54,487 bases of DNA, from IMG/VR virus record IMGVR_UViG_3300030329_003281, positions 1 to 54,487 of that record. The stretch is one strand, 5' to 3'. The notes below the pieces were generated by a model that had not been told where the DNA came from, made no database searches, and was given only the letters and a program-made list of their open reading frames with translations. Source of the DNA: a virus. Of this stretch, positions 1 through 54,487 are shown piece by piece. Made by a program: the position numbers and the translations under genes. The stretch's first letter is position 1; every line of letters starts with the position of its first letter.

Positions 1-1
1 T

Positions 2-82
2 GGATCGGTCAAACTTCGCGATGGCACAGACCTGTACTCGGAGCGCGCCGGTGTTCAGAGCGAGTTAGGAGAGTTGATATAA
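2..82 (+). CDS. 3' end of an upstream gene (partial)
   Basis: An open frame enters from the left edge and stops with TAA at 80-82. It shares the last A with the ATG of the next gene (TAATG), the close coupling used throughout this genome. Only 26 residues remain, ending in ELGELI, which is too little to assign a function. The first 60 bases hold 36 G or C (60%), well above the rest of the window. An alternative reading in frame 1 also lacks stops and runs into the next gene, but a GGAGAG ribosome site lies 8 bases before ATG 82, so I take 82 as a real start and this as a separate gene. Confidence 0.5.
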   Translation, partial: GSVKLRDGTDLYSERAGVQSELGELI

Positions 83-435
83 TGACTGTACGTGTGACGA
101 AAAGCGCGAAAACGATTGAAGATGGTATTCTGAACATGAAGAATGCCATGATCTTTGATTATCAAGGTTTCATGCCGCCGGATAATGATGTACGGCGAAA
201 AATGTTTGATGACTATGTGAATACCTTGAGCGAGACATACGGAAGCAAGTACATCAAGGTGATCTCGAAAGGTTCTGTGAGTGCCTTTATCGTGAATACC
301 GAGAACGACAAGAAGTTTCGGTATGGTGACATTCTGAAACCTGCAGGTTGGAAAGCTCCCGCACGTAATGCATCTCGTGGTAACGTGCTGGATGGTAGTT
401 ATGATATAAATTGGACAGGAGCGTGTTACTTATGA
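82..435 (+). CDS. Conserved phage protein of unknown function (117 aa)
   Basis: ATG 82 follows GGAGAG (68-73) at good distance. The protein is soluble and mixed charged, with a C-terminal part rich in G, N and aromatic residues (FRYGDILKPAGW, then an INWTGACYL tail) that reminds me of small hypothetical proteins of marine T4-like phages. I do not recognise a fold or a catalytic motif. Its base composition (about half G+C near 301-360) is higher than that of most later genes. The stop overlaps the next start (ATGA at 432-435), so it is probably co-translated with the following tiny membrane gene. A TATAAATT sequence at 405-412 inside its end could be a weak promoter for what follows, but it is one base off the consensus. 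Confidence 0.75.
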   Translation: MTVRVTKSAKTIEDGILNMKNAMIFDYQGFMPPDNDVRRKMFDDYVNTLSETYGSKYIKVISKGSVSAFIVNTENDKKFRYGDILKPAGWKAPARNASRGNVLDGSYDINWTGACYL

Positions 436-545
436 AAATTCTAAATATGTTAGGCACAGTCATGATGTACTCGGTTGTGTATGTGATTTGTCCTTTTTTC
501 TTTGCATGTGCACTTGTTGGTGTTCAACCGTGGAGAGTTTTTTGA
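432..545 (+). CDS. Tiny predicted membrane protein (37 aa)
   Basis: ATG 432 overlaps the upstream stop in an ATGA junction. The 37-residue product is almost wholly hydrophobic (residues about 4-30, including VVYVICPFFFACALVGV), consistent with a single membrane-spanning helix. Its stop (543-545) overlaps the TTG start of the next gene. I infer it is real from the coupling on both sides and from the several similar tiny membrane genes at 2177, 2303 and 2910. The function is unknown; small phage membrane proteins may act in superinfection exclusion or lysis control, but nothing here shows that. Confidence 0.5.
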   Translation: MKILNMLGTVMMYSVVYVICPFFFACALVGVQPWRVF

Positions 546-730
546 AATCAATTCGATTTGCTCCTAAATCTTCTTTTGACCTTGACCCATATCTTGTCAT
601 AGTTGAAAGAAACGGTAGGTTCTGTCGTTGCATACAATACAACAAAGCAAATACTTTCACAATACATGATGTGATAAAAGAACTGCGGCAGACCTATCCA
701 TCTTCAAAAGGTTATAGAGTGAGTTACTGA
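542..730 (+). CDS. Hypothetical protein (62 aa, TTG start)
   Basis: The reading frame is open further upstream, but the best start is TTG 542, preceded by GGAGAG at 532-537 and overlapping the previous stop (TTGA). From there the product is a small soluble protein with a basic N-terminus and a segment rich in beta-branched residues (YLVIVERNGRFCRCIQYN). I do not recognise it. GTG 530 in the same frame is an alternative start. Confidence 0.5.
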   Translation: MKSIRFAPKSSFDLDPYLVIVERNGRFCRCIQYNKANTFTIHDVIKELRQTYPSSKGYRVSY

Positions 731-804
731 TATCAAATTAAATAGCCTTTCTTCTTCTGTAATAATTCTAATAGTATTTTTATTAATGTGTGTAGTTTGG
801 TGAT

Positions 805-1338
805 ATGAACATTTATCTAGACATGGATGGTGTTATTGCTGACTTTTTTACAGAGTTAGCCAGACACTATAACGTTAATCATTGGAAAGATTTACCAAAC
901 AAGGATGAATCCGTAAAGGCACTCAAGGGTACTGATTTTTTTGAGCGACTGCCAAAGTTTCCAACGTCAGATGAATTAGTTGAGTATATTCATACACTTA
1001 CGAATGGTGAATGGTATATTCTATCTGCTCCTTTGCGTGAAGACCATGAACACAGTACAGCCATGAAAAGAAAATGGTTGGTCAAACATGGTTACACGCC
1101 CAAGGATGCATACTTTGACAGTAGAAAAGAAAAGTATGCTATCGATGAGAATGGTCGAGCGAATATTCTGATTGATGACCGAGAAGAGAAGTTAACATCT
1201 TGGACAAAGAATCATGGCATTGGTATTCTTTATCAAGCCAATGAACATTCGGTTGACGATCTTAAGAGACTGATAAAAAGATTGTACTCATCTATAAATC
1301 CTAACTTAATTACTGGTTCTATTTTTACGTTGCCTTAA
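805..1338 (+). CDS. 5'(3')-deoxyribonucleotidase-like HAD phosphatase
   Basis: The protein has the HAD-family nucleophile motif DMDGV at residues 6-10 (Asp6 nucleophile, Asp8 general acid) and a C-terminal acidic motif LIDDREEKL that supplies the Mg-binding aspartates. Its length of 177 aa and the middle segment (WYILSAPLREDHEHSTAMKRKWL, from about residue 71, with the serine of motif II) fit the NT5C family (PF06941), which removes 5'- or 3'-phosphate from deoxyribonucleoside monophosphates. Such genes occur in several T4-like phages, presumably to tune nucleotide pools while host DNA is recycled. The ribosome site is weak. The family call is firm; the precise substrate is inferred. Confidence 0.85.
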   Translation: MNIYLDMDGVIADFFTELARHYNVNHWKDLPNKDESVKALKGTDFFERLPKFPTSDELVEYIHTLTNGEWYILSAPLREDHEHSTAMKRKWLVKHGYTPKDAYFDSRKEKYAIDENGRANILIDDREEKLTSWTKNHGIGILYQANEHSVDDLKRLIKRLYSSINPNLITGSIFTLP

Positions 1339-1339
1339 A

Positions 1340-1468
1340 ATGAAAAAGAAACCATCAAAACTTAAACGAATTGTTCGGGATCCGAATGGACCGTTTCGTA
1401 TGCGAGTGGTGAGTGATAAAACGAAATACACTCGTAAGACTAAGCACAAGAATAAGGAAGACGCATGA
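1340..1468 (+). CDS. Small very basic protein (42 aa)
   Basis: ATG 1340 comes one base after the upstream stop and the gene ends in an ATGA overlap with the next one. The 42-residue product is rich in Lys and Arg (about 18 of 42) with a central DPNGPFRMRVV segment and a Lys-rich tail. It could bind nucleic acid, but there is no recognised motif. The tight packing on both sides is the main reason to accept it as a gene. Confidence 0.6.
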   Translation: MKKKPSKLKRIVRDPNGPFRMRVVSDKTKYTRKTKHKNKEDA

Positions 1469-1668
1469 TTTTTACACGTAAGTCCATTATCAGTGGTATT
1501 AATCGGGATATGGACCTTCCCGTAACACAAGAGCAATATGACCGTTACAAAAGCGGTTGGTATGTACAGGATGCATTTCCTAACCTTTCAGACGACGAGC
1601 GAGAATTTATCATTAGTGGTGTGACGGCCGAGGAGTGGTCTAACATCTTTGGTGATGAGGAGCAATAA
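1465..1668 (+). CDS. Conserved small phage protein (67 aa)
   Basis: ATG 1465 overlaps the previous stop. The protein reads like a widespread small phage family: PVTQEQYDRY, then a W-x-QDAFPNLSDDEREFI segment, ending GVTAEEWSNIFG. Acidic and helical; many tailed phages of unrelated hosts carry such a protein and its function is not known to me. The recognition is from memory of the sequence pattern only. Confidence 0.75.
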   Translation: MIFTRKSIISGINRDMDLPVTQEQYDRYKSGWYVQDAFPNLSDDEREFIISGVTAEEWSNIFGDEEQ

Positions 1669-1703
1669 ATGAGCAAAGTGGAACGATACATAAGAGTATA
1701 TCT

Positions 1704-1780
1704 GCGCCCGTAGCTCAATCGGATAGAGCATCGGCCTTCTAAGCCGAGGGTTGCAGGTTCGAGTCCTGCTGGGCGCGCCA
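1704..1780 (+). tRNA. tRNA-Arg (anticodon TCT)
   Basis: A full cloverleaf can be folded by eye: acceptor stem GCGCCCG (1704-1710) with TGGGCGC (1770-1776, one G-T pair); D stem GCTC/GAGC; anticodon stem TCGGC/GCCGA around the loop CTTCTAA, giving anticodon TCT; T stem GCAGG/CCTGC around TTCGAGT. The discriminator is G1777 and CCA is encoded at 1778-1780. It reads AGA arginine codons, which the AT-rich late genes of this phage use heavily, so it likely supplements host tRNA supply. It sits between two small protein genes in the accessory block. Confidence 0.97.
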
Positions 1781-1801
1781 ATTTTATGAGAGGATTATAT
1801 A

Positions 1802-2173
1802 ATGGGTCTTGACCAATACATGATGAAACGTAATGGAAACCTAACTTCAGGCGACACTGATGAGACAGATGTAGTTGAGATTGCTTACTGGCGCAAGAGG
1901 CGTCACATTCAAAATTGGATGGAAGAAAAGTGGCGTGAACTCGGCAATACTGGTGAGTTTAATTGCGTAGCGCTTGACATGACTCATGAACTCTTAGATA
2001 AACTCGAAAAGGATGTTGCACATAATAAACTTGACGAGTATGATGCAAGTGGTTTCTTTTATGGCTCTTTTGACTTCACAGAAGAGGATGAGCAATATCT
2101 ATTGAGTACCATTCTGGAATGCCGTAAGGCCATTGATGATGGATGGCATGTTTTCTACGATAGCTGGTGGTAG
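1802..2173 (+). CDS. Conserved phage hypothetical protein (123 aa)
   Basis: ATG 1802 follows GAGAGGATTATATA, a good ribosome site. The protein begins MGLDQYM and carries YWRKRRHIQNWM near residue 35, a pattern (MGLDxY ... WRKxxxIxxW) I associate with a phage family of unknown function found in many myoviruses. The C-terminal part is acidic and helical, ending in FYDSWW. No catalytic site is evident. Confidence 0.75.
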   Translation: MGLDQYMMKRNGNLTSGDTDETDVVEIAYWRKRRHIQNWMEEKWRELGNTGEFNCVALDMTHELLDKLEKDVAHNKLDEYDASGFFYGSFDFTEEDEQYLLSTILECRKAIDDGWHVFYDSWW

Positions 2174-2176
2174 TAT

Positions 2177-2287
2177 ATGACTGAGAAAGAATTCAAGGTC
2201 ATAGAGATACCGTTATGGATACACATCCTAGTACAAACGATCGTTGGTCTTGTATTCTTACTCGCCCTATTCTATAATCTATTATAA
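2177..2287 (+). CDS. Tiny predicted membrane protein (36 aa)
   Basis: ATG 2177 lies four bases after the preceding stop. Residues 1-10 are polar and charged, and residues 11-36 form one hydrophobic stretch (WIHILVQTIVGLVFLLALFY), so a single-pass membrane protein with a short N-terminal tail is likely. I see no family signature. It belongs to a string of similar tiny membrane genes here. Confidence 0.5.
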   Translation: MTEKEFKVIEIPLWIHILVQTIVGLVFLLALFYNLL

Positions 2288-2302
2288 AATAAATACTTGA
2301 AA

Positions 2303-2437
2303 ATGAAACATCTAGAAGATTTCCTTTTTTATTTTCCGACAGGAATACGTTCCCTATTTGTAACAGGAGTATCTATGATTATAGAAATACTTTATGTTGC
2401 TGTTATTGCGATTTGTTGTTGGATGTTAGTACGTTGA
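2303..2437 (+). CDS. Tiny predicted membrane protein (44 aa)
   Basis: ATG 2303 opens a 44-codon frame ending with TGA 2435-2437. The second half (residues about 25-42, MIIEILYVAVIAICCWML) is hydrophobic and could span the membrane once. There is no convincing Shine-Dalgarno sequence, so confidence is modest. The stop overlaps a TTG that is the best start for the following metallopeptidase-like gene. Confidence 0.4.
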   Translation: MKHLEDFLFYFPTGIRSLFVTGVSMIIEILYVAVIAICCWMLVR

Positions 2438-2904
2438 TTATACTAGATATAACAGGCGGCATAAAACGAGACAGAATACTTGCTGAAAAGGTGATTAAAT
2501 TCTGTATCAAAAAACTATTGCCACGTCATCGCAATCTAGATATAACCTGTACACTCAGCGATACACTTAAGGATGGTTTGTATGGCTGGTGTATCGATTC
2601 TTATGAAAAGAAAACTTATGAAATTGGAATAGACAAAAGACTATCCAGAGATGGTATTATAGAAAATGTTGATGATGGCATCGATGCGTTCATTACGACT
2701 ATCTGTCATGAGATGATACACGTTATGCAATACGCAACAAAAAAATATGTCCAGCCAAGTGCGTCGTATCAAATGTGGAAATGCAAAGATAGCAAATATA
2801 GAAACTATGCACGAACTGATTATAATAAACAGCCATGGGAGACACAGGCCTATGCGATGGAAGATGCATTAGCAGAAGAGTTCATAGAAACTTATAATGA
2901 GTAA
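2434..2904 (+). CDS. Putative zinc metallopeptidase-like protein (HExxH)
   Basis: The product of about 156 aa contains HEMIH (His92-Glu93-His96, counting from TTG 2434) within ICHEMIHVMQY, the classic zincin active-site helix, and a downstream WETQAYAME segment whose Glu136 could be the third zinc ligand. This is the layout of small SprT- or minimal-gluzincin-type proteins. The frame is open upstream to TTG 2413, but TTG 2434 overlaps the previous stop and is the natural coupled start. The function (processing of phage or host proteins) is inferred; the HExxH motif itself is plainly visible. Confidence 0.6.
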   Translation: MIILDITGGIKRDRILAEKVIKFCIKKLLPRHRNLDITCTLSDTLKDGLYGWCIDSYEKKTYEIGIDKRLSRDGIIENVDDGIDAFITTICHEMIHVMQYATKKYVQPSASYQMWKCKDSKYRNYARTDYNKQPWETQAYAMEDALAEEFIETYNE

Positions 2905-2909
2905 TTGAA

Positions 2910-3080
2910 ATGGAAGGTTTATTATTATTGTTAGCGATTGGGTTTCTAACATATTATTTTATACGACATCCTTTAATAACAATATCTGTTATACTTAAAG
3001 TGTTAGGTTTATTGATTCTAGGAATACTTGTACTCGGTGCAATTATTTTTGGTGTTGCTTTACTTGGACATGGATTATAA
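2910..3080 (+). CDS. Small two-helix membrane protein (56 aa)
   Basis: ATG 2910 is five bases after the upstream stop and the TAA overlaps the next ATG (TAATG at 3078-3082). Two hydrophobic segments (residues about 3-18 and 24-52) are separated by a short YYFIRHP turn, so the product is probably a membrane hairpin. Size and shape would fit a small holin-like or accessory membrane protein, but no lysin gene lies next to it and I do not claim that role. Confidence 0.55.
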   Translation: MEGLLLLLAIGFLTYYFIRHPLITISVILKVLGLLILGILVLGAIIFGVALLGHGL

Positions 3081-3694
3081 TGAAATATAAAGAATGGTAC
3101 ACGCCAGGATATGGCACAGAGAAGGTCGGCCCGTTTCTCATTGGTTTGATGGAAATGGCTCGACCACAAAAGGTATTAGAGATTGGGTTTGGTTACACCA
3201 CGCCTTTTCTTATGGAAGGCTTGAAAAATAATTTTGAATTGCATTGGGATGGTAATTGCGATCCTGAATTCATGAAAACAAAATACGACCCACGATTGGT
3301 TGTGATTGATGATCAAAGTCTAGAAACAGATGAGACTAGAGCAGACAATAGACGAAAGTTGATTACTGATCATACATCAAACATGGTTGACTTCATTGAA
3401 GGCGACTTCATGAGTCCAGATATTATGTCTCAAGTGAAAGACACTCACTCTGAATTTGATATGTGCTGGTTTGATTGTGGAGGTCCAATCGAATTGCAAT
3501 TCTTTCTTGACAATTATCTTGATATAGTCAAAGAGTATTTTGTCGTTCACTTTACTTTCTTCAAAGGTAAAGAAAACAAGAACGGCGAGACTATATCAAA
3601 GTTTCTAGAAACCAAATCACATATACAGCGATTAGATATAATCGAGCCACATAAGTACCGACAAGGTAGCATCACTATTTTAAGAAAGACTTGA
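3080..3694 (+). CDS. Class I SAM-dependent methyltransferase-like protein
   Basis: Residues 32-44 read VLEIGFGYTTPFL, the glycine-rich motif I of Rossmann-fold methyltransferases, and later segments MVDFIEGDF (acidic loop after beta 4) and FDMCWFDCGGP (motif IV region) follow in the usual order. Length is 204 aa. The substrate cannot be read from the sequence; similar proteins in marine phages are annotated only as methyltransferases. It starts within the stop of the membrane gene before it. Confidence 0.65.
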   Translation: MKYKEWYTPGYGTEKVGPFLIGLMEMARPQKVLEIGFGYTTPFLMEGLKNNFELHWDGNCDPEFMKTKYDPRLVVIDDQSLETDETRADNRRKLITDHTSNMVDFIEGDFMSPDIMSQVKDTHSEFDMCWFDCGGPIELQFFLDNYLDIVKEYFVVHFTFFKGKENKNGETISKFLETKSHIQRLDIIEPHKYRQGSITILRKT

Positions 3695-3696
3695 TT

Positions 3697-3909
3697 ATGA
3701 ATTTTTCGTTAGAGTATTGTCTTAGTCTCGAAGAAAAGGTAAAGATCTTAGAAAAGAGATGTGATATGCAACAAGAAATTATAGAAGAAATCAATTTCTT
3801 GTTGAGATATTATGCCAACAACGTTGAAAGGAAAATGAAAGAACATGAGCAGTTTGTCAAATCTTGCGAAGACCTTGCAGAGCAAGAACAAGCCGTCAAC
3901 GCTGTTTGA
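3697..3909 (+). CDS. Small coiled-coil protein (70 aa)
   Basis: The product is nearly all helix, rich in Glu, Lys and Leu with heptad-like spacing (LEEKVKILEKR, then EIIEEINFLLRYY). I start it at ATG 3697; TTG 3691, overlapping the upstream stop, is equally possible. Its 3' part overlaps the next gene in another frame for 65 bases, which is long for this genome, so either this gene or the downstream start could be wrong. Function unknown. Confidence 0.45.
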   Translation: MNFSLEYCLSLEEKVKILEKRCDMQQEIIEEINFLLRYYANNVERKMKEHEQFVKSCEDLAEQEQAVNAV

Positions 3910-4540
3910 GAGAACACCGCTTTCAAAAAATTTTATAGAAAAGTTTCCTGTCATTAATGTAGACTTGATGCCTTTGGCTTCAAAAGAAATTCCCGATCAG
4001 GACTTAACACTTAATGAGAATCTTGAAAGACAGATTCGCGAATACGGTGATACTCAGTACAAAAGAACCAATGTCAAAGCACATATGACTGATTGGTTCA
4101 TGCATGATAACTCAAAAGGTTTTCAGTGGGTTTGCAATAGAGCAATTGATATTGCAACAGAAAATAATCCACATCAACTAGATATGATTGCTTATGATTG
4201 TTGGGGTGCCATATACAAAGATGGTGACTATACAATCATGCATAATCATTGGCCGCATCTTTGGAGTTTTGTTTACTATGTGAACTGTCCTGAAGGTTCG
4301 GCACCATTGAACTTTGACAAGGCCGAGAAACCTTTGCGAATTATGCCAAAGACAGGTATGATGGTTATGTTTCCTGGCTGGGTCAATCATTCGGTTCCCG
4401 CACATATTGGTGATGATAGAATTGTCATTGCTGGTAATCTCACAATAAATCCCTTCTCACATATTCAGACACTAGAGAATCGCGGATTAGGCCAATGGCG
4501 TTCTGTCTACGGCAACAGAGGCAACGTCAACAGGTTGTAG
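3845..4540 (+). CDS. 2-oxoglutarate/Fe(II)-dependent oxygenase (PF13759-like)
   Basis: The C-terminal half has the double-stranded beta-helix signature of the phage 2OG-FeII_Oxy_5 type: a His-rich strand IMHNHWPHLWSFVYYV (His133/135/138), an acidic ligand in PLNFD (Asp158), a distal histidine in FPGWVNHSVP (His182) and an arginine for 2-oxoglutarate (Arg192). T4-like marine phages often carry several such enzymes with unknown substrates. A second, more typical member lies at 50.4 kb. The N-terminal ~45 residues overlap the preceding small gene; a later start is possible but I see no better ribosome site. Confidence 0.8.
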   Translation: MSSLSNLAKTLQSKNKPSTLFERTPLSKNFIEKFPVINVDLMPLASKEIPDQDLTLNENLERQIREYGDTQYKRTNVKAHMTDWFMHDNSKGFQWVCNRAIDIATENNPHQLDMIAYDCWGAIYKDGDYTIMHNHWPHLWSFVYYVNCPEGSAPLNFDKAEKPLRIMPKTGMMVMFPGWVNHSVPAHIGDDRIVIAGNLTINPFSHIQTLENRGLGQWRSVYGNRGNVNRL

Positions 4541-4546
4541 TTCACT

Positions 4547-4554
4547 TATAAATA
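4547..4554 (+). promoter_or_regulatory. T4-type late promoter (TATAAATA)
   Basis: Exact match to the T4 late promoter core recognised by gp55 with RNA polymerase. It lies 28 bases before GTG 4583 and just after the preceding gene ends, leaving room for a transcription start near 4560 and the AGGAG ribosome site at 4567-4571. It is the first such site in the window and marks the change from the accessory block to the virion genes. Confidence 0.8.
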
Positions 4555-4582
4555 CTTCTATAACTTAGGAGTGTTTGTAATT

Positions 4583-5683
4583 GTGAAACTTCAAGATATT
4601 TCAAACTTTGCTGGACTTGATGGTTTTTGCTGGTTTGTTGGTCAAGTAGAAGCTCGTGTAGTATCATATGATGCAGGAACAAGAACTGTAACACAAACTA
4701 CATATGATGATTTTGGTGAACCAGATGGAACTGAGCAAGTTCAAGTTTCCGGTTCAGTAACAACTCCTGATCCTTTACGATTGGGTAGAGTTAAGGTTCG
4801 CTGTATAGGTTATCATACTCAAGACAGAGATCAGTTGCCCACTGAGGATTTACCGTGGGCGACTGTGCTGCATCCAATAACATCTCCTGGCATTAGCGGT
4901 GTCGGAACAAATCCATTTCTAATAGAAGGAACCACAGTGTTTGGTTTCTTTCTTGATGCACATGATAAACAGCATCCTGTTATTCTAGGTTGTTTTGCAG
5001 GACGTGATGCACCAGGCGCATCATCTGATTATCGTGTATCATCAAGAACTGGTGCAACAGGGCCGACACTCGCAGATGCAGAACCATACGAACAGACAGG
5101 TGAAGTAGAGCATGATGCAGAAGATGTTGTTACTTGTGCAGAAAATGGTGTGTTTGGCCCATCATCTTCAGTCGGTTCAGGACCAAATGCTAGAACAGTA
5201 TACTCAAACTATAATGAAGGCGCAGCAAATTCTAACATCAGAGGACTTCTTAAAGAGTACGGTGGCCCAGGCGTCGCTAGGTATGTTGGAAATAAATCCG
5301 ATAGTCAACTTCTATGGTGTGCCGCTTGGGCATCAGCCGCACTCAATCGTTGTGGTTTTAAAAGTCCAAACACAACTGGATCTCAAGTATTCGGATCTAA
5401 CGCATCTCAATATGGTGATGTGATAGCAACGGGTAAAGACTTTTCTGTAGATAAACTTAAAAAAGGAGATGTAATAGTTTATAAGTGGCCTCCTGGCAGT
5501 GGTTCTACAGGTCATGTTGGATTTTATACTGGTAAATCAACAGCTAACCAGATTGGTGTTTTGGGAGGAAATCAAAGTAATACATTATCTTCAAAACTCA
5601 TGGGTACTAAAGATATTGCATATGTTGTTAGACCGAGAAGGGCAAGTGCTTCACTAACGGCCTCTGCGGCTAGAGAGATTTAA
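4583..5683 (+). CDS. gp5: gp5-like baseplate spike protein: OB fold plus CHAP peptidase domain
   Basis: Residues about 10-145 resemble the N-terminal OB-fold of T4 gp5/VgrG-type hub proteins (GFCWFVGQVEARV, then RLGRVKVRCIGYH, PWATVLHPITSPG and a GTTVFGFFLDAHDKQHPVILG strand pair). Residues about 225-355 form a CHAP/NlpC-P60-type cysteine peptidase: LLWCAAWASAALNRCG with Cys246, then GHVGFYTG with His311 and a GGNQ motif. In T4 this place is taken by a lysozyme domain, so the cell-wall cutting activity appears to be an amidase/endopeptidase instead. The T4 C-terminal beta-helix is absent and may be supplied by the gene at 7203. GTG 4583 is 11 bases after AGGAG; GTG 4571 overlaps that site and is less likely. 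Confidence 0.75.
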   Translation: MKLQDISNFAGLDGFCWFVGQVEARVVSYDAGTRTVTQTTYDDFGEPDGTEQVQVSGSVTTPDPLRLGRVKVRCIGYHTQDRDQLPTEDLPWATVLHPITSPGISGVGTNPFLIEGTTVFGFFLDAHDKQHPVILGCFAGRDAPGASSDYRVSSRTGATGPTLADAEPYEQTGEVEHDAEDVVTCAENGVFGPSSSVGSGPNARTVYSNYNEGAANSNIRGLLKEYGGPGVARYVGNKSDSQLLWCAAWASAALNRCGFKSPNTTGSQVFGSNASQYGDVIATGKDFSVDKLKKGDVIVYKWPPGSGSTGHVGFYTGKSTANQIGVLGGNQSNTLSSKLMGTKDIAYVVRPRRASASLTASAAREI

Positions 5684-5684
5684 A

Positions 5685-7190
5685 ATGATCGCAGACCCTA
5701 AATTACCAGGCAAAGTATCGGCAGCAATTGAGGGAATTCAATTTGATGATTTTGGCGAAACTTTAATAAAAACAGCAGAATCCGCTAGAGATGTCATTCC
5801 TGACTTGATCGATAATGAGGTCTTGAGTAGTTTACAAAGTGCTGCAAAAGGTCTTGAAGGTTTATCTATACCAACAAGTCTTGCAGATATGCCGGACATT
5901 GCAAAAGAACTTTCTGGCGAAATCAATTTAACAAAACAAAAGCTTGATGCTGTGATCAGTCAGTCACTTGGTAGTCTAACAACAAGTGCGGCTACTCTTG
6001 CTCCATTAATGAAGGATAAATCTGTTGAAGTGCTCGGGCAACTTCGCAAAGCCATTCCACAGATACCCGAACTACCTAACATAAATTTGCAAGGCCAACT
6101 TGGTGATATGCTTTCCAATAAACTCGGTGGATTAAATGTGGCATCACAATTGTCGTCTATAAAGGATACCTTTGGTGAGGCATTAACAAACAAAGGTATA
6201 GACTTAGATAATCTAGTTGATACTTTGACATTTGCTGCGGACCCTAATGTGCTAACACAATTGGGTGATATGGATGATTTGATTGATAATATGAAATCAA
6301 AGATAGAGAATCTGGGCAACCCATTAGGAGAACTTACTAAGTCGTTTGAGATAGTTCAAAATGTTGGTGGGTCATTATCTGATGTTGATGTTGAACGAAT
6401 AAAAGAAACAATGGACTCACTTGATAGAACAGAAATTGTTAATATCGTTCGAGAAGAAATTCAAATCCCATCAATAAACAAGCAGGCGTTGAAAAGTTTG
6501 AAGAATAACCTTACCTCTCAAGTTGGCCAACTAGAAGGACTTAAAAATAAACTGAAAGGTTTAGTTGGTAAAGGTAGTGGTGACATATCTGATATGATCT
6601 CTAAGGTTGTTCCTAATCTTGAAAAACTTCCCTCTGGTGAAATTGTAGAGAAGGCAAAAAAGTCTCTTTTGGCTGCTGTTGATTCCGTACAAGAACAAGC
6701 AACTGAATTGAATCTAAATGCTAACGTAACATTGATAACTAAGAAACTAGAGAACAATATTGCAGCATTTACTGCTGGAGAGGGTAAAGGAAAAATTGTT
6801 TTTGATGATCTTGCTAAGAAAGTTAAAATAGAACTTTCAGATGCAAAAGAACAACTTTCAAAACTTGATATACCCAAAGATTTGGATAAAGTGATGAGTC
6901 AAGTTACAGAGCAAATGAAATCTGTTGATGGAGAAATCCTGAAATTCTCTCAGGCATTAGCTGAGAACGCTCCTACTCTAAGGAAAAATGTTCAGAGACA
7001 AGTAAACAATCTTCCTATAGAACTCAAAGGTCTGTTTTCTGCTGGTCAGGAAACTCCTTTAGACTTGACTGCTCTTTCTAGTAAAATAGAGGATGCAGGT
7101 AAACTTTTAGAGGGGGCTGCTGATAAACTTAAACCACAACTAAAAAAGGGTGCCTCACGATTGAGGGAAGCGATTGAAGAGATCGCATAA
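5685..7190 (+). CDS. Long helical baseplate-associated protein (501 aa), unknown
   Basis: The protein is Leu/Lys/Ser/Asp-rich and looks like a chain of amphipathic helices with few aromatic residues; it has recurring units such as LPNINLQGQLGDML and LEGLKNKLKGLVGKG. I do not recognise a family. It starts one base after the gp5-like gene ends and is followed after 12 bases by the beta-helix gene, so it separates two halves of what is one protein in T4. By position it may be a baseplate hub or spike-associated component; a role as a small tape-measure-like rod is conceivable but unsupported. Confidence 0.6.
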   Translation: MIADPKLPGKVSAAIEGIQFDDFGETLIKTAESARDVIPDLIDNEVLSSLQSAAKGLEGLSIPTSLADMPDIAKELSGEINLTKQKLDAVISQSLGSLTTSAATLAPLMKDKSVEVLGQLRKAIPQIPELPNINLQGQLGDMLSNKLGGLNVASQLSSIKDTFGEALTNKGIDLDNLVDTLTFAADPNVLTQLGDMDDLIDNMKSKIENLGNPLGELTKSFEIVQNVGGSLSDVDVERIKETMDSLDRTEIVNIVREEIQIPSINKQALKSLKNNLTSQVGQLEGLKNKLKGLVGKGSGDISDMISKVVPNLEKLPSGEIVEKAKKSLLAAVDSVQEQATELNLNANVTLITKKLENNIAAFTAGEGKGKIVFDDLAKKVKIELSDAKEQLSKLDIPKDLDKVMSQVTEQMKSVDGEILKFSQALAENAPTLRKNVQRQVNNLPIELKGLFSAGQETPLDLTALSSKIEDAGKLLEGAADKLKPQLKKGASRLREAIEEIA

Positions 7191-7202
7191 AAGAGCAATA
7201 CT

Positions 7203-8255
7203 ATGATAGAAACAATATACGGACCAAACCCTATACAAGACTCAGGCAAAGGTGGACATTCGAACCAAGGCACACCTGAAGCTTCAAAGGGCACTTTACC
7301 TGATGGAACTCAAGGTCAGGAACTTGAACCTAGCACTAAAAGAGCCAGGTCACTAGAACATAGAAAAGAAAATGGAAACGGTATACCTGTAGCGACTAAA
7401 CCAAACTTATCATCTGTATCAGATGATCCAAAGGTTTCCGGCACACCAGAAGATCCTGAACAATTGCGAATGAGTGAGCCACATTATGCTGGTGTTGATC
7501 CTAATGATGAAACTTATGTGAGTGCTCAGTATCCTTATGTTCACGTTGAAAAAAGTGAGGCCGGGCACCTTAGAGTTGTGGATGATACTCTTGGTGGCGA
7601 ACGATTGCTCACTCAACACAAGACAGGAACACTTGATGAGTATTTACCAAACGGTGACAAAAGAGTAAGGATTATAGGCGATGGGTATGAAATCATTGCT
7701 GGACAAAAAAATATATTCATTGGGGCAGGAGGTAGAGCTAGTAGAGAGGATGCTCTGAACCTTACTGTTAACGGTAATGTTCGTCAACTAGTAAAAGGCG
7801 ATTATGTATTAGAAGTTGAAGGTGACTATTATGAAAAAGTTCATGGTAGTAGATACACAAAGATTGGTGCCAAAGGTGGCGGTGGTAACTATGAGATAGA
7901 AATACGAGGCAACTATTCTGCACAGATTAACGAAGACTATAAATTACACGTTACAGAAGACTATGACTTAGTGGTTGATAAAAATAGAACAAGTATCATA
8001 AACGGTAAGGATATACTTGGCGTCACAGAAGATATTTCACTTATATCAACCACAGGAAATATCTTGTTGTCGGCTATGAAGAATGTTGCTATCAATACAA
8101 ACGATAGTGCTGCAGGAACCATTTCATTGAAGGCAGCAAGTAATATTGATACTCGTTCTACTACAACGACAGATATAACCGCTGGAACCATACTTAATCT
8201 TCATTCTGGTGATCAAACGCCAACCTCGACCAATAGGATAAATTTAAACCCGTGA
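7203..8255 (+). CDS. gp5 C-terminal beta-helix-like tail spike protein
   Basis: The first ~100 residues are polar and probably disordered (Gly, Pro, Thr, Glu rich). From about residue 115 the chain resembles T4 gp5C/VgrG needles: PNGDKRVRIIGDGYEIIAG, then repeated short strands such as NGNVRQLVKGDYVLEVEGD and GNYSAQINEDYKLHVTEDYD, each about 8 residues per turn with V/Y/D alternation, and a Ser/Thr/Asn-rich end. This is the pattern of an intertwined trimeric beta-helix spike. With the OB/CHAP gene at 4583 it could rebuild the T4 gp5 spike from two chains. The PAAR tip protein that would cap it is at 44526. Confidence 0.7.
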   Translation: MIETIYGPNPIQDSGKGGHSNQGTPEASKGTLPDGTQGQELEPSTKRARSLEHRKENGNGIPVATKPNLSSVSDDPKVSGTPEDPEQLRMSEPHYAGVDPNDETYVSAQYPYVHVEKSEAGHLRVVDDTLGGERLLTQHKTGTLDEYLPNGDKRVRIIGDGYEIIAGQKNIFIGAGGRASREDALNLTVNGNVRQLVKGDYVLEVEGDYYEKVHGSRYTKIGAKGGGGNYEIEIRGNYSAQINEDYKLHVTEDYDLVVDKNRTSIINGKDILGVTEDISLISTTGNILLSAMKNVAINTNDSAAGTISLKAASNIDTRSTTTTDITAGTILNLHSGDQTPTSTNRINLNP

Positions 8256-8494
8256 TTCTTCTCTACAAAAAAAGTATAGTTACGGTTGATGTATTTTACT
8301 TCTTGCCAGACTATACAAATATTTTGCAGGAGTTTATTTGGCAAACAGAAGATGTTGTTCCACAATATCCAAGAGTGCATAAATTTCTAAACTATTGGAA
8401 AGACAACATCGATGCTGTCATATCAGAGGTCATAGTTGTAAATGCGGATAATCATGAATATAGGCCAGTAAAGGCGACATATACCATTGAATGA
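8252..8494 (+). CDS. Conserved T4-like marine phage protein (80 aa)
   Basis: GTG 8252 overlaps the upstream stop (GTGA). The sequence (MILLYKKSIVTVDVFYFLPDY, then FIWQTEDVVPQYPRVHKFL) matches a small protein I remember beside gp25 in marine T4-like phages; its role is not known to me. Position suggests a baseplate or chaperone role. It ends just before the late promoter of gp25. Confidence 0.7.
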   Translation: MILLYKKSIVTVDVFYFLPDYTNILQEFIWQTEDVVPQYPRVHKFLNYWKDNIDAVISEVIVVNADNHEYRPVKATYTIE

Positions 8495-8499
8495 TTCTT

Positions 8500-8507
8500 T
8501 ATAAATA
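8500..8507 (+). promoter_or_regulatory. T4-type late promoter (TATAAATA)
   Basis: Exact late-promoter core in the 35-base gap before gp25, 22 bases upstream of its GTG. The GGAG ribosome site lies at 8520-8523, so the message would have a short normal leader. Confidence 0.8.
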
Positions 8508-8529
8508 ATAAAAAATAACGGAGTGTTCA

Positions 8530-8997
8530 GTGGCCACAGTAGAAAGAACAGGTTCATTTAAAGAACTCACAGCACTTAGAGATGCAGAGAGACAAAGTAA
8601 CTCAACTCTAAATGTTAAGACATATAGAGACTTAGATCTGTTCTTTACACGCCGGTCAAGAGATAGCGATGTTAATGTTCTTACAAACATCACAGCAGTC
8701 AAGAGGTCAGTTCGAAATTTAGTTTTAACAAATTTCTATGAGAAGCCTTTTCATCCTGAGATTGGTTCTGGTGTCAGAGACTTGTTGTTTGAGATTGTCA
8801 GTCCATTGACTGCAATTGCGTTGGCACAATCTGTGGAAGATGTCATCAACAACTATGAGCCTAGAGCATTGTTGTTGGGTGTTGACGTTATCGATAACAT
8901 AGATGCCAATGCATATGATATAACAATAACCTTTGAAGTGATAAACATTCCAGGCGAAATAGTTCAATTAGATGTGCTATTGGAGGCATTGCGATAA
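8530..8997 (+). CDS. gp25: gp25-like baseplate wedge subunit
   Basis: The 155-aa product matches the gp25/lysozyme-like baseplate family: TFxxRS-type DLDLFFTRRSRDSDVNVL near residue 35, NITAVKRSVRNLVLTN, EKPFHPEIGSGVRDLLFE and a C-terminal YDITITFEVI strand. T4 gp25 (132 aa) is part of the wedge next to the hub and shares its fold with contractile injection systems. The start is GTG 8530 with GGAG upstream. The gene overlaps gp6 by one base, the same gp25-gp6 order as in other T4-like phages. Confidence 0.93.
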   Translation: MATVERTGSFKELTALRDAERQSNSTLNVKTYRDLDLFFTRRSRDSDVNVLTNITAVKRSVRNLVLTNFYEKPFHPEIGSGVRDLLFEIVSPLTAIALAQSVEDVINNYEPRALLLGVDVIDNIDANAYDITITFEVINIPGEIVQLDVLLEALR

Positions 8998-10907
8998 TGG
9001 CAAACAATCAAAAACTAGACATTTCTAAACTTGATTTTGATTCAATCAAGGATAATCTTAAAACCTTTTTAAAGAATCAGGATCAGTTTCTTGATTATGA
9101 TTTTGAAGGTTCCGGTATGAGTGCATTGTTAGATGTGCTCGCATATAATACTCATTATCTTAGTTTTCATGCCAATATGGTTGCTAACGAAATGTTTATC
9201 GATAGTGCAGCTCTACGTTCAAGCGTGGTGTCTCATGCCAAGACTTTAGGATATGAAGTCAGATCAGTTCGTTCTCCAAAGGCTAGAGTGAATGTATTTT
9301 TGAATGATCGTGCATTGTCTACTGCAACTATGAATGCTGGCCAGGTATTTACTACTAAGATTGATAATGTTAACTATCAATTTGTAACTGTATCTGATTT
9401 TACTGCTTCTCAATCTGGTGATGGTCTTTTGTTTGCAGATGTACCGATTTATGAGGGTACATATATCACAACTAGATATACTGTTGACAGCACTGACGTT
9501 AATCAAAAATTCTTTCTAACAAGTAATGTAGCAGACACTTCTACACTTACCGTTAAAGTACAAAATTCTTCAACCGATAGCACTACCGAAACATATACAA
9601 AAGCAACAGACATTACACAGTTGACAGGAACGAGTGCTGTTTATTATTGTCAAGAAACGGACGATGGTAGGTTTGAAGTGTACTTTGGTGATGGTGTTGT
9701 AAGTAAGGCTCTATCCGATGGCAACATAGTTATTCTTCAATACGTTGTTACTAACATTGGTGAAGCAAACGGTGCTTTTTCTTTTACTGCCTCTGGTGCA
9801 ATCAATACGGTTACTAATATTGATACGATCACTATTGAGGCTGCAAATGGTGGTGCATCAGCAGAGAGCATTCAATCCATAAAATTATCTGCTCCAATGG
9901 ACTATGCTACGCAGGGACGTTGTGTTACTGCAAATGATTATAAAGTTTATGTGAAAAAACTTTATGCTGGTGCTGAAAATGTTCAGGTGTTTGGTGGAGA
10001 AAATGGTTCTTTTGATCCTAGTCTTGGTGTTATAAGCACACCAGATTATGGTAAAGTGTTTATTTCCGTAAGTAATACTCAAGGAACAAATCTTAGTTTG
10101 CAAGAAAAGAATTCCTTGTTAAGTGCTTTGGAACCGTTTAAGGTTGCGTCGATTACACCTGTCATTGTGGATCCAGATTTTACATATGTTTTTCTTACAG
10201 TGAACTTTAAGTTTGATTCCAATCTGACAACTAAGACAAAAGATACTTTAGAGACTGAGGTTACATCTACGATTACATCATACAACACAACGGAGCTTTC
10301 AAAGTTTGATGCAGTGATAAGAAATTCTTTCCTATTAAGAACAATTGATAATACAGACAAATCTATAACAAGTAGTTCTGCTGTTCCAAGATTAGCAAAA
10401 TATTTTTCACCTACTCTGGATGTTGCTTCAGATTATAATTTATATTTTAATAATGCATTGTTTAATCCTCATAGTGGTCATAACGAAGCACTTGGTGGTA
10501 TTCTTGCCTCTTCAGGGTTTACTATCTTTGGTAGAAATGAAGAACACTTTTTCGATGATGATGGTAATGGTAATGTGAGAGCTTATTATATTGCTATAAA
10601 TGGGGATAGAGTTTATACAAATCCAAATATTGGTACAGTAAATTATACTACTGGATATATTAAAATTGATCAAATCAATATAACATCTATTTCTGATGTT
10701 GATGGCGATACTTCTACTCTTATCCGAATTGTTGTTGTGCCTAATTCACGAGATATTGTTGCACTTAGAAATCAAATTCTTGAACTTGATATGATTAATA
10801 CTACTGTAACTGGTGAGATTGATAGTATTGCTGTGGGTGATGATAGCGGCGGAGCATCTTATGTTGCTCCTTCTGCATCTGTAAGTCCAACAGGATCAGG
10901 TTATTAA
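8997..10907 (+). CDS. gp6: gp6-like baseplate wedge subunit (baseplate J family)
   Basis: The N-terminus (LDISKLDFDSIKDNLKTFLK, then DYDFEGSGMSALLDVLAYNTHY) is the signature of T4 gp6 in marine phages, followed by SAALRSSVVSHAKTLGYE. The 636-aa length is close to T4 gp6 (660). The middle contains YFGDGVVSKALSDGNIV, typical of the baseplate-J core, and the C-terminal third holds the dimerisation region. gp6 forms the inner ring of the baseplate. It follows gp25 with a stop/start overlap and is followed by the giant gene after two bases. Confidence 0.93.
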   Translation: MANNQKLDISKLDFDSIKDNLKTFLKNQDQFLDYDFEGSGMSALLDVLAYNTHYLSFHANMVANEMFIDSAALRSSVVSHAKTLGYEVRSVRSPKARVNVFLNDRALSTATMNAGQVFTTKIDNVNYQFVTVSDFTASQSGDGLLFADVPIYEGTYITTRYTVDSTDVNQKFFLTSNVADTSTLTVKVQNSSTDSTTETYTKATDITQLTGTSAVYYCQETDDGRFEVYFGDGVVSKALSDGNIVILQYVVTNIGEANGAFSFTASGAINTVTNIDTITIEAANGGASAESIQSIKLSAPMDYATQGRCVTANDYKVYVKKLYAGAENVQVFGGENGSFDPSLGVISTPDYGKVFISVSNTQGTNLSLQEKNSLLSALEPFKVASITPVIVDPDFTYVFLTVNFKFDSNLTTKTKDTLETEVTSTITSYNTTELSKFDAVIRNSFLLRTIDNTDKSITSSSAVPRLAKYFSPTLDVASDYNLYFNNALFNPHSGHNEALGGILASSGFTIFGRNEEHFFDDDGNGNVRAYYIAINGDRVYTNPNIGTVNYTTGYIKIDQINITSISDVDGDTSTLIRIVVVPNSRDIVALRNQILELDMINTTVTGEIDSIAVGDDSGGASYVAPSASVSPTGSGY

Positions 10908-10909
10908 AA

Positions 10910-13900
10910 ATGGGTGATTCAGAACTAACAACTAAGGTATCAAATCTTATTGATGGTCAGGTTCCTGATTACATTCAGGCTGACCATCCTATATTTGTTG
11001 ATTTTCTAAGACAGTATTATAAGTTTCTAGAATCTGCACAGATAACCATAACAGGAACAGTAGATCAGGTTCTGCTTGAAACCGCATCAACTAGTTTTCT
11101 TACATTAGATGGCACCGATAGATTTAGTTCAAATGATTCAAGTAAAATTGTTTTTGAGGACAGCACAGGTAAGTTTGAGGTTGGCGAAACAATCACTGGT
11201 GGGACAAGTAAAGCAACAGCTAAAATACTAGTAGACGATAACGAAACTCTTTACATTTCTGCTAATCAAAGATTTAAAGAAGGTGAAACAATCACAGGCG
11301 GCACTAGTGGTGCGACAAGCACTCTGGTTAAGTATCGTGCTAATCCTGTTCAGAACATTCAGCAACTTTTTGAGTATGCAGATCCAGACAACACAGTAGA
11401 TCATTTTCTTAATGCGTTCAAAGATTCCTTTATGGAATCCATACCAACATCTCTTGCAAGTGGTGTATCCAAACGAAACCTGATTAAACAGATTAGAGAT
11501 CTGTATGCAGCAAAGGGTACGTCAGAAGGTCATAAACTTTTCTTTAGAATTTTGTTAGGCCAAGAGGCTGAAATATATTACCCTGAAAAGGATATGGCAA
11601 GAGTGAGTGATGGTAATTGGGCAAAACCAATTATTATTCGTTGTACTTCTGATTCACCAAGCGCTGTTCCTGCTGATATGGTTGGTAAGAATATTACTGG
11701 TGCGTCTTCTGGAACAACGGCTCAGATTATTGACGAATATACTTTTCAACAAGGTTCTGATACTGTAGTTGAATTTACGCTTCGAGAAGATACTATCGAG
11801 GGCACTGGATTTACTGTATCAGAAACATTTACAGGTATATCTGAAACAGCAGATATAACAATGCAATTTACTGTGCAATCAATTGTTACTAGTATTGCGT
11901 TAACTGATGGTGGATTACTTTATGAAAAAGGTGATACATTTATATTAGATACGTCAGTTGGCAATGGCCAAGCAACTGCTCAAGTAAGTGAAATAAGTTC
12001 TGGTAATATTAGTGATGTTATTATTGATGACGCCGGCACTGGTTATAAAGTTGGTGATGCTGTTAAGTTTACAGATACAAGTGCTGATGTTGATTCTGTT
12101 TCTGCTCGTGCGTTTGTATCTGTTGTTGGTGGTAGGTTGGCCACTGAAGATAGTACAGATAGTACGGCAGAAAATATTCTTTTAGAAGATAGTACAAAAC
12201 AACAACTTGTTCATCCTAATATTTTATTGAATGGTACTGAACTAGCAACTGCTGCATCAGAACCATATGCTGTATTTGGTACTGATAAGAGGTTTAGTGA
12301 TACTAAATCATATTACTATCCTTTATATGCCGATAAAAGAAAGGCACAAGTAAGTGCAACTACAACAGGCGGAGCTATTGGTAATGTTCTTGTCGCTAAT
12401 GCTGGCTCTGGTTATTCTAATGGAACCTATTATGCAGCGGTGTCTGGTGATGGTGACAATCAAGGAACAGCCACTGGTGCAGTTTTAAGAATTGTTGTTA
12501 GAGAAAACAAAATTGCGGCCTTTGGCACTACACTCGCAACGGAAACTACGATTCATAGGTCAGGTAGTGGTTACACTTTTGGTAATGTAAGACTTACAAG
12601 TGGATTTACTTTTTCTGATCCAGAGTTAACCACTACTTCTGATATGGGTGGAAGTGATGGTTTGATATTGGTAATACCAAATGTAGCAGATGTAAAAGCT
12701 AATGCTTATGTTTTTGATGAATTTCCTAACGTAATTTTTTGGATGCCAAATGACAATCAGAATAATGCCAAGTCAACCTTTGATAGTGATATTTACGATT
12801 TGTTTGAGGCTCGTGGTTCAGTTCTTAATGAAGGGTTTCAATTACGACAAGAAGATGGAACAACTGGCACGGGATTAGGCGATAAATTATTATCTGAATC
12901 TTTAGATTTGATAACAGATACCTATGGCGATTCATCTGATTCAATTGTTTTAGAAACTGAAACCCTAAGTTCTTCTGATCAAGGCAAAATTATTAAAATT
13001 CATTTGGCCAATTCTGGTGGTGGATATACTTCACTTCCTACATTAAGTATTATTTCAGAAAATGGTGCAAATGCAAATCTTATTGCAAACACAAATACTA
13101 TTGGTAAAGTTACTGAAATTAAAATTACTGATAATGGATTTAAGTATTCAACTGCTCCAGATGTAGTAGCAAATACAAACTTTATTGTTAAAGATGTCAC
13201 TGGTACATTTGGAATAGGAAATACATTTACAACTCACAGTGGTGCGGTAGTTGCATATGATGCAGATACACAAAAACTTGAAATAGGCACTGCAACAGGT
13301 TTGGGTAATAAACCTGTTGCAACAGAAACAATTTCATTAGAACAATCTGGAACATACAATGATGGTATTCAATTAGAAGATTTTGATATTGTTGAACCAG
13401 GCAGGCCAGATCATGGTCCTGTTGCTACAATTTATAAAGTTGTTGATGAAGTCGGTTCTGGTTTCAATCTTAATAACTCTGCTGCATTAGGGACAAATAT
13501 TCTTTTAGAAAATGAAATAGGAAAAATTTTAACAGATGCTCATGATGCCGATATTTTCCAAATCAGTTTAGAAAATGATGGTGATAGACTTGAATTTAAT
13601 ATTAGATTAGAGGACAATGTTGCTGACCTTGGTGATGAGGGCCGTGGTCGTGAGAATATTTTATTAGAGTCTGGTGAAAGAGATAGAATTATTCTAGATG
13701 GTTTTAATGTCGGCGGAGACGGTTATAGCATTTCTGATGCAGAAGTTTATCTGGTCACCGAGCACATCAGTAACAATCTAATTTTTGATGGAACAGATTC
13801 CAGTGGTTCAGATGCTGGAGATAATTTCATAATTCGTGATTTTGAATTAGTTCGTGAAACTGATAATATTCTTTTAGATGGTACAGATGGTGCTCAGGCT

Positions 13901-16471
13901 GATCAAAATTCTGCTGTTCTTTTGGATGGTACAGATAGTCTTTCGGCCGATGCTGGAGATCAGTTGTTATTGCAGACTGATTCAAATGATCTTATATTCA
14001 TAAATCATGGACGGTCCATAAGACACGTCAATACTCCAAGCAGCAGACTACTTGGAGAAAATTTAGATACGTTTGTTACAGAAAAAACACCAGAGAAAAC
14101 TAATGTAACGTCTGGTGATGTTTTATATAATCAAATTATTTTTGATGGTGATCAATCTGATGGTATGGGTGATCTTCTTCTAGAAGATGGTAATAGATTA
14201 CTAAACGAAAATTCTGGTAATAATCTTCTCTTAGATGGCACAGATGATTCTTCTAGTGATGCTGGTTCCGAGTTATTGATGGAGGATGAAACTCTAGGTG
14301 ATAAACTTGTTTTAGATGGAACAAATACTTCCTCTCTCAATGCCGGCGGTGAAATTCTTACGGAGACTGATCCAAATTTTGTTAACACTGTTATAACAGA
14401 TTCCGGTGGTGCAACAGCAACAATTATTGCACAAGGCACACTAGATGCTGATACATCTATTGGAACTACTGTAACTAGAATTGGTTCATATCTTGATGAT
14501 GATAGTCATCTTAGTGAAGAAGTTATTCGTATTCAAGACTCGCATTATTATCAACAGTTTTCTTATGAGGTAAGGGTTAACGCAGCCGTATCTGAATATA
14601 TGAATGAATTGAAGGCTTCAGTTCATCCTGCTGGGTTTGCTCCATTTGGTAAGATTGCAATTGCAACAGAAATTTCAGCAGGCATTGATGTCACTGCATC
14701 TGGTGTTGTTGATGCTACAGTTGATGACACATTTACACCAGAGCTTGCCTCACTGTTCAGGTTGATATTTGGTCCAACCATAAAAGTTAATCACGGCATT
14801 CGTGAGAATGTTCTTTCAACAGACGGTGAGAGCAGTTTGTTTGATTCTCTTTTGACAGAGAATGGTGTCGCTATTGGCGATAAACTTTTAGAAGAAACAG
14901 ATGGCGATAATCTACAGTTTGAAAGTGGACTTGATATTGCGATAGAAAACTCTCCCAAATCTGGTGACGGTAGTGTTCTTTTGGAAACAGGCACTGGTGG
15001 TGGTTTGTTACTTATGGAAACAGCACTTGGTGAGAATGGCATTCTTGATAAGTCAGTTTCAAAGGTAACAAAACTTAGTGTTACGCCGCAACTTGTTAAA
15101 ACAAAAAGGTCTTATGGTGCGCCTTTATTTGCTAACACTCTGCCTGGGTCACTTTTCTTTGATAGACCTGGCGTTCAATTAGAAGCTGGTAATAGAGATA
15201 AAGCTCCTATTATTATGCAAGATAATTTGGTGTTGGATGGTTTTGATGAATACGGAACTGGTGTCGGAGATAGAATAGTCTACGAGGACTCTTTAGATAA
15301 CTCAACTTCCTCTGCTGTCAAAATTGATGAAACAGGTTCATTATCAATATCAGATATTGTTAGTCTTAACACTGTGGGTTATATTGAATCTGCTGGTGGA
15401 GATAGAAACTTTACTGAGGAGCCTGAGGGTAGTATTGTATTTGAACAAAGTGCAGCATCTGATGAATTAGTTCTAGAAGATTTCATCGTGTTTGAGTTGA
15501 ATGCAGATGAAGTAAGAAACGAGGTAATAATATCAGAGAACGGTCAAAACATATTACTAGAAACCACTGGTAGGTTTAGAGATACTGAAGTTGGCCGCAT
15601 AGCAGTTGAGTCTGGTTCTGAGGATAATGCTTTCCTTAAAAACGGTTCTGATGTCAACATTCTTAAACTGGAAACAGAGACAGATGCAAATGGTTATCTG
15701 ATAGGTGAGGATGATACCATCAGTGCTGTAGATCGTAGTATCAATGTTGTTATAGAAAGTGGTCTTCTTGAAAATGAAAAGATAATGACTGAGGGTAGTC
15801 TGATTGAATTTGAAGGTGACACTAATGTTGGAACCATTCCAGAAAGGAATTTTGGTAACAGAAACGTTGTGCCGTTCACAAGAGAAGCCAGAGTTCATAT
15901 AGAGTTAGCTGCGTCCAGATTAGCATTACAGGATGAACGTAATACTGAAGTTTTCATAGCGTTGGATGGTACAGATAGTTCATCAACAGATGCTGGTGAT
16001 AATATTATACTTAACGGTACATCTGCCGTTCTGGATATCGAGGAAAATATTCTTCTGGACGGCACTGACGCAGCACAAAGTGATGCAGGTTCAGCAGTAA
16101 TTTTGGACGCAAGTGCTTCTGGCACTGATGTTGGAGAAAATCTGTTATTGGATAGCACTGGTGGCCGGGATGCTGGTGATCGTATTCAACTTATGAGCAC
16201 AAATTATGTCTTGGTGCCAGGCAATGAAGGTGGGTTTGTTTTATTGAATGGCACAGATGGTTCATCAACAAATGCTGGTGATGAATTGTTGTTAGAATCT
16301 GGAACGCTTGAATTCTTAGAACAAAACAGTATAAATGTGTCAGTTGGTGCCACAGCAGAAGATGGCGGTCTTGCTTTACCAGAAAGTGAAATTTCAAAAG
16401 ATTTATTGGCGAATTTTGATTCTACTCTTGGAACATTTGATTCAACGACTATAACTTTTGATGCTGCATAA
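10910..16471 (+). CDS. Giant gp7-like baseplate wedge/structural protein (1853 aa)
   Basis: The N-terminal ~230 residues (VPDYIQADHPIFVDFLRQYY, then KRNLIKQIRDLYAAKGTSEG and RILLGQEAEIYYPEKDM) match a large protein that follows gp6 in marine T4-like phages, where T4 has gp7 (1032 aa). The rest is extremely repetitive: GETITGGTSGATS-type units (11170-11330), a GSGY domain also present in gp8 (about 12390-12690), and many copies of an LDGTDSSSDAGD-type repeat (13781-14380 and 15955-16310), with beta-prone LLLE strands between. A conserved-looking alpha/beta segment (YQQFSYEVRVNAAVSEYMNEL, about 14550) interrupts the repeats. A gp7 identity is inferred from position; being a virion protein is nearly certain. 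Confidence 0.75.
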   Translation: MGDSELTTKVSNLIDGQVPDYIQADHPIFVDFLRQYYKFLESAQITITGTVDQVLLETASTSFLTLDGTDRFSSNDSSKIVFEDSTGKFEVGETITGGTSKATAKILVDDNETLYISANQRFKEGETITGGTSGATSTLVKYRANPVQNIQQLFEYADPDNTVDHFLNAFKDSFMESIPTSLASGVSKRNLIKQIRDLYAAKGTSEGHKLFFRILLGQEAEIYYPEKDMARVSDGNWAKPIIIRCTSDSPSAVPADMVGKNITGASSGTTAQIIDEYTFQQGSDTVVEFTLREDTIEGTGFTVSETFTGISETADITMQFTVQSIVTSIALTDGGLLYEKGDTFILDTSVGNGQATAQVSEISSGNISDVIIDDAGTGYKVGDAVKFTDTSADVDSVSARAFVSVVGGRLATEDSTDSTAENILLEDSTKQQLVHPNILLNGTELATAASEPYAVFGTDKRFSDTKSYYYPLYADKRKAQVSATTTGGAIGNVLVANAGSGYSNGTYYAAVSGDGDNQGTATGAVLRIVVRENKIAAFGTTLATETTIHRSGSGYTFGNVRLTSGFTFSDPELTTTSDMGGSDGLILVIPNVADVKANAYVFDEFPNVIFWMPNDNQNNAKSTFDSDIYDLFEARGSVLNEGFQLRQEDGTTGTGLGDKLLSESLDLITDTYGDSSDSIVLETETLSSSDQGKIIKIHLANSGGGYTSLPTLSIISENGANANLIANTNTIGKVTEIKITDNGFKYSTAPDVVANTNFIVKDVTGTFGIGNTFTTHSGAVVAYDADTQKLEIGTATGLGNKPVATETISLEQSGTYNDGIQLEDFDIVEPGRPDHGPVATIYKVVDEVGSGFNLNNSAALGTNILLENEIGKILTDAHDADIFQISLENDGDRLEFNIRLEDNVADLGDEGRGRENILLESGERDRIILDGFNVGGDGYSISDAEVYLVTEHISNNLIFDGTDSSGSDAGDNFIIRDFELVRETDNILLDGTDGAQADQNSAVLLDGTDSLSADAGDQLLLQTDSNDLIFINHGRSIRHVNTPSSRLLGENLDTFVTEKTPEKTNVTSGDVLYNQIIFDGDQSDGMGDLLLEDGNRLLNENSGNNLLLDGTDDSSSDAGSELLMEDETLGDKLVLDGTNTSSLNAGGEILTETDPNFVNTVITDSGGATATIIAQGTLDADTSIGTTVTRIGSYLDDDSHLSEEVIRIQDSHYYQQFSYEVRVNAAVSEYMNELKASVHPAGFAPFGKIAIATEISAGIDVTASGVVDATVDDTFTPELASLFRLIFGPTIKVNHGIRENVLSTDGESSLFDSLLTENGVAIGDKLLEETDGDNLQFESGLDIAIENSPKSGDGSVLLETGTGGGLLLMETALGENGILDKSVSKVTKLSVTPQLVKTKRSYGAPLFANTLPGSLFFDRPGVQLEAGNRDKAPIIMQDNLVLDGFDEYGTGVGDRIVYEDSLDNSTSSAVKIDETGSLSISDIVSLNTVGYIESAGGDRNFTEEPEGSIVFEQSAASDELVLEDFIVFELNADEVRNEVIISENGQNILLETTGRFRDTEVGRIAVESGSEDNAFLKNGSDVNILKLETETDANGYLIGEDDTISAVDRSINVVIESGLLENEKIMTEGSLIEFEGDTNVGTIPERNFGNRNVVPFTREARVHIELAASRLALQDERNTEVFIALDGTDSSSTDAGDNIILNGTSAVLDIEENILLDGTDAAQSDAGSAVILDASASGTDVGENLLLDSTGGRDAGDRIQLMSTNYVLVPGNEGGFVLLNGTDGSSTNAGDELLLESGTLEFLEQNSINVSVGATAEDGGLALPESEISKDLLANFDSTLGTFDSTTITFDAA
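13781..14380 (+). repeat. LDGTD-type peptide repeat cluster A in the gp7-like gene
   Basis: At least six degenerate units of roughly 16-30 codons, starting near 13783, 13871, 13921, 14143, 14228 and 14311, encode (I/L/V)(L/F)DGT(D/N)-x5-DAG(D/S/G) followed by a beta-prone LLLE stretch. DNA copies are similar (TTAGATGGTACAGAT type). The same unit is found in other virion genes (see findings). Confidence 0.8.
15955..16310 (+). repeat. LDGTD-type peptide repeat cluster B in the gp7-like gene
   Basis: Four or five further units near the C-terminus: ALDGTDSSSTDAGDNIIL at about 15961, LLDGTDAAQSDAGS at about 16054, LLDSTGGRDAGD at about 16144 and LLNGTDGSSTNAGDELLL at about 16240. The spacing is 60-95 bases. 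Confidence 0.8.
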
Positions 16472-16478
16472 TAATCAT

Positions 16479-16486
16479 TATAAATA
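16479..16486 (+). promoter_or_regulatory. T4-type late promoter (TATAAATA)
   Basis: Exact late-promoter core in the 36-base gap after the giant gene, 21 bases before ATG 16508, with GAGGGG (16496-16501) as ribosome site between them. Confidence 0.8.
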
Positions 16487-16507
16487 ATAAAAGATGAGGG
16501 GCAATAA

Positions 16508-17206
16508 ATGGCATATCAATCAATAGGATTAGGTGCAACTGCTAATGATGGTAGTGGTGATACGCTGAGAGATGGCGCAACTAAAGTTAATGCTAACTTT
16601 GTAGAGTTGTATACTGCTCTTGGTGATGGTAGTTCTATAAGTAGTGGTATCAGTGCATCAGATACTGTTATATCACTGTCTGCTCCTAATATTAGTGGTG
16701 TTGTTGCGGGAACACAAACCTCTGCCACAATTACTACACTTACATCCACGACTGTAAACGCAGGAACATTATCACTTGCGGCTGGTTCTATAACAGATAG
16801 TTCTGGTTCTATTAGTTTTGGTAACGAAAATATTTCTACTACAGGCACGGCAACTCTTGCCACTGTAGATATTAATGCGGGTGCTATTGACGGAACAACC
16901 ATTGGTGCTAACTCAGCGGCAGCAGGTACTTTTGCTGCAATCACAGGTTCGTCTTTGGCCATTACTGAGGATGGAACGATTGTTTTTGAGGGTGCCACTG
17001 ATGATGGTAACGAAACCACATTAACAGTCACAGACCCAACAGCAGATAGAACAATTACACTTCCCAATGAAACAGGAACTGTCATAACCACAGGTTCTTC
17101 TGATGCAGTAACAGGAAATATGTTGAAGAGTTCTTCCACATTGCTCATAGTAAATTCATCTGGTACAACGTTAAAAACAGTTATTGGTGCTGGTAGTGCA
17201 TCATAA
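16508..17206 (+). CDS. Fibre-like virion structural protein (232 aa)
   Basis: The N-terminus (GLGATANDGSGDTLRDGATK, VNANFVELYTALGDG) is a short domain common at the start of tail-fibre or baseplate-attached proteins of marine T4-like phages. The remainder is low-complexity beta (Ser, Thr, Ala, Gly) with TITTLTSTTVNAGTL-type units and a PTADRTITLPNETGTV segment typical of trimeric fibre shafts. It lies between the gp7-like gene and gp8, so it is probably a fibre or whisker attached to the baseplate. No adhesin tip or chaperone was recognised. Confidence 0.75.
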   Translation: MAYQSIGLGATANDGSGDTLRDGATKVNANFVELYTALGDGSSISSGISASDTVISLSAPNISGVVAGTQTSATITTLTSTTVNAGTLSLAAGSITDSSGSISFGNENISTTGTATLATVDINAGAIDGTTIGANSAAAGTFAAITGSSLAITEDGTIVFEGATDDGNETTLTVTDPTADRTITLPNETGTVITTGSSDAVTGNMLKSSSTLLIVNSSGTTLKTVIGAGSAS

Positions 17207-17209
17207 ATA
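17202..17209 (+). promoter_or_regulatory. Possible late promoter (CATAAATA)
   Basis: One mismatch to TATAAATA, overlapping the stop codon of the preceding gene, 18 bases before ATG 17228. The spacing is like that of the exact copies, so a weaker late promoter for gp8 is plausible. Confidence 0.45.
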
Positions 17210-17227
17210 TAAACTAGGAAAATAGAA

Positions 17228-18724
17228 ATGGCAGCTATTATCACAGAAAAATTTAGACTTCATAATGCCGACCAGTTTGAGGAATCATTTACTGAGTCAG
17301 CTAATAACACTTATTATCTTTTTATAGGTAAGAGTACACCATATACTTCGGGAACAAGCGGTGGTTCTGATTCATCGCCGCCGACTCCTGTTGATGGTCC
17401 TTCTGATGAGTTCTTTTCGTGGGATGACATGCTTGCTGCCAAAAAAATAACTTCTTCAGAAGTTCAACGTGTCATTCCACGTAGAAACTGGGCAAACAGT
17501 ACCAAGTTTGATATGTACCGGCCGGACTATAGTGCTTCTGTGACAGCAACGTCTGGTGCTACTAACTTATACGATTCCACTTTTTATTTTATGACTTCTG
17601 ATTTCCGTGTGTATAAAGTTCTAGACAATAATGGTGGAACTGCCTACAGTGGTACTGAACCGACAAGCACTGCAAATGCTCCGTTTTCGTTAGGTGGTTA
17701 TGTGTTGCAATATATGTATTCTTTGACAAGTGCTCAGATTAACAATTTCCTTACCGCTGATTTTATACCCGTGACCACGGATTCTGCTGTTAGTTCAGCT
17801 GCAACAGATGGTGCGATTGATTCTTTGATTGTCACTGGTGGTTCTGGGTATACAAACGGAACCTATTATGCAGCAGTTTATGGTGATGGTACAAGTCAAG
17901 GCACTTCTTCGGGTGCGATTGTAAGAATCACCGTGTCGAGTGGTGTGATTCAACCCTTTGGTTTGACGGCAGGAACAGATACTACAGTTCATGCAGCGGG
18001 TAGTGGTTATACTTTTGGTACGGTAAATCTTGCAAGTGGTTACACATTTTCAGATGCAGACTTGAGCACTGCTTCTGCAATCGGTGGTTCTGGTGGTTCA
18101 ATCTCAGTGGTAATTGGTCCGAAAGGTGGTCATGGTTCTAATGCTGTGCAAGAACTTGGTGGCCATTTTGTAATGTTGGCATCAACTCTAACGGGTGCCG
18201 AAGGTGATGATATTACAACAGGAAATGATTTTAGAAAGATCGGTCTTGTGGTTGACCCTAATACATACGGAACATCTTCTGTTGCATCAGTTACTACAGC
18301 AAGAATGACATACGCACTGAAACTTACCTCACAGTCTGGTACTTTTGATGCAGACGAAAAGATTAGTCAAGCTTCAACTGGTGCTATCGGTAAAGTTGTC
18401 GAATGGGATTCTACAAACTCAATTCTGTACTATTCACAAGAAAGATTTGGTGACTACGGAACAAATGGCACTACTGGTGCATACGTTGCTTTTAGTGGTG
18501 CGAATGCTGTTACTGGAGCAACATCCAGTGCAACAGGAACGCCAGATGCCAGTGCTGATAGTGCCGTAACTCTTGCTGGTGGTAATACAATTACCTTTAC
18601 AGATGGATATGCAAATCCTGAATTAGCTGTTGATAGCGGAAATATTATTTACTTGGAAAATCGTAAGCCAATCAGTCGGTCTAGTGATCAGATTGAAGAT
18701 ATAAAAATCATAGTGGAGTTTTAA
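17228..18724 (+). CDS. gp8: gp8-like baseplate wedge subunit with inserted GSGY domain
   Basis: The N-terminus (MAAIITEKFRLHNADQFEESF, NNTYYLFIGKSTPY) and the PRRNWANSTKFDMYRPDY segment match gp8 of marine T4-like phages. T4 gp8 is 334 aa and forms the wedge dimer; this copy is 498 aa. The excess includes a domain at residues about 198-300 (GGSGYTNGTYYAAVYGDG ... GSGYTFGTVNLASGYTFSD) that is nearly repeated in the gp7-like gene, plus a KISQASTGAIGKVV unit. The end, IIYLENRKPISRSSDQIEDI, is typical for the family. The next gene starts directly after the stop. Confidence 0.88.
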   Translation: MAAIITEKFRLHNADQFEESFTESANNTYYLFIGKSTPYTSGTSGGSDSSPPTPVDGPSDEFFSWDDMLAAKKITSSEVQRVIPRRNWANSTKFDMYRPDYSASVTATSGATNLYDSTFYFMTSDFRVYKVLDNNGGTAYSGTEPTSTANAPFSLGGYVLQYMYSLTSAQINNFLTADFIPVTTDSAVSSAATDGAIDSLIVTGGSGYTNGTYYAAVYGDGTSQGTSSGAIVRITVSSGVIQPFGLTAGTDTTVHAAGSGYTFGTVNLASGYTFSDADLSTASAIGGSGGSISVVIGPKGGHGSNAVQELGGHFVMLASTLTGAEGDDITTGNDFRKIGLVVDPNTYGTSSVASVTTARMTYALKLTSQSGTFDADEKISQASTGAIGKVVEWDSTNSILYYSQERFGDYGTNGTTGAYVAFSGANAVTGATSSATGTPDASADSAVTLAGGNTITFTDGYANPELAVDSGNIIYLENRKPISRSSDQIEDIKIIVEF

Positions 18725-21700
18725 ATGCCAGAATCTACAAATCTAAACGTAACACCGTACTATGATGATTTTGATGCAACTGAAAATCATGTAAGAACGT
18801 TATTTCGGCCTGGCTTTGCTATTCAGGCAAGAGAACTGACGCAAATTCAGTCTACACTTCAAAACCAAATTGAAAAAGGATTTAGTCATATCTTTAAAGA
18901 AGGGACTATGATTATTCCTGGCTCGACTACTTATTTGGGACGCGACACAGCACCAAGATATATTAAAGTTCAGAGCACTTTTGGTGGCGAAACTGTTGAT
19001 GTATCGCAGTATGTAAATGAAGATGTGCCTGTTACATTAACTGGTGCTACTTCTGGTGTTAAGTTTAGAGTGATTGCTGCTACTGAAGCAACGGAAACAG
19101 ATCCGGCGACACTTTTTGGTGTTTATACTTCAAGTAATCTTTCTGGAAGCAGAACCTTCACTGAAGATGATGAAGATGATGTATCTAATCGTAATCGTAG
19201 TGCATTAGATGCTGGTGGTAATGATACTTTTGTTGTTGGTGAAAATTTAAGTGCAGATATTGCTGTACAACATGGTAGCACGGCATATGTAGCAAATGTT
19301 GCTTCGTTGACAACAGATACCGCCAATCCAACAAGAACTGATGATAGCCAAAGTGATGCTTTCAATACACCTCTCACTGATAAATGTGTTATTGTAAAAC
19401 AATCGCCTGGAATCTTTTTTGTTAGAGGCCATTTTGTTGAGGTTGCAGAACAGACTCTTGTCGTAGAAAAGTACAATAATTTTGCAAGCGTAAGAATTGG
19501 TTTTCAGATTGAAGAGTCTATTGTTACACCTGAATCAGATACTAGTCTACTTGATAATGCAACTGGTACATCTAATTTTGCTGCTAAAGGTGCACACAGA
19601 TTAAAGATTACTCTTACTTTATCATCCAAACCTTTGGATAGTGTTGAAGATAAAGATTTCATTACTATAATTAAAGTGCGAGATGGTGTTGTTGAATCAC
19701 ATGCTCGCACTACTGAATATTCTATTCTTGAACAAACGTTGGCACGTAGAACGTTTGATGAGTCTGGTGACTATACTGTAAGGCCGTTTACTTTTGAAGT
19801 AAAAGAATCAGTTGATGTTAGTGTAGGTGAAATTGATTATAAAGGTGTGTACGCTGCTGGAAAAAGAACAAGAGATCGCAATACAGCTTCTGATGATCTT
19901 TTGGCACTTCAGGTGTCGCCTGGTAAGGCATATATTAAAGGACATGAGTTAGATAAAATTGCTCCAACAATTATTGATGTTAAGAAAGGTCGGGATTTTA
20001 ACACAATAAATGCCGGCACTTCACCAGCTGACTTGGGTAATTATCTTAAGATTACAAATGTATATGGAACTCCAGATGTTACAGATATTTCTGGCGAAAC
20101 AACTGTTTATAAAGAACTTAAATTGCATGATGAAATAAACACAACTAGAGGAACATCCAATGGCACACAAATAGGTGTTGCTCGTGTAAGAACATATCAA
20201 TATGATTCAGGTACAGTTGGTGAGAATGATGCAACTTACAGACTATATCTTTTTGATATTAACGCACTTACAAGAATCAATTTGAGTGGTACACCCAGCC
20301 CAACAATTCTGTCTAGTTCATCTAATGGCGGTAATCAGTTGACAGGTGTCACTAGTGGTGCTACTGGATTTATATATGGAGACACTACAAGTGGTGGCAC
20401 ATTATTTCTTACTAATGTCGTGGGAACTTTTGAAGCAGGTGAAAAGGTAAAGTTGTCGGATTCTGCCGAGTCGGATAAAGTGGTAGAGAATTCAAGTAAT
20501 GCAGATCTTACAATTGATGCTGTATTCACTTATGATCTTGCACGTACAAGGTCAGTTTCAATGGCGGACACTGGTGGAGATACTGGCCAAAACTTTACTG
20601 CTGATGTTCAAACAACAATTGAAACTTCAGGTACATCTTTTTTTGGTAATAATGGTACATCTTCAGATGGTACTGCTGACCAAGATGATCGTTTTGTATT
20701 AGAGGATGCCGCTGGTGGTAGTATAATGGCATTAGAGCCAGTAACAGGCAGTGGAACTCGTTCTCAAAAAAGAGTCGCAAAACTTATTGAACCAGAAAAG
20801 AATGTCAATATTTATAGACTACCAAAGGTTCCTGTTAAAACTCTATTAACAGAAACAAACTCTGGTGTGTCTGATACACAATATACTTTCCGTCAACAAT
20901 TTGTTGCAACTGCAACTTCTGCTGGTGTGATAACTCTAACTGCTGGTGGGTCATCGGAGACGTTTCTAGCACATACTGAAGCAGATTATACCATTTCTAT
21001 TTTAACTAATGGTAATGGAACTGCTCAACAAGGCGATATTGTTAGTGCGGGAACTGGATTTTCTGGTGCAGGCACAGCACAATTAACTATTACTAATCTT
21101 GCTGCCTTTGGTTCCGGTGGTGCAAAGGTTAAAGTTATGGCAACTTTGTTAAAGACTGCTGTAAGTCCAAAGGCCAAAACAACAAAATTGATGAAACAAC
21201 TTAAAGTGGATACTGGAAATACAGATCCATACGGAACACGGCCAAGTGATAGAGAAATATCTTTAGGTCGTGCCGATGTATTTGCTTTGGTTGCTGTGTA
21301 TGAAGCCACTGCTGCTTCTACTGATGCCGTTGCCCCCACGGTTACCTTTACAACACAAACTGGCACATTCACAAGAGGTGAAAAAATCACTGGTAGTGTC
21401 AGTAAAGCGACTGCAAGAATTGTTGATACGACAAGTCCAATGAGTGTTGTTTATACAAGTGCACCCGGCAAGGTGTTTACGACAGATGACACTATCACTG
21501 GTGCATCCTCTGGTGCAACTGCAACATTAACTGCTGTTACCGTTGGTGACGACTCAATTGTAGACGATTTCTTTCTTGATAATGGTCAAAGAGATAATTT
21601 TTATGATATTTCTAGAATCGTAAGACGTAGAGGTGCAGCATCACCTGTAAATAGATTGCTTGTAATTTATGATTATCTTGAACATGGCTCTGGTGATATG

Positions 21701-24700
21701 TTTACTGTTGATTCATATTCAGATGTAGCAGGTAGAATGGACTATGTTGATATACCAACATATAAAGATTTTAGATTACAGAATACATTTGATTTTAGGC
21801 CGACAGTAGAAAATATTGCTGGTGCTGGAACAGACCATACAACAGTAGATGAGATTACTGGTTATTCATTTGATTTCTTTGCTCGTCAATATGATGGTAC
21901 AGGTGCATCTGCGAGTCATTCTCCAAAACCGGCTTCTCTGACACAAGCAGATTTTGAATATTATTTGCCTAAAAAGGCAATAATTGAAATGGACACTAGA
22001 GGTGTAATTAGAGTTGTTGAGGGTCCGTCAGATGAGCAACCTAGACTCCCACAACAATCTGAAGAGACAATGAAATTAGGTGAAATGGATATTCCTGCCT
22101 TTACGTTTAATATAGATGATGTTAATCTTCGTAGAGAAAAACATCAACGATTTACTATGAAAGATATTGGTAAACTTCAGGATCGTATTGGTAATCTTGA
22201 ATACTACACACAACTTTCTCTTTTGGAACGTGATGCAGAAAGTTTTGAAATTACGGATGCAAACGGATTAAACAGATTTAAGTCTGGTTTTATTGTTGAT
22301 AATTTTGCTGGTCATGGTGTTGGTGATGTTCAACATAAAGATTATCAGTGTTCTGTTGATCAAGAAAAAAATGAACTTCGACCTGAATCAGTAATGAAGA
22401 ATGTTAGTTTGAAAGAAGTAGCCACAACTGATGCAGCGAGGGCTGGTAATAATTATCAAAAAACAGGAGATTTGTTTACTCTTCCTTATACAGAAGTTAT
22501 ACAGATTGAACAACCATATGCTACACGAACTGAAAGAGTTACACCTGTTCTTTTATCAAATTGGGCTGGTCAAATACAATTATCGCCAGCGGGAGATGAT
22601 TGGTTTGAAACTGAAGTGGCACCAGCTTTGATTGTTAATGTAGAAGGTGATTTTGAAACAATAAGAGCTCGTGAATTTGGTCAGAGTAGAAGATCCCAAC
22701 AAGTGATGGGAACTTTTTGGAATTCTTGGGAAACGCAGTGGAGCGGTTTGGTATCGGAAGAAATTGCTGCACAGGGCCCAGGCGGCGGTGGCACTATTAC
22801 GAGGCGAATAACTCGTCGAGTTAGAACCGGCACTAGGGTGGAGGTTCGTGAAAGAATTGATAGAGAATCTAAAGGAACAAAAGTAATATCTAGAGCGATG
22901 GTTCCTTTTGTTAGATCGAGGAATGTTACTTTTGAAGGATTTGATTTTTTACCTAATACACAAGTATATCCTTTCTTTGATGTAACAGATGTAAGTGAAT
23001 TTACTAGACCTTTGGCTGGATTCTCAACAAACGATTCAAGTTTGGTTGTTGGTGATGCTCTTGTAACTAGTCCTAGTGGTAGAATTAAAGGGGTTTTTGA
23101 AATACCTGATCCTAAAGTTAAAGGTAATCCTAAATTTAGAACGGGTTTGGTTAATTTTAGATTAACTTCAAGTCCAACAAATATAGTTTCTGTTGATCCT
23201 GTTACTGCTGGTGAAACGAATTATGATGCAAATGGTATTGTTGAAACTTTACAAGAAACTATTATTGCCACAAGAAATGCTGAAGTAAGAAGAAGAACTG
23301 TTTCGGAAACTACTACTAGTACAAGTGAAGTATTGTTCGCGCGTGAAGGCGGTGGCGGGGACCGTACCGGCGGCGCCGGCGCCGATGATCCTTTAGCTCA
23401 AACCTTTATGGTTGACATAGCTGGTGGTATGTTTATCACGAGTGTGGATCTTTTCTTTGAAGCAAAAGATTCTGATCTTCCTTGCACGGTGGAAATTAGA
23501 GAAGTTGTTAATGGTTATCCTGGCCCAAGAGTTTTACCTTTTGGTAGAGTGGTTAAAGATCCTGATGACATTGTTACTGATTCTACTGGTCAAACAGCAA
23601 CTAACTTTAAATTTGATTCGCCAATCTATTTACAAGCAGGACTTGAATATTGTATAGTGGTAATCGCCAACGTTCCAACATATAAAGTCTGGATCGCAAG
23701 AATGGGCGAAACAGAAATTCAATCTACATTGGCTCAGGCGCAGGTTGGTGGAACTTCTGCTGCTGCAACAAATATTTTATTCTCTGAAAGAACTGTTTCA
23801 GATCAACCAGAAATAGGTGTTTTGTTCAAAGGACATAATAATAGAACTTGGGCACCTTCTTTGACTGAAGATTTAAAATTCAACTTGTATCGAGCAGAGT
23901 TTAGTACAGATACTGGCACAGTTTCCTTGGAGAATGAATCAAATCCAGTTAAACTATTACAAGATAATCCAGTTGAATTTCTGGATGGTAGTGCTGTAAT
24001 TAAAGTCTTTCATCCAAATCATCAGATGTATAGCACATCAAATAATGTAATTATTGCTGGTGTAAAATCTGGAGTAACAACTACATTGTCTGCGGCTATA
24101 ACTGCATCTTCTACCACTATTGAATTGACTTCTGGTACAAACTTTGATGATACTAGCGGTGTCTATTCTAGAGATGCATCTAATGTGTATTATATCAAAA
24201 TTGATGATGAGATTATTTCATATACCTCAATCAGCACAAACACAATTAGTAGTGCAACCAGAGCCGTAGACTCAACGACTGCTGTTTCTCATGCAGAGGG
24301 CGCAACAGTTGAACTGTATATGTTGCATAAGATTCCGTTTACAGAAATCAATAAGACACATACTGCGATTGCAAATATTGAAATTGATAGTTACACTATA
24401 TCATCAACTGCTACAGCAGTTATTGATAGCACTGGAACTACAAGAACAAGAAATGGTGGTGCGGAAGTGACTGCTACAGAAAATGTTTTATATGATGTTG
24501 CTAAGTATCAAATTGGTATGATTGAACTTCCAGACACAAGTATCACAGCATCAAAAAGACCAACAACAGCAACAAGTCCAAGTGGATCACAAACTTCTTT
24601 TACAAAGACTACTGCTGCTAAAGCTTTCAATATACCATTAAATGAAAACATTTATTATACTGATCCATATCTTGTAGCATCTGATATTAATCAAGACAAT

Positions 24701-25273
24701 GAAATGTCTTCTGTAAAATCGTTATCATTAGATATTAAATTACAAACGAATTTATCTAATGTATCGCCGATTATTGATACTGACAGAATGTCAATGATTG
24801 CTGTTGGAAACAGAATTAATAATATTGACTCATCTTCTGATGTTTATCCAACATCTGAGTATTTTGCTTCGACAGAATCGGACGGTGATAATAATTCAGC
24901 AATTTATATTACAAAAGAGATAAGTCTTGCACAGGCCGCAACTGCATTAAAAGTCTTCTTTGCTGCAAGTAGAGATTCCGATGCAGAAATTAAAGTCTTA
25001 TACAAGGTTTTTAAAGAGGATGATGAAACAGATTTTAATGAAATGGGTTGGAGATTCTTCAATGATGATGGAACTCCCGATGTTGCTGTAGGTGCTTCTG
25101 CTGGTAGAGAAGATTTTCGTGAATATCTGTATACTGCTGGTGTCACTGATGACGGTCTTGGTGTTGAACTGGAATCGTTTATTGCATTTGCAATTAAGAT
25201 TGTAATGCAATCAACCAATTCAGCTGCTGCACCTAGAATTAGAGACTTCAGAGCAATTGCGTTGGCAACATAA
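18725..25273 (+). CDS. Giant DUF4815-type tail/baseplate protein (2182 aa)
   Basis: The N-terminus (NLNVTPYYDDFDATENHVRT, LFRPGFAIQARELTQIQSTL, SHIFKEGTMIIPGST) is the DUF4815 signature known from large virion proteins of marine T4-like phages, located where T4 has gp9-gp10. Further conserved-looking blocks are HELDKIAPTIIDVKKGRDF, RRRGAASPVNRLLVIYDYLE, and a domain near 21960-22400 with LQDRIGNLEYYTQLSLLERD. Interspersed are GExITGxTSGATA units (20330-20480, 21360-21540) and a Gly/Arg-rich linker near 22780-22860. A second Gly/Asp-rich linker at 23340-23400 has strikingly GC-rich DNA. It probably forms peripheral baseplate or tail-fibre attachment structures. Confidence 0.85.
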   Translation: MPESTNLNVTPYYDDFDATENHVRTLFRPGFAIQARELTQIQSTLQNQIEKGFSHIFKEGTMIIPGSTTYLGRDTAPRYIKVQSTFGGETVDVSQYVNEDVPVTLTGATSGVKFRVIAATEATETDPATLFGVYTSSNLSGSRTFTEDDEDDVSNRNRSALDAGGNDTFVVGENLSADIAVQHGSTAYVANVASLTTDTANPTRTDDSQSDAFNTPLTDKCVIVKQSPGIFFVRGHFVEVAEQTLVVEKYNNFASVRIGFQIEESIVTPESDTSLLDNATGTSNFAAKGAHRLKITLTLSSKPLDSVEDKDFITIIKVRDGVVESHARTTEYSILEQTLARRTFDESGDYTVRPFTFEVKESVDVSVGEIDYKGVYAAGKRTRDRNTASDDLLALQVSPGKAYIKGHELDKIAPTIIDVKKGRDFNTINAGTSPADLGNYLKITNVYGTPDVTDISGETTVYKELKLHDEINTTRGTSNGTQIGVARVRTYQYDSGTVGENDATYRLYLFDINALTRINLSGTPSPTILSSSSNGGNQLTGVTSGATGFIYGDTTSGGTLFLTNVVGTFEAGEKVKLSDSAESDKVVENSSNADLTIDAVFTYDLARTRSVSMADTGGDTGQNFTADVQTTIETSGTSFFGNNGTSSDGTADQDDRFVLEDAAGGSIMALEPVTGSGTRSQKRVAKLIEPEKNVNIYRLPKVPVKTLLTETNSGVSDTQYTFRQQFVATATSAGVITLTAGGSSETFLAHTEADYTISILTNGNGTAQQGDIVSAGTGFSGAGTAQLTITNLAAFGSGGAKVKVMATLLKTAVSPKAKTTKLMKQLKVDTGNTDPYGTRPSDREISLGRADVFALVAVYEATAASTDAVAPTVTFTTQTGTFTRGEKITGSVSKATARIVDTTSPMSVVYTSAPGKVFTTDDTITGASSGATATLTAVTVGDDSIVDDFFLDNGQRDNFYDISRIVRRRGAASPVNRLLVIYDYLEHGSGDMFTVDSYSDVAGRMDYVDIPTYKDFRLQNTFDFRPTVENIAGAGTDHTTVDEITGYSFDFFARQYDGTGASASHSPKPASLTQADFEYYLPKKAIIEMDTRGVIRVVEGPSDEQPRLPQQSEETMKLGEMDIPAFTFNIDDVNLRREKHQRFTMKDIGKLQDRIGNLEYYTQLSLLERDAESFEITDANGLNRFKSGFIVDNFAGHGVGDVQHKDYQCSVDQEKNELRPESVMKNVSLKEVATTDAARAGNNYQKTGDLFTLPYTEVIQIEQPYATRTERVTPVLLSNWAGQIQLSPAGDDWFETEVAPALIVNVEGDFETIRAREFGQSRRSQQVMGTFWNSWETQWSGLVSEEIAAQGPGGGGTITRRITRRVRTGTRVEVRERIDRESKGTKVISRAMVPFVRSRNVTFEGFDFLPNTQVYPFFDVTDVSEFTRPLAGFSTNDSSLVVGDALVTSPSGRIKGVFEIPDPKVKGNPKFRTGLVNFRLTSSPTNIVSVDPVTAGETNYDANGIVETLQETIIATRNAEVRRRTVSETTTSTSEVLFAREGGGGDRTGGAGADDPLAQTFMVDIAGGMFITSVDLFFEAKDSDLPCTVEIREVVNGYPGPRVLPFGRVVKDPDDIVTDSTGQTATNFKFDSPIYLQAGLEYCIVVIANVPTYKVWIARMGETEIQSTLAQAQVGGTSAAATNILFSERTVSDQPEIGVLFKGHNNRTWAPSLTEDLKFNLYRAEFSTDTGTVSLENESNPVKLLQDNPVEFLDGSAVIKVFHPNHQMYSTSNNVIIAGVKSGVTTTLSAAITASSTTIELTSGTNFDDTSGVYSRDASNVYYIKIDDEIISYTSISTNTISSATRAVDSTTAVSHAEGATVELYMLHKIPFTEINKTHTAIANIEIDSYTISSTATAVIDSTGTTRTRNGGAEVTATENVLYDVAKYQIGMIELPDTSITASKRPTTATSPSGSQTSFTKTTAAKAFNIPLNENIYYTDPYLVASDINQDNEMSSVKSLSLDIKLQTNLSNVSPIIDTDRMSMIAVGNRINNIDSSSDVYPTSEYFASTESDGDNNSAIYITKEISLAQAATALKVFFAASRDSDAEIKVLYKVFKEDDETDFNEMGWRFFNDDGTPDVAVGASAGREDFREYLYTAGVTDDGLGVELESFIAFAIKIVMQSTNSAAAPRIRDFRAIALAT

Positions 25274-25274
25274 A

Positions 25275-25505
25275 ATGAATGAAAAAGAATATAGACAAGT
25301 AGAAGATAATACAGACCTTGCAAGAGATATGCATTCTGGTGCTATTGTAAATACAAGTAGAAATGCTTATGAAAGAGCTGTTGCTCGGTCTAGAGCTGCT
25401 CAACAGCAAAGAGATGAATTGAGGAGTGCGACAAGAGAAATAAATAATATCAAATGCGAAATGCATGAAATAAAATCTTTATTGCAACAATTGGTAAGTA
25501 AATAA
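25275..25505 (+). CDS. Small conserved coiled-coil protein (76 aa)
   Basis: ATG 25275 is one base after the giant gene's stop (25271-25273). The product starts MNEKEYRQVEDNTDLARDMH and ends in a heptad-like helix (INNIKCEMHEIKSLLQQLV). I recall a very similar small protein next to DUF4815 genes in marine T4-like phages, role unknown. It could be a fibre-assembly factor or a minor structural piece. Confidence 0.7.
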   Translation: MNEKEYRQVEDNTDLARDMHSGAIVNTSRNAYERAVARSRAAQQQRDELRSATREINNIKCEMHEIKSLLQQLVSK

Positions 25506-25509
25506 AACG

Positions 25510-26652
25510 ATGGCCACAGTAACAGCATCATCAGTCTCGTCATCTGATAGTGTAGAAAGATTCAGACAAGAGTTTAATACTTTGCGCTCAGATGTTAGTA
25601 ATATTCAATCTGGCAGCTTGACTATTAGTAATGAAGCAAACAATCGTATTCTTACTTCTGTAAGTACGAATACTTTTAATGCAGAAGAGAGTTTAACCTT
25701 TGATGGATCAACTTTTGCTGTTGGTGGTGCAGTAACTGTAAGTGGTCTTACAACTCTTAGTGGTAATCTTGTTATACCTAATGCGGGAAACATTGGTTCT
25801 GATGGTGACAATGATGCTATTGCTATTGCTTCTAATGGTGTGGTAACATTTAGTCAAGCACCAGTATTTCCAGATGGTTCTCTTGCAATTGATGATTTAG
25901 ATATTGATGGTGCTACGGATATTGGTGCTGGACTTGCAGATGCAGATTTATTTATTGTTGATGATGCTGCTGGAGGTACGAATAGAAAAACAGCAGCTTC
26001 CAGAATTAAAACATATATTGCTGATGTAACACTTACAACTGCTGCACAAACAAACATTACTTCACTTGGTACGTTGACAACTCTTACGGTTGATAATATA
26101 ATTATCAATGGTACAAATATTGGCCACACGTCAGATACAGATGCAATTGCAATTGCATCTGATGGTAAAACTACATTTAGTCAACAAACAACACATTCTG
26201 GTGGTATTCTTGTTGCTGATGCTGGTAACATTGGTTCTGCTTCGGATGCAGATGCTATAGCTATATCTTCATCTGGATTAGTTACTTTGTCTCAAGATTT
26301 AACAATGGGACATGATGGTGCGGTAATAAATTTTGGTGGGGACAGTGAGATTGCACTAACTCATAATCACAATGTTGGATTGAAGATGACATCAACAGCA
26401 TATGCTCCTTTGGCTCGTAGAGGTGAGGATGTGTTTATCGTCTTGGACCAAACGGCAGCTGGAGGTACAGATGCTGGTGATAATGTGATCATGAACGCAA
26501 GTGATGGTAGTAGCACTGATGATGGTGATGATATTATTGGAGAGGATGAAGTGTTTCTACATAGTGGTATGCAAAGAAACGTTATAGAAATTCGTGATTC
26601 TGGCGGCAAATTACTTAATTCTGTTGCTGGATTTGCGCCAGGAGCAATATAA
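25510..26652 (+). CDS. Tail-fibre-like protein with LDGTD-type repeats (380 aa)
   Basis: After a helical N-terminus (SVERFRQEFNTLRSDVSNIQ) the chain becomes beta-repetitive: units GNIGSDGDNDAIAIASNGVVTFSQ, HTSDTDAIAIASDGKTTFSQ and GSASDADAIAISSSGLVTLSQ recur (about residues 96, 210 and 243; only parts quoted in each case), as in phage fibre shafts. Residues about 310-346 hold two LDGTD-like units (QTAAGGTDAGDNVIMNASDG, SSTDDGDDIIGEDE). It overlaps the next gene by one base. Probable fibre or decoration protein; no receptor-binding tip identified. Confidence 0.75.
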   Translation: MATVTASSVSSSDSVERFRQEFNTLRSDVSNIQSGSLTISNEANNRILTSVSTNTFNAEESLTFDGSTFAVGGAVTVSGLTTLSGNLVIPNAGNIGSDGDNDAIAIASNGVVTFSQAPVFPDGSLAIDDLDIDGATDIGAGLADADLFIVDDAAGGTNRKTAASRIKTYIADVTLTTAAQTNITSLGTLTTLTVDNIIINGTNIGHTSDTDAIAIASDGKTTFSQQTTHSGGILVADAGNIGSASDADAIAISSSGLVTLSQDLTMGHDGAVINFGGDSEIALTHNHNVGLKMTSTAYAPLARRGEDVFIVLDQTAAGGTDAGDNVIMNASDGSSTDDGDDIIGEDEVFLHSGMQRNVIEIRDSGGKLLNSVAGFAPGAI

Positions 26653-27611
26653 TGGCAGTTAGATCTCCTTTATACTTTAGTGGCGGCAACCTGATTGAAT
26701 TGTCTTCGGGCGAAATCAACCAGTGGTCACAGAAAGCTATTTACCAGTATAGTTTAAATCCTACTGCTGTTCTTACTGTTGTTTCCAGTAGTGGAGCGAA
26801 TATTGATGCTATCAGCGACACCAGATTGGAGGCAGGCGCAACTTCACAAAGTTCAACTGCTTTTGTTGCAGAGGCTAGCACTGCTGAACCGGGCACTGTG
26901 ACAGTTTCTTACGATAAAATCAATCTTGCCTATACTGCAACGGATGACATCTCTAATACTTCTGATACAGGAACCACCTTTCCTGTTTATTATGATAGTA
27001 GCGCCGGTGCTGTGCGGGCTATGAATTTGACAGATCTTTTGGACACTTTCATTTATCCGGCAGTGGACCTTATGATTGCTGCATCTGAGTCTTCTGATAC
27101 TGCTGGAACATATACGATAACATCATCAGCGACTGCGGCGAGTAATTACACTAAAGTCTCTGCTTCTGATGTTGCTGTTTTTACAGATACAAGAGCAGAC
27201 ACATCTGCATATAGTTCTTCGGGTATTCCTGAAACTCTTGACCAGCCAACCACGGTCACTAATTACTATCTTCATCGTAGAGATGGTTCTGATCTGACTC
27301 CAGATAGAACGCCCGTTCTTATTGATGGTTCTAATAATATTCAAGAGTTTTCCACGAGCACTCTTGCTGACCTACTAGGTGATTGGTTGAGATACACTGC
27401 GGCACATGATACTGGTGGATATAAAATTACATATTCTGTTGGAACAAGTGGTAGTGGTAATGCCAGAGGAACCAATATGCTTGATACAAAACTTAATGGT
27501 TCTGGTAATTATCAGACAAGACAGGTTGGTGATGATTATCGCTCACAAGAATTTCCAAACGGTTCTCCAGCCACAATCAGCACCTACAAACTTTTTATAA
27601 ATAAGACATAG
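26652..27611 (+). CDS. Conserved virion structural protein of marine T4-like phages (319 aa)
   Basis: The start MAVRSPLYFSGGNLIELSSG and the following IYQYSLNPTAVLTVV and ISDTRLEAGATSQSSTAF blocks match a structural protein I remember in most cyanophage-type genomes downstream of DUF4815. The C-terminus (TISTYKLFINKT) is followed by a promoter whose core overlaps codons of FINK. It is probably part of the distal tail or baseplate; no T4 equivalent is known to me. Confidence 0.75.
   Translation: MAVRSPLYFSGGNLIELSSGEINQWSQKAIYQYSLNPTAVLTVVSSSGANIDAISDTRLEAGATSQSSTAFVAEASTAEPGTVTVSYDKINLAYTATDDISNTSDTGTTFPVYYDSSAGAVRAMNLTDLLDTFIYPAVDLMIAASESSDTAGTYTITSSATAASNYTKVSASDVAVFTDTRADTSAYSSSGIPETLDQPTTVTNYYLHRRDGSDLTPDRTPVLIDGSNNIQEFSTSTLADLLGDWLRYTAAHDTGGYKITYSVGTSGSGNARGTNMLDTKLNGSGNYQTRQVGDDYRSQEFPNGSPATISTYKLFINKT
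27596..27603 (+). promoter_or_regulatory. T4-type late promoter (TATAAATA) inside a coding end
   Basis: Exact late-promoter core overlapping the last codons of the 26652-27611 gene, 18 bases upstream of ATG 27622, which has AGGAG at 27610-27614 in front of it. Confidence 0.75.
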
Positions 27612-27621
27612 GAGATAAACT

Positions 27622-28191
27622 ATGGCTGAAGAAACTGCTGCCTACACTGCGAATGGCGAACCGAAATATCCTTTTGTTGGAAGGATAGTTGAGGCTTATT
27701 ATACAAATGCGGATTTGACTGAGATTGACATCATTCACAATTATGATGTTCCTGATGATGGTGCACATACAAATGGTGGTAAAGAAGGCACGACAGTATT
27801 CTCGGTTTCCGTTGATGAAACGGATGAGCGTTTTCTAGCACTGCTTCAAGAATTTTCTTATGAGTCGCTTGATGAGTGCACAAGAAACAGAAACGAAGCA
27901 TTTCGTGAGCAATTCAGACAAGCATTCCAAGATTATGCACAAAGAAACAAAGTAGAAATTTTTGAAGAAGTTATTGTCAAAAAAGAAGTTGAAGTTGAAG
28001 ATGGGCCGTTAGATCTTATATTTGAATTTGATTCTGACAATGAAATACACAAAGATATTCTCTTTAGATTAAAACTAAAAATGTTTGAGCAAGAAGTCGT
28101 TCAAAAAAGTAAAAAGAAAAAAGCAAAAACCGATATTCGTAAAGCAGAAACATTAGGAGGAGCTCTTAAAGCATATTGCGAATTTCTTTAA
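27622..28191 (+). CDS. Hypothetical acidic/basic protein (189 aa)
   Basis: The gene has a late promoter and a good AGGAG ribosome site. The N-terminus (EPKYPFVGRIVEAYYTNADL) is beta-like; the middle has RNEAFREQFRQAFQDYAQRNK and then a charged VKKEVEVEDG linker, followed by an acidic FEFDSDNEIHKDILFRLKLK helix and a Lys-rich stretch (VVQKSKKKKAKTD). I do not recognise it. By position it is either the last tail gene or the first of the cargo block. Confidence 0.65.
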   Translation: MAEETAAYTANGEPKYPFVGRIVEAYYTNADLTEIDIIHNYDVPDDGAHTNGGKEGTTVFSVSVDETDERFLALLQEFSYESLDECTRNRNEAFREQFRQAFQDYAQRNKVEIFEEVIVKKEVEVEDGPLDLIFEFDSDNEIHKDILFRLKLKMFEQEVVQKSKKKKAKTDIRKAETLGGALKAYCEFL

Positions 28192-28220
28192 TCTGAAAAA
28201 ATTTGTATATGAGAGATTTG

Positions 28221-28967
28221 ATGATTGAAAATACTATACTATGTGTTAAGTGGGGTGACAAATACGATGACGAATATGTACACAATCTAAAAAAACAGTG
28301 CATGGAAAATTGCTCTGTTCCATTTAACTTCTATTGTCTCACTGACAAAAAAACAAAATCCTATGATATAACACTCCCTACAAAATGGGATCCCTACTAC
28401 GATGAAAATCGTGGTTTCTTTTGGGCTTATCGTAAGTGTTATATGTTCAAACTGAATGAAAGCATCGATGGTGATTTTATTGGTCTTGAGGGTAATAAAT
28501 TTTTGTTTCTAGATCTTGATGTTATTATTCATCAAGACTTAAAATATTTCTTTGACTTGCCTATGGATAAACCATATATTGTTCGTGGTTGGTGGAATGA
28601 TATAGGCACAGTAAAACGTAACTTTTCAAAACACAAATCTACAGCTATTAATTCTTCTGTAATTCGATGGGATCGTGGTCAACTGAAAAAGGTATACAAC
28701 GAAATCAATAAGAATGCAGAGTTGGTATTTTTTACTTATCCTAGTATGGACAACTATATCAATCATCGTTGGTATAACATATGGGATGAAGATGAAGGTT
28801 TCTTTAGAGCATTTCCAAAGGGTGACATTTATTCTTGGTATAAAGGAAACACATTTCCTGATGATATGGAAACAAGAAAATTACGAGAAGATCATAAGAT
28901 TTGTCTGTTCAACAATAGCAATTTCGGTGAAGGTATCAATGACGATGAGATAAAAGAGCTATGGTAG
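28221..28967 (+). CDS. GT-A-type glycosyltransferase-like protein
   Basis: The start TILCVKWGDKYDDEYVHNLK and the metal-binding motif FLFLDLDVIIH (Asp98-x-Asp100) are those of a GT-A-fold, nucleotide-sugar dependent glycosyltransferase of the type seen in marine phages; PYIVRGWWNDIG and SSVIRWDRGQ follow. Length is 248 aa. I choose ATG 28221, with GAGAGA just upstream, over ATG 28209. The gene ends overlapping the next by 7 bases. The related protein at 32539 shares the same layout, so the block has two transferases. Sugar and acceptor are unknown. Confidence 0.7.
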   Translation: MIENTILCVKWGDKYDDEYVHNLKKQCMENCSVPFNFYCLTDKKTKSYDITLPTKWDPYYDENRGFFWAYRKCYMFKLNESIDGDFIGLEGNKFLFLDLDVIIHQDLKYFFDLPMDKPYIVRGWWNDIGTVKRNFSKHKSTAINSSVIRWDRGQLKKVYNEINKNAELVFFTYPSMDNYINHRWYNIWDEDEGFFRAFPKGDIYSWYKGNTFPDDMETRKLREDHKICLFNNSNFGEGINDDEIKELW

Positions 28968-29617
28968 ACTATCTAAGATTTACACCAGAACTGTGTTATG
29001 ATTGGAAACAAGCCGTAGTTGATGTGGAAAGATATTATCCACATCAAATGAAACGCACACTAGATGCATCTATACCATCGCAATTAGAAAGTAAGTTGTG
29101 GATTGTTGATGAACTGAAAAAAATAGAAGACTGTTTTGATTTTCAACCAAATATTGCTTTGATAGGTGGATGGTTTGCAAATTATCTAACTCCTTTATTG
29201 ATAGATAATTTGAATGCCTGTAAAGTGGTCAATCACGAAATAGACAATGATGCAAAAGATATTAGTTATAAGTATAATAAAAGATATAAGGAGACAGGAC
29301 AATATCAATGTCTTATCAAAGATGCTATGATGAAAGAACTAGATGAAATCTTTGATATCGTTATTAACACATCTTGTGAGCATATGTTTCCTATGAAAAG
29401 ATTTGTTGAAATGAATAAACAAACATTACCTTTTAATGGGGAACAAAACAACCCTTTATATGTTTTGCAATCAACCAATGATGACCAATATGATGATCAC
29501 ATAAACTGTGTATCCTCACCAGAGGAATTGGCAGAACAAGCTGGTATCGTTCCAGAATATATGGGAAGTCTAACATTATCAAGTGGTATGGAAAGATTTA
29601 TGGTTATTGGGCGATGA
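28961..29617 (+). CDS. Methyltransferase-like protein of the cargo block
   Basis: The sequence LRFTPELCYDWKQAVVDVERY then NIALIGGWFANYLTPLL (residues about 64-80) and CKVVNHEIDNDAKDIS resembles a Rossmann-fold SAM methyltransferase with a degenerate motif I and an acidic residue after strand 2; FDIVINTSCEHMFPM would be the motif IV region. Several marine T4-like phages encode similar proteins. The glycine motif is weak, so it may have lost or changed activity. It overlaps both neighbours by a few bases. Confidence 0.5.
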   Translation: MVDYLRFTPELCYDWKQAVVDVERYYPHQMKRTLDASIPSQLESKLWIVDELKKIEDCFDFQPNIALIGGWFANYLTPLLIDNLNACKVVNHEIDNDAKDISYKYNKRYKETGQYQCLIKDAMMKELDEIFDIVINTSCEHMFPMKRFVEMNKQTLPFNGEQNNPLYVLQSTNDDQYDDHINCVSSPEELAEQAGIVPEYMGSLTLSSGMERFMVIGR

Positions 29618-30306
29618 CTCTTGTAGAATGGTGTAGAGAAAATGATATATGGTATCTGAAGATTGATATAGAGATTCCAGATATTATTATTAAAGAAGCA
29701 CAATCTGTTTATGATGAAGGGTTCTTTGTACCACATCGTGGGTCAGACGGTGATGAGTGGTGGTCATCTGCTTTACATGGTTTTGTGCATGAAGATGAGT
29801 ATGATACTTTTTCTGGTTGGCGTCATACAATGAATCCTGTTGGACATGGATACACTGAAGATACAGTTAAATGGGGTTGGACTGAAGTTGCTGAAGTAGC
29901 ACCAGAGATGAAAAGATGGTTAGAAGATTTTCCACATAAAAATTATAGACGATGTAGATTTATGTTAATAAAGTCTGGTGGAAGTATTATTGCACACCAT
30001 GACGCTCACGACGAAAGAATAAATGAAGGTAGACAGAGAAATATAGCTGCAGCGATTAATCTTGCAATCTATCAACCAAATAATTGTTATTTGAGAAGAG
30101 TTGATACAAAGGAAGAACTACCATTTGAAAATTGCACTGGTTTTTGGTTTGACAATGGAGTAACACATGAAGCTCTGAATAGTTCAGATGAAAATCGTTT
30201 TCATTTCATAATTCATGGTGGTTCAAATAAGGAAAGAAAAATGTTGATGAAAAAATCTTTGGTCAAACAATTTGGTTCTGATGTATTGAGAGAGATAGAT
30301 GATTAA
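29614..30306 (+). CDS. Aspartyl/asparaginyl beta-hydroxylase-like oxygenase
   Basis: The C-terminal half has GGSIIAHHDAHDER (HxD motif His128-x-Asp130), then INLAIYQPNNCYLRR, FDNGVTHEALN with distal His185, and Arg195 in NRFHFIIHG. This HxD...H...R order is that of the Asp/Asn beta-hydroxylase family, Fe(II)/2-oxoglutarate enzymes that hydroxylate Asp or Asn side chains in proteins or small molecules. The N-terminal half is not recognisable. It is packed between the methyltransferase-like gene and a gene of unknown function, with stop/start overlaps. Confidence 0.7.
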   Translation: MTLVEWCRENDIWYLKIDIEIPDIIIKEAQSVYDEGFFVPHRGSDGDEWWSSALHGFVHEDEYDTFSGWRHTMNPVGHGYTEDTVKWGWTEVAEVAPEMKRWLEDFPHKNYRRCRFMLIKSGGSIIAHHDAHDERINEGRQRNIAAAINLAIYQPNNCYLRRVDTKEELPFENCTGFWFDNGVTHEALNSSDENRFHFIIHGGSNKERKMLMKKSLVKQFGSDVLREIDD

Positions 30307-31714
30307 GAATTTTGAACAGTTCAGAAACCTCTGGACAAAAGAAACGTCTGGTATAAAAATTAAAGAACAGACAAAAAATCTTGTTTTCATTGTAATGTAT
30401 CCTGATAACTTAGAGTGGGATTTTGGTGTAGAGAAACAGACGCAAACAACATGTGTACAAACTTCTGGTGGTCTTACTGGCGCAGGAAGCGGCCATAATC
30501 AAATACTTTGTTATACAAGTGAAATATTTGATGTTCTTAATGATTGTGATGAATATACTCATGCTATGGTTGTAACTGCTGGTATGACGTTTTCTATGAC
30601 TGCATCTAAATCTTCAATTGAAAGTTTCTATGATTTTGCAGAAGGGAAAAGTAAATACACTCTTTCTAGTGAAGTTCTTTCTGAAATTTTGAAATGGCGT
30701 GAAGGTAAAAATGCATTTTGGTGTCGAGGACATATAATTGCAAAATCTGATAAACCAGCATATTTACACCATCAACACGTAGAAATAAATCTTGATGTTT
30801 GGAGAGAATTGGGCCGGCCTTTTATTTTTGAAAGATGGAAAAATTACGAAAGATCAGATAAGAATTATCATGATGATTATACTCCACATTGGATAAGACC
30901 AGAGGGAAGACCAACTATTTTGAATTTTGATGATAACGCGAGAAGAGTTAAATCATTCTCATATAACAATATGGAAGCTAGAACAAAAATTCAAAATAGA
31001 AGTTGGAAAATTCTTAAAGACAGAAAAGAAGGATGGCGTAATAAATTAGATGATGATAATTATTTCAAAACAACTTGTGATAGATTAAACAGTGCATTCT
31101 ATGTTGAAAACACTGAGAGTTTAGGTGCATATGCTGAGAATCTGCCTGATGAAAAATTTGATATTATTTTTTCGCCAACTGCTGGTTATGTAACAGAAGT
31201 TTTAATTGAAAAATTAAATTTTGATGGAGAGATTGTATTTTATGATTATGCTCAAAATAATGTTACAATTAAAGAGAATATTGTTGAGATGAATATGTCT
31301 ATGGAAGAAATAAAAAAATATTCTGGATACATAGACCAACCGTTTAATTTTACAAGAAGTATTTCTCAGGGCCCGCAAGTTAATATTTTGCGTAAAAGAG
31401 CAGAAACATACGGTGACTTTGAATATCTTAGAGGTCTTCAGAAAAAAATGAGAGATACCTATGATATAGAATATTGGTTAATGGATTTGATAAAACCTGA
31501 TTATAAAAAACTCAAAAACAAAATTGAGGGTAAAAGAGTTTTCTTCAATGCCAGCAATATCTTTAGTTATCATATTTCACATTCAGTTTATACCTTAGAT
31601 GCATTGGTTAGGTCTTTCAATAGATTACATAAGACACTCAGATCTTCAGAATATTATCTGTTCAGAGGAACTAGACCAACTAAACAACATTTACAATATT
31701 TTAGTAAGAAATAA
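30299..31714 (+). CDS. Unknown cargo-block protein (471 aa)
   Basis: The protein starts eight bases inside its neighbour. The first ~190 residues (LVFIVMYPDNLEWDFGVEKQ, YTHAMVVTAGMTFSM, AYLHHQHVEINLDVWRELG) recall GT-A-like sugar-transferase accessory domains, and a central segment FDIIFSPTAGYVTEVLIEK with FDGEIVFYDYAQ looks like a Rossmann-type half. The C-terminal third is basic and helical. I could not assign it to a family. The company of transferases and hydroxylases suggests a role in the same modification pathway. Confidence 0.65.
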   Translation: MIKNFEQFRNLWTKETSGIKIKEQTKNLVFIVMYPDNLEWDFGVEKQTQTTCVQTSGGLTGAGSGHNQILCYTSEIFDVLNDCDEYTHAMVVTAGMTFSMTASKSSIESFYDFAEGKSKYTLSSEVLSEILKWREGKNAFWCRGHIIAKSDKPAYLHHQHVEINLDVWRELGRPFIFERWKNYERSDKNYHDDYTPHWIRPEGRPTILNFDDNARRVKSFSYNNMEARTKIQNRSWKILKDRKEGWRNKLDDDNYFKTTCDRLNSAFYVENTESLGAYAENLPDEKFDIIFSPTAGYVTEVLIEKLNFDGEIVFYDYAQNNVTIKENIVEMNMSMEEIKKYSGYIDQPFNFTRSISQGPQVNILRKRAETYGDFEYLRGLQKKMRDTYDIEYWLMDLIKPDYKKLKNKIEGKRVFFNASNIFSYHISHSVYTLDALVRSFNRLHKTLRSSEYYLFRGTRPTKQHLQYFSKK

Positions 31715-31720
31715 ATTTTC

Positions 31721-32542
31721 ATGATAAACGATGATAAATTTGCTGAACTAGATCGGAGATATAATGCATCCAGTTATTTTAAAGTTAAACTTGAAGAAAA
31801 TTTTATTGAGTTGTCTTTAGAAGAATTAGGTTTGCCTACAGCTGATAAGTTATATGAACAAACTTTAAAGATTGTCGATGAAATTGGTGGAACAAGAGGT
31901 TGGTTGTTCGATAATAGAGAAACAAGAAGATATAAAGGATTTAGTATCTGTATAAATCCAGATGGAGACGAATATCTTCAAAGTCCCTATGCAAGTCTTG
32001 GCCATCCAGAATTAAATTGGACATACTCAAGAAAGAATAATCCTAATTTACCTTGGACAAATGCTAAGAACACTTACTATGATACCTATGGATTTAGCAC
32101 AGTTCATCCTATTGTACAGAAACACTACAAAGAATTCTTAGATTGTTTTGACTTGCAACCTACACGTTCAAGAGTAATGTGGTCATATCCTGGCCACGAA
32201 CAAGGTTGGCACTTAGATGAAGTTCTTTGGTGTGCAATTAGATTCAACATTCCTTTGGTTACTGAACCATCATATGTATTAGAAATTGATGGTGATGATG
32301 GTAATGGTAATTCTTTAACATTAACAAAACACTTAGAGGTTGGTAAAGCTTATTTTTGGAATACCAGAATACAACATAGAGTTAGAGATACTGGTGGTGC
32401 AACAAAACCAAGAGTTCATATTGTTGCTGCCTTCATTCCTTGGTTTGAGAAAAAAGGAGAGGAATGGAAAAAGAATAAGTGGTTTGGTATTCAACCCGTT
32501 GACTTGATAAAATCAAAAATGATTTTTCCTTATGCACCATGA
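31721..32542 (+). CDS. Second Asp/Asn hydroxylase-like 2OG oxygenase
   Basis: The catalytic motif is EQGWHLDEVLWCAIRFNIPL with His164-x-Asp166, followed by HLEVGKAYFWNTRIQHRVRD containing distal His219 and KPRVHIVAAF containing Arg231. This is again an HxD...H...R double-stranded beta-helix, distinct in sequence from the enzyme at 29614. It is 273 aa with a unique N-terminal half (RRYKGFSICINPDGDEYLQS). The gene overlaps the following glycosyltransferase by four bases (ATGA). The substrate is not known. Confidence 0.7.
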   Translation: MINDDKFAELDRRYNASSYFKVKLEENFIELSLEELGLPTADKLYEQTLKIVDEIGGTRGWLFDNRETRRYKGFSICINPDGDEYLQSPYASLGHPELNWTYSRKNNPNLPWTNAKNTYYDTYGFSTVHPIVQKHYKEFLDCFDLQPTRSRVMWSYPGHEQGWHLDEVLWCAIRFNIPLVTEPSYVLEIDGDDGNGNSLTLTKHLEVGKAYFWNTRIQHRVRDTGGATKPRVHIVAAFIPWFEKKGEEWKKNKWFGIQPVDLIKSKMIFPYAP

Positions 32543-33240
32543 AGATATTTGCTGTTAGAATAGGCACTAAATATGGCATTGAGTATGAAGAATACTTGGA
32601 AGATAAATTGTCCAAGTATGAGATTGTTTGGATAAGAGAGCCATACGATCCTAAAGTGACATTACAATGGAATAAGATGTGGGCGATGCAAACAGGCATT
32701 GATGAGCCTGTTTGTGTTATGGATATTGATGTTCTGCTTGTAAATGACTACGAGAAAATATTTGAGTATCCTGTAAACCCTGGCCAATTTGTTGCAATGC
32801 CTGGATGGTGGAGAGATACAAGAAAAAACAACTATGTCATAAATGGTGGATTCTTCAAGTATTATCCAAAAGATTGTCAATATATTTTTGATAAGTTTAT
32901 GTCAGATATACATGGGTGGCAAAGACATTACATAGATAACGGAACCACTGTGGGCCCGGTGAACGGAGAACAATACTTTGTTGAAGACTCGGTTAGAGAA
33001 AGATTAGAACTTATTACCTTACCAGAGAGTTGGTTTACACGATGGGTTGTAAATGAAGATATCAATTATGGTAAGAGTATGACTAAATGGCAAATTCAGA
33101 TAACAAGTAAGTATAGAAAATTAACAGGTAACGATTACATTTATCTGGGTGGTGAGTTTCATCCTGATATAAAATTTGTTCATTTTACACACAGAAATAA
33201 TAAACCACACGAATGGGAAGATTATAAGAATCATGCCTGA
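32539..33240 (+). CDS. GT-A-type glycosyltransferase-like protein (second copy)
   Basis: The start MKIFAVRIGTKYGIEYEEYL and the metal motif VCVMDIDVLLV (Asp62-x-Asp64) match the GT-A fold, and PGWWRDTRKNNYVINGGFFK parallels PYIVRGWW in the first transferase. The C-terminal DIKFVHFTHRNNKPHEWE motif, rich in His, is typical of phage and host glycosyltransferases that end with a His near the donor site. At 233 aa it is compact. ATG 32539 lies in an ATGA overlap with the hydroxylase gene. Confidence 0.75.
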   Translation: MKIFAVRIGTKYGIEYEEYLEDKLSKYEIVWIREPYDPKVTLQWNKMWAMQTGIDEPVCVMDIDVLLVNDYEKIFEYPVNPGQFVAMPGWWRDTRKNNYVINGGFFKYYPKDCQYIFDKFMSDIHGWQRHYIDNGTTVGPVNGEQYFVEDSVRERLELITLPESWFTRWVVNEDINYGKSMTKWQIQITSKYRKLTGNDYIYLGGEFHPDIKFVHFTHRNNKPHEWEDYKNHA

Positions 33241-33706
33241 AGTAAAGAGAATATCATGGGAGGAAATTAAACATATATGGGAAACACATTTATGGCCAAA
33301 CAAAGCTGGAGGTATTAAGCCATACAATAAATGGACATGGAGACATCCAAGTAGATACTTTGGTTTTTCATATAACATGGATGTGTCTCCTGTTTTCTTT
33401 GGAATACATGAGAATGATAAACTTGTAGCAGTTAATAGTTGTTTTATGAGTAACGATTGGAAAGATTCAGTATATTTTAGATCTAGAGGTTTGTGGACAG
33501 ATCCAGAATATCGTAGAAGAGGTTATGCTTCTTCAATATTACTTGAAACTATAAAGTATGCAAAGGAAAATGGTGGAACTTGGATATGGACAGTGCCTAG
33601 AAAAACTTCATTGGTTGCATATGAAAGTGTAGGTTTAGAACAATGGTCGGCTTGGATGGATGATTTAGAATTTGGTCCGAATTGTATCGCAACTAAATAC
33701 TTATAA
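33233..33706 (+). CDS. GNAT-family acetyltransferase
   Basis: From ATG 33233 (157 aa) the product has the GNAT acetyl-CoA site: SRGLWTDPEYRRRGYASSIL (motif A, R/Q-x-x-G-x-G/A variant) followed by LLETIKYAKENGG and a final WSAWMDDLEFG strand. It would acetylate an amine, for example of a sugar or protein, which fits a glycan-making block. The open frame extends upstream, but ATG 33233 sits in an 8-base overlap with the transferase stop. The stop TAA is part of the gp13 late promoter. Confidence 0.8.
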   Translation: MPEVKRISWEEIKHIWETHLWPNKAGGIKPYNKWTWRHPSRYFGFSYNMDVSPVFFGIHENDKLVAVNSCFMSNDWKDSVYFRSRGLWTDPEYRRRGYASSILLETIKYAKENGGTWIWTVPRKTSLVAYESVGLEQWSAWMDDLEFGPNCIATKYL

Positions 33707-33709
33707 ATA
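33702..33709 (+). promoter_or_regulatory. T4-type late promoter (TATAAATA)
   Basis: Exact late-promoter core overlapping the stop of the GNAT gene, 22 bases before ATG 33732, with a CGGAG ribosome site at 33719-33723. It restarts late transcription for the neck and packaging genes after the cargo block. Confidence 0.8.
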
Positions 33710-33731
33710 GATAATAAACGGAGTCGATCAT

Positions 33732-34547
33732 ATGGCCATTCCATCAACAAAAGCCACTTTAAAATCATATTGTTTGCGCTCTCTTGGTTTTGGTGTTATA
33801 GACATTAATGTGTCAGACGATCAGATTGATGACAGATTGGACGAGGCACTTCAATATTTTGCTGAATATCACTATGATGGTGTTGAAAGAATGTTTCTTA
33901 AACACCAAATCACTTCAGCAGACATAACCAGAGCAACATCTGACACATCTACAACTGCAACTGATGTGGTGGATAGCTCTGTCACTGCAACTTGGAAAGA
34001 AGGTAACGGTTATATTCCTGTACCGGCAGCTGTTCTTTCTGTTGTTAATGTATTCCCAATCACTGATAGCACAACGGCCAACATGTTTGATCTTAGATAT
34101 CAATTGAGATTAAATGACTTGTATGATTTTTCATCCACTTCCATTATGGAATATGAGATGACACTTCAACATTTAGATTTTCTGGAACATGTATTGGTTG
34201 GTGAAGTTCCTATTCGTTTTAGTCAGCATCAACAAAGACTTTATCTTGATATGGATTGGAATAACGATGTTGTGGCTGATGAGTATATTGTTATTGAATG
34301 TTACAGAAAACTTGATCCAGATTCGTTTACTGATGTATACAACGATATCTATCTAAAAAGATATGCAACTGCTCTGATTAAAAGACAATGGGGTGCGAAC
34401 CTATCAAAGTTTAATGGCGTAACTATGTTGGGTGGTGTTACAATGAATGGAGATAGTATCTATTCTCAGGCCACTGAAGAAATTCAATCTCTTGAGGAAC
34501 GGATTCAATTAGCATATGAGTTGCCTGTCAACTATATGATAGGATAA
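33732..34547 (+). CDS. gp13: gp13-like neck protein
   Basis: MAIPSTKATLKSYCLRSLGF with GVIDINVSDDQIDDRLDEAL is the gp13 N-terminus of T4-like phages; the C-terminal YLKRYATALIKRQWGANLSK and SIYSQATEEIQSLEERIQL are also characteristic. The 271-aa length is near T4 gp13 (309). gp13 and gp14 close the filled head and join it to the tail. It is the first gene of the canonical 13-14-15-16-17 series. Confidence 0.93.
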   Translation: MAIPSTKATLKSYCLRSLGFGVIDINVSDDQIDDRLDEALQYFAEYHYDGVERMFLKHQITSADITRATSDTSTTATDVVDSSVTATWKEGNGYIPVPAAVLSVVNVFPITDSTTANMFDLRYQLRLNDLYDFSSTSIMEYEMTLQHLDFLEHVLVGEVPIRFSQHQQRLYLDMDWNNDVVADEYIVIECYRKLDPDSFTDVYNDIYLKRYATALIKRQWGANLSKFNGVTMLGGVTMNGDSIYSQATEEIQSLEERIQLAYELPVNYMIG

Positions 34548-34550
34548 ACC

Positions 34551-35558
34551 ATGGCTGTCAATTCCATATTTCATACCAGTAATTCTCATGCAATCGCAAC
34601 AGAGCAAAATCTTTATAGAGATTTGCTTACAGAATCTATTCAGATATTCGGTCATGATGTTCATTATCTAGACAGAACTCTTGTGGCAGAAGATACTCTT
34701 TTGGGAGAAGATACTCTTTCAAAGTTTAGTTCTTCTGCTAAGATTGAAATGTATATTGAGAATGCAGAGGGTGGTTATGAGGGTGAAAGGGAGTTGATGA
34801 ATAGGTTTGGTTTACAAAACCTAAGTGATGTAACCTTTGTAGTAGCAAAACACAGATTTCAAGACCTGACCAAACAAATTACAATTGAGAGTGGTACAGA
34901 CACTACAAGTGGTTCTGTATTATTAGAGGAAGGAACCCTAGATAGCGGCACGGTAGAAGCCTCTGCATCATTTGAAGGTGGATATATTATCTCAGAAGCA
35001 ACACCTACTGATTCAGATAGACCTCTTGAGGGCGATTTGATTTATCATCCAATTTTGAAAAAACTGTTTTCGGTCAATTTTGTTGATCACGATGAACCTT
35101 TTCATCAATTAGATAACAATCCAGCTTATAGATTACGGTGTCGCACCTTTGATTATAGCTCTGAGATATTGGATACAGGTATTGACGCAATTGATGCAAT
35201 TGAAGATGCACTTTCAACAGATGCACTTGTTTATCAATTCACTCTGGAACAATCAAGTGCTGTCAATGAACCTATTAGAATTCATGACACTGCAACAACT
35301 AGAGGATTGTTGTTAGATGAAACAGATAGTGACAATATCATAGGTGAAGACGATAGTAGCTCTGTTGGTGAAAGCATACTTCTTGAGACAGGCACCAATC
35401 ATTATCTGTTACAAGAAGAATATATAATGGGTACAGGTGGAGCAAATACTGGTAGTCTTGATAATACGGCACAAAATGAGCTGTTTGATAGTTTGGACGA
35501 TACAGTATTGGATTTCACTGAGAGTAATCCATTTGGCGATGCGGGGAGTAAAGGATAA
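34551..35558 (+). CDS. gp14: gp14-like neck protein with extra repeat-like segments
   Basis: The N-terminus (QNLYRDLLTESIQIFGHDVH, YLDRTLVAEDTLLGED) and EMYIENAEGGYEGERELMN are those of gp14. T4 gp14 has 256 residues; this has 335. The additional length includes acidic Ser/Thr-rich units resembling the LDGTD repeat: TIESGTDTTSGSVLLEEGTL (about 34885-34944) and LLLDETDSDNIIGEDDSSS (about 35307-35365). gp14 binds gp13 in the neck. The stop overlaps the gp15 start. Confidence 0.9.
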   Translation: MAVNSIFHTSNSHAIATEQNLYRDLLTESIQIFGHDVHYLDRTLVAEDTLLGEDTLSKFSSSAKIEMYIENAEGGYEGERELMNRFGLQNLSDVTFVVAKHRFQDLTKQITIESGTDTTSGSVLLEEGTLDSGTVEASASFEGGYIISEATPTDSDRPLEGDLIYHPILKKLFSVNFVDHDEPFHQLDNNPAYRLRCRTFDYSSEILDTGIDAIDAIEDALSTDALVYQFTLEQSSAVNEPIRIHDTATTRGLLLDETDSDNIIGEDDSSSVGESILLETGTNHYLLQEEYIMGTGGANTGSLDNTAQNELFDSLDDTVLDFTESNPFGDAGSKG

Positions 35559-36367
35559 TGCTAGGCACACAGTTTTACCATGAAACTATAAGAAAAGTTG
35601 TTATTGCGTTTGGAACATTGTTTAATGATATTCAATTAGTTCGTAAGGATAATGATGGCACTATCGTGCAATCTATGAAGGTGCCTTTGGCCTATGGTCC
35701 ACGACAAAAGTTTCTTGTTAGATTAAGAGAAGATCCAGACCTTACAAAACAGGTAGCGATTACACTTCCACGTATTGGATTTGAGATTCAGAATTTAACT
35801 TATGATTCCACTAGAAAATTAAATCGGGTACAAAAGTTTAAGAAGACTAAATCAGGAACCACTAGCAAACTTGATATACAATATATGCCAGTTCCTTATA
35901 ATCTAGACTTTCAATTATATATTATGGCAAAAAATTCTGATGATGCATTGCAAATTGTGGAACAAATTCTTCCTTACTTTCAACCTGACTATACTCTTAC
36001 TATTAATGATATGGCAGATATGGGTATCAAAAGAGACGTGCCTATTATTTTGAATAGTATATCGTATGAAGATGATTATGAGGGTGATTTTGAAACAAGA
36101 CGAGCTATAATTTACACACTAGACTTTACGACCAAATTTTATCTTTATGGTCCGGTTACTGATTCTGGTGTCATTAAAACTGCTATTGTGGACCAGTATG
36201 CTCAGATGCCTGCAAAAGCACCAGCAAGAGAACAGAGATATACAGTTACGCCAGATCCTACTACTGCCGATGCTGATGATGATTTTGGATTTAATGAAAC
36301 CACAGCTTTCTTTCAAGACTCAAAGGTTAAAGATGTGGCTACGGGCGATGATAAGTTAACAGAATGA
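35558..36367 (+). CDS. gp15: gp15-like tail completion/sheath stabiliser
   Basis: MLGTQFYHETIRKVVIAFGT, LFNDIQLVRKD is the gp15 N-terminus in marine T4-like phages, and the middle VPLAYGPRQKFLVRLREDPD is highly characteristic. At 269 aa it is close to T4 gp15 (272). gp15 forms the ring on top of the tail that binds the neck. It is coupled to gp14 by one base and to gp16 by four bases. Confidence 0.95.
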   Translation: MLGTQFYHETIRKVVIAFGTLFNDIQLVRKDNDGTIVQSMKVPLAYGPRQKFLVRLREDPDLTKQVAITLPRIGFEIQNLTYDSTRKLNRVQKFKKTKSGTTSKLDIQYMPVPYNLDFQLYIMAKNSDDALQIVEQILPYFQPDYTLTINDMADMGIKRDVPIILNSISYEDDYEGDFETRRAIIYTLDFTTKFYLYGPVTDSGVIKTAIVDQYAQMPAKAPAREQRYTVTPDPTTADADDDFGFNETTAFFQDSKVKDVATGDDKLTE

Positions 36368-36762
36368 ACAGTGAAATTGATAAAGCTTTAGGAGTAGTTC
36401 AAGATATTGAATTCAATCCTCCTGTTGAAAGAAAACTAAATCCAATACAGGTATCTAATAACGAAGCAGATATAGAAAATGATTATGCGTATCAAAGACA
36501 AAACTTTTACAATTTGGTTGAACGTGGATCTGATGCAATTGAAGGTATTCTTGAATTGGCTAGGGAAAGTGATGCTCCACGAGCGTATGAAGTCGCAGGT
36601 AATTTGATCAAACAAGTTGCAGAGGTGACAGAGAAACTTGGCGACCTTCAAGAAAAAATGAAACGTCTCAAAGAAGTTCCAAGCAACGCACCGAAAAATG
36701 TCACCAATGCTTTGTTTGTAGGGAGCACTGCTGAATTGCAGAAAATGTTGAAAGAAAAATAA
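36364..36762 (+). CDS. gp16: gp16-like small terminase subunit
   Basis: The 132-aa product has the two-helix coiled-coil core of T4-type small terminases (AYQRQNFYNLVERGSDAIEG, ILELARESDAPRAYEVAGNL, IKQVAEVTEKLGDLQEKMKR). T4 gp16 is 164 aa. The C-terminal SNAPKNVTNALFVGSTAELQ is typical of marine phage versions. It recognises DNA and regulates gp17. ATG 36364 overlaps the gp15 stop. Unusually, gp17 does not follow directly: a PP-loop gene lies between. Confidence 0.9.
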   Translation: MNSEIDKALGVVQDIEFNPPVERKLNPIQVSNNEADIENDYAYQRQNFYNLVERGSDAIEGILELARESDAPRAYEVAGNLIKQVAEVTEKLGDLQEKMKRLKEVPSNAPKNVTNALFVGSTAELQKMLKEK

Positions 36763-36764
36763 TT

Positions 36765-37694
36765 ATGTTCCACAAAAATTGGATTACTTACGATTATAAC
36801 GAATTAAGAATATACGATTATCCAAATCATAATTTTCAACCTACTACATTTAGAAATGCATTAAAAAGACAAGCACAGGTTATTGCACAAGATGTGAAAC
36901 CGGCTGTTTTTGTTTCTGGTGGAATCGATTCTCAAGCAATTGCAATTGGATTTAAATCTGCAAATGTAGATGCAGACTATATCTACATCCGCTCCAGTTA
37001 TAATGGACACTATGACAAACTAGAATACTTTTTTGTCAATGAGTTTTGTAAAAGAAACTATATTGATTTACAAATCATCGACCTCGAATTTGATAAAAAC
37101 AGTCTTAGAGACTTCCTATTAGAATCAGAATATTTTGAAACTGGTGTTGGTTCTGGCACTGTATTCTTGTTAGAAGGAATACGAAGATATAAAGGTGACG
37201 GATTTCCAGTTACTGCTGATGGTCATTTCATATTTGAAAGAGAGGGTAATGTATGTAAGGGAGTTTTTAAAAAACCTGGCCTTACTCTCAGTCATGGTAT
37301 TCGAGTAGAAAATCAAATTCTTTTTGATTTATATTATAACTTTATGTTTCAATATTATGAATATATGCACAGAAAAACTCCTGAGATACAATATCTAAAG
37401 AAGATGGAAGCCAAAAATCTTATATACACACATATGTTTGTTGGTTTTCCATTTAGACCTAAAATGTCTGGTTGGGAATTTTTAGATAGAGAACATGATT
37501 ACTCAACTCTATCGTCTATAGATTGGTCTAATGATCATGGTAAAAAGGCAAGATTTACACGAGGCATTGAAGTTATTGTTGATATTCTAGATTTGTCAGA
37601 AGAGTATATAGAAAAAAAGTTGCAACATCAAAAGGGTGATGATGATAGGTTCATAACCCTGTATGAATTTGAATCTAAATATAAGTATGTCTGA
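36765..37694 (+). CDS. PP-loop (asparagine synthase-like/AANH) ATPase
   Basis: Residues 46-60 (PAVFVSGGIDSQAIA) contain SGGIDS, the PP-loop that binds the pyrophosphate of ATP in N-type ATP pyrophosphatases (asparagine synthase, QueC, TilS, NAD synthetase types). The downstream DADYIYIRSSYNGHYDKLEY and LQIIDLEFDKNSLRDFL alternate as strands and helices of a Rossmann-like fold. No glutaminase domain is present, so it is not a complete asparagine synthetase. The enzyme would adenylate an acid or amide group. It sits between gp16 and gp17 with a 2-base gap upstream and an 8-base overlap downstream. Confidence 0.75.
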   Translation: MFHKNWITYDYNELRIYDYPNHNFQPTTFRNALKRQAQVIAQDVKPAVFVSGGIDSQAIAIGFKSANVDADYIYIRSSYNGHYDKLEYFFVNEFCKRNYIDLQIIDLEFDKNSLRDFLLESEYFETGVGSGTVFLLEGIRRYKGDGFPVTADGHFIFEREGNVCKGVFKKPGLTLSHGIRVENQILFDLYYNFMFQYYEYMHRKTPEIQYLKKMEAKNLIYTHMFVGFPFRPKMSGWEFLDREHDYSTLSSIDWSNDHGKKARFTRGIEVIVDILDLSEEYIEKKLQHQKGDDDRFITLYEFESKYKYV

Positions 37695-39330
37695 CCAAAA
37701 TCAATATCTAGGTAATCCTAATCTCAAGAAAACAAATACTCCGGTAGAGTTCACGAAAGAGAACATTATCGAATATCGTAAGTGTGCAGAAGACCCACTT
37801 TACTTTATCAAAAACTATGTTCAAATCGTTTCTCTTGACCACGGACTAGTCCCGTTTGAAATGTATAGCTTTCAAGAGGGCATGGTTTCAACCATGCATG
37901 ATAATAGGTTTTCTATTTTCAAACTACCTAGACAGTCAGGAAAGTCAACTATTATCATCTCATATCTTTTGCATTATGCATTATTCAATCAAAACGTAAA
38001 CATTGCTGTTCTTGCAAATAAGTCAATCACGGCAAGAGATATTCTTAGTAGACTACAACTTGCATATGAAAACCTTCCTAAATGGATGCAACAAGGTATT
38101 ATTGCGTGGAACAAGGGTAATATTGAATTAGAGAACGGTAGTAAGATTATTGCTGCTGCCACTTCCTCAAGTGCTATTCGTGGTGGTTCTTATAACATTA
38201 TTTTCCTTGATGAGTTTGCGTTTGTTCCTTCTAACGTTGCAGAGCAATTCTTTGCATCTGTCTATCCTACCATTACCTCTGGTCAAAACACAAAGGTTAT
38301 CATTGTTTCTACACCACACGGTATGAACATGTTTTATAAGATATGGGTAGATGCACAGGAAAAACGAAATGATTATATTGCAACAGAAGTTCATTGGAGT
38401 GAAGTTCCTGGCCGTGATGAAGAGTGGAAGAAAGAAACAATACGAAATACTTCAGAGTCACAGTTTAACGCTGAGTTTGAATGTGAATTCCTAGGCTCAA
38501 TTGATACATTGATAAGTGCACACAGATTGAAAACTTTGGTATATAGAAATCCAATTCAATCAAATGCAGGGTTAGATATTTATGTTCGACCAGAAAAAGA
38601 CAATGTGTATATGATAACGGCCGATGTTTCTCGTGGAACCGCAAATGACTATTCTGCCTTTGTAGTTTTTGATGTGACTGAAATACCATATAAGATGGTT
38701 GCGAAGTTTAGAGATAATGAGATCAAACCGCTTCTATTTCCCACAAAGATACATGAAGTTGCAAAGGCATACAATCAAGCATACGTGATGGTAGAGGTGA
38801 ATGACATAGGTGAGCAGGTCGCTAACGCTTTACAGTTTGATCTTGAGTATGACAACCTAGTTATGGCTTCGATGCGAGGACGGGCCGGACAAATCCTTGG
38901 AGCGGGATTCTCAGGCGGTAGAGCGCAATTGGGTGTAAGAACAACTAAGGCTGTCAAGAAGATTGGTTGCTCTAATCTTAAACAGTTGATAGAGGACAAC
39001 AAACTAATAATAGAAGATTATGATGCTGTCAATGAACTGTCTACTTTTATAGTCAGAGGTTCATCCTATCAAGCAGACGATGGATGTAATGATGATTTGG
39101 TTGCATGCATGTTTATGTTTGCCTGGGCAACAGATCAGACTTATTTCAAAGAACTTACTGACAACGATATAAGAAAGACAATGATAAAAGAGCAACAGGA
39201 TATGTTAGAGCAAGACATGGCTCCATTTGGTTTTATTGTAAATGGTGTAGACGATCCTTTCGAAGATACTATAGATGAGTATGGAACTAGATGGACACCA
39301 GTTGTTAGAGATTACAGTACAAATTGGTAA
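37687..39330 (+). CDS. gp17: gp17-like large terminase (packaging ATPase/nuclease)
   Basis: Walker A is PRQSGKST (residues 81-88), Walker B IIFLDEFAF with Asp174-Glu175, and a coupling motif VIIVSTPHG follows. The nuclease domain shows MITADVSRG with Asp312 and the later acidic DDLVACMFMF. The 547-aa length compares with 610 in T4. gp17 drives DNA into the prohead through the portal and cuts the concatemer. I start at ATG 37687 (MSDQNQYLGNPNLKKTN); an in-frame ATG at 37663 would lengthen the overlap with the PP-loop gene. Confidence 0.97.
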   Translation: MSDQNQYLGNPNLKKTNTPVEFTKENIIEYRKCAEDPLYFIKNYVQIVSLDHGLVPFEMYSFQEGMVSTMHDNRFSIFKLPRQSGKSTIIISYLLHYALFNQNVNIAVLANKSITARDILSRLQLAYENLPKWMQQGIIAWNKGNIELENGSKIIAAATSSSAIRGGSYNIIFLDEFAFVPSNVAEQFFASVYPTITSGQNTKVIIVSTPHGMNMFYKIWVDAQEKRNDYIATEVHWSEVPGRDEEWKKETIRNTSESQFNAEFECEFLGSIDTLISAHRLKTLVYRNPIQSNAGLDIYVRPEKDNVYMITADVSRGTANDYSAFVVFDVTEIPYKMVAKFRDNEIKPLLFPTKIHEVAKAYNQAYVMVEVNDIGEQVANALQFDLEYDNLVMASMRGRAGQILGAGFSGGRAQLGVRTTKAVKKIGCSNLKQLIEDNKLIIEDYDAVNELSTFIVRGSSYQADDGCNDDLVACMFMFAWATDQTYFKELTDNDIRKTMIKEQQDMLEQDMAPFGFIVNGVDDPFEDTIDEYGTRWTPVVRDYSTNW

Positions 39331-39334
39331 AACA

Positions 39335-39634
39335 CTAAATAAACTCAATTAGGTCAGAATCTAATTTAATAAAACAATTTGCACAGACAATTTTTGAATT
39401 CTTTATCAGTTGAGTTGATTCTTTACGACTCTCTTCATTCATGCCTTTACGTTGAGTAAGTTTTCTGATTTCATTGTTGTGTGGGTAGAACTTTAAACAA
39501 ACAGTTTCGCTTTCACCACAATGAACACAGGATTTTTCAGCAAGGTATTCGTTAAGCCACACTATGCGTTGTCTATAGTTACGACGTGCAACTTTCTTTA
39601 TTGTTTCTTTGTATTTTTCATAATGTGTTGACAT
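39335..39634 (-). CDS. Reverse-strand HNH/zinc-finger-like protein
   Basis: The only convincing minus-strand gene. The 99-aa product has two Cys pairs, CVHC (36-39) and CANC (84-87), with KFYPHNNEIRK between; this is the layout of small HNH-like or zinc-ribbon proteins, but no clear catalytic HNH triad is seen. I recall similar reverse genes at the same gp17-gp18 junction in cyanophage-type genomes. It ends five bases from the gp17 stop, tail to tail. A late-promoter match on the minus strand lies only five bases from its ATG, so a leaderless message would be needed. Confidence 0.75.
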   Translation of the reverse strand: MSTHYEKYKETIKKVARRNYRQRIVWLNEYLAEKSCVHCGESETVCLKFYPHNNEIRKLTQRKGMNEESRKESTQLIKNSKIVCANCFIKLDSDLIEFI

Positions 39635-39639
39635 ACATT

Positions 39640-39647
39640 TATTTATA
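39640..39647 (-). promoter_or_regulatory. Possible minus-strand late promoter (TATAAATA)
   Basis: TATTTATA on the plus strand equals an exact TATAAATA on the minus strand, pointing at the reverse gene. It is 43 bases from the divergent plus-strand copy at 39690-39697. The distance to the ATG (five bases) is much shorter than for the other late genes, so function is uncertain; the region is AT-rich. Confidence 0.4.
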
Positions 39648-39689
39648 AGAATTACAACATATAAAAATGGGGTTTAGAAAACTCATTTT

Positions 39690-39697
39690 TATAAATA
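39690..39697 (+). promoter_or_regulatory. T4-type late promoter (TATAAATA) for gp18
   Basis: Exact late-promoter core, 56 bases before the sheath ATG 39754, the longest leader among the late promoters here. The leader ends in GAAGGAG (39738-39744), a strong ribosome site. Confidence 0.8.
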
Positions 39698-39753
39698 ATA
39701 ACAAGAATAACTTAAGAGTTTCCAAGACTCTATCGATTGAAGGAGTACGAAAA

Positions 39754-41913
39754 ATGGGTTTTTTAGTCTCTCCAGGCGTACATGTTAAAGAAATTGATCT
39801 CACTAATATCATACCCGCCGTACAAACTAATATTGGCGCAGTTGCTGGACCTTTTGAGAAGGGCCCGGTTGCTTCAGTTATTAATATTGGTTCTGAAGAA
39901 GAATTAAGAAGTATTTTTGGCGAACCCAACGGTGACAACTTTGAATATTGGTTCACTGCTGCAAACTTTTTGCAGTATTCCAATGCGCTCAAAGTTGTCC
40001 GTGCTGAGTCTGGTGTTCTAAATGCTGCATCTGAACTAGGCGTTTTGATTAGAGACACAGATCATTATTCGGGTTCTTTTAGAGATGGTCAAGGAAGTGT
40101 TGGTCCTTGGGCAGCAAGAAGTGCTGGTGATTGGGGTAACTCTCTTGCAGTTTCCATTTGTGCAACTGCTACAGCGTTTTCGCAGAACATTACAGGTGCC
40201 AACCAAGTTAACGGTGCGGCATCTAACGGTGCAACATCTGTTACTGTTGATGACGTTGACCTTGCAGACAACGTTATTAACGTTGGCGATATCGTTTCTT
40301 TCTTCACAGACAGTGGATTCGGTACTCCAGCTAGTGGTCATGCAGGTAAAGAATATGAGGTCACTGCTCGTGACACAGCAAACAACACAATTACAATTCG
40401 TGAACTAGACAATCCGAATGGAACTGGATTGGTTGCAGACCTTGCTGACAATTCCTACATTCGTAGGCGTTGGAAGTTTTATGATTTGTTTGATTCTGCG
40501 CCAGGTACTTCTGAGTGGTCTACTCAAGAAGGACGTGGTACGGCTGATGAGTTACACATTGTTGTTTATGATACAACAGGTAAAATTAGTGGATTTAGTG
40601 AAAGTGTTGCTGGTCAAAGAACTCTCTCTGTTCTAGAAACATATTCAGCACTCTCCAAGAATCCTAAGGCTAGAACAGCTCAAGGTGGAACAAATTATTA
40701 TCCTGATGTAATTTACACACGATCTGCAAACATCTTTTGGATGGATCATCTTTCTTCTGGAACAAACTGGGGTAGTGACTTGGATGTAAGTAACAACATT
40801 ATCCTCAACGGTACGGATTCTAGTAGTTCGGATGAAGGTGATGCTGTTCTTTTAGATGGTACAGATAGTTCTGGTTCAAATGCTGGAGATAACGTTATTC
40901 AGGACTCCGGTTCTGGTGCTGGTGCGTTCACTGCTGTTGACACCCCGACATATGATGGGTTGACTGGTGGAACAGACGATTATTCTTTGACTCTTGGTGA
41001 AAAGAGAACAGCATATGACTTGTTCGCAGACACAGAAGCTCACGACATTAACTTTGTTCTTGGTGGACCTTCGGTAACGGTTACTGGTTCATCGTTCGGC
41101 ACAGCTGGTGATGAGTTTGACACACATGGTACGATGATTACAGACCTTTGTGAACTCCGCAAGGATTGTGTTGGTTTCATCTCTCCTGCTCGTCAGGCGG
41201 TTGTTAACGTTCAGAGTTCAAACACACAAACAGTAAATGTTAAAGATTCATTTGATACATTGCCATCGTCTTCGTATGTTGTATACGACAGTGGTTATAA
41301 GCAGATGTATGATAAGTACAATGATGTGGTGCGTTTTGTTCCTTTGAATGGCGATATTGCTGGGGTCTGTGCAAACACAGACAGAGTTGCTGATGCATGG
41401 TTCTCGCCGGGCGGTTACAATCGTGGTAACATTCGTGGTGCGATTAAAGTTGCTTACAATCCAAAACAGTCTGAAAGAGATATTCTCTACAAGGCTAGAA
41501 TCAACCCTGTTGTTGATTTTCCTGGCCAGGGTGTGGTTCTCTTTGGTGACAAGACTGCTCTTACAAAACCAAGTGCGTTTGATAGAATCAACGTTCGTCG
41601 TTTGTTCTTGGTTCTTGAAAAAGCAATCGCAACTGCTGCCAAGTTTACACTCTTTGAGTTCAACGATGAGTTTACAAGAGCACAGTTCCGTAACTTGGTA
41701 GAGCCTTTCTTGCGAGATGTTCAGGGTCGTAGAGGTATCACTGATTTTGCGGTGATCTGCGATGGTACGAACAACACGGGCGAAGTAATTGACAGAAATG
41801 AATTTATTGCTGACATTTATGTTAAACCCGCTCGGTCAATTAACTTTATCACTCTTAACTTTGTTGCTGTTCGAACTGGTGTCGAATTCAACGAAGTTAT
41901 CGGCAGATTCTAA
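39754..41913 (+). CDS. gp18: gp18-like contractile tail sheath protein
   Basis: The N-terminus (MGFLVSPGVHVKEIDLTNII, PAVQTNIGAVAGPFEKGP) and C-terminus (FIADIYVKPARSINFITLNF, VAVRTGVEFNEVIG) are diagnostic for T4 sheath proteins; T4 gp18 has 659 aa, this one 719. The conserved C-terminal domain includes NVRRLFLVLEKAIATAAKF. Residues about 348-386 form an insertion made of two LDGTD-type repeats (IILNGTDSSSSDEGD, LLDGTDSSGSNAGD), likely on the outer face. I reject the longer frame from ATG 39667 because the promoter lies inside it and AAGGAG precedes 39754. Confidence 0.97.
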   Translation: MGFLVSPGVHVKEIDLTNIIPAVQTNIGAVAGPFEKGPVASVINIGSEEELRSIFGEPNGDNFEYWFTAANFLQYSNALKVVRAESGVLNAASELGVLIRDTDHYSGSFRDGQGSVGPWAARSAGDWGNSLAVSICATATAFSQNITGANQVNGAASNGATSVTVDDVDLADNVINVGDIVSFFTDSGFGTPASGHAGKEYEVTARDTANNTITIRELDNPNGTGLVADLADNSYIRRRWKFYDLFDSAPGTSEWSTQEGRGTADELHIVVYDTTGKISGFSESVAGQRTLSVLETYSALSKNPKARTAQGGTNYYPDVIYTRSANIFWMDHLSSGTNWGSDLDVSNNIILNGTDSSSSDEGDAVLLDGTDSSGSNAGDNVIQDSGSGAGAFTAVDTPTYDGLTGGTDDYSLTLGEKRTAYDLFADTEAHDINFVLGGPSVTVTGSSFGTAGDEFDTHGTMITDLCELRKDCVGFISPARQAVVNVQSSNTQTVNVKDSFDTLPSSSYVVYDSGYKQMYDKYNDVVRFVPLNGDIAGVCANTDRVADAWFSPGGYNRGNIRGAIKVAYNPKQSERDILYKARINPVVDFPGQGVVLFGDKTALTKPSAFDRINVRRLFLVLEKAIATAAKFTLFEFNDEFTRAQFRNLVEPFLRDVQGRRGITDFAVICDGTNNTGEVIDRNEFIADIYVKPARSINFITLNFVAVRTGVEFNEVIGRF

Positions 41914-41928
41914 TAAGGAGCAACGAAA

Positions 41929-42483
41929 ATGGTTGGAACATTAGACGAATTTAGGTCACAACTACTTGGTGGTGGCGCTAGAAATAACCAATATCGCGTT
42001 GAGATTAATAATCCTCCTGCTGGTGCTGTTGGTTTGGATACAAGAAATGCTGCGTTTTTGTGCACGGCCGCTCAGATGCCTGGAATGACAGTCACTGAAG
42101 TTCCGGTGCCGTTCAGAGGTCGTTCATTGTTTATCCCTGCTGATAGAGAATTTGAACCGTGGACTGTAACTTTCTTGAACGACACAAACTTTGCTATTAG
42201 AAACGCAATGGAACGATGGAATAACAGTATGAATAATCTTGTCACAGGTCAAGGCTTGACAAGGCATGATGAATATACTGCTGACCTTAAAGTTTCGCAA
42301 CTTGATAGAGATGATACAATATTGAAAACATATACCTTTATCAATGCGTTTCCGACAGCAGTTGGTGCGATTGACTTAGCTGCTGGTACTTCAGACACGA
42401 TTGAAACTTTTGATGTAACGTTTAGATATCAACACTTTGTAACAGATGGTGTAGTTGAGGATGCACCTTCTGGGCCATTTTAG
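41929..42483 (+). CDS. gp19: gp19-like tail tube protein
   Basis: The start LDEFRSQLLGGGARNNQYRV, the AFLCTAAQMPGMTVTEVPVP and FRGRSLFIPADREFEPWTVT segments and the RNAMERWNNSMNN helix are typical of the T4 tube protein (163 aa; here 184). It polymerises as hexameric rings inside the sheath. It follows gp18 after 15 bases with an AAGGAG ribosome site. Confidence 0.96.
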   Translation: MVGTLDEFRSQLLGGGARNNQYRVEINNPPAGAVGLDTRNAAFLCTAAQMPGMTVTEVPVPFRGRSLFIPADREFEPWTVTFLNDTNFAIRNAMERWNNSMNNLVTGQGLTRHDEYTADLKVSQLDRDDTILKTYTFINAFPTAVGAIDLAAGTSDTIETFDVTFRYQHFVTDGVVEDAPSGPF

Positions 42484-42504
42484 TGTCTGACTATATATTT
42501 CTAA

Positions 42505-42520
42505 ACTACTAAATAGTAGT
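42505..42520. promoter_or_regulatory. Perfect palindrome/hairpin before the portal gene
   Basis: ACTACT-AAAT-AGTAGT forms a 6-bp stem with a 4-base loop, directly followed by the AAGGAG ribosome site of gp20. No T tract follows, so it is not a terminator of the usual kind. It might modulate portal translation or stop RNase. It contains CTAAATAG, a poor match to the late promoter. Confidence 0.45.
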
Positions 42521-42531
42521 AAGGAGATATA

Positions 42532-44157
42532 ATGGCAGAGCTATTTGGTTTTAGTATTACTCGTAAAGGGACTCAGGGCAGTGAAAATACTTTCACTGTC
42601 CCGACTCCTGACGATGGCAGTATTGAGGTTGCTGGTGGTGGTTTCTTTTCTTCCATTCTTGATACGGATGGACGTGAAAGAACAGAACTTGATTTAATTA
42701 GACGTTATAGAGATATTGCACAACAGCCAGAGTGTGACAGTGCAATTGAAGATATTATTAACGAAGCAATAACTTCAGATGAATTTTCTCAGTCTGTCAT
42801 GGTTACTCTTGACAGACTTCCCTACCCAGAAAAAATTAAAAGACTTATTCGAGAAGAATTTAATAGTGTTCTTTCTCTTTTAGAATTTGAAGAGAAAGGT
42901 CATGATATTTTCAGACGTTGGTATGTCGATGGACGAATTTTCTTTCATAAAGTTATTGATCAAAAAAATCCCAAGAAAGGCTTAGTTTCATTAAGATTTA
43001 TTGATGCAACTAAGATTAAGAAAGTAAGAGAAGTAAAGAAAGAGAAAGACCAAGCCACTGGTGTAGATAAAATTAAGAAGATTGAAGAGTATTATATCTA
43101 CAATGAAAAAGGATTACACTCTGCTGGATATGGCGGAACTCAACAAGGAATTAGAATTGCTGCTGACGCCATAACGTATTGTCCCTCTGGTGTAATTGAT
43201 CAAAACAGTGGTAAGGTTTTATCTTACTTACACAAAGCAATCAAACCTGTCAACCAATTGAGGATGATTGAAGACGCGTTGGTTATCTATCGCATTTCAC
43301 GAGCACCAGAGCGTAGAATTTTCTACATTGATGTTGGCAATCTTCCTAAGATAAAAGCAGAGCAATATCTTAAAGATGTGATGAATCGTTATCGTAACAA
43401 GTTGGTGTATGACGCATCAACTGGTGAAATACGAGATGACAGAAATCACATGAGTATGCTTGAAGACTTCTGGCTTCCACGTAGAGAAGGTGGTCGAGGA
43501 ACAGAAATCACAACACTGCCGGGTGGTTCTAATCTTGGTGAGATTGATGACATTCAATATTTCCAGAAAAAACTTTATCGGTCATTGAATGTTCCTATTT
43601 CCAGACTTGAGTCAGAATCAAACTTTAGTCTTGGTAGAAGCACAGACATTACAAGAGATGAACTCAAGTTTACCAAGTTTATTCAGAAGCTAAGAAAGAA
43701 GTTTGTTCATCTCTTTACAGACATTTTGAAAACTCAGTTATTGTTAAAGGGTGTTATCTCTTTGGATGATTGGGATGTAATGAAAGAACACATTCAATAT
43801 GATTTTCTTAAGGATGGTCATTTTGCAGAGCTAAAAGAAGCAGAGTTGTTGAATGATCGTATTACAACTTTACAGAATATAGAATCATACATTGGAACAT
43901 TCTTCAGTAAAGAATATGTTTTGAAACATGTGTTGCGTATGAATGATGCTGAGATAGCTGATATGCGTGACCAAATTGCAACTGAAGCAGAAAAAGATCC
44001 AATGGATGGTGGTGTGCCGAATGATGGTGGTGATGGTATCCAAAGATACCCAACAGATTCAGCTGGTATGGCAGTTGATCCAGAAATGGATGCTGGAGAT
44101 AGAGCAGCACTTGCCTATGGTATGGATCCAAATGCAGACGAAGGAGAGCAACAGTGA
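42532..44157 (+). CDS. gp20: gp20-like portal protein
   Basis: The protein has the hallmarks of T4 portals: LDLIRRYRDIAQQPECDSAI, EDIINEAITSDE, a central IKPVNQLRMIEDALVIYRIS, RAPERRIFYIDVGNLP and the DDIQYFQKKLYRSLNVPISR, LESESNFSLGRSTDITRDEL region. The 541-aa length compares with 524 in T4. The C-terminal ~50 residues are acidic and Gly-rich. The portal is the dodecameric vertex through which gp17 packages DNA. The stop overlaps the GTG of the next gene (GTGA). Confidence 0.97.
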   Translation: MAELFGFSITRKGTQGSENTFTVPTPDDGSIEVAGGGFFSSILDTDGRERTELDLIRRYRDIAQQPECDSAIEDIINEAITSDEFSQSVMVTLDRLPYPEKIKRLIREEFNSVLSLLEFEEKGHDIFRRWYVDGRIFFHKVIDQKNPKKGLVSLRFIDATKIKKVREVKKEKDQATGVDKIKKIEEYYIYNEKGLHSAGYGGTQQGIRIAADAITYCPSGVIDQNSGKVLSYLHKAIKPVNQLRMIEDALVIYRISRAPERRIFYIDVGNLPKIKAEQYLKDVMNRYRNKLVYDASTGEIRDDRNHMSMLEDFWLPRREGGRGTEITTLPGGSNLGEIDDIQYFQKKLYRSLNVPISRLESESNFSLGRSTDITRDELKFTKFIQKLRKKFVHLFTDILKTQLLLKGVISLDDWDVMKEHIQYDFLKDGHFAELKEAELLNDRITTLQNIESYIGTFFSKEYVLKHVLRMNDAEIADMRDQIATEAEKDPMDGGVPNDGGDGIQRYPTDSAGMAVDPEMDAGDRAALAYGMDPNADEGEQQ

Positions 44158-44324
44158 CGAGTAAAGAATTTGTAGATATGGTTGTAGATGGTAATAATGT
44201 AGAAGCTGAAGGTGCATTTCAACATGCAATTTCTCATAAGGTGAGTGATGCTCTAGAAGGCAGAAGAAAAGAATTGGCTGCATCTTTTGTAAGCACCAAG
44301 AGTGTAGAAACTGAGGAAGATTAG
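44154..44324 (+). CDS. gp67: gp67-like prohead core protein (56 aa)
   Basis: This gene is short. It begins with GTG 44154 after a GGAGAG ribosome site and reads TSKEFVDMVVDGNNVEAEGA, FQHAISHKVSDALEGRRKEL, ending acidic (ETEED). T4 gp67 has the same plan: a helical N-terminus (an LxxAI-type start, then AEKAF-like and RKxxIA-like helices) and an acidic tail. In T4 it follows gene 20 and forms part of the prohead core. Position, size and sequence pattern agree. The stop TAG overlaps the next GTG start. Confidence 0.75.
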   Translation: MTSKEFVDMVVDGNNVEAEGAFQHAISHKVSDALEGRRKELAASFVSTKSVETEED

Positions 44325-44542
44325 TGGCGGAATTTCAGTTAGTAGTTAATGGAATATTAGAGACTTATACTAAATATGAAGACATTCCAGATACTTTCGA
44401 AAATGTAGTTAAATTTTTACCGGATCTTCCAGAACCAGAAGGTGAGGATGGAAATCATACAGATGAACAACACGTAGAGATGGCAAGATGGAACGGTAGA
44501 CTACAAGCACTAATGGAGAAAGAACGTGCCCGCAGCAACTAG
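44324..44542 (+). CDS. Conserved small protein in the prohead cluster (72 aa)
   Basis: GTG 44324 shares a base with the previous stop. The product (FQLVVNGILETYTKYEDIPD, NVVKFLPDLPEPE, HTDEQHVEMARWNGRLQALM) matches a small protein common between gp67 and gp21 of marine T4-like phages. The function is unknown; by place it could replace T4 gp68. It overlaps the PAAR gene by 17 bases. Confidence 0.7.
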   Translation: MAEFQLVVNGILETYTKYEDIPDTFENVVKFLPDLPEPEGEDGNHTDEQHVEMARWNGRLQALMEKERARSN

Positions 44543-44819
44543 AATTGGAGATGCAGATGTACCACACTGTTCTGGTATGACTAGAGCAGAAGGTTCAGTA
44601 AATGTATTTGTGAATGGTATCAAGTGGAGTTGTCAAGGAGATGTTAATACTGTACATTTATTGCCTGGCAGTATCCCTTGTCTACCACATGCTGCTCCTA
44701 TTGCAACTGGTTCTACTACAGTATTTGTAAATGGTGATGGTGCTGGTAGAATAGGTGATGCGATAACAAATTGTACTTCTGTTGCTGCTGGAAGTGATAA
44801 TGTTTTTGCAGGACCGTAA
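44526..44819 (+). CDS. PAAR-domain tail spike tip protein
   Basis: The whole 97-aa protein is one PAAR domain: AATRIGDADVPHCSGMTRAE near the N-terminus, SVNVFVNGIKWSCQGD, then TGSTTVFVNGDGAGRIGDAI, NCTSVAAGSDNVFAGP, with Cys15, Cys36, Cys52, His55 and Cys83-type metal ligands. PAAR proteins cap the beta-helical spike (T4 gp5.4) and sharpen the puncturing tip. Here it lies in the head cluster, 36 kb from the spike genes at 4.6-8.3 kb. The start is GTG 44526. Confidence 0.85.
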   Translation: MPAATRIGDADVPHCSGMTRAEGSVNVFVNGIKWSCQGDVNTVHLLPGSIPCLPHAAPIATGSTTVFVNGDGAGRIGDAITNCTSVAAGSDNVFAGP

Positions 44820-44820
44820 A

Positions 44821-45069
44821 ATGAAACAGAAATTTGAAAATATGTATAAATCTGTTGTTGAAAAGGATGAGCATAAAACATCTAAGGAGTATAAAAAACT
44901 TTCTCCGAAGATGAAAGATGCTGTTGATTCTATTTTTAAGGTGATGGATTCTAAACCTTCAGATTTCCTAAATAGTTTTGAAAAAATAATAAAAGACACA
45001 TCAAATAAATATAAAGTGCCAGAAAAACAAATTATGGCATACTTTGAAAAAGAAATGCTTTCGATTTAA
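44821..45069 (+). CDS. Small helical Lys-rich protein (82 aa), prohead cluster
   Basis: ATG 44821 is one base after the PAAR stop. The product is helical and highly charged (KFENMYKSVVEKDEHKTSKE, YKKLSPKMKDAVDSIFKVMD). I do not recognise it with certainty. Its place between gp67 and gp21 fits a prohead core component such as gp68, but sequence does not prove it. Confidence 0.6.
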   Translation: MKQKFENMYKSVVEKDEHKTSKEYKKLSPKMKDAVDSIFKVMDSKPSDFLNSFEKIIKDTSNKYKVPEKQIMAYFEKEMLSI

Positions 45070-45080
45070 GGAGCTAGAAA

Positions 45081-45503
45081 ATGGCTGTCGCAACTAGAAC
45101 ATTAAAAGATACCGTGGTGAATGCTTCCGGTGCTGGTGGTAAAGTTACCATTTTGGTTAATTGGGATGATGAAGATTCTTCAAATAATAATATTTTAGAT
45201 GCTTCTGGTCTTGATGGTCATGCAAATGGCGCAAAATTGGATATTACTCGTATCTGGTGGGCAATTACAGGCGGTGTTGCAGACGATGATCAGAACTGGG
45301 CGTTTATTGAATTCAAAGGCGCATCATCTGATACTCTCGCAATCAATCTTACTGGAACTGGACATTATGATGGGACGGCGGGGCCTATTACCAATAACGC
45401 AACAAATACAGGTGCAACCTCTGGTGACTTGGAGTTGAGTTTGCGTAACTGTTCTGGTTCAATGATTATTGAACTGCGTAAAGACGAGAACTTTACATCA
45501 TAG
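45081..45503 (+). CDS. Unknown beta-rich protein before the prohead protease (140 aa)
   Basis: The start is clear (AAGGAG, ATG 45081). The sequence is beta-rich and polar with GAGGKVTILVNWDDEDSSNN, LDITRIWWAITGGVADDDQN, GDLELSLRNCSGSMIIELRK. It does not resemble the T4 proteins of this region. Size and fold type would suit a head decoration or Ig-like surface protein, which I infer only from position and composition. Its Trp-Trp pair and acidic clusters are notable. Confidence 0.65.
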   Translation: MAVATRTLKDTVVNASGAGGKVTILVNWDDEDSSNNNILDASGLDGHANGAKLDITRIWWAITGGVADDDQNWAFIEFKGASSDTLAINLTGTGHYDGTAGPITNNATNTGATSGDLELSLRNCSGSMIIELRKDENFTS

Positions 45504-45547
45504 GGGATATGAAATGCAAGCACGTCAGAGGGGATATCCAATGCAAG
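45502..45547 (+). repeat. Tandem duplication of ribosome site plus start codon
   Basis: AGGGGATAT followed by three bases and ATGCAAG occurs twice, 27 bases (nine codons) apart: first 45502-45520, second 45529-45547. Only the three spacer bases differ (GAA versus CCA). Both ATGs (45514, 45541) are in the frame of gp21. Confidence 0.85.
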
Positions 45548-46197
45548 TTGTAAAATTATTTTCAGAAGCCGTAGAAGAAGTACAGTATATCTGTGAAGAA
45601 AAAGAAAACGGCGGCAAGAACTATAAAATTCGTGGTGTCTTCATGCAAGCAGACATCAAGAATAGAAATGGCCGTGTATATCCAATGGAAGTATTAGAAA
45701 AGGAAGTACAACGGTATAACGAAAAATTCATCGATGAAAATCGAGCGTATGGTGAACTAGGTCATCCTGATGGCCCGACAGTTAACCTTGAACGTGTTTC
45801 CCATATGGTTACTTCACTGAAACCAGATGGTAAAAATTTCATTGGTGAGGCAAAAATTTTGAAAACCCCGATGGGAGAAATAGTTAAGAACCTTATGGAT
45901 GAGGGTGCGAAACTTGGAGTTTCTTCTAGAGGCATGGGAAGTTTAGACCAAAAAAATGGTGCTAACTATGTGAGAGATGATTTCTATTTAGCAACTGCTG
46001 CGGATATCGTTGCCGATCCATCTGCTCCAAACGCTTTCGTAGAAGGTGTTATGGAAGGAAAGGAGTGGGTATGGGATCATGGTGCATTGATTGAAGCACA
46101 TCTTGCTGGATTGAAAAAGGAATTTGATGTCAAAGAAAATAAAAGACAAGCGAACAAAGAAGCATTAGAGTTCGCTAAATTCCTCAAAATGTTATAA
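45541..46197 (+). CDS. gp21: gp21-like prohead protease
   Basis: The protein (218 aa from ATG 45541; T4 gp21 is 212) contains YKIRGVFMQADIKNRNGRVY, the histidine motif YGELGHPDGPTVNLERVSH (His75) and the catalytic serine region KLGVSSRGMGS (Ser128/129), as in the U9/herpesvirus-type assemblin proteases. It processes the core and capsid proteins during head maturation. A second equally good start at ATG 45514 would add nine residues because the ribosome site and start are tandemly duplicated. No promoter is seen directly before it. Confidence 0.95.
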   Translation: MQVVKLFSEAVEEVQYICEEKENGGKNYKIRGVFMQADIKNRNGRVYPMEVLEKEVQRYNEKFIDENRAYGELGHPDGPTVNLERVSHMVTSLKPDGKNFIGEAKILKTPMGEIVKNLMDEGAKLGVSSRGMGSLDQKNGANYVRDDFYLATAADIVADPSAPNAFVEGVMEGKEWVWDHGALIEAHLAGLKKEFDVKENKRQANKEALEFAKFLKML

Positions 46198-46199
46198 TT

Positions 46200-46207
46200 T
46201 ATAAATA
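46200..46207 (+). promoter_or_regulatory. T4-type late promoter (TATAAATA)
   Basis: Exact late-promoter core in the 37-base gap between gp21 and gp22, 27 bases ahead of ATG 46235, with AAGGAG at 46223-46228. Confidence 0.82.
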
Positions 46208-46234
46208 ATATAAACAAAAAATAAGGAGAAATCC

Positions 46235-47353
46235 ATGTCTGAACTAGATACAACAATTGAGGAGCTTGAAGCTGAAGTTCTAGCGGAACTTGAAGAAGCT
46301 AATGGTGCAGATGCTCCTATGAAAAGCGCCGCTCCCGCTGATAAACCTGAGAAGGTTAAGGATGAGGTCAACAAAGAAGAAGATCTTGGTGGTGCAAAAC
46401 CAGAAGCCAAAGTTGAAAAGGGTGCTGATGAGGATCGTCCCGAAAAATCGATTGGTAAGAAAGCAGCTGCTTCTGCCGATGAGGTTGGTGGCGATGCACA
46501 ACAGAAGGGCGAAGGTAAACCCGATGCCCCTCAAAAGCTCGCTGCTGGAGATGAGGTGGAAATGACTGACGAACAGGAAGTCGTTTCAGAAGACAAAGAA
46601 ACAGATGACAACATTGAAGAAAGAATTTCTGATATTAACGTCAAAGAAGATGTTTCTGCTTTGATTTCTGGAGAAGACCTCTCTGAAGAGTTTAAAGTTA
46701 AAGCGGCCACAATTTTTGAGGCTGCCGTTAAATCTAAGATTCGTAGTGAAGTTGTACGAATGGAAGAGGAATATTCTGTTCAACTAGCAGAAGCTACTGA
46801 GACAATTAAAGAGGAACTGTCCGAGAAAGTTGATAGTTACCTCGGTTATGTTGTCGAAGAGTGGATGAAAGAGAATGAGATTGCTGTTGAGCGTGGACTC
46901 AAGGGCGAAATCGCCGAGGACTTCATTTCTGGTCTGAAACAGTTGTTTGAAGATCATTACATTGACGTTCCTGACGAAAAGTATGATATTCTTGAAGCTC
47001 AGTCTGAAAAGATTTCTGAGCTTGAAGAAAAACTCAATGCCTCTATTGAAGAGAATGTTGAGAGAAGAAAGGTTGTTGAGTCTTTGACCAGAGATGCAGT
47101 TATACATGAAGTCTCTGAAGAACTTACTGTCACTGAAATGGAAAAGTTTAAGTCGCTAACTGAAGAGTTAGAATTTGTAAGTGAAGATAGTTTCCGTCAA
47201 AAACTCGACACACTGAAAGAAAGTTATTTCCCGAAAACTAGTGGGGAAGAGTCTTTCGTGATTGTTGATGGAGATAGTGAAGAACCAGCACAGGACATTG
47301 ATACGACTGATACGATTAAAACGTACTTGTCGGCCATCAGTCGTACCAAATAG
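46235..47353 (+). CDS. gp22: gp22-like prohead scaffold protein
   Basis: A highly charged helical protein: N-terminus MSELDTTIEELEAEVLAELE, then a long Ala/Lys/Glu/Asp-rich disordered part to about residue 130, then a coiled-coil with SGEDLSEEFKVKAATIFEAA, VVEEWMKENEIAVERGLKGE, IAEDFISGLKQLFEDHYIDV, which is the conserved gp22 core. It is longer than T4 gp22 (269 aa), mainly in the disordered part. It scaffolds the prohead and is degraded by gp21. The gene ends just before the capsid promoter. Confidence 0.93.
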   Translation: MSELDTTIEELEAEVLAELEEANGADAPMKSAAPADKPEKVKDEVNKEEDLGGAKPEAKVEKGADEDRPEKSIGKKAAASADEVGGDAQQKGEGKPDAPQKLAAGDEVEMTDEQEVVSEDKETDDNIEERISDINVKEDVSALISGEDLSEEFKVKAATIFEAAVKSKIRSEVVRMEEEYSVQLAEATETIKEELSEKVDSYLGYVVEEWMKENEIAVERGLKGEIAEDFISGLKQLFEDHYIDVPDEKYDILEAQSEKISELEEKLNASIEENVERRKVVESLTRDAVIHEVSEELTVTEMEKFKSLTEELEFVSEDSFRQKLDTLKESYFPKTSGEESFVIVDGDSEEPAQDIDTTDTIKTYLSAISRTK

Positions 47354-47362
47354 TGCATATTT

Positions 47363-47370
47363 TATAAATT
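47363..47370 (+). promoter_or_regulatory. Late promoter (TATAAATT) for the capsid gene
   Basis: One mismatch (last base) to TATAAATA in the short gap before gp23, 31 bases before ATG 47402, with AAGGAG at 47388-47393. Position and spacing are as expected for the strong gene 23 promoter. Confidence 0.65.
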
Positions 47371-47401
47371 AAATGTAGAAAAATAATAAGGAGAAACGAA
47401 A

Positions 47402-48751
47402 ATGTTTCAAACAGAACATCTACAAGAAAAGTGGCAGCCAGTCCTAGATCATCCTGAACTTCCTAAGATCGATGATAGCTATCGCCGTGCAGTCACAACC
47501 GTTATTCTTGAAAACCAAGAAAAAGCGTTGATGGAAGACCGTGCTTTCCTTTCGGAAGCCGCTCCTATCAACTCGACTGGTGGTTCCATTTCTAACTGGG
47601 ATCCCATTCTTATCTCGCTCGTTCGTCGTGCGATGCCTAACCTGATCGCTTATGATATCTGTGGTGTCCAGCCTATGACTGGTCCGACAGGCCTCATTTT
47701 CGCGATGCGTGCTTCGTTCCTGTCTTCGGATGGTGCGGAAGCTCTGGTTGACGAAGCAATGCCTGGTAAGGCTGGTGCTTCTAACCAAAACGCTGCTGGT
47801 ACTACTGGTGGTGGTGATGTTGGTGCAACAGAAACTAATCCTGCCGTTCTGAACGACAGTCCTTCTGCTGGTACTTACACTTCTGCTACTGGTATGACGA
47901 CTGCTCAGGGTGAAGCACTGGGTGATACATCCACAAATGCTTTCGCTGAAATGGCGTTCTCCATCGACAAGTCCACGGTTACCGCCGTGACTCGTGCTCT
48001 GAAAGCTGAGTACACGATGGAACTGGCTCAAGACCTGAAAGCGATTCATGGTTTGGACGCTGAAACAGAACTGGCTAACATCCTGAGTTCTGAAATTCTT
48101 GCTGAAATCAACCGTGAAGTTGTTCGCCGTGTTTATGTTGCTGCCGTCAAAGGTGCTCAGGTTAACACGACAACTGCTGGTATCTTCGACTTGGATACAG
48201 ACTCCAATGGTCGTTGGTCGGTTGAGAAGTTCAAAGGTCTGATGTTCGGTATCGAGCGTGATGCAAACGCGATTGGTCAGCAGACTCGTCGTGGTAAAGG
48301 TAACATGCTGATGTGTTCTGCTGACGTTGCGTCTGCATTGCAAATGGCTGGTATCCTTGACTACACGCCTGCTCTGAACAATAACCTGAACGTGGATGAC
48401 ACAACTACGACATTTGCTGGTGTCCTGAATGGTCGCTACAAAGTCTATGTTGACCCGTATGCCGCTAACGTTGCTGCTTCGCAGTATTATGTTGTTGGTT
48501 ACAAGGGTACGTCCCCGTATGACGCTGGTATGTTCTACTGCCCGTATGTTCCGTTGCAAATGGTTCGTGCGGTTGGTGAAAACACCTTCCAGCCGAAGAT
48601 CGGGTTCAAGACTCGTTACGGTATGGCTGCTAACCCATTCGCTCAGACTGCTGGTGCAGTTGCTGCGGGTGACACGCAGAACACTGATGCCTCGATTGAT
48701 GATGGCGTCAATGTTTACTACCGTCGCGTTAAGGTTACAAACCTGATGTAA
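47402..48751 (+). CDS. gp23: gp23-like major capsid protein
   Basis: The N-terminal WQPVLDHPELPKIDDSYRRA, VTTVILENQEKALMED and FLSEAAPINSTGG blocks are diagnostic for T4 gp23. A gp21 cleavage site LSE (residues 50-52) followed by AAPIN would remove the first 52 residues. HK97-fold blocks follow (SISNWDPILISLVRRAMPNL, AYDICGVQPMTGPTGLIFAM and the C-terminal QPKIGFKTRYGMAANPFAQ). Length is 449 aa, against 521 in T4. Base composition is nearer 50% G+C (30 of 60 bases in 47641-47700) than the 30% of the neighbouring giant gene (24661-24720), and codon choice looks optimised for very high expression. Confidence 0.98.
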   Translation: MFQTEHLQEKWQPVLDHPELPKIDDSYRRAVTTVILENQEKALMEDRAFLSEAAPINSTGGSISNWDPILISLVRRAMPNLIAYDICGVQPMTGPTGLIFAMRASFLSSDGAEALVDEAMPGKAGASNQNAAGTTGGGDVGATETNPAVLNDSPSAGTYTSATGMTTAQGEALGDTSTNAFAEMAFSIDKSTVTAVTRALKAEYTMELAQDLKAIHGLDAETELANILSSEILAEINREVVRRVYVAAVKGAQVNTTTAGIFDLDTDSNGRWSVEKFKGLMFGIERDANAIGQQTRRGKGNMLMCSADVASALQMAGILDYTPALNNNLNVDDTTTTFAGVLNGRYKVYVDPYAANVAASQYYVVGYKGTSPYDAGMFYCPYVPLQMVRAVGENTFQPKIGFKTRYGMAANPFAQTAGAVAAGDTQNTDASIDDGVNVYYRRVKVTNLM

Positions 48752-48759
48752 GACCCTTT

Positions 48760-48788
48760 CCACGACAGAAGGATAATAATAGTCGTGG
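48760..48788 (+). promoter_or_regulatory. Hairpin 1 after the capsid gene
   Basis: CCACGAC (48760-48766) and GTCGTGG (48782-48788) are exact reverse complements with a 15-base A-rich loop. It sits directly before the intrinsic terminator and could protect the gp23 mRNA 3' end. Confidence 0.6.
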
Positions 48789-48795
48789 ACCTTCA

Positions 48796-48824
48796 GGGGG
48801 CGCAGTTTGCGCCCCCTTTTTTTT
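48796..48824 (+). terminator. Intrinsic terminator after gp23
   Basis: GGGGGCGC (48796-48803), loop AGTTT, GCGCCCCC (48809-48816), followed by eight T (48817-48824). The A-T pair next to the loop would extend the stem to nine pairs. This is the only clear rho-independent terminator in the window and it closes the head gene series after the most expressed gene. Confidence 0.95.
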
Positions 48825-48880
48825 GTCTAATATATACAATAAGAATGATTAAACATAAGGTGACAAAAAGGATGAGAAAA

Positions 48881-49318
48881 ATGGAATTAGGCAATCCAGT
48901 AATTACTGCATTGGTTGGTTTGGTTATCTTTTATATTGGTTTGAAAATGTTTAGTGGTGGAATGAAATCAATGGGTAATATGGAACATTTACAATTCTTT
49001 ATTGCTAATCCAATGTATATGTTCTTCGGTGGTATTGTTATGACTCTCCTATGGCAATCTTCTTCTTTATCAACAACAGCCATTATCGCTCTTGTTGCAT
49101 CTGGTGCAGTGCCATTACCTGCTGCGATTGCTGCGGTGCTTGGTGCCAACATTGGTACAACTGGTACGATATGGCTTGCAGGACTTTTAGTATCAGATGG
49201 AATGCCAAGGGGCGATACGTTACGAATAGCTATGGCACATACAGGTGTTAATATGTTTATGGCAGCAATGTTACTTCCTTTTGTGCACCATATCGCACGA
49301 TTTTTAGGAAGGTTTTAA
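48881..49318 (+). CDS. Na+/phosphate cotransporter family protein, single-repeat size
   Basis: The 145-aa product is a membrane protein with the two signatures of the Na/Pi-cotransporter II family (PF02690): LVIFYIGLKMFSGGMKSM near the N-terminus and QSSS (59-62) followed by TTAIIALVASGAVPLP, AAIAAVLGANIGTTGTIWL. Hosts' NptA-type transporters are about 550 aa with two inverted QSSS repeats plus a PhoU domain; this protein holds one repeat only and would have to dimerise. It likely alters phosphate entry in infected cells. It follows the gp23 terminator. ATG 48881 has AAGGA at 48868-48872; ATG 48872 and ATG 48845 are alternatives. Confidence 0.85.
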   Translation: MELGNPVITALVGLVIFYIGLKMFSGGMKSMGNMEHLQFFIANPMYMFFGGIVMTLLWQSSSLSTTAIIALVASGAVPLPAAIAAVLGANIGTTGTIWLAGLLVSDGMPRGDTLRIAMAHTGVNMFMAAMLLPFVHHIARFLGRF

Positions 49319-49323
49319 AATCA

Positions 49324-49331
49324 TATAAATA
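49324..49331 (+). promoter_or_regulatory. TATAAATA immediately before gp3
   Basis: An exact late-promoter core, but only five bases separate it from ATG 49337, against 18-56 for the other sites. If transcription starts about six bases downstream of the core, as in T4, the gp3 message would be leaderless. No Shine-Dalgarno site is found near the ATG. Confidence 0.5.
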
Positions 49332-49336
49332 CTAGT

Positions 49337-49921
49337 ATGGCAACAGCAGGAACATTATCAAGACAACCAGATGTTTTGGATTATGCAAGTCCAACACAGT
49401 TTACTTTTGTGATTAATCAATTACCTAAAGTACAGTTCTTTACTACGGCTTGCAATTTGCCCGGCATTACTTTAGGAACAACAACTTTTCCCACCAGATT
49501 TACACAAGTTCCAATTCAAGGCGATAATGTAACATTTGATAGTTTTAGTTTATCTTTTATTGTTGATGAACATCTAGAAAATTATTTGTCTTTACATGAA
49601 TGGATAACTGGTGCTGGGTTTCCAAGATCTACGGAACAATTTCAAACCTTCAGAGATGAAACTTCTGAAACATCAGATTTAGGTTATCAAAAAGCAGGAA
49701 CAAGATCTGGTATGGTTACAAAGTCAGATAGAAATATGACTTCTGATTCAACACTAACAATATTATCTAGCAAAAATAATCCTATTGTTGAAGTCAGATT
49801 TCGTGATATGTTTCCTACTACATTAAGTGCTCTTGATTATGATCAAAGTGCAACAGATATTGATTATCTAAAAGCAAGTGCAACTTTTGAATATCAATTA
49901 TATGAAATTATAAAACTTTAG
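49337..49921 (+). CDS. gp3: gp3-like tail completion / tube-terminator protein
   Basis: The sequence (PTQFTFVINQLPKVQFFTTA, CNLPGITLGTTTFPTRFTQV, PIQGDNVTFDSFSLSFIVDE, HLENYLSLHEWITGAGFP) is a tube-fold protein related to gp19 and is the one called gp3 downstream of gp23 in cyanophage-type genomes; T4 gp3 is 176 aa, this 194. It caps the tube. A gp54-like identity is a minor alternative since both belong to the tube family. Confidence 0.75.
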   Translation: MATAGTLSRQPDVLDYASPTQFTFVINQLPKVQFFTTACNLPGITLGTTTFPTRFTQVPIQGDNVTFDSFSLSFIVDEHLENYLSLHEWITGAGFPRSTEQFQTFRDETSETSDLGYQKAGTRSGMVTKSDRNMTSDSTLTILSSKNNPIVEVRFRDMFPTTLSALDYDQSATDIDYLKASATFEYQLYEIIKL

Positions 49922-49929
49922 GATGATAC

Positions 49930-50367
49930 ATGGACAAATTGAGTGAGCTCGCAGCAGAGTCTAAGCGAGATTTAGATATTGATGACACCTTTGAAAATTT
50001 ACACCAAGAATCATATAAGAACCAAAGAATTCGACCCAAATGGAGTGAGTACAAAGCAAAGTACAAACTTCTAATATTCCAACTGAAAGCTGACCATCGC
50101 AGACTATACTTAAACAAGTGGGAATATTACGCGGGCAAAGCTGACCCGAAAACTTATTCCGAAAAACCGTTTGATATGAAAGTTCTTAAGACAGACCTTG
50201 ATATGTACATCAGTGCAGATGAGGAGATTATCGAAAGTGAAAAGAAAATTGAGTATTACAAGACAATATTAGGACTTGTTGAAGACACTCTAAAAAGTAT
50301 AGAGCAAAGAGGTTGGGATATTAAGAACGCCCAACAACAGCAGATACATTTGGCCGGAGGTTTTTGA
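49930..50367 (+). CDS. uvsY: UvsY-like recombination mediator
   Basis: The 145-aa helical protein contains IRPKWSEYKAKYKLLIFQLK, KTYSEKPFDMKVLKTDLDMY, ISADEEIIESEKKIEYYKTI and ends SIEQRGWDIKNAQQQQ, the typical UvsY pattern (T4: 137 aa). UvsY loads the UvsX recombinase onto gp32-coated single-stranded DNA. It follows gp3 after eight bases, as in other marine T4-like phages. The stop is in a TGATG overlap with the next gene. Confidence 0.92.
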   Translation: MDKLSELAAESKRDLDIDDTFENLHQESYKNQRIRPKWSEYKAKYKLLIFQLKADHRRLYLNKWEYYAGKADPKTYSEKPFDMKVLKTDLDMYISADEEIIESEKKIEYYKTILGLVEDTLKSIEQRGWDIKNAQQQQIHLAGGF

Positions 50368-50978
50368 TGAATGATTTTGATGTGAAAGTTGATGAGTATA
50401 GTTGTTTCCCCACAATGATTTACAAGTTTGAAGCAGACTTGTCTGATTATTATGATGATATGTTAGAATACATTAAGATACAACCGATGGAACTGGATGG
50501 TATGATTCAGACCAAAGATGATTTATATGCTTTGGAAACATTCGGTCCACTAGTAGAAGTTGTTCGTCATACTACAGGAAACATTCTCAAAAATCTACAA
50601 TATGATGATTACAAAGAAATTGAAATCACGAGCATGTGGGGTAACCATATGCAAGAGGGTAGAGCACATCCACCACATACACATTCTAATAATGTTATGT
50701 CTGGTGTGTATTACATTGAAAGTTCAAAAGATGCAGCTCCCATACAATTCTTTGATCCCAAATCACAAGCAAATGTGTTGAAGCCAAAAGGAGTTGCGAC
50801 CTGGCAAAATTCTTCTATGTTGCAGTTTAACTCTGATGTTGGAACAGGATTAGTTTTTCCTTCATGGTTACAACATTGGGTTCCTCCTACTTCAGCAGCA
50901 AGAACAAGCATCTCTTGGAATTGCATCATTAGAGGTGACTATGGTTCCAGAGAAGAATACCAGTATGCTTATTTCTAA
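50367..50978 (+). CDS. 2OG-Fe(II) oxygenase (PF13759 type)
   Basis: Typical marine-phage oxygenase of 203 aa: PPHTHSNNVMSGVYYIESS with His104/His106, PIQFFDP with Asp130, GLVFPSWLQHWVP with His170 and Arg179 for 2-oxoglutarate (RTSISWNCIIRG). It is commonly found between UvsY and UvsW in cyanophage-type genomes. The substrate is unknown. ATG 50367 is preceded by GGAGG at 50356-50360. It overlaps the UvsW gene by 38 bases. Confidence 0.9.
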   Translation: MNDFDVKVDEYSCFPTMIYKFEADLSDYYDDMLEYIKIQPMELDGMIQTKDDLYALETFGPLVEVVRHTTGNILKNLQYDDYKEIEITSMWGNHMQEGRAHPPHTHSNNVMSGVYYIESSKDAAPIQFFDPKSQANVLKPKGVATWQNSSMLQFNSDVGTGLVFPSWLQHWVPPTSAARTSISWNCIIRGDYGSREEYQYAYF

Positions 50979-52431
50979 GAAGGATGAAGTACATCTCGTA
51001 TTATCAGATGTAGAACCATCTATCGCAGCAGAACTAAGCGATTTCTTTACGTTCGAAGTTCCCGGCTTCAAATTTATGCCTGCATATCGTAGTCGTATGT
51101 GGGATGGTAAAATTCGTTTATTCAATATTCATACAGGAGAAATTTATGTTGGACTTTTACCTTACATAGAAGAGTATCTGCAAAACTCAAATGTAAAGTT
51201 TGAACTTGAAAAAGGTGTGGTAAGTAAAAGGTCTATCTCAAGAAAAAATGTTGAGGGTTTTGTAGAATCACTAAAACCTACTCTTGGTGGTAAAAGAATC
51301 TCACTAAGAGATTATCAAGTTGATGCGGTTGCACATGCGATTGCATCAAACCGAGCTCTTCTCATTTCACCTACTGCATCTGGTAAGTCACTTATCATAT
51401 ATTCTCTTGTTCGTTACTATCACTTCAAGAAACTGAAAACACTTATATTGGTTCCTACTACTTCACTAGTAGAACAAATGTACAAAGACTTTGAGGATTA
51501 TGGTTGGGATTCAGAAACCTATTGTCAAAAAATTTATCAGGGGCATGACAGAAACATAACCAAGGATGTAGTTATATCAACATGGCAATCATTGCATAGA
51601 ATGCCACCAAGATATTTTAAACAGTTTGGTTGTGTGATAGGTGATGAAGCTCATTTGTTCAAAGCAAAGTCTCTCACTGGTATCATGACTAAACTAAACA
51701 AATGCAAATATAGGTTTGGTCTAACAGGAACTCTGGATGATACTCAAACACATCGTCTCGTTCTAGAAGGATTGTTTGGAAAATCTAAATATGTTATAAC
51801 AACCAAAGACCTTATTGATAATAAGACATTAGCCAATTTAGAAATCAATTGCATTGTATTAGAACATTCAGGTGAAGACAGCCAAACAATAAGAGATTAT
51901 GATTATGCACAAGAACTGGAATTTATCGTCACAAAACCTGAAAGGAATGACTTTCTTGTTAATCTTATGGGGCATTTTAATGGAAATACACTATGCCTTT
52001 TTCTATTTGTAGAAAAACATGGTCAAGTTTTGTATGATTTATTATTAGATAAATATAAAGACAGACCAATATTTTTTGTATACGGCGGCGTCAATACAGA
52101 AACAAGAGAAGAAATTCGGGAGATAATTGAAAATGAAAAAAATGCAATCATTGTTGCGAGCTATGGCACCTTTAGCACTGGTATCAACATTCGTAATATC
52201 CACAACATCGTGTTCTCTTCACCGTCCAAGTCTAAAATCAGAGTCTTGCAGTCCATCGGAAGAGGCCTGCGAAAGACTGACACTAAAAGTACCATTCGAT
52301 TATACGATGTTGCCGACAACCTCAACAACACTGATACTAAAATCAATTTTTCTTTAAGACATTTTTACGAACGCCTTAAGATATACAAGAGCCAACAATT
52401 CAACTATAAAGTCAACAGGATCAAACTATGA
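50941..52431 (+). CDS. uvsW: UvsW-like helicase
   Basis: SF2 helicase of 496 aa: an N-terminal substrate-binding domain (FMPAYRSRMWDGKIRLFN), LRDYQVDAVAHAIASNRALL, Walker A SPTASGKS (143-150), DEAH (235-238), FGLTGTL (motif III) and QSIGRGLRK (motif VI). UvsW unwinds branched intermediates and R-loops and helps switch replication mode. I choose ATG 50941, with AGAGG at 50931-50935; GTG 50935 is an alternative. The stop overlaps the next ATG (ATGA). Confidence 0.95.
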   Translation: MVPEKNTSMLISKKDEVHLVLSDVEPSIAAELSDFFTFEVPGFKFMPAYRSRMWDGKIRLFNIHTGEIYVGLLPYIEEYLQNSNVKFELEKGVVSKRSISRKNVEGFVESLKPTLGGKRISLRDYQVDAVAHAIASNRALLISPTASGKSLIIYSLVRYYHFKKLKTLILVPTTSLVEQMYKDFEDYGWDSETYCQKIYQGHDRNITKDVVISTWQSLHRMPPRYFKQFGCVIGDEAHLFKAKSLTGIMTKLNKCKYRFGLTGTLDDTQTHRLVLEGLFGKSKYVITTKDLIDNKTLANLEINCIVLEHSGEDSQTIRDYDYAQELEFIVTKPERNDFLVNLMGHFNGNTLCLFLFVEKHGQVLYDLLLDKYKDRPIFFVYGGVNTETREEIREIIENEKNAIIVASYGTFSTGINIRNIHNIVFSSPSKSKIRVLQSIGRGLRKTDTKSTIRLYDVADNLNNTDTKINFSLRHFYERLKIYKSQQFNYKVNRIKL

Positions 52432-52865
52432 AAGAATCAGTTACAATTCTGAAATTGACTAACGGCGAAAGTATTATTGGTAAAATAGTAGAATCTGAAG
52501 ATTTTTTTAACGATACACAAAGAACTATACATGTATCTTTGCCACTAAAATTTATGATTATGCCTAAGATGACAGAAACAGGATTTGCTGAAGCACTCAG
52601 TCTTTCGCCTTGGGTACATCCATTAACAAATAGTGAATATATTGATATCAATTCTCGTAATATTGTAATGTCAGTGCCAGCTTCTCCAGACCTTGCAAAA
52701 TATTACAGCCATTGTGTTAATCAATTTAACTTTTCAACCCAAACAAACTTCGTTGAAGAAATAGAACCTACAGATGAAGAGTTGAATGAAATTGAAGAAG
52801 AAGAATTAACAGAGAATTTAGATATATTAATGAAACACTTTAAAACAGATAAAACTATTCATTAA
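52428..52865 (+). CDS. Conserved T4-like marine phage protein (Sm-like beta N-terminus)
   Basis: The start VTILKLTNGESIIGKIVESE followed by RTIHVSLPLKFMIMP looks like a small beta-barrel of the Sm-like type; the tail (EPTDEELNEIEEEELTENLD) is acidic and helical. Similar proteins sit next to uvsW and gp55 in marine T4-like phages and have no assigned role. The gene is coupled to uvsW and ends 110 bases before gp55. Confidence 0.7.
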   Translation: MKESVTILKLTNGESIIGKIVESEDFFNDTQRTIHVSLPLKFMIMPKMTETGFAEALSLSPWVHPLTNSEYIDINSRNIVMSVPASPDLAKYYSHCVNQFNFSTQTNFVEEIEPTDEELNEIEEEELTENLDILMKHFKTDKTIH

Positions 52866-52924
52866 CCGCCCCACATAGGCTATTATAGGTGTTGTGTTAT
52901 CCTTTGTCAAGTCTTTTTATTATA

Positions 52925-52953
52925 TTGACATACTAATATTTTTGTGGTATGAT
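52925..52953 (+). promoter_or_regulatory. Sigma-70-type promoter for gp55
   Basis: TTGACA (52925-52930), a 17-base spacer and TATGAT (52948-52953), with TG one base before the -10 (extended -10). A start near 52960 gives a short leader holding AAGGAG (52963-52968) before GTG 52976. This is the best host-type promoter in the window. It lies in the only sizeable gene-free stretch (52866-52975). Confidence 0.85.
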
Positions 52954-52975
52954 GTGTTATCAAAGGAGATAAAAG

Positions 52976-53512
52976 GTGACAAAGAAAAAAAGTGTACATT
53001 ATGTAGACAATAAAAAATTTCTTCAGGCCATGGTAGAATGGAAGGAGAAATGTAAAGATGCTGATGAGGAAGGTGATCCCACGCCACCGTTAACAAATTA
53101 TATCGGTGAGTGTTTTCTGAAGATTGCAACACATCTATCTTATAGGCCAAACTTCATTAACTATTCATATCGTGATGAGATGATATCTGATGGTATCCAA
53201 AATTGTTTGCAGTATGCGTATAATTTTGATCCAGAAAAATCTAAAAATCCATTTGCATATTTTACACAAATAATTTACTATGCATTTCTTAGACGTATAA
53301 CCGCTGAAAAGAAACAAGTGCATATTAAAAATAAAATGATTGAAAAGCAAAGTTATGAACCTTTTATAACAATGGAAGGTGATGACACTGTATATAGTAT
53401 TGATGAAACATTAATTAACAATATGATACCAGATGAAGACGTATATAAACCTAAAAAGAAAGAAGTTAAATCAACTAAAGGATTAGAAGCTTTCATGGAG
53501 AAAGACTCTTGA
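52976..53512 (+). CDS. gp55: gp55-like late sigma factor
   Basis: The 178-aa protein matches gp55 of T4-like phages (T4: 185): LTNYIGECFLKIATHLSYRP, YSYRDEMISDGIQNCLQYAY and NPFAYFTQIIYYAFLRRITA, which is the sigma region 2-like core. gp55 with gp33 and the sliding clamp reads TATAAATA promoters of late genes. The start is GTG 52976 with AAGGAG upstream. The gene has its own host-type promoter, as expected for a factor needed before late transcription. Confidence 0.96.
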   Translation: MTKKKSVHYVDNKKFLQAMVEWKEKCKDADEEGDPTPPLTNYIGECFLKIATHLSYRPNFINYSYRDEMISDGIQNCLQYAYNFDPEKSKNPFAYFTQIIYYAFLRRITAEKKQVHIKNKMIEKQSYEPFITMEGDDTVYSIDETLINNMIPDEDVYKPKKKEVKSTKGLEAFMEKDS

Positions 53513-54487
53513 AAATTGCATTAATTACGGACACTCACTTCGGTGCACGTAATGATAGTCTTGCATTTAATGATTACTTCTTTGAGTTCTATGAAAAAAT
53601 TTTCTTTCCTTATCTCAGAGACAACAACATAACCACTGTTGTTCATCTCGGTGATGTGATGGACAGAAGAAAGTTTGTATCATATAGAATCGCCAAGGAT
53701 TTTCGTGAAAGGTTTATAGATCAATTTGCGGGAATTGATTTTCATATGCTTGTTGGAAATCACGATACCTATTATAAAAATACAAACGAAGTTAATTCTC
53801 TGCAAGAACTGGTGGATGGCAAACACAGTAATATTACGGTATATCCAGAAACTACAGAAGTAGAATTTGATGGATGTAAAATATTATTTGTGCCTTGGAT
53901 TAATAATGAGAATATGTCTAGCACCATGAAGATGTTAAAAACATCCACTGCACAGATCTGTATGGGCCATTTGGAGTTGAATGGTTTTGAAATGCAGAAA
54001 GGTTTTGTTATGGATCATGGTTGGAACAAGGAAAGGTTTAGTCGTTTTGATATGGTCATGAGTGGTCATTATCATCACAAGTCTGATGATGGCCAGATAT
54101 ATTATCTTGGCACACCATATGAAATCTATTGGAATGACTGGGGCGACCCAAAAGGATTTCATGTGTTTGACACAAGCACAAGACAACTAGAACGTATCGT
54201 AAATCCCTTGACAATATACTCCAAAATATATTATGATGATAGTTTAGAGATGAATCATGACATGACACAATACAAGGACAAGTATGTCAAGTTGATTGTG
54301 GTCAACAAGAAAGACCTTTATCAGTTTGATAAGTTTGTTGATAAACTCTTACAGGCTGATTGTCACGAGGTTAAGATTGTAGAAGACTTTTCAGAGTTAG
54401 ATGCGAACAATGTGTCGGATGATATTGTTGAGAACACTGAGGACACTATGACACTGCTTGAGCGGTATATTGACGAGCTAGATGTGA
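53509..54487 (+). CDS. gp47: gp47-like recombination nuclease subunit (Mre11/SbcD family), partial
   Basis: TTG 53509 overlaps the gp55 stop and follows GGAG (53497-53500). The frame is open to the right edge (326 codons; T4 gp47 is 339 aa). Metallophosphoesterase motifs are in order: ITDTHFGAR (Asp8, His10), VVHLGDVMDRR, MLVGNHDTYYK, and MGHLELNG then MSGHYHHK. gp47 forms with gp46 the nuclease that processes DNA ends for recombination and host DNA breakdown; gp46 is expected just beyond the window. Confidence 0.95.
   Translation, partial: MKIALITDTHFGARNDSLAFNDYFFEFYEKIFFPYLRDNNITTVVHLGDVMDRRKFVSYRIAKDFRERFIDQFAGIDFHMLVGNHDTYYKNTNEVNSLQELVDGKHSNITVYPETTEVEFDGCKILFVPWINNENMSSTMKMLKTSTAQICMGHLELNGFEMQKGFVMDHGWNKERFSRFDMVMSGHYHHKSDDGQIYYLGTPYEIYWNDWGDPKGFHVFDTSTRQLERIVNPLTIYSKIYYDDSLEMNHDMTQYKDKYVKLIVVNKKDLYQFDKFVDKLLQADCHEVKIVEDFSELDANNVSDDIVENTEDTMTLLERYIDELDV

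Follow-up and report, generated by a model that had tools for sequence, protein, structure and literature searches.

The window, by which we mean the whole 54,487-nt stretch of viral DNA analyzed here, carries between its tail genes and gp13 a mobile unit of six genes, GT1-MT-HYD1-U471-HYD2-GT2 (28221-33240). In this marine T4-like phage, a swappable set of six enzymes (glycosyltransferases, hydroxylases and methyltransferase-like proteins, two of each) that travels with two tail-region genes suggests that the phage decorates its own tail, or else the surface of its host. We tentatively favor, at slightly less than an even chance, a tailoring cassette that forms the downstream end of a late-expressed virion-gene unit, with a tail-fibre-associated protein, in the first place g319, as its acceptor. 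Among the observations in favor of this reading are the fixed order of the core genes, their presence or absence in one piece, their linkage to g319 and its neighbor g189, and their lack of late promoters of their own.

A preliminary description had listed seven genes in this block, overlapping by 4-8 bases at most joints, as members of one pathway. All seven open reading frames are present on the plus strand as annotated; five of the six joints overlap, by 7, 4, 8, 4 and 8 nt, and a 6-nt gap separates U471 from HYD2. Purifying selection acts on the block: dN/dS ratios lie mostly between 0.03 and 0.26 and reach at most 0.36 for the GNAT gene, the single outlier (0.52) having a very low dS. Pfam, PHROGs and NCBIfam provide no name for GT1, MT, U471, HYD2 or GT2, and PDB sequence searches with profiles of U471, GT1, GT2, HYD1 and HYD2 returned chance-level matches only.

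GT1 (28221..28967) is predicted to adopt a GT-A fold of the GT8/GT24-like type, with a DxD motif (DLD). Its AF2 model (pLDDT 80) matches the catalytic domain of UGGT with a Z score of 17 over 223 residues, as well as glycogenin (Z 15.7), LARGE1 (Z 15.2) and LgtC (Z 14.6). Like these GT24/GT8 enzymes, GT1 has a full-length GT-A fold and the DxD; unlike them, it lacks a Pfam match, and its identity to them is only 10-14%. The second glycosyltransferase, GT2 (32539..33240; DxD as DID), is a homologue of GT1 (hhalign, E 2e-6). The DxD is invariant among homologues of both proteins (D98 and D100 in GT1, D62 and D64 in GT2), neither of which has a family-level Pfam match. The modeled fold and the invariant DxD thus bear out the initial assignment of GT1 as a GT-A glycosyltransferase.

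HYD1 (29614..30306) is a candidate Asp/Asn/Arg hydroxylase of the Fe(II)/2-oxoglutarate (2OG) family PF05118 (33.2 bits against a curated cut-off of 22.6), which also includes enzymes acting on lipids and on free amino acids. Its Fe-binding HxD...H and 2OG-binding arginine (H128, D130, H185, R195) are invariant in 21 sequences, and with a median pairwise identity of 0.75 it is among the best-conserved cassette proteins. HYD2 (31721..32542) appears, from its motif, to be a second Fe(II)/2OG oxygenase-like protein; it is not assigned to PF05118, having no Pfam match and no link to HYD1 by hhalign (E 0.5). Its H164, D166, H219 and R231 are invariant in 11 sequences; the HxD...H...R motif first noted in HYD1 is thus conserved in both families.

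U471 (30299..31714) consists of two parts. The N-terminal part has an invariant N-H-D-D-Y-T-P set and few, weak structure matches (LARGE1 and GT-A-type viral models). The C-terminal part is predicted to adopt a class I SAM methyltransferase fold (residues 239-471 of an AF2 model with pLDDT 89, Z 9-10.6), with an atypical P-loop (SPTAGY). No link from U471 to MT, GT1 or GT2 was found by hhalign. MT itself (28961..29617), which bears an NTSCEHM motif, is tentatively called methyltransferase-like; its profile matches spermidine synthases only weakly (E 0.1). The last gene of the block encodes a GNAT acetyltransferase (33233..33706; PF00583, 34.8 bits against a cut-off of 20.7) and is followed by gp13 (33732-34547; PHROG 211, E 2e-44).

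Comparison with relatives defines the limits of the unit. The five-gene core GT1-MT-HYD1-U471-GT2, fixed between g189 and gp13, occurs in the same order in about 70 IMG/VR loci, and the HYD2 slot is exchangeable: in other phages it holds other PF05118-type hydroxylases (c20, c28). Five near relatives, with gp13 92-94% identical, have an empty site that reads g319-g189-GNAT-gp13, all six genes having gone together. Because GNAT remains where the other six genes are missing, the mobile unit comprises six genes, not seven, and GNAT is its resident neighbor. In another lineage (L097), the block is relocated upstream of g498-VrlC, in the order tail fibre-g319-g189-...-GT1-MT-...-U471-...-HYD2-GT2-GNAT, and the same block is found at the same place in L087 and L089. 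No HYD1 match was found between MT and U471 in these three loci; HYD1 is therefore not indispensable. The single-pathway idea survives in part: fixed order, loss as one unit and fusion of HYD1 to U471 in bacteria support it, but GNAT falls outside. Evolutionary distances are correlated beyond the backbone for GT1 and MT (0.73), g189 and GT2 (0.66, partial) and GT1 and GT2 (0.52); the correlations of U471, GT1 and GT2 with gp14 are 0.01-0.11.

A T4-type late promoter, TATAAATA, is found as an exact match at 27596..27603 (plus strand), 26 nt 5' of g189, and would drive g189 and the cassette. A second exact copy at 33702..33709 (plus strand), 30 nt 5' of gp13, overlaps the end of GNAT and closes the unit. 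The plus strand of the window contains eight such sites against 2.7 expected, none of them inside the seven-gene block. Relatives agree: the promoter precedes gp13 in 64 of 65, GT2 in 1 of 69, and GT1, MT, HYD1, U471 or HYD2 in none. Two near-identical loci (L032 and L033) have an exact TATAAATA within U471, and no other relative has one in the core. The relocated unit of L097 likewise lies between two exact matches to the late promoter (2624 and 13802). The early proposal that the block has no internal late promoter and shares the one at 27596 with virion genes is supported, the block lying in a late virion-gene transcription unit.

Upstream of the cassette on the same strand lie the tail-fibre-like gene g380 (25510..26652), g319 (26652..27611), which encodes a Ser/Thr/Asp-rich virion-region protein and is the favored acceptor or partner, and g189 (27622..28191), the first gene after the late promoter, which separates g319 from the cassette in every type I locus. 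Among complete VrlC-gp13 intervals, 15 contain the block together with g319/g189, none contains the block without them, 17 contain neither and two have the empty site. When g319 was used as query (42 loci), a tailoring island came next in 38 cases (17 of the present type and 21 of a divergent, opposite-strand type) and the site was empty in the remaining four, with no other outcome; over all distinct loci, the g319 counts are 46/15/3. Since the distribution of the block on the gp13 tree requires only four changes and provides only two supported independent contrasts, the Fisher value for the VrlC-gp13 intervals overstates the case. These contrasts are too few for the occurrences of the block-g319 link to count as statistically independent, and linkage by neighborhood could explain the association. 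Both g319 and g189 also remain where the cassette is missing, so they do not need it. Block loss in this clade coincides with a different fibre tip, the C-terminal tip type of g380 differing between cassette-bearing and empty-site phages.

In the favored reading, the unit runs from tail fibre g380 through g319 and g189 to the cassette and would be expressed late. HYD1, with U471 as partner, and HYD2 would hydroxylate a side chain or a sugar, GT1 and GT2 would attach sugars, and the methyltransferase-like proteins would cap or modify the product. The acceptor would foremost be g319, and the decorated fibre surface may alter receptor binding, stability or recognition. We may also hypothesize, although we regard this as rather unlikely, a mobile, swappable virion-tailoring module in which the HYD1-U471 pair hydroxylates a fibre-associated protein that is then glycosylated, and in which chemistries (type I, type II or none) are exchanged behind the constant carrier g319, diversifying the fibre surface by means other than sequence change.

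The cassette may instead modify a glycan of the host envelope (O-chain or capsule) late in infection, hiding the receptor so as to block superinfection and to keep progeny from being lost on debris, a possibility that we take seriously while leaning against it. Such a role was proposed for the glycosyltransferases of the corresponding pelagimyophage island (PMC7029224), and the island of Pelagibacter phage Mosig has an annotated epimerase and an ArnB-like aminotransferase. Bacterial homologues also bear on this question. HYD1 and U471 co-occur in five Bacteriovoracia genomes and are fused in four, as proteins of 681, 711, 719 and 1072 aa with either domain order; MT homologues are found in 6 of 129 genomes of this group and a HYD2 homologue in genome G031 (E 6e-15). 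As in the phage cargo, the fusion in genome G002 adjoins MT and radical SAM genes of the phage cargo families; unlike the phage genes, the fusions reside in apparently chromosomal loci, at 25-35% identity and sometimes with a third partner of about 315 aa. In G001 and G030, HYD1-U471 adjoins carbamoyltransferase, PP-loop amidotransferase-like and glycosyltransferase genes. Furthermore, homologues of MT, twitch radical SAM, PP-loop and HYD2-like proteins cluster with glycosyltransferase and UDP-galactopyranose-mutase-like genes. The presence of the same MT, HYD2-like and radical SAM families among apparent surface-polysaccharide genes counts against a fibre acceptor. However, the cassette belongs to a late virion-gene transcription unit and travels with g319 and g189, and the block of the window includes no flippase, carrier-lipid or nucleotide-sugar gene; GT-A folds cannot separate protein from lipid acceptors. 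On balance, we have a modest preference for a tail-fibre-associated protein over the host surface as target. The bacterial HYD1-U471 fusions offer single-protein targets for biochemistry.

That the cassette synthesizes a small molecule in free form (a modified sugar, amino acid or peptide), with its virion-gene neighborhood only a tolerated insertion site, is improbable. The radical SAM, carbamoyltransferase, APS kinase-like, phosphotransferase and 2OG-oxygenase genes in the cargo of relatives do resemble secondary-metabolite tailoring, and other 2OG oxygenases occupy the same place in phage HTVC008M; yet gene order and the partners g319 and g189 are constant, and no scaffold enzyme or precursor peptide was recognized.

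The baseplate protein g1853, whose Asp/Ser/Thr-rich LDGTD repeats were initially suggested as substrate, is a very unlikely target. An empty-site phage (G146) retains the repeats, and a homologue of the baseplate protein occurs in 389 public phage records, a collection in which HYD1, U471, HYD2 and GT2 have no match. Block carriers have 0-5 copies of LDG[TSF][DN] in this protein, against nine in the window, and the virion-region genes that co-occur with the block are g319 and g189 instead. In favor of the repeats, 18 of 32 cassette-bearing loci have DGTD...AGDN-type motifs in a fibre protein or in g319, and such motifs were not found in empty-site fibres; the other 14 lack the motif in both, and we rejected it as a universal signature of cassette-bearing fibres. 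Pairs of a 2OG oxygenase and a glycosyltransferase do serve DNA modification in phages, but hypermodification of phage DNA is extremely improbable here: the cassette has a late-unit position and is linked to virion-region genes, the glycosyltransferase fold is GT-A, whereas T4 DNA glucosyltransferases are GT-B, and the oxygenase family is PF05118 instead of the TET/JBP type.

In abundant ocean phages, the tail regions stand out for glycosyltransferase, 2OG oxygenase and radical SAM genes whose presence there is unexplained. With a defined core, empty sites that occur naturally among near-identical phages and g319 as a constant neighbor, the question becomes testable and gains a named candidate for the substrate. 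The island itself is already known in pelagimyophages and cyanomyophages as the 'host recognition cluster' (HRC), described as hypervariable and with no defined pathway (Zaragoza-Solas et al. 2020, PMC7029224). Our literature searches turned up no account of the module structure or of the HYD1-U471 pair, and nothing on point on phage virion hydroxylation or glycosylation or on twitch radical SAM proteins in phages. Like the HRC, the present island lies between VrlC and neck genes and combines tail-fibre genes with GT8-type glycosyltransferases and, in some members, radical SAM cassettes; unlike the HRC as published, it has a fixed-order five-gene core, a clean empty site, constant g319/g189 neighbors and a relocated copy.

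Two further phage islands are comparable. In the cultured Pelagibacter phage Mosig EXVC030M (MT647606), downstream of a g319 homologue (51%) comes a type II tailoring island that includes a distant MT (29%), a carbamoyltransferase and a radical SAM gene; this island, however, is on the opposite strand, without g189 or a HYD1/U471 match. A candidate late promoter for it, 13 nt from the start codon and within an A+T palindrome, was rejected as too close to trust; this and the opposite strand of the type II island count against the favored reading. HTVC008M (NC_020484) has several 2OG-Fe(II) oxygenases clustered at the same genomic place, 5' of gp13, but they belong to other families, are on the opposite strand, and come with no annotated glycosyltransferase and no HYD1/U471 match. 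The placement of our island within the HRC is supported by g2182, which is homologous to the annotated VrlC of HTVC008M (39% of 404 aa compared), and g335 matches gp074 of the same phage (35%).

The 54.5-kb window, an IMG/VR fragment, comes from a marine myovirus of the T4-like kind whose terminase DNA is approximately 74% identical to that of cyanophages such as S-B43. All seven ORFs that the preliminary description had placed ahead of gp13 (33732-34547) were recovered, and neighbouring ORFs overlap by 4-8 nt at all but one of the six joints: a glycosyltransferase (GT1), a methyltransferase-like protein (MT), a hydroxylase (HYD1), a 471-aa protein (U471), a second hydroxylase (HYD2), a second glycosyltransferase (GT2) and an acetyltransferase (GNAT, 33233-33706). 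HYD1 and GNAT exceed Pfam cut-offs. Alignments show the iron and 2-oxoglutarate residues of both hydroxylases and the DxD motif of both glycosyltransferases unchanged across relatives. The structural model of GT1 predicts a GT-A glycosyltransferase (Z 17 with the UGGT catalytic domain, 15.7 with glycogenin, 15.2 with LARGE1 and 14.6 with LgtC), and GT2 is homologous to GT1 (hhalign E 2e-6). In the U471 model (pLDDT 89), residues 239-471 form a class I methyltransferase fold (Z ~10), while an N-H-D-D-Y-T-P set is invariant in the N-terminal part; the profile link of MT to spermidine synthases is weak. Ratios of dN/dS against close relatives are mostly 0.03-0.26, reaching 0.36 for GNAT, and the block genes are therefore maintained. 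Silent-site divergence between the window and one relative (L002) differs sharply between genes (GT1 1.8, HYD2 0.02, GNAT 0.05), which points to exchange gene by gene.

The order GT1-MT-HYD1-U471-GT2 is constant ahead of gp13 in about 70 loci. The HYD2 slot is variable and is filled in other phages by a different PF05118-type hydroxylase (families c20 and c28), and the joints accept further genes: twitch-family radical SAM (NF033640), NodU-type carbamoyltransferase, APS kinase-like, APH-type phosphotransferase and additional 2OG oxygenase genes. Five near relatives (L193, L194, L270, L271 and L274), whose gp13 is 92-94% identical to that of the window, have an empty site, g189-GNAT-gp13, from which the other six genes are all missing; the junction is compatible with the two flanks having been joined directly at a short A/T microhomology. 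Because GNAT is kept there, the mobile unit is 28221-33240 and GNAT a resident gene: six members of the proposed seven-gene block do move together, and the seventh does not belong to it. In many relatives (L053, 3946-4764, plus 21 others) c9 takes GNAT's place between GT2 and gp13; this protein is QueC/PP-loop-like and its SSSSDS motif is degenerate. In L013 (~7223-10377), HYD1-matching stretches lie on both sides of a four-gene insertion (a 2OG oxygenase, two radical SAM-type genes and a SPASM-like gene), the pattern to be expected had the HYD1 end been duplicated on insertion. HYD1 lies directly before gp13 without U471, MT or glycosyltransferases in L065, L066 and L067, beside SGNH-like genes and, in L067, a carbamoyltransferase, so that it can persist without partners. 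Some islands carry TRAP-transporter-like genes (L070, 12816-15698; L064, 13315-14259; L052); the DctP-type binding protein of L064 has a Pfam match (E 3e-44), and DctQ/DctM-like ones were identified by eye only.

Exact matches to the T4-type late promoter are located 26 nt upstream of g189, the gene preceding the cassette, and 30 nt upstream of gp13, with none between. Among relatives, such a promoter precedes gp13 in 64 of 65, GT1 in 0/49, MT in 0/55, HYD1 in 0/64, U471 in 0/69, HYD2 in 0/21 and GT2 in 1/69. Within the limits of a promoter consensus, these counts support the earlier suggestion that the block is transcribed together with the virion genes.

The cassette is linked to g189 and its neighbor g319, which encodes a Ser/Thr/Asp-rich virion-region protein. 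Among 34 distinct complete intervals from VrlC to gp13, the block never occurs without the pair: 15 have both, 17 have neither, and two are empty sites that keep the pair. Fisher's test, taken raw, gives 1.5e-7 and overstates the case, as only four changes for the block are needed on the gp13 tree and two independent contrasts are supported. We give more weight to two other results. In L097 a unit ordered tail fibre-g319-g189-477aa-GT1-MT-radical SAMs-U471-c20-HYD2-GT2-GNAT is relocated upstream of g498-VrlC and flanked by late promoters; the shorter contigs L087 and L089 have the same block at that location, and no HYD1 match was found in any of the three. Secondly, a query with g319 only, the one set free of the bias of fetching loci with block proteins, returned 42 informative loci, of which 17 carry this cassette, 21 a different tailoring island on the opposite strand, four are empty and none is of another kind. 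That island, in which carbamoyltransferase and radical SAM genes occur along with a distant MT, is the type found in cultured Pelagibacter phage Mosig, whose annotation adds an epimerase and an ArnB-like aminotransferase. Two closely related lineages of the window's clade combine cassette loss with a different C-terminal tip of the tail-fibre-like protein g380 and with an additional small gene. Most loci are metagenomic fragments, many of them fetched with block proteins, and homology in the relatives was called by tblastn at E 1e-5 to 1e-8. L084, a contig assigned to a Flavobacteriales MAG, is a phage fragment of the window's group, mis-binned or host-associated.

HYD1 and U471 are also partners in bacteria. 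Of 129 Bacteriovoracia genomes, five encode a U471 relative, and the same five are the only ones with a clear relative of HYD1 (E < 1e-9); the two are fused, in either order, in four and neighbors in the fifth. In one genome, MT and radical SAM relatives lie alongside the fusion. These fusions are the best support for a joint reaction, which the two proteins may share. A ~315-aa family is a third partner (L150, 8756-11974; L085, 11239-12192; L149, 9000-9941), and one genome has it fused to both; among the fetched loci it has no phage homologue.

We tentatively propose that HYD1-U471, and HYD2, would hydroxylate a tail-fibre-associated protein, to which GT1 and GT2 would add sugars that the methyltransferase-like parts may cap. 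Action on the host surface seems to us a somewhat less likely alternative; its main argument comes from other Bacteriovoracia genomes, where MT relatives accompany radical SAM, PP-loop and, by sequence, putative surface-polysaccharide genes, with a HYD2 homologue in one case. The LDGTD repeats of baseplate protein g1853, initially suggested as substrate, failed three checks: empty-site phage G146 retains them, the public collection with a g1853 homologue in 389 phage records gave no match to HYD1, U471, HYD2 or GT2, and cassette-bearing phages have 0-5 copies of LDG[TSF][DN] versus nine in the window. This type of baseplate protein is widespread, the 389 records being mostly cyanophages, and the copy number of its LDGTD...DAGD repeats (10910-16471) varies among close relatives.

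The island has already been described in pelagimyophages, as the host recognition cluster; GT8-type glycosyltransferases and radical SAM cassettes were reported in it, modification of the O-chain was proposed, and an Asp/Asn beta-hydroxylase was counted among the core genes of that group (PMC7029224); the abundance of 2OG oxygenases in cyanomyoviruses was remarked on in 2010 (PMC3037559). A literature search with most subscription journals outside its reach did not find the five-gene core, empty site, g319/g189 linkage or HYD1-U471 fusion described. In HTVC008M (L082), the pre-gp13 site is occupied, on the minus strand, by a gene annotated as ferrochelatase together with four 2OG-Fe(II) oxygenases, and a gene with a tryptophan halogenase annotation immediately precedes the terminase large subunit (regions 9363-11602 and 15684-17078).
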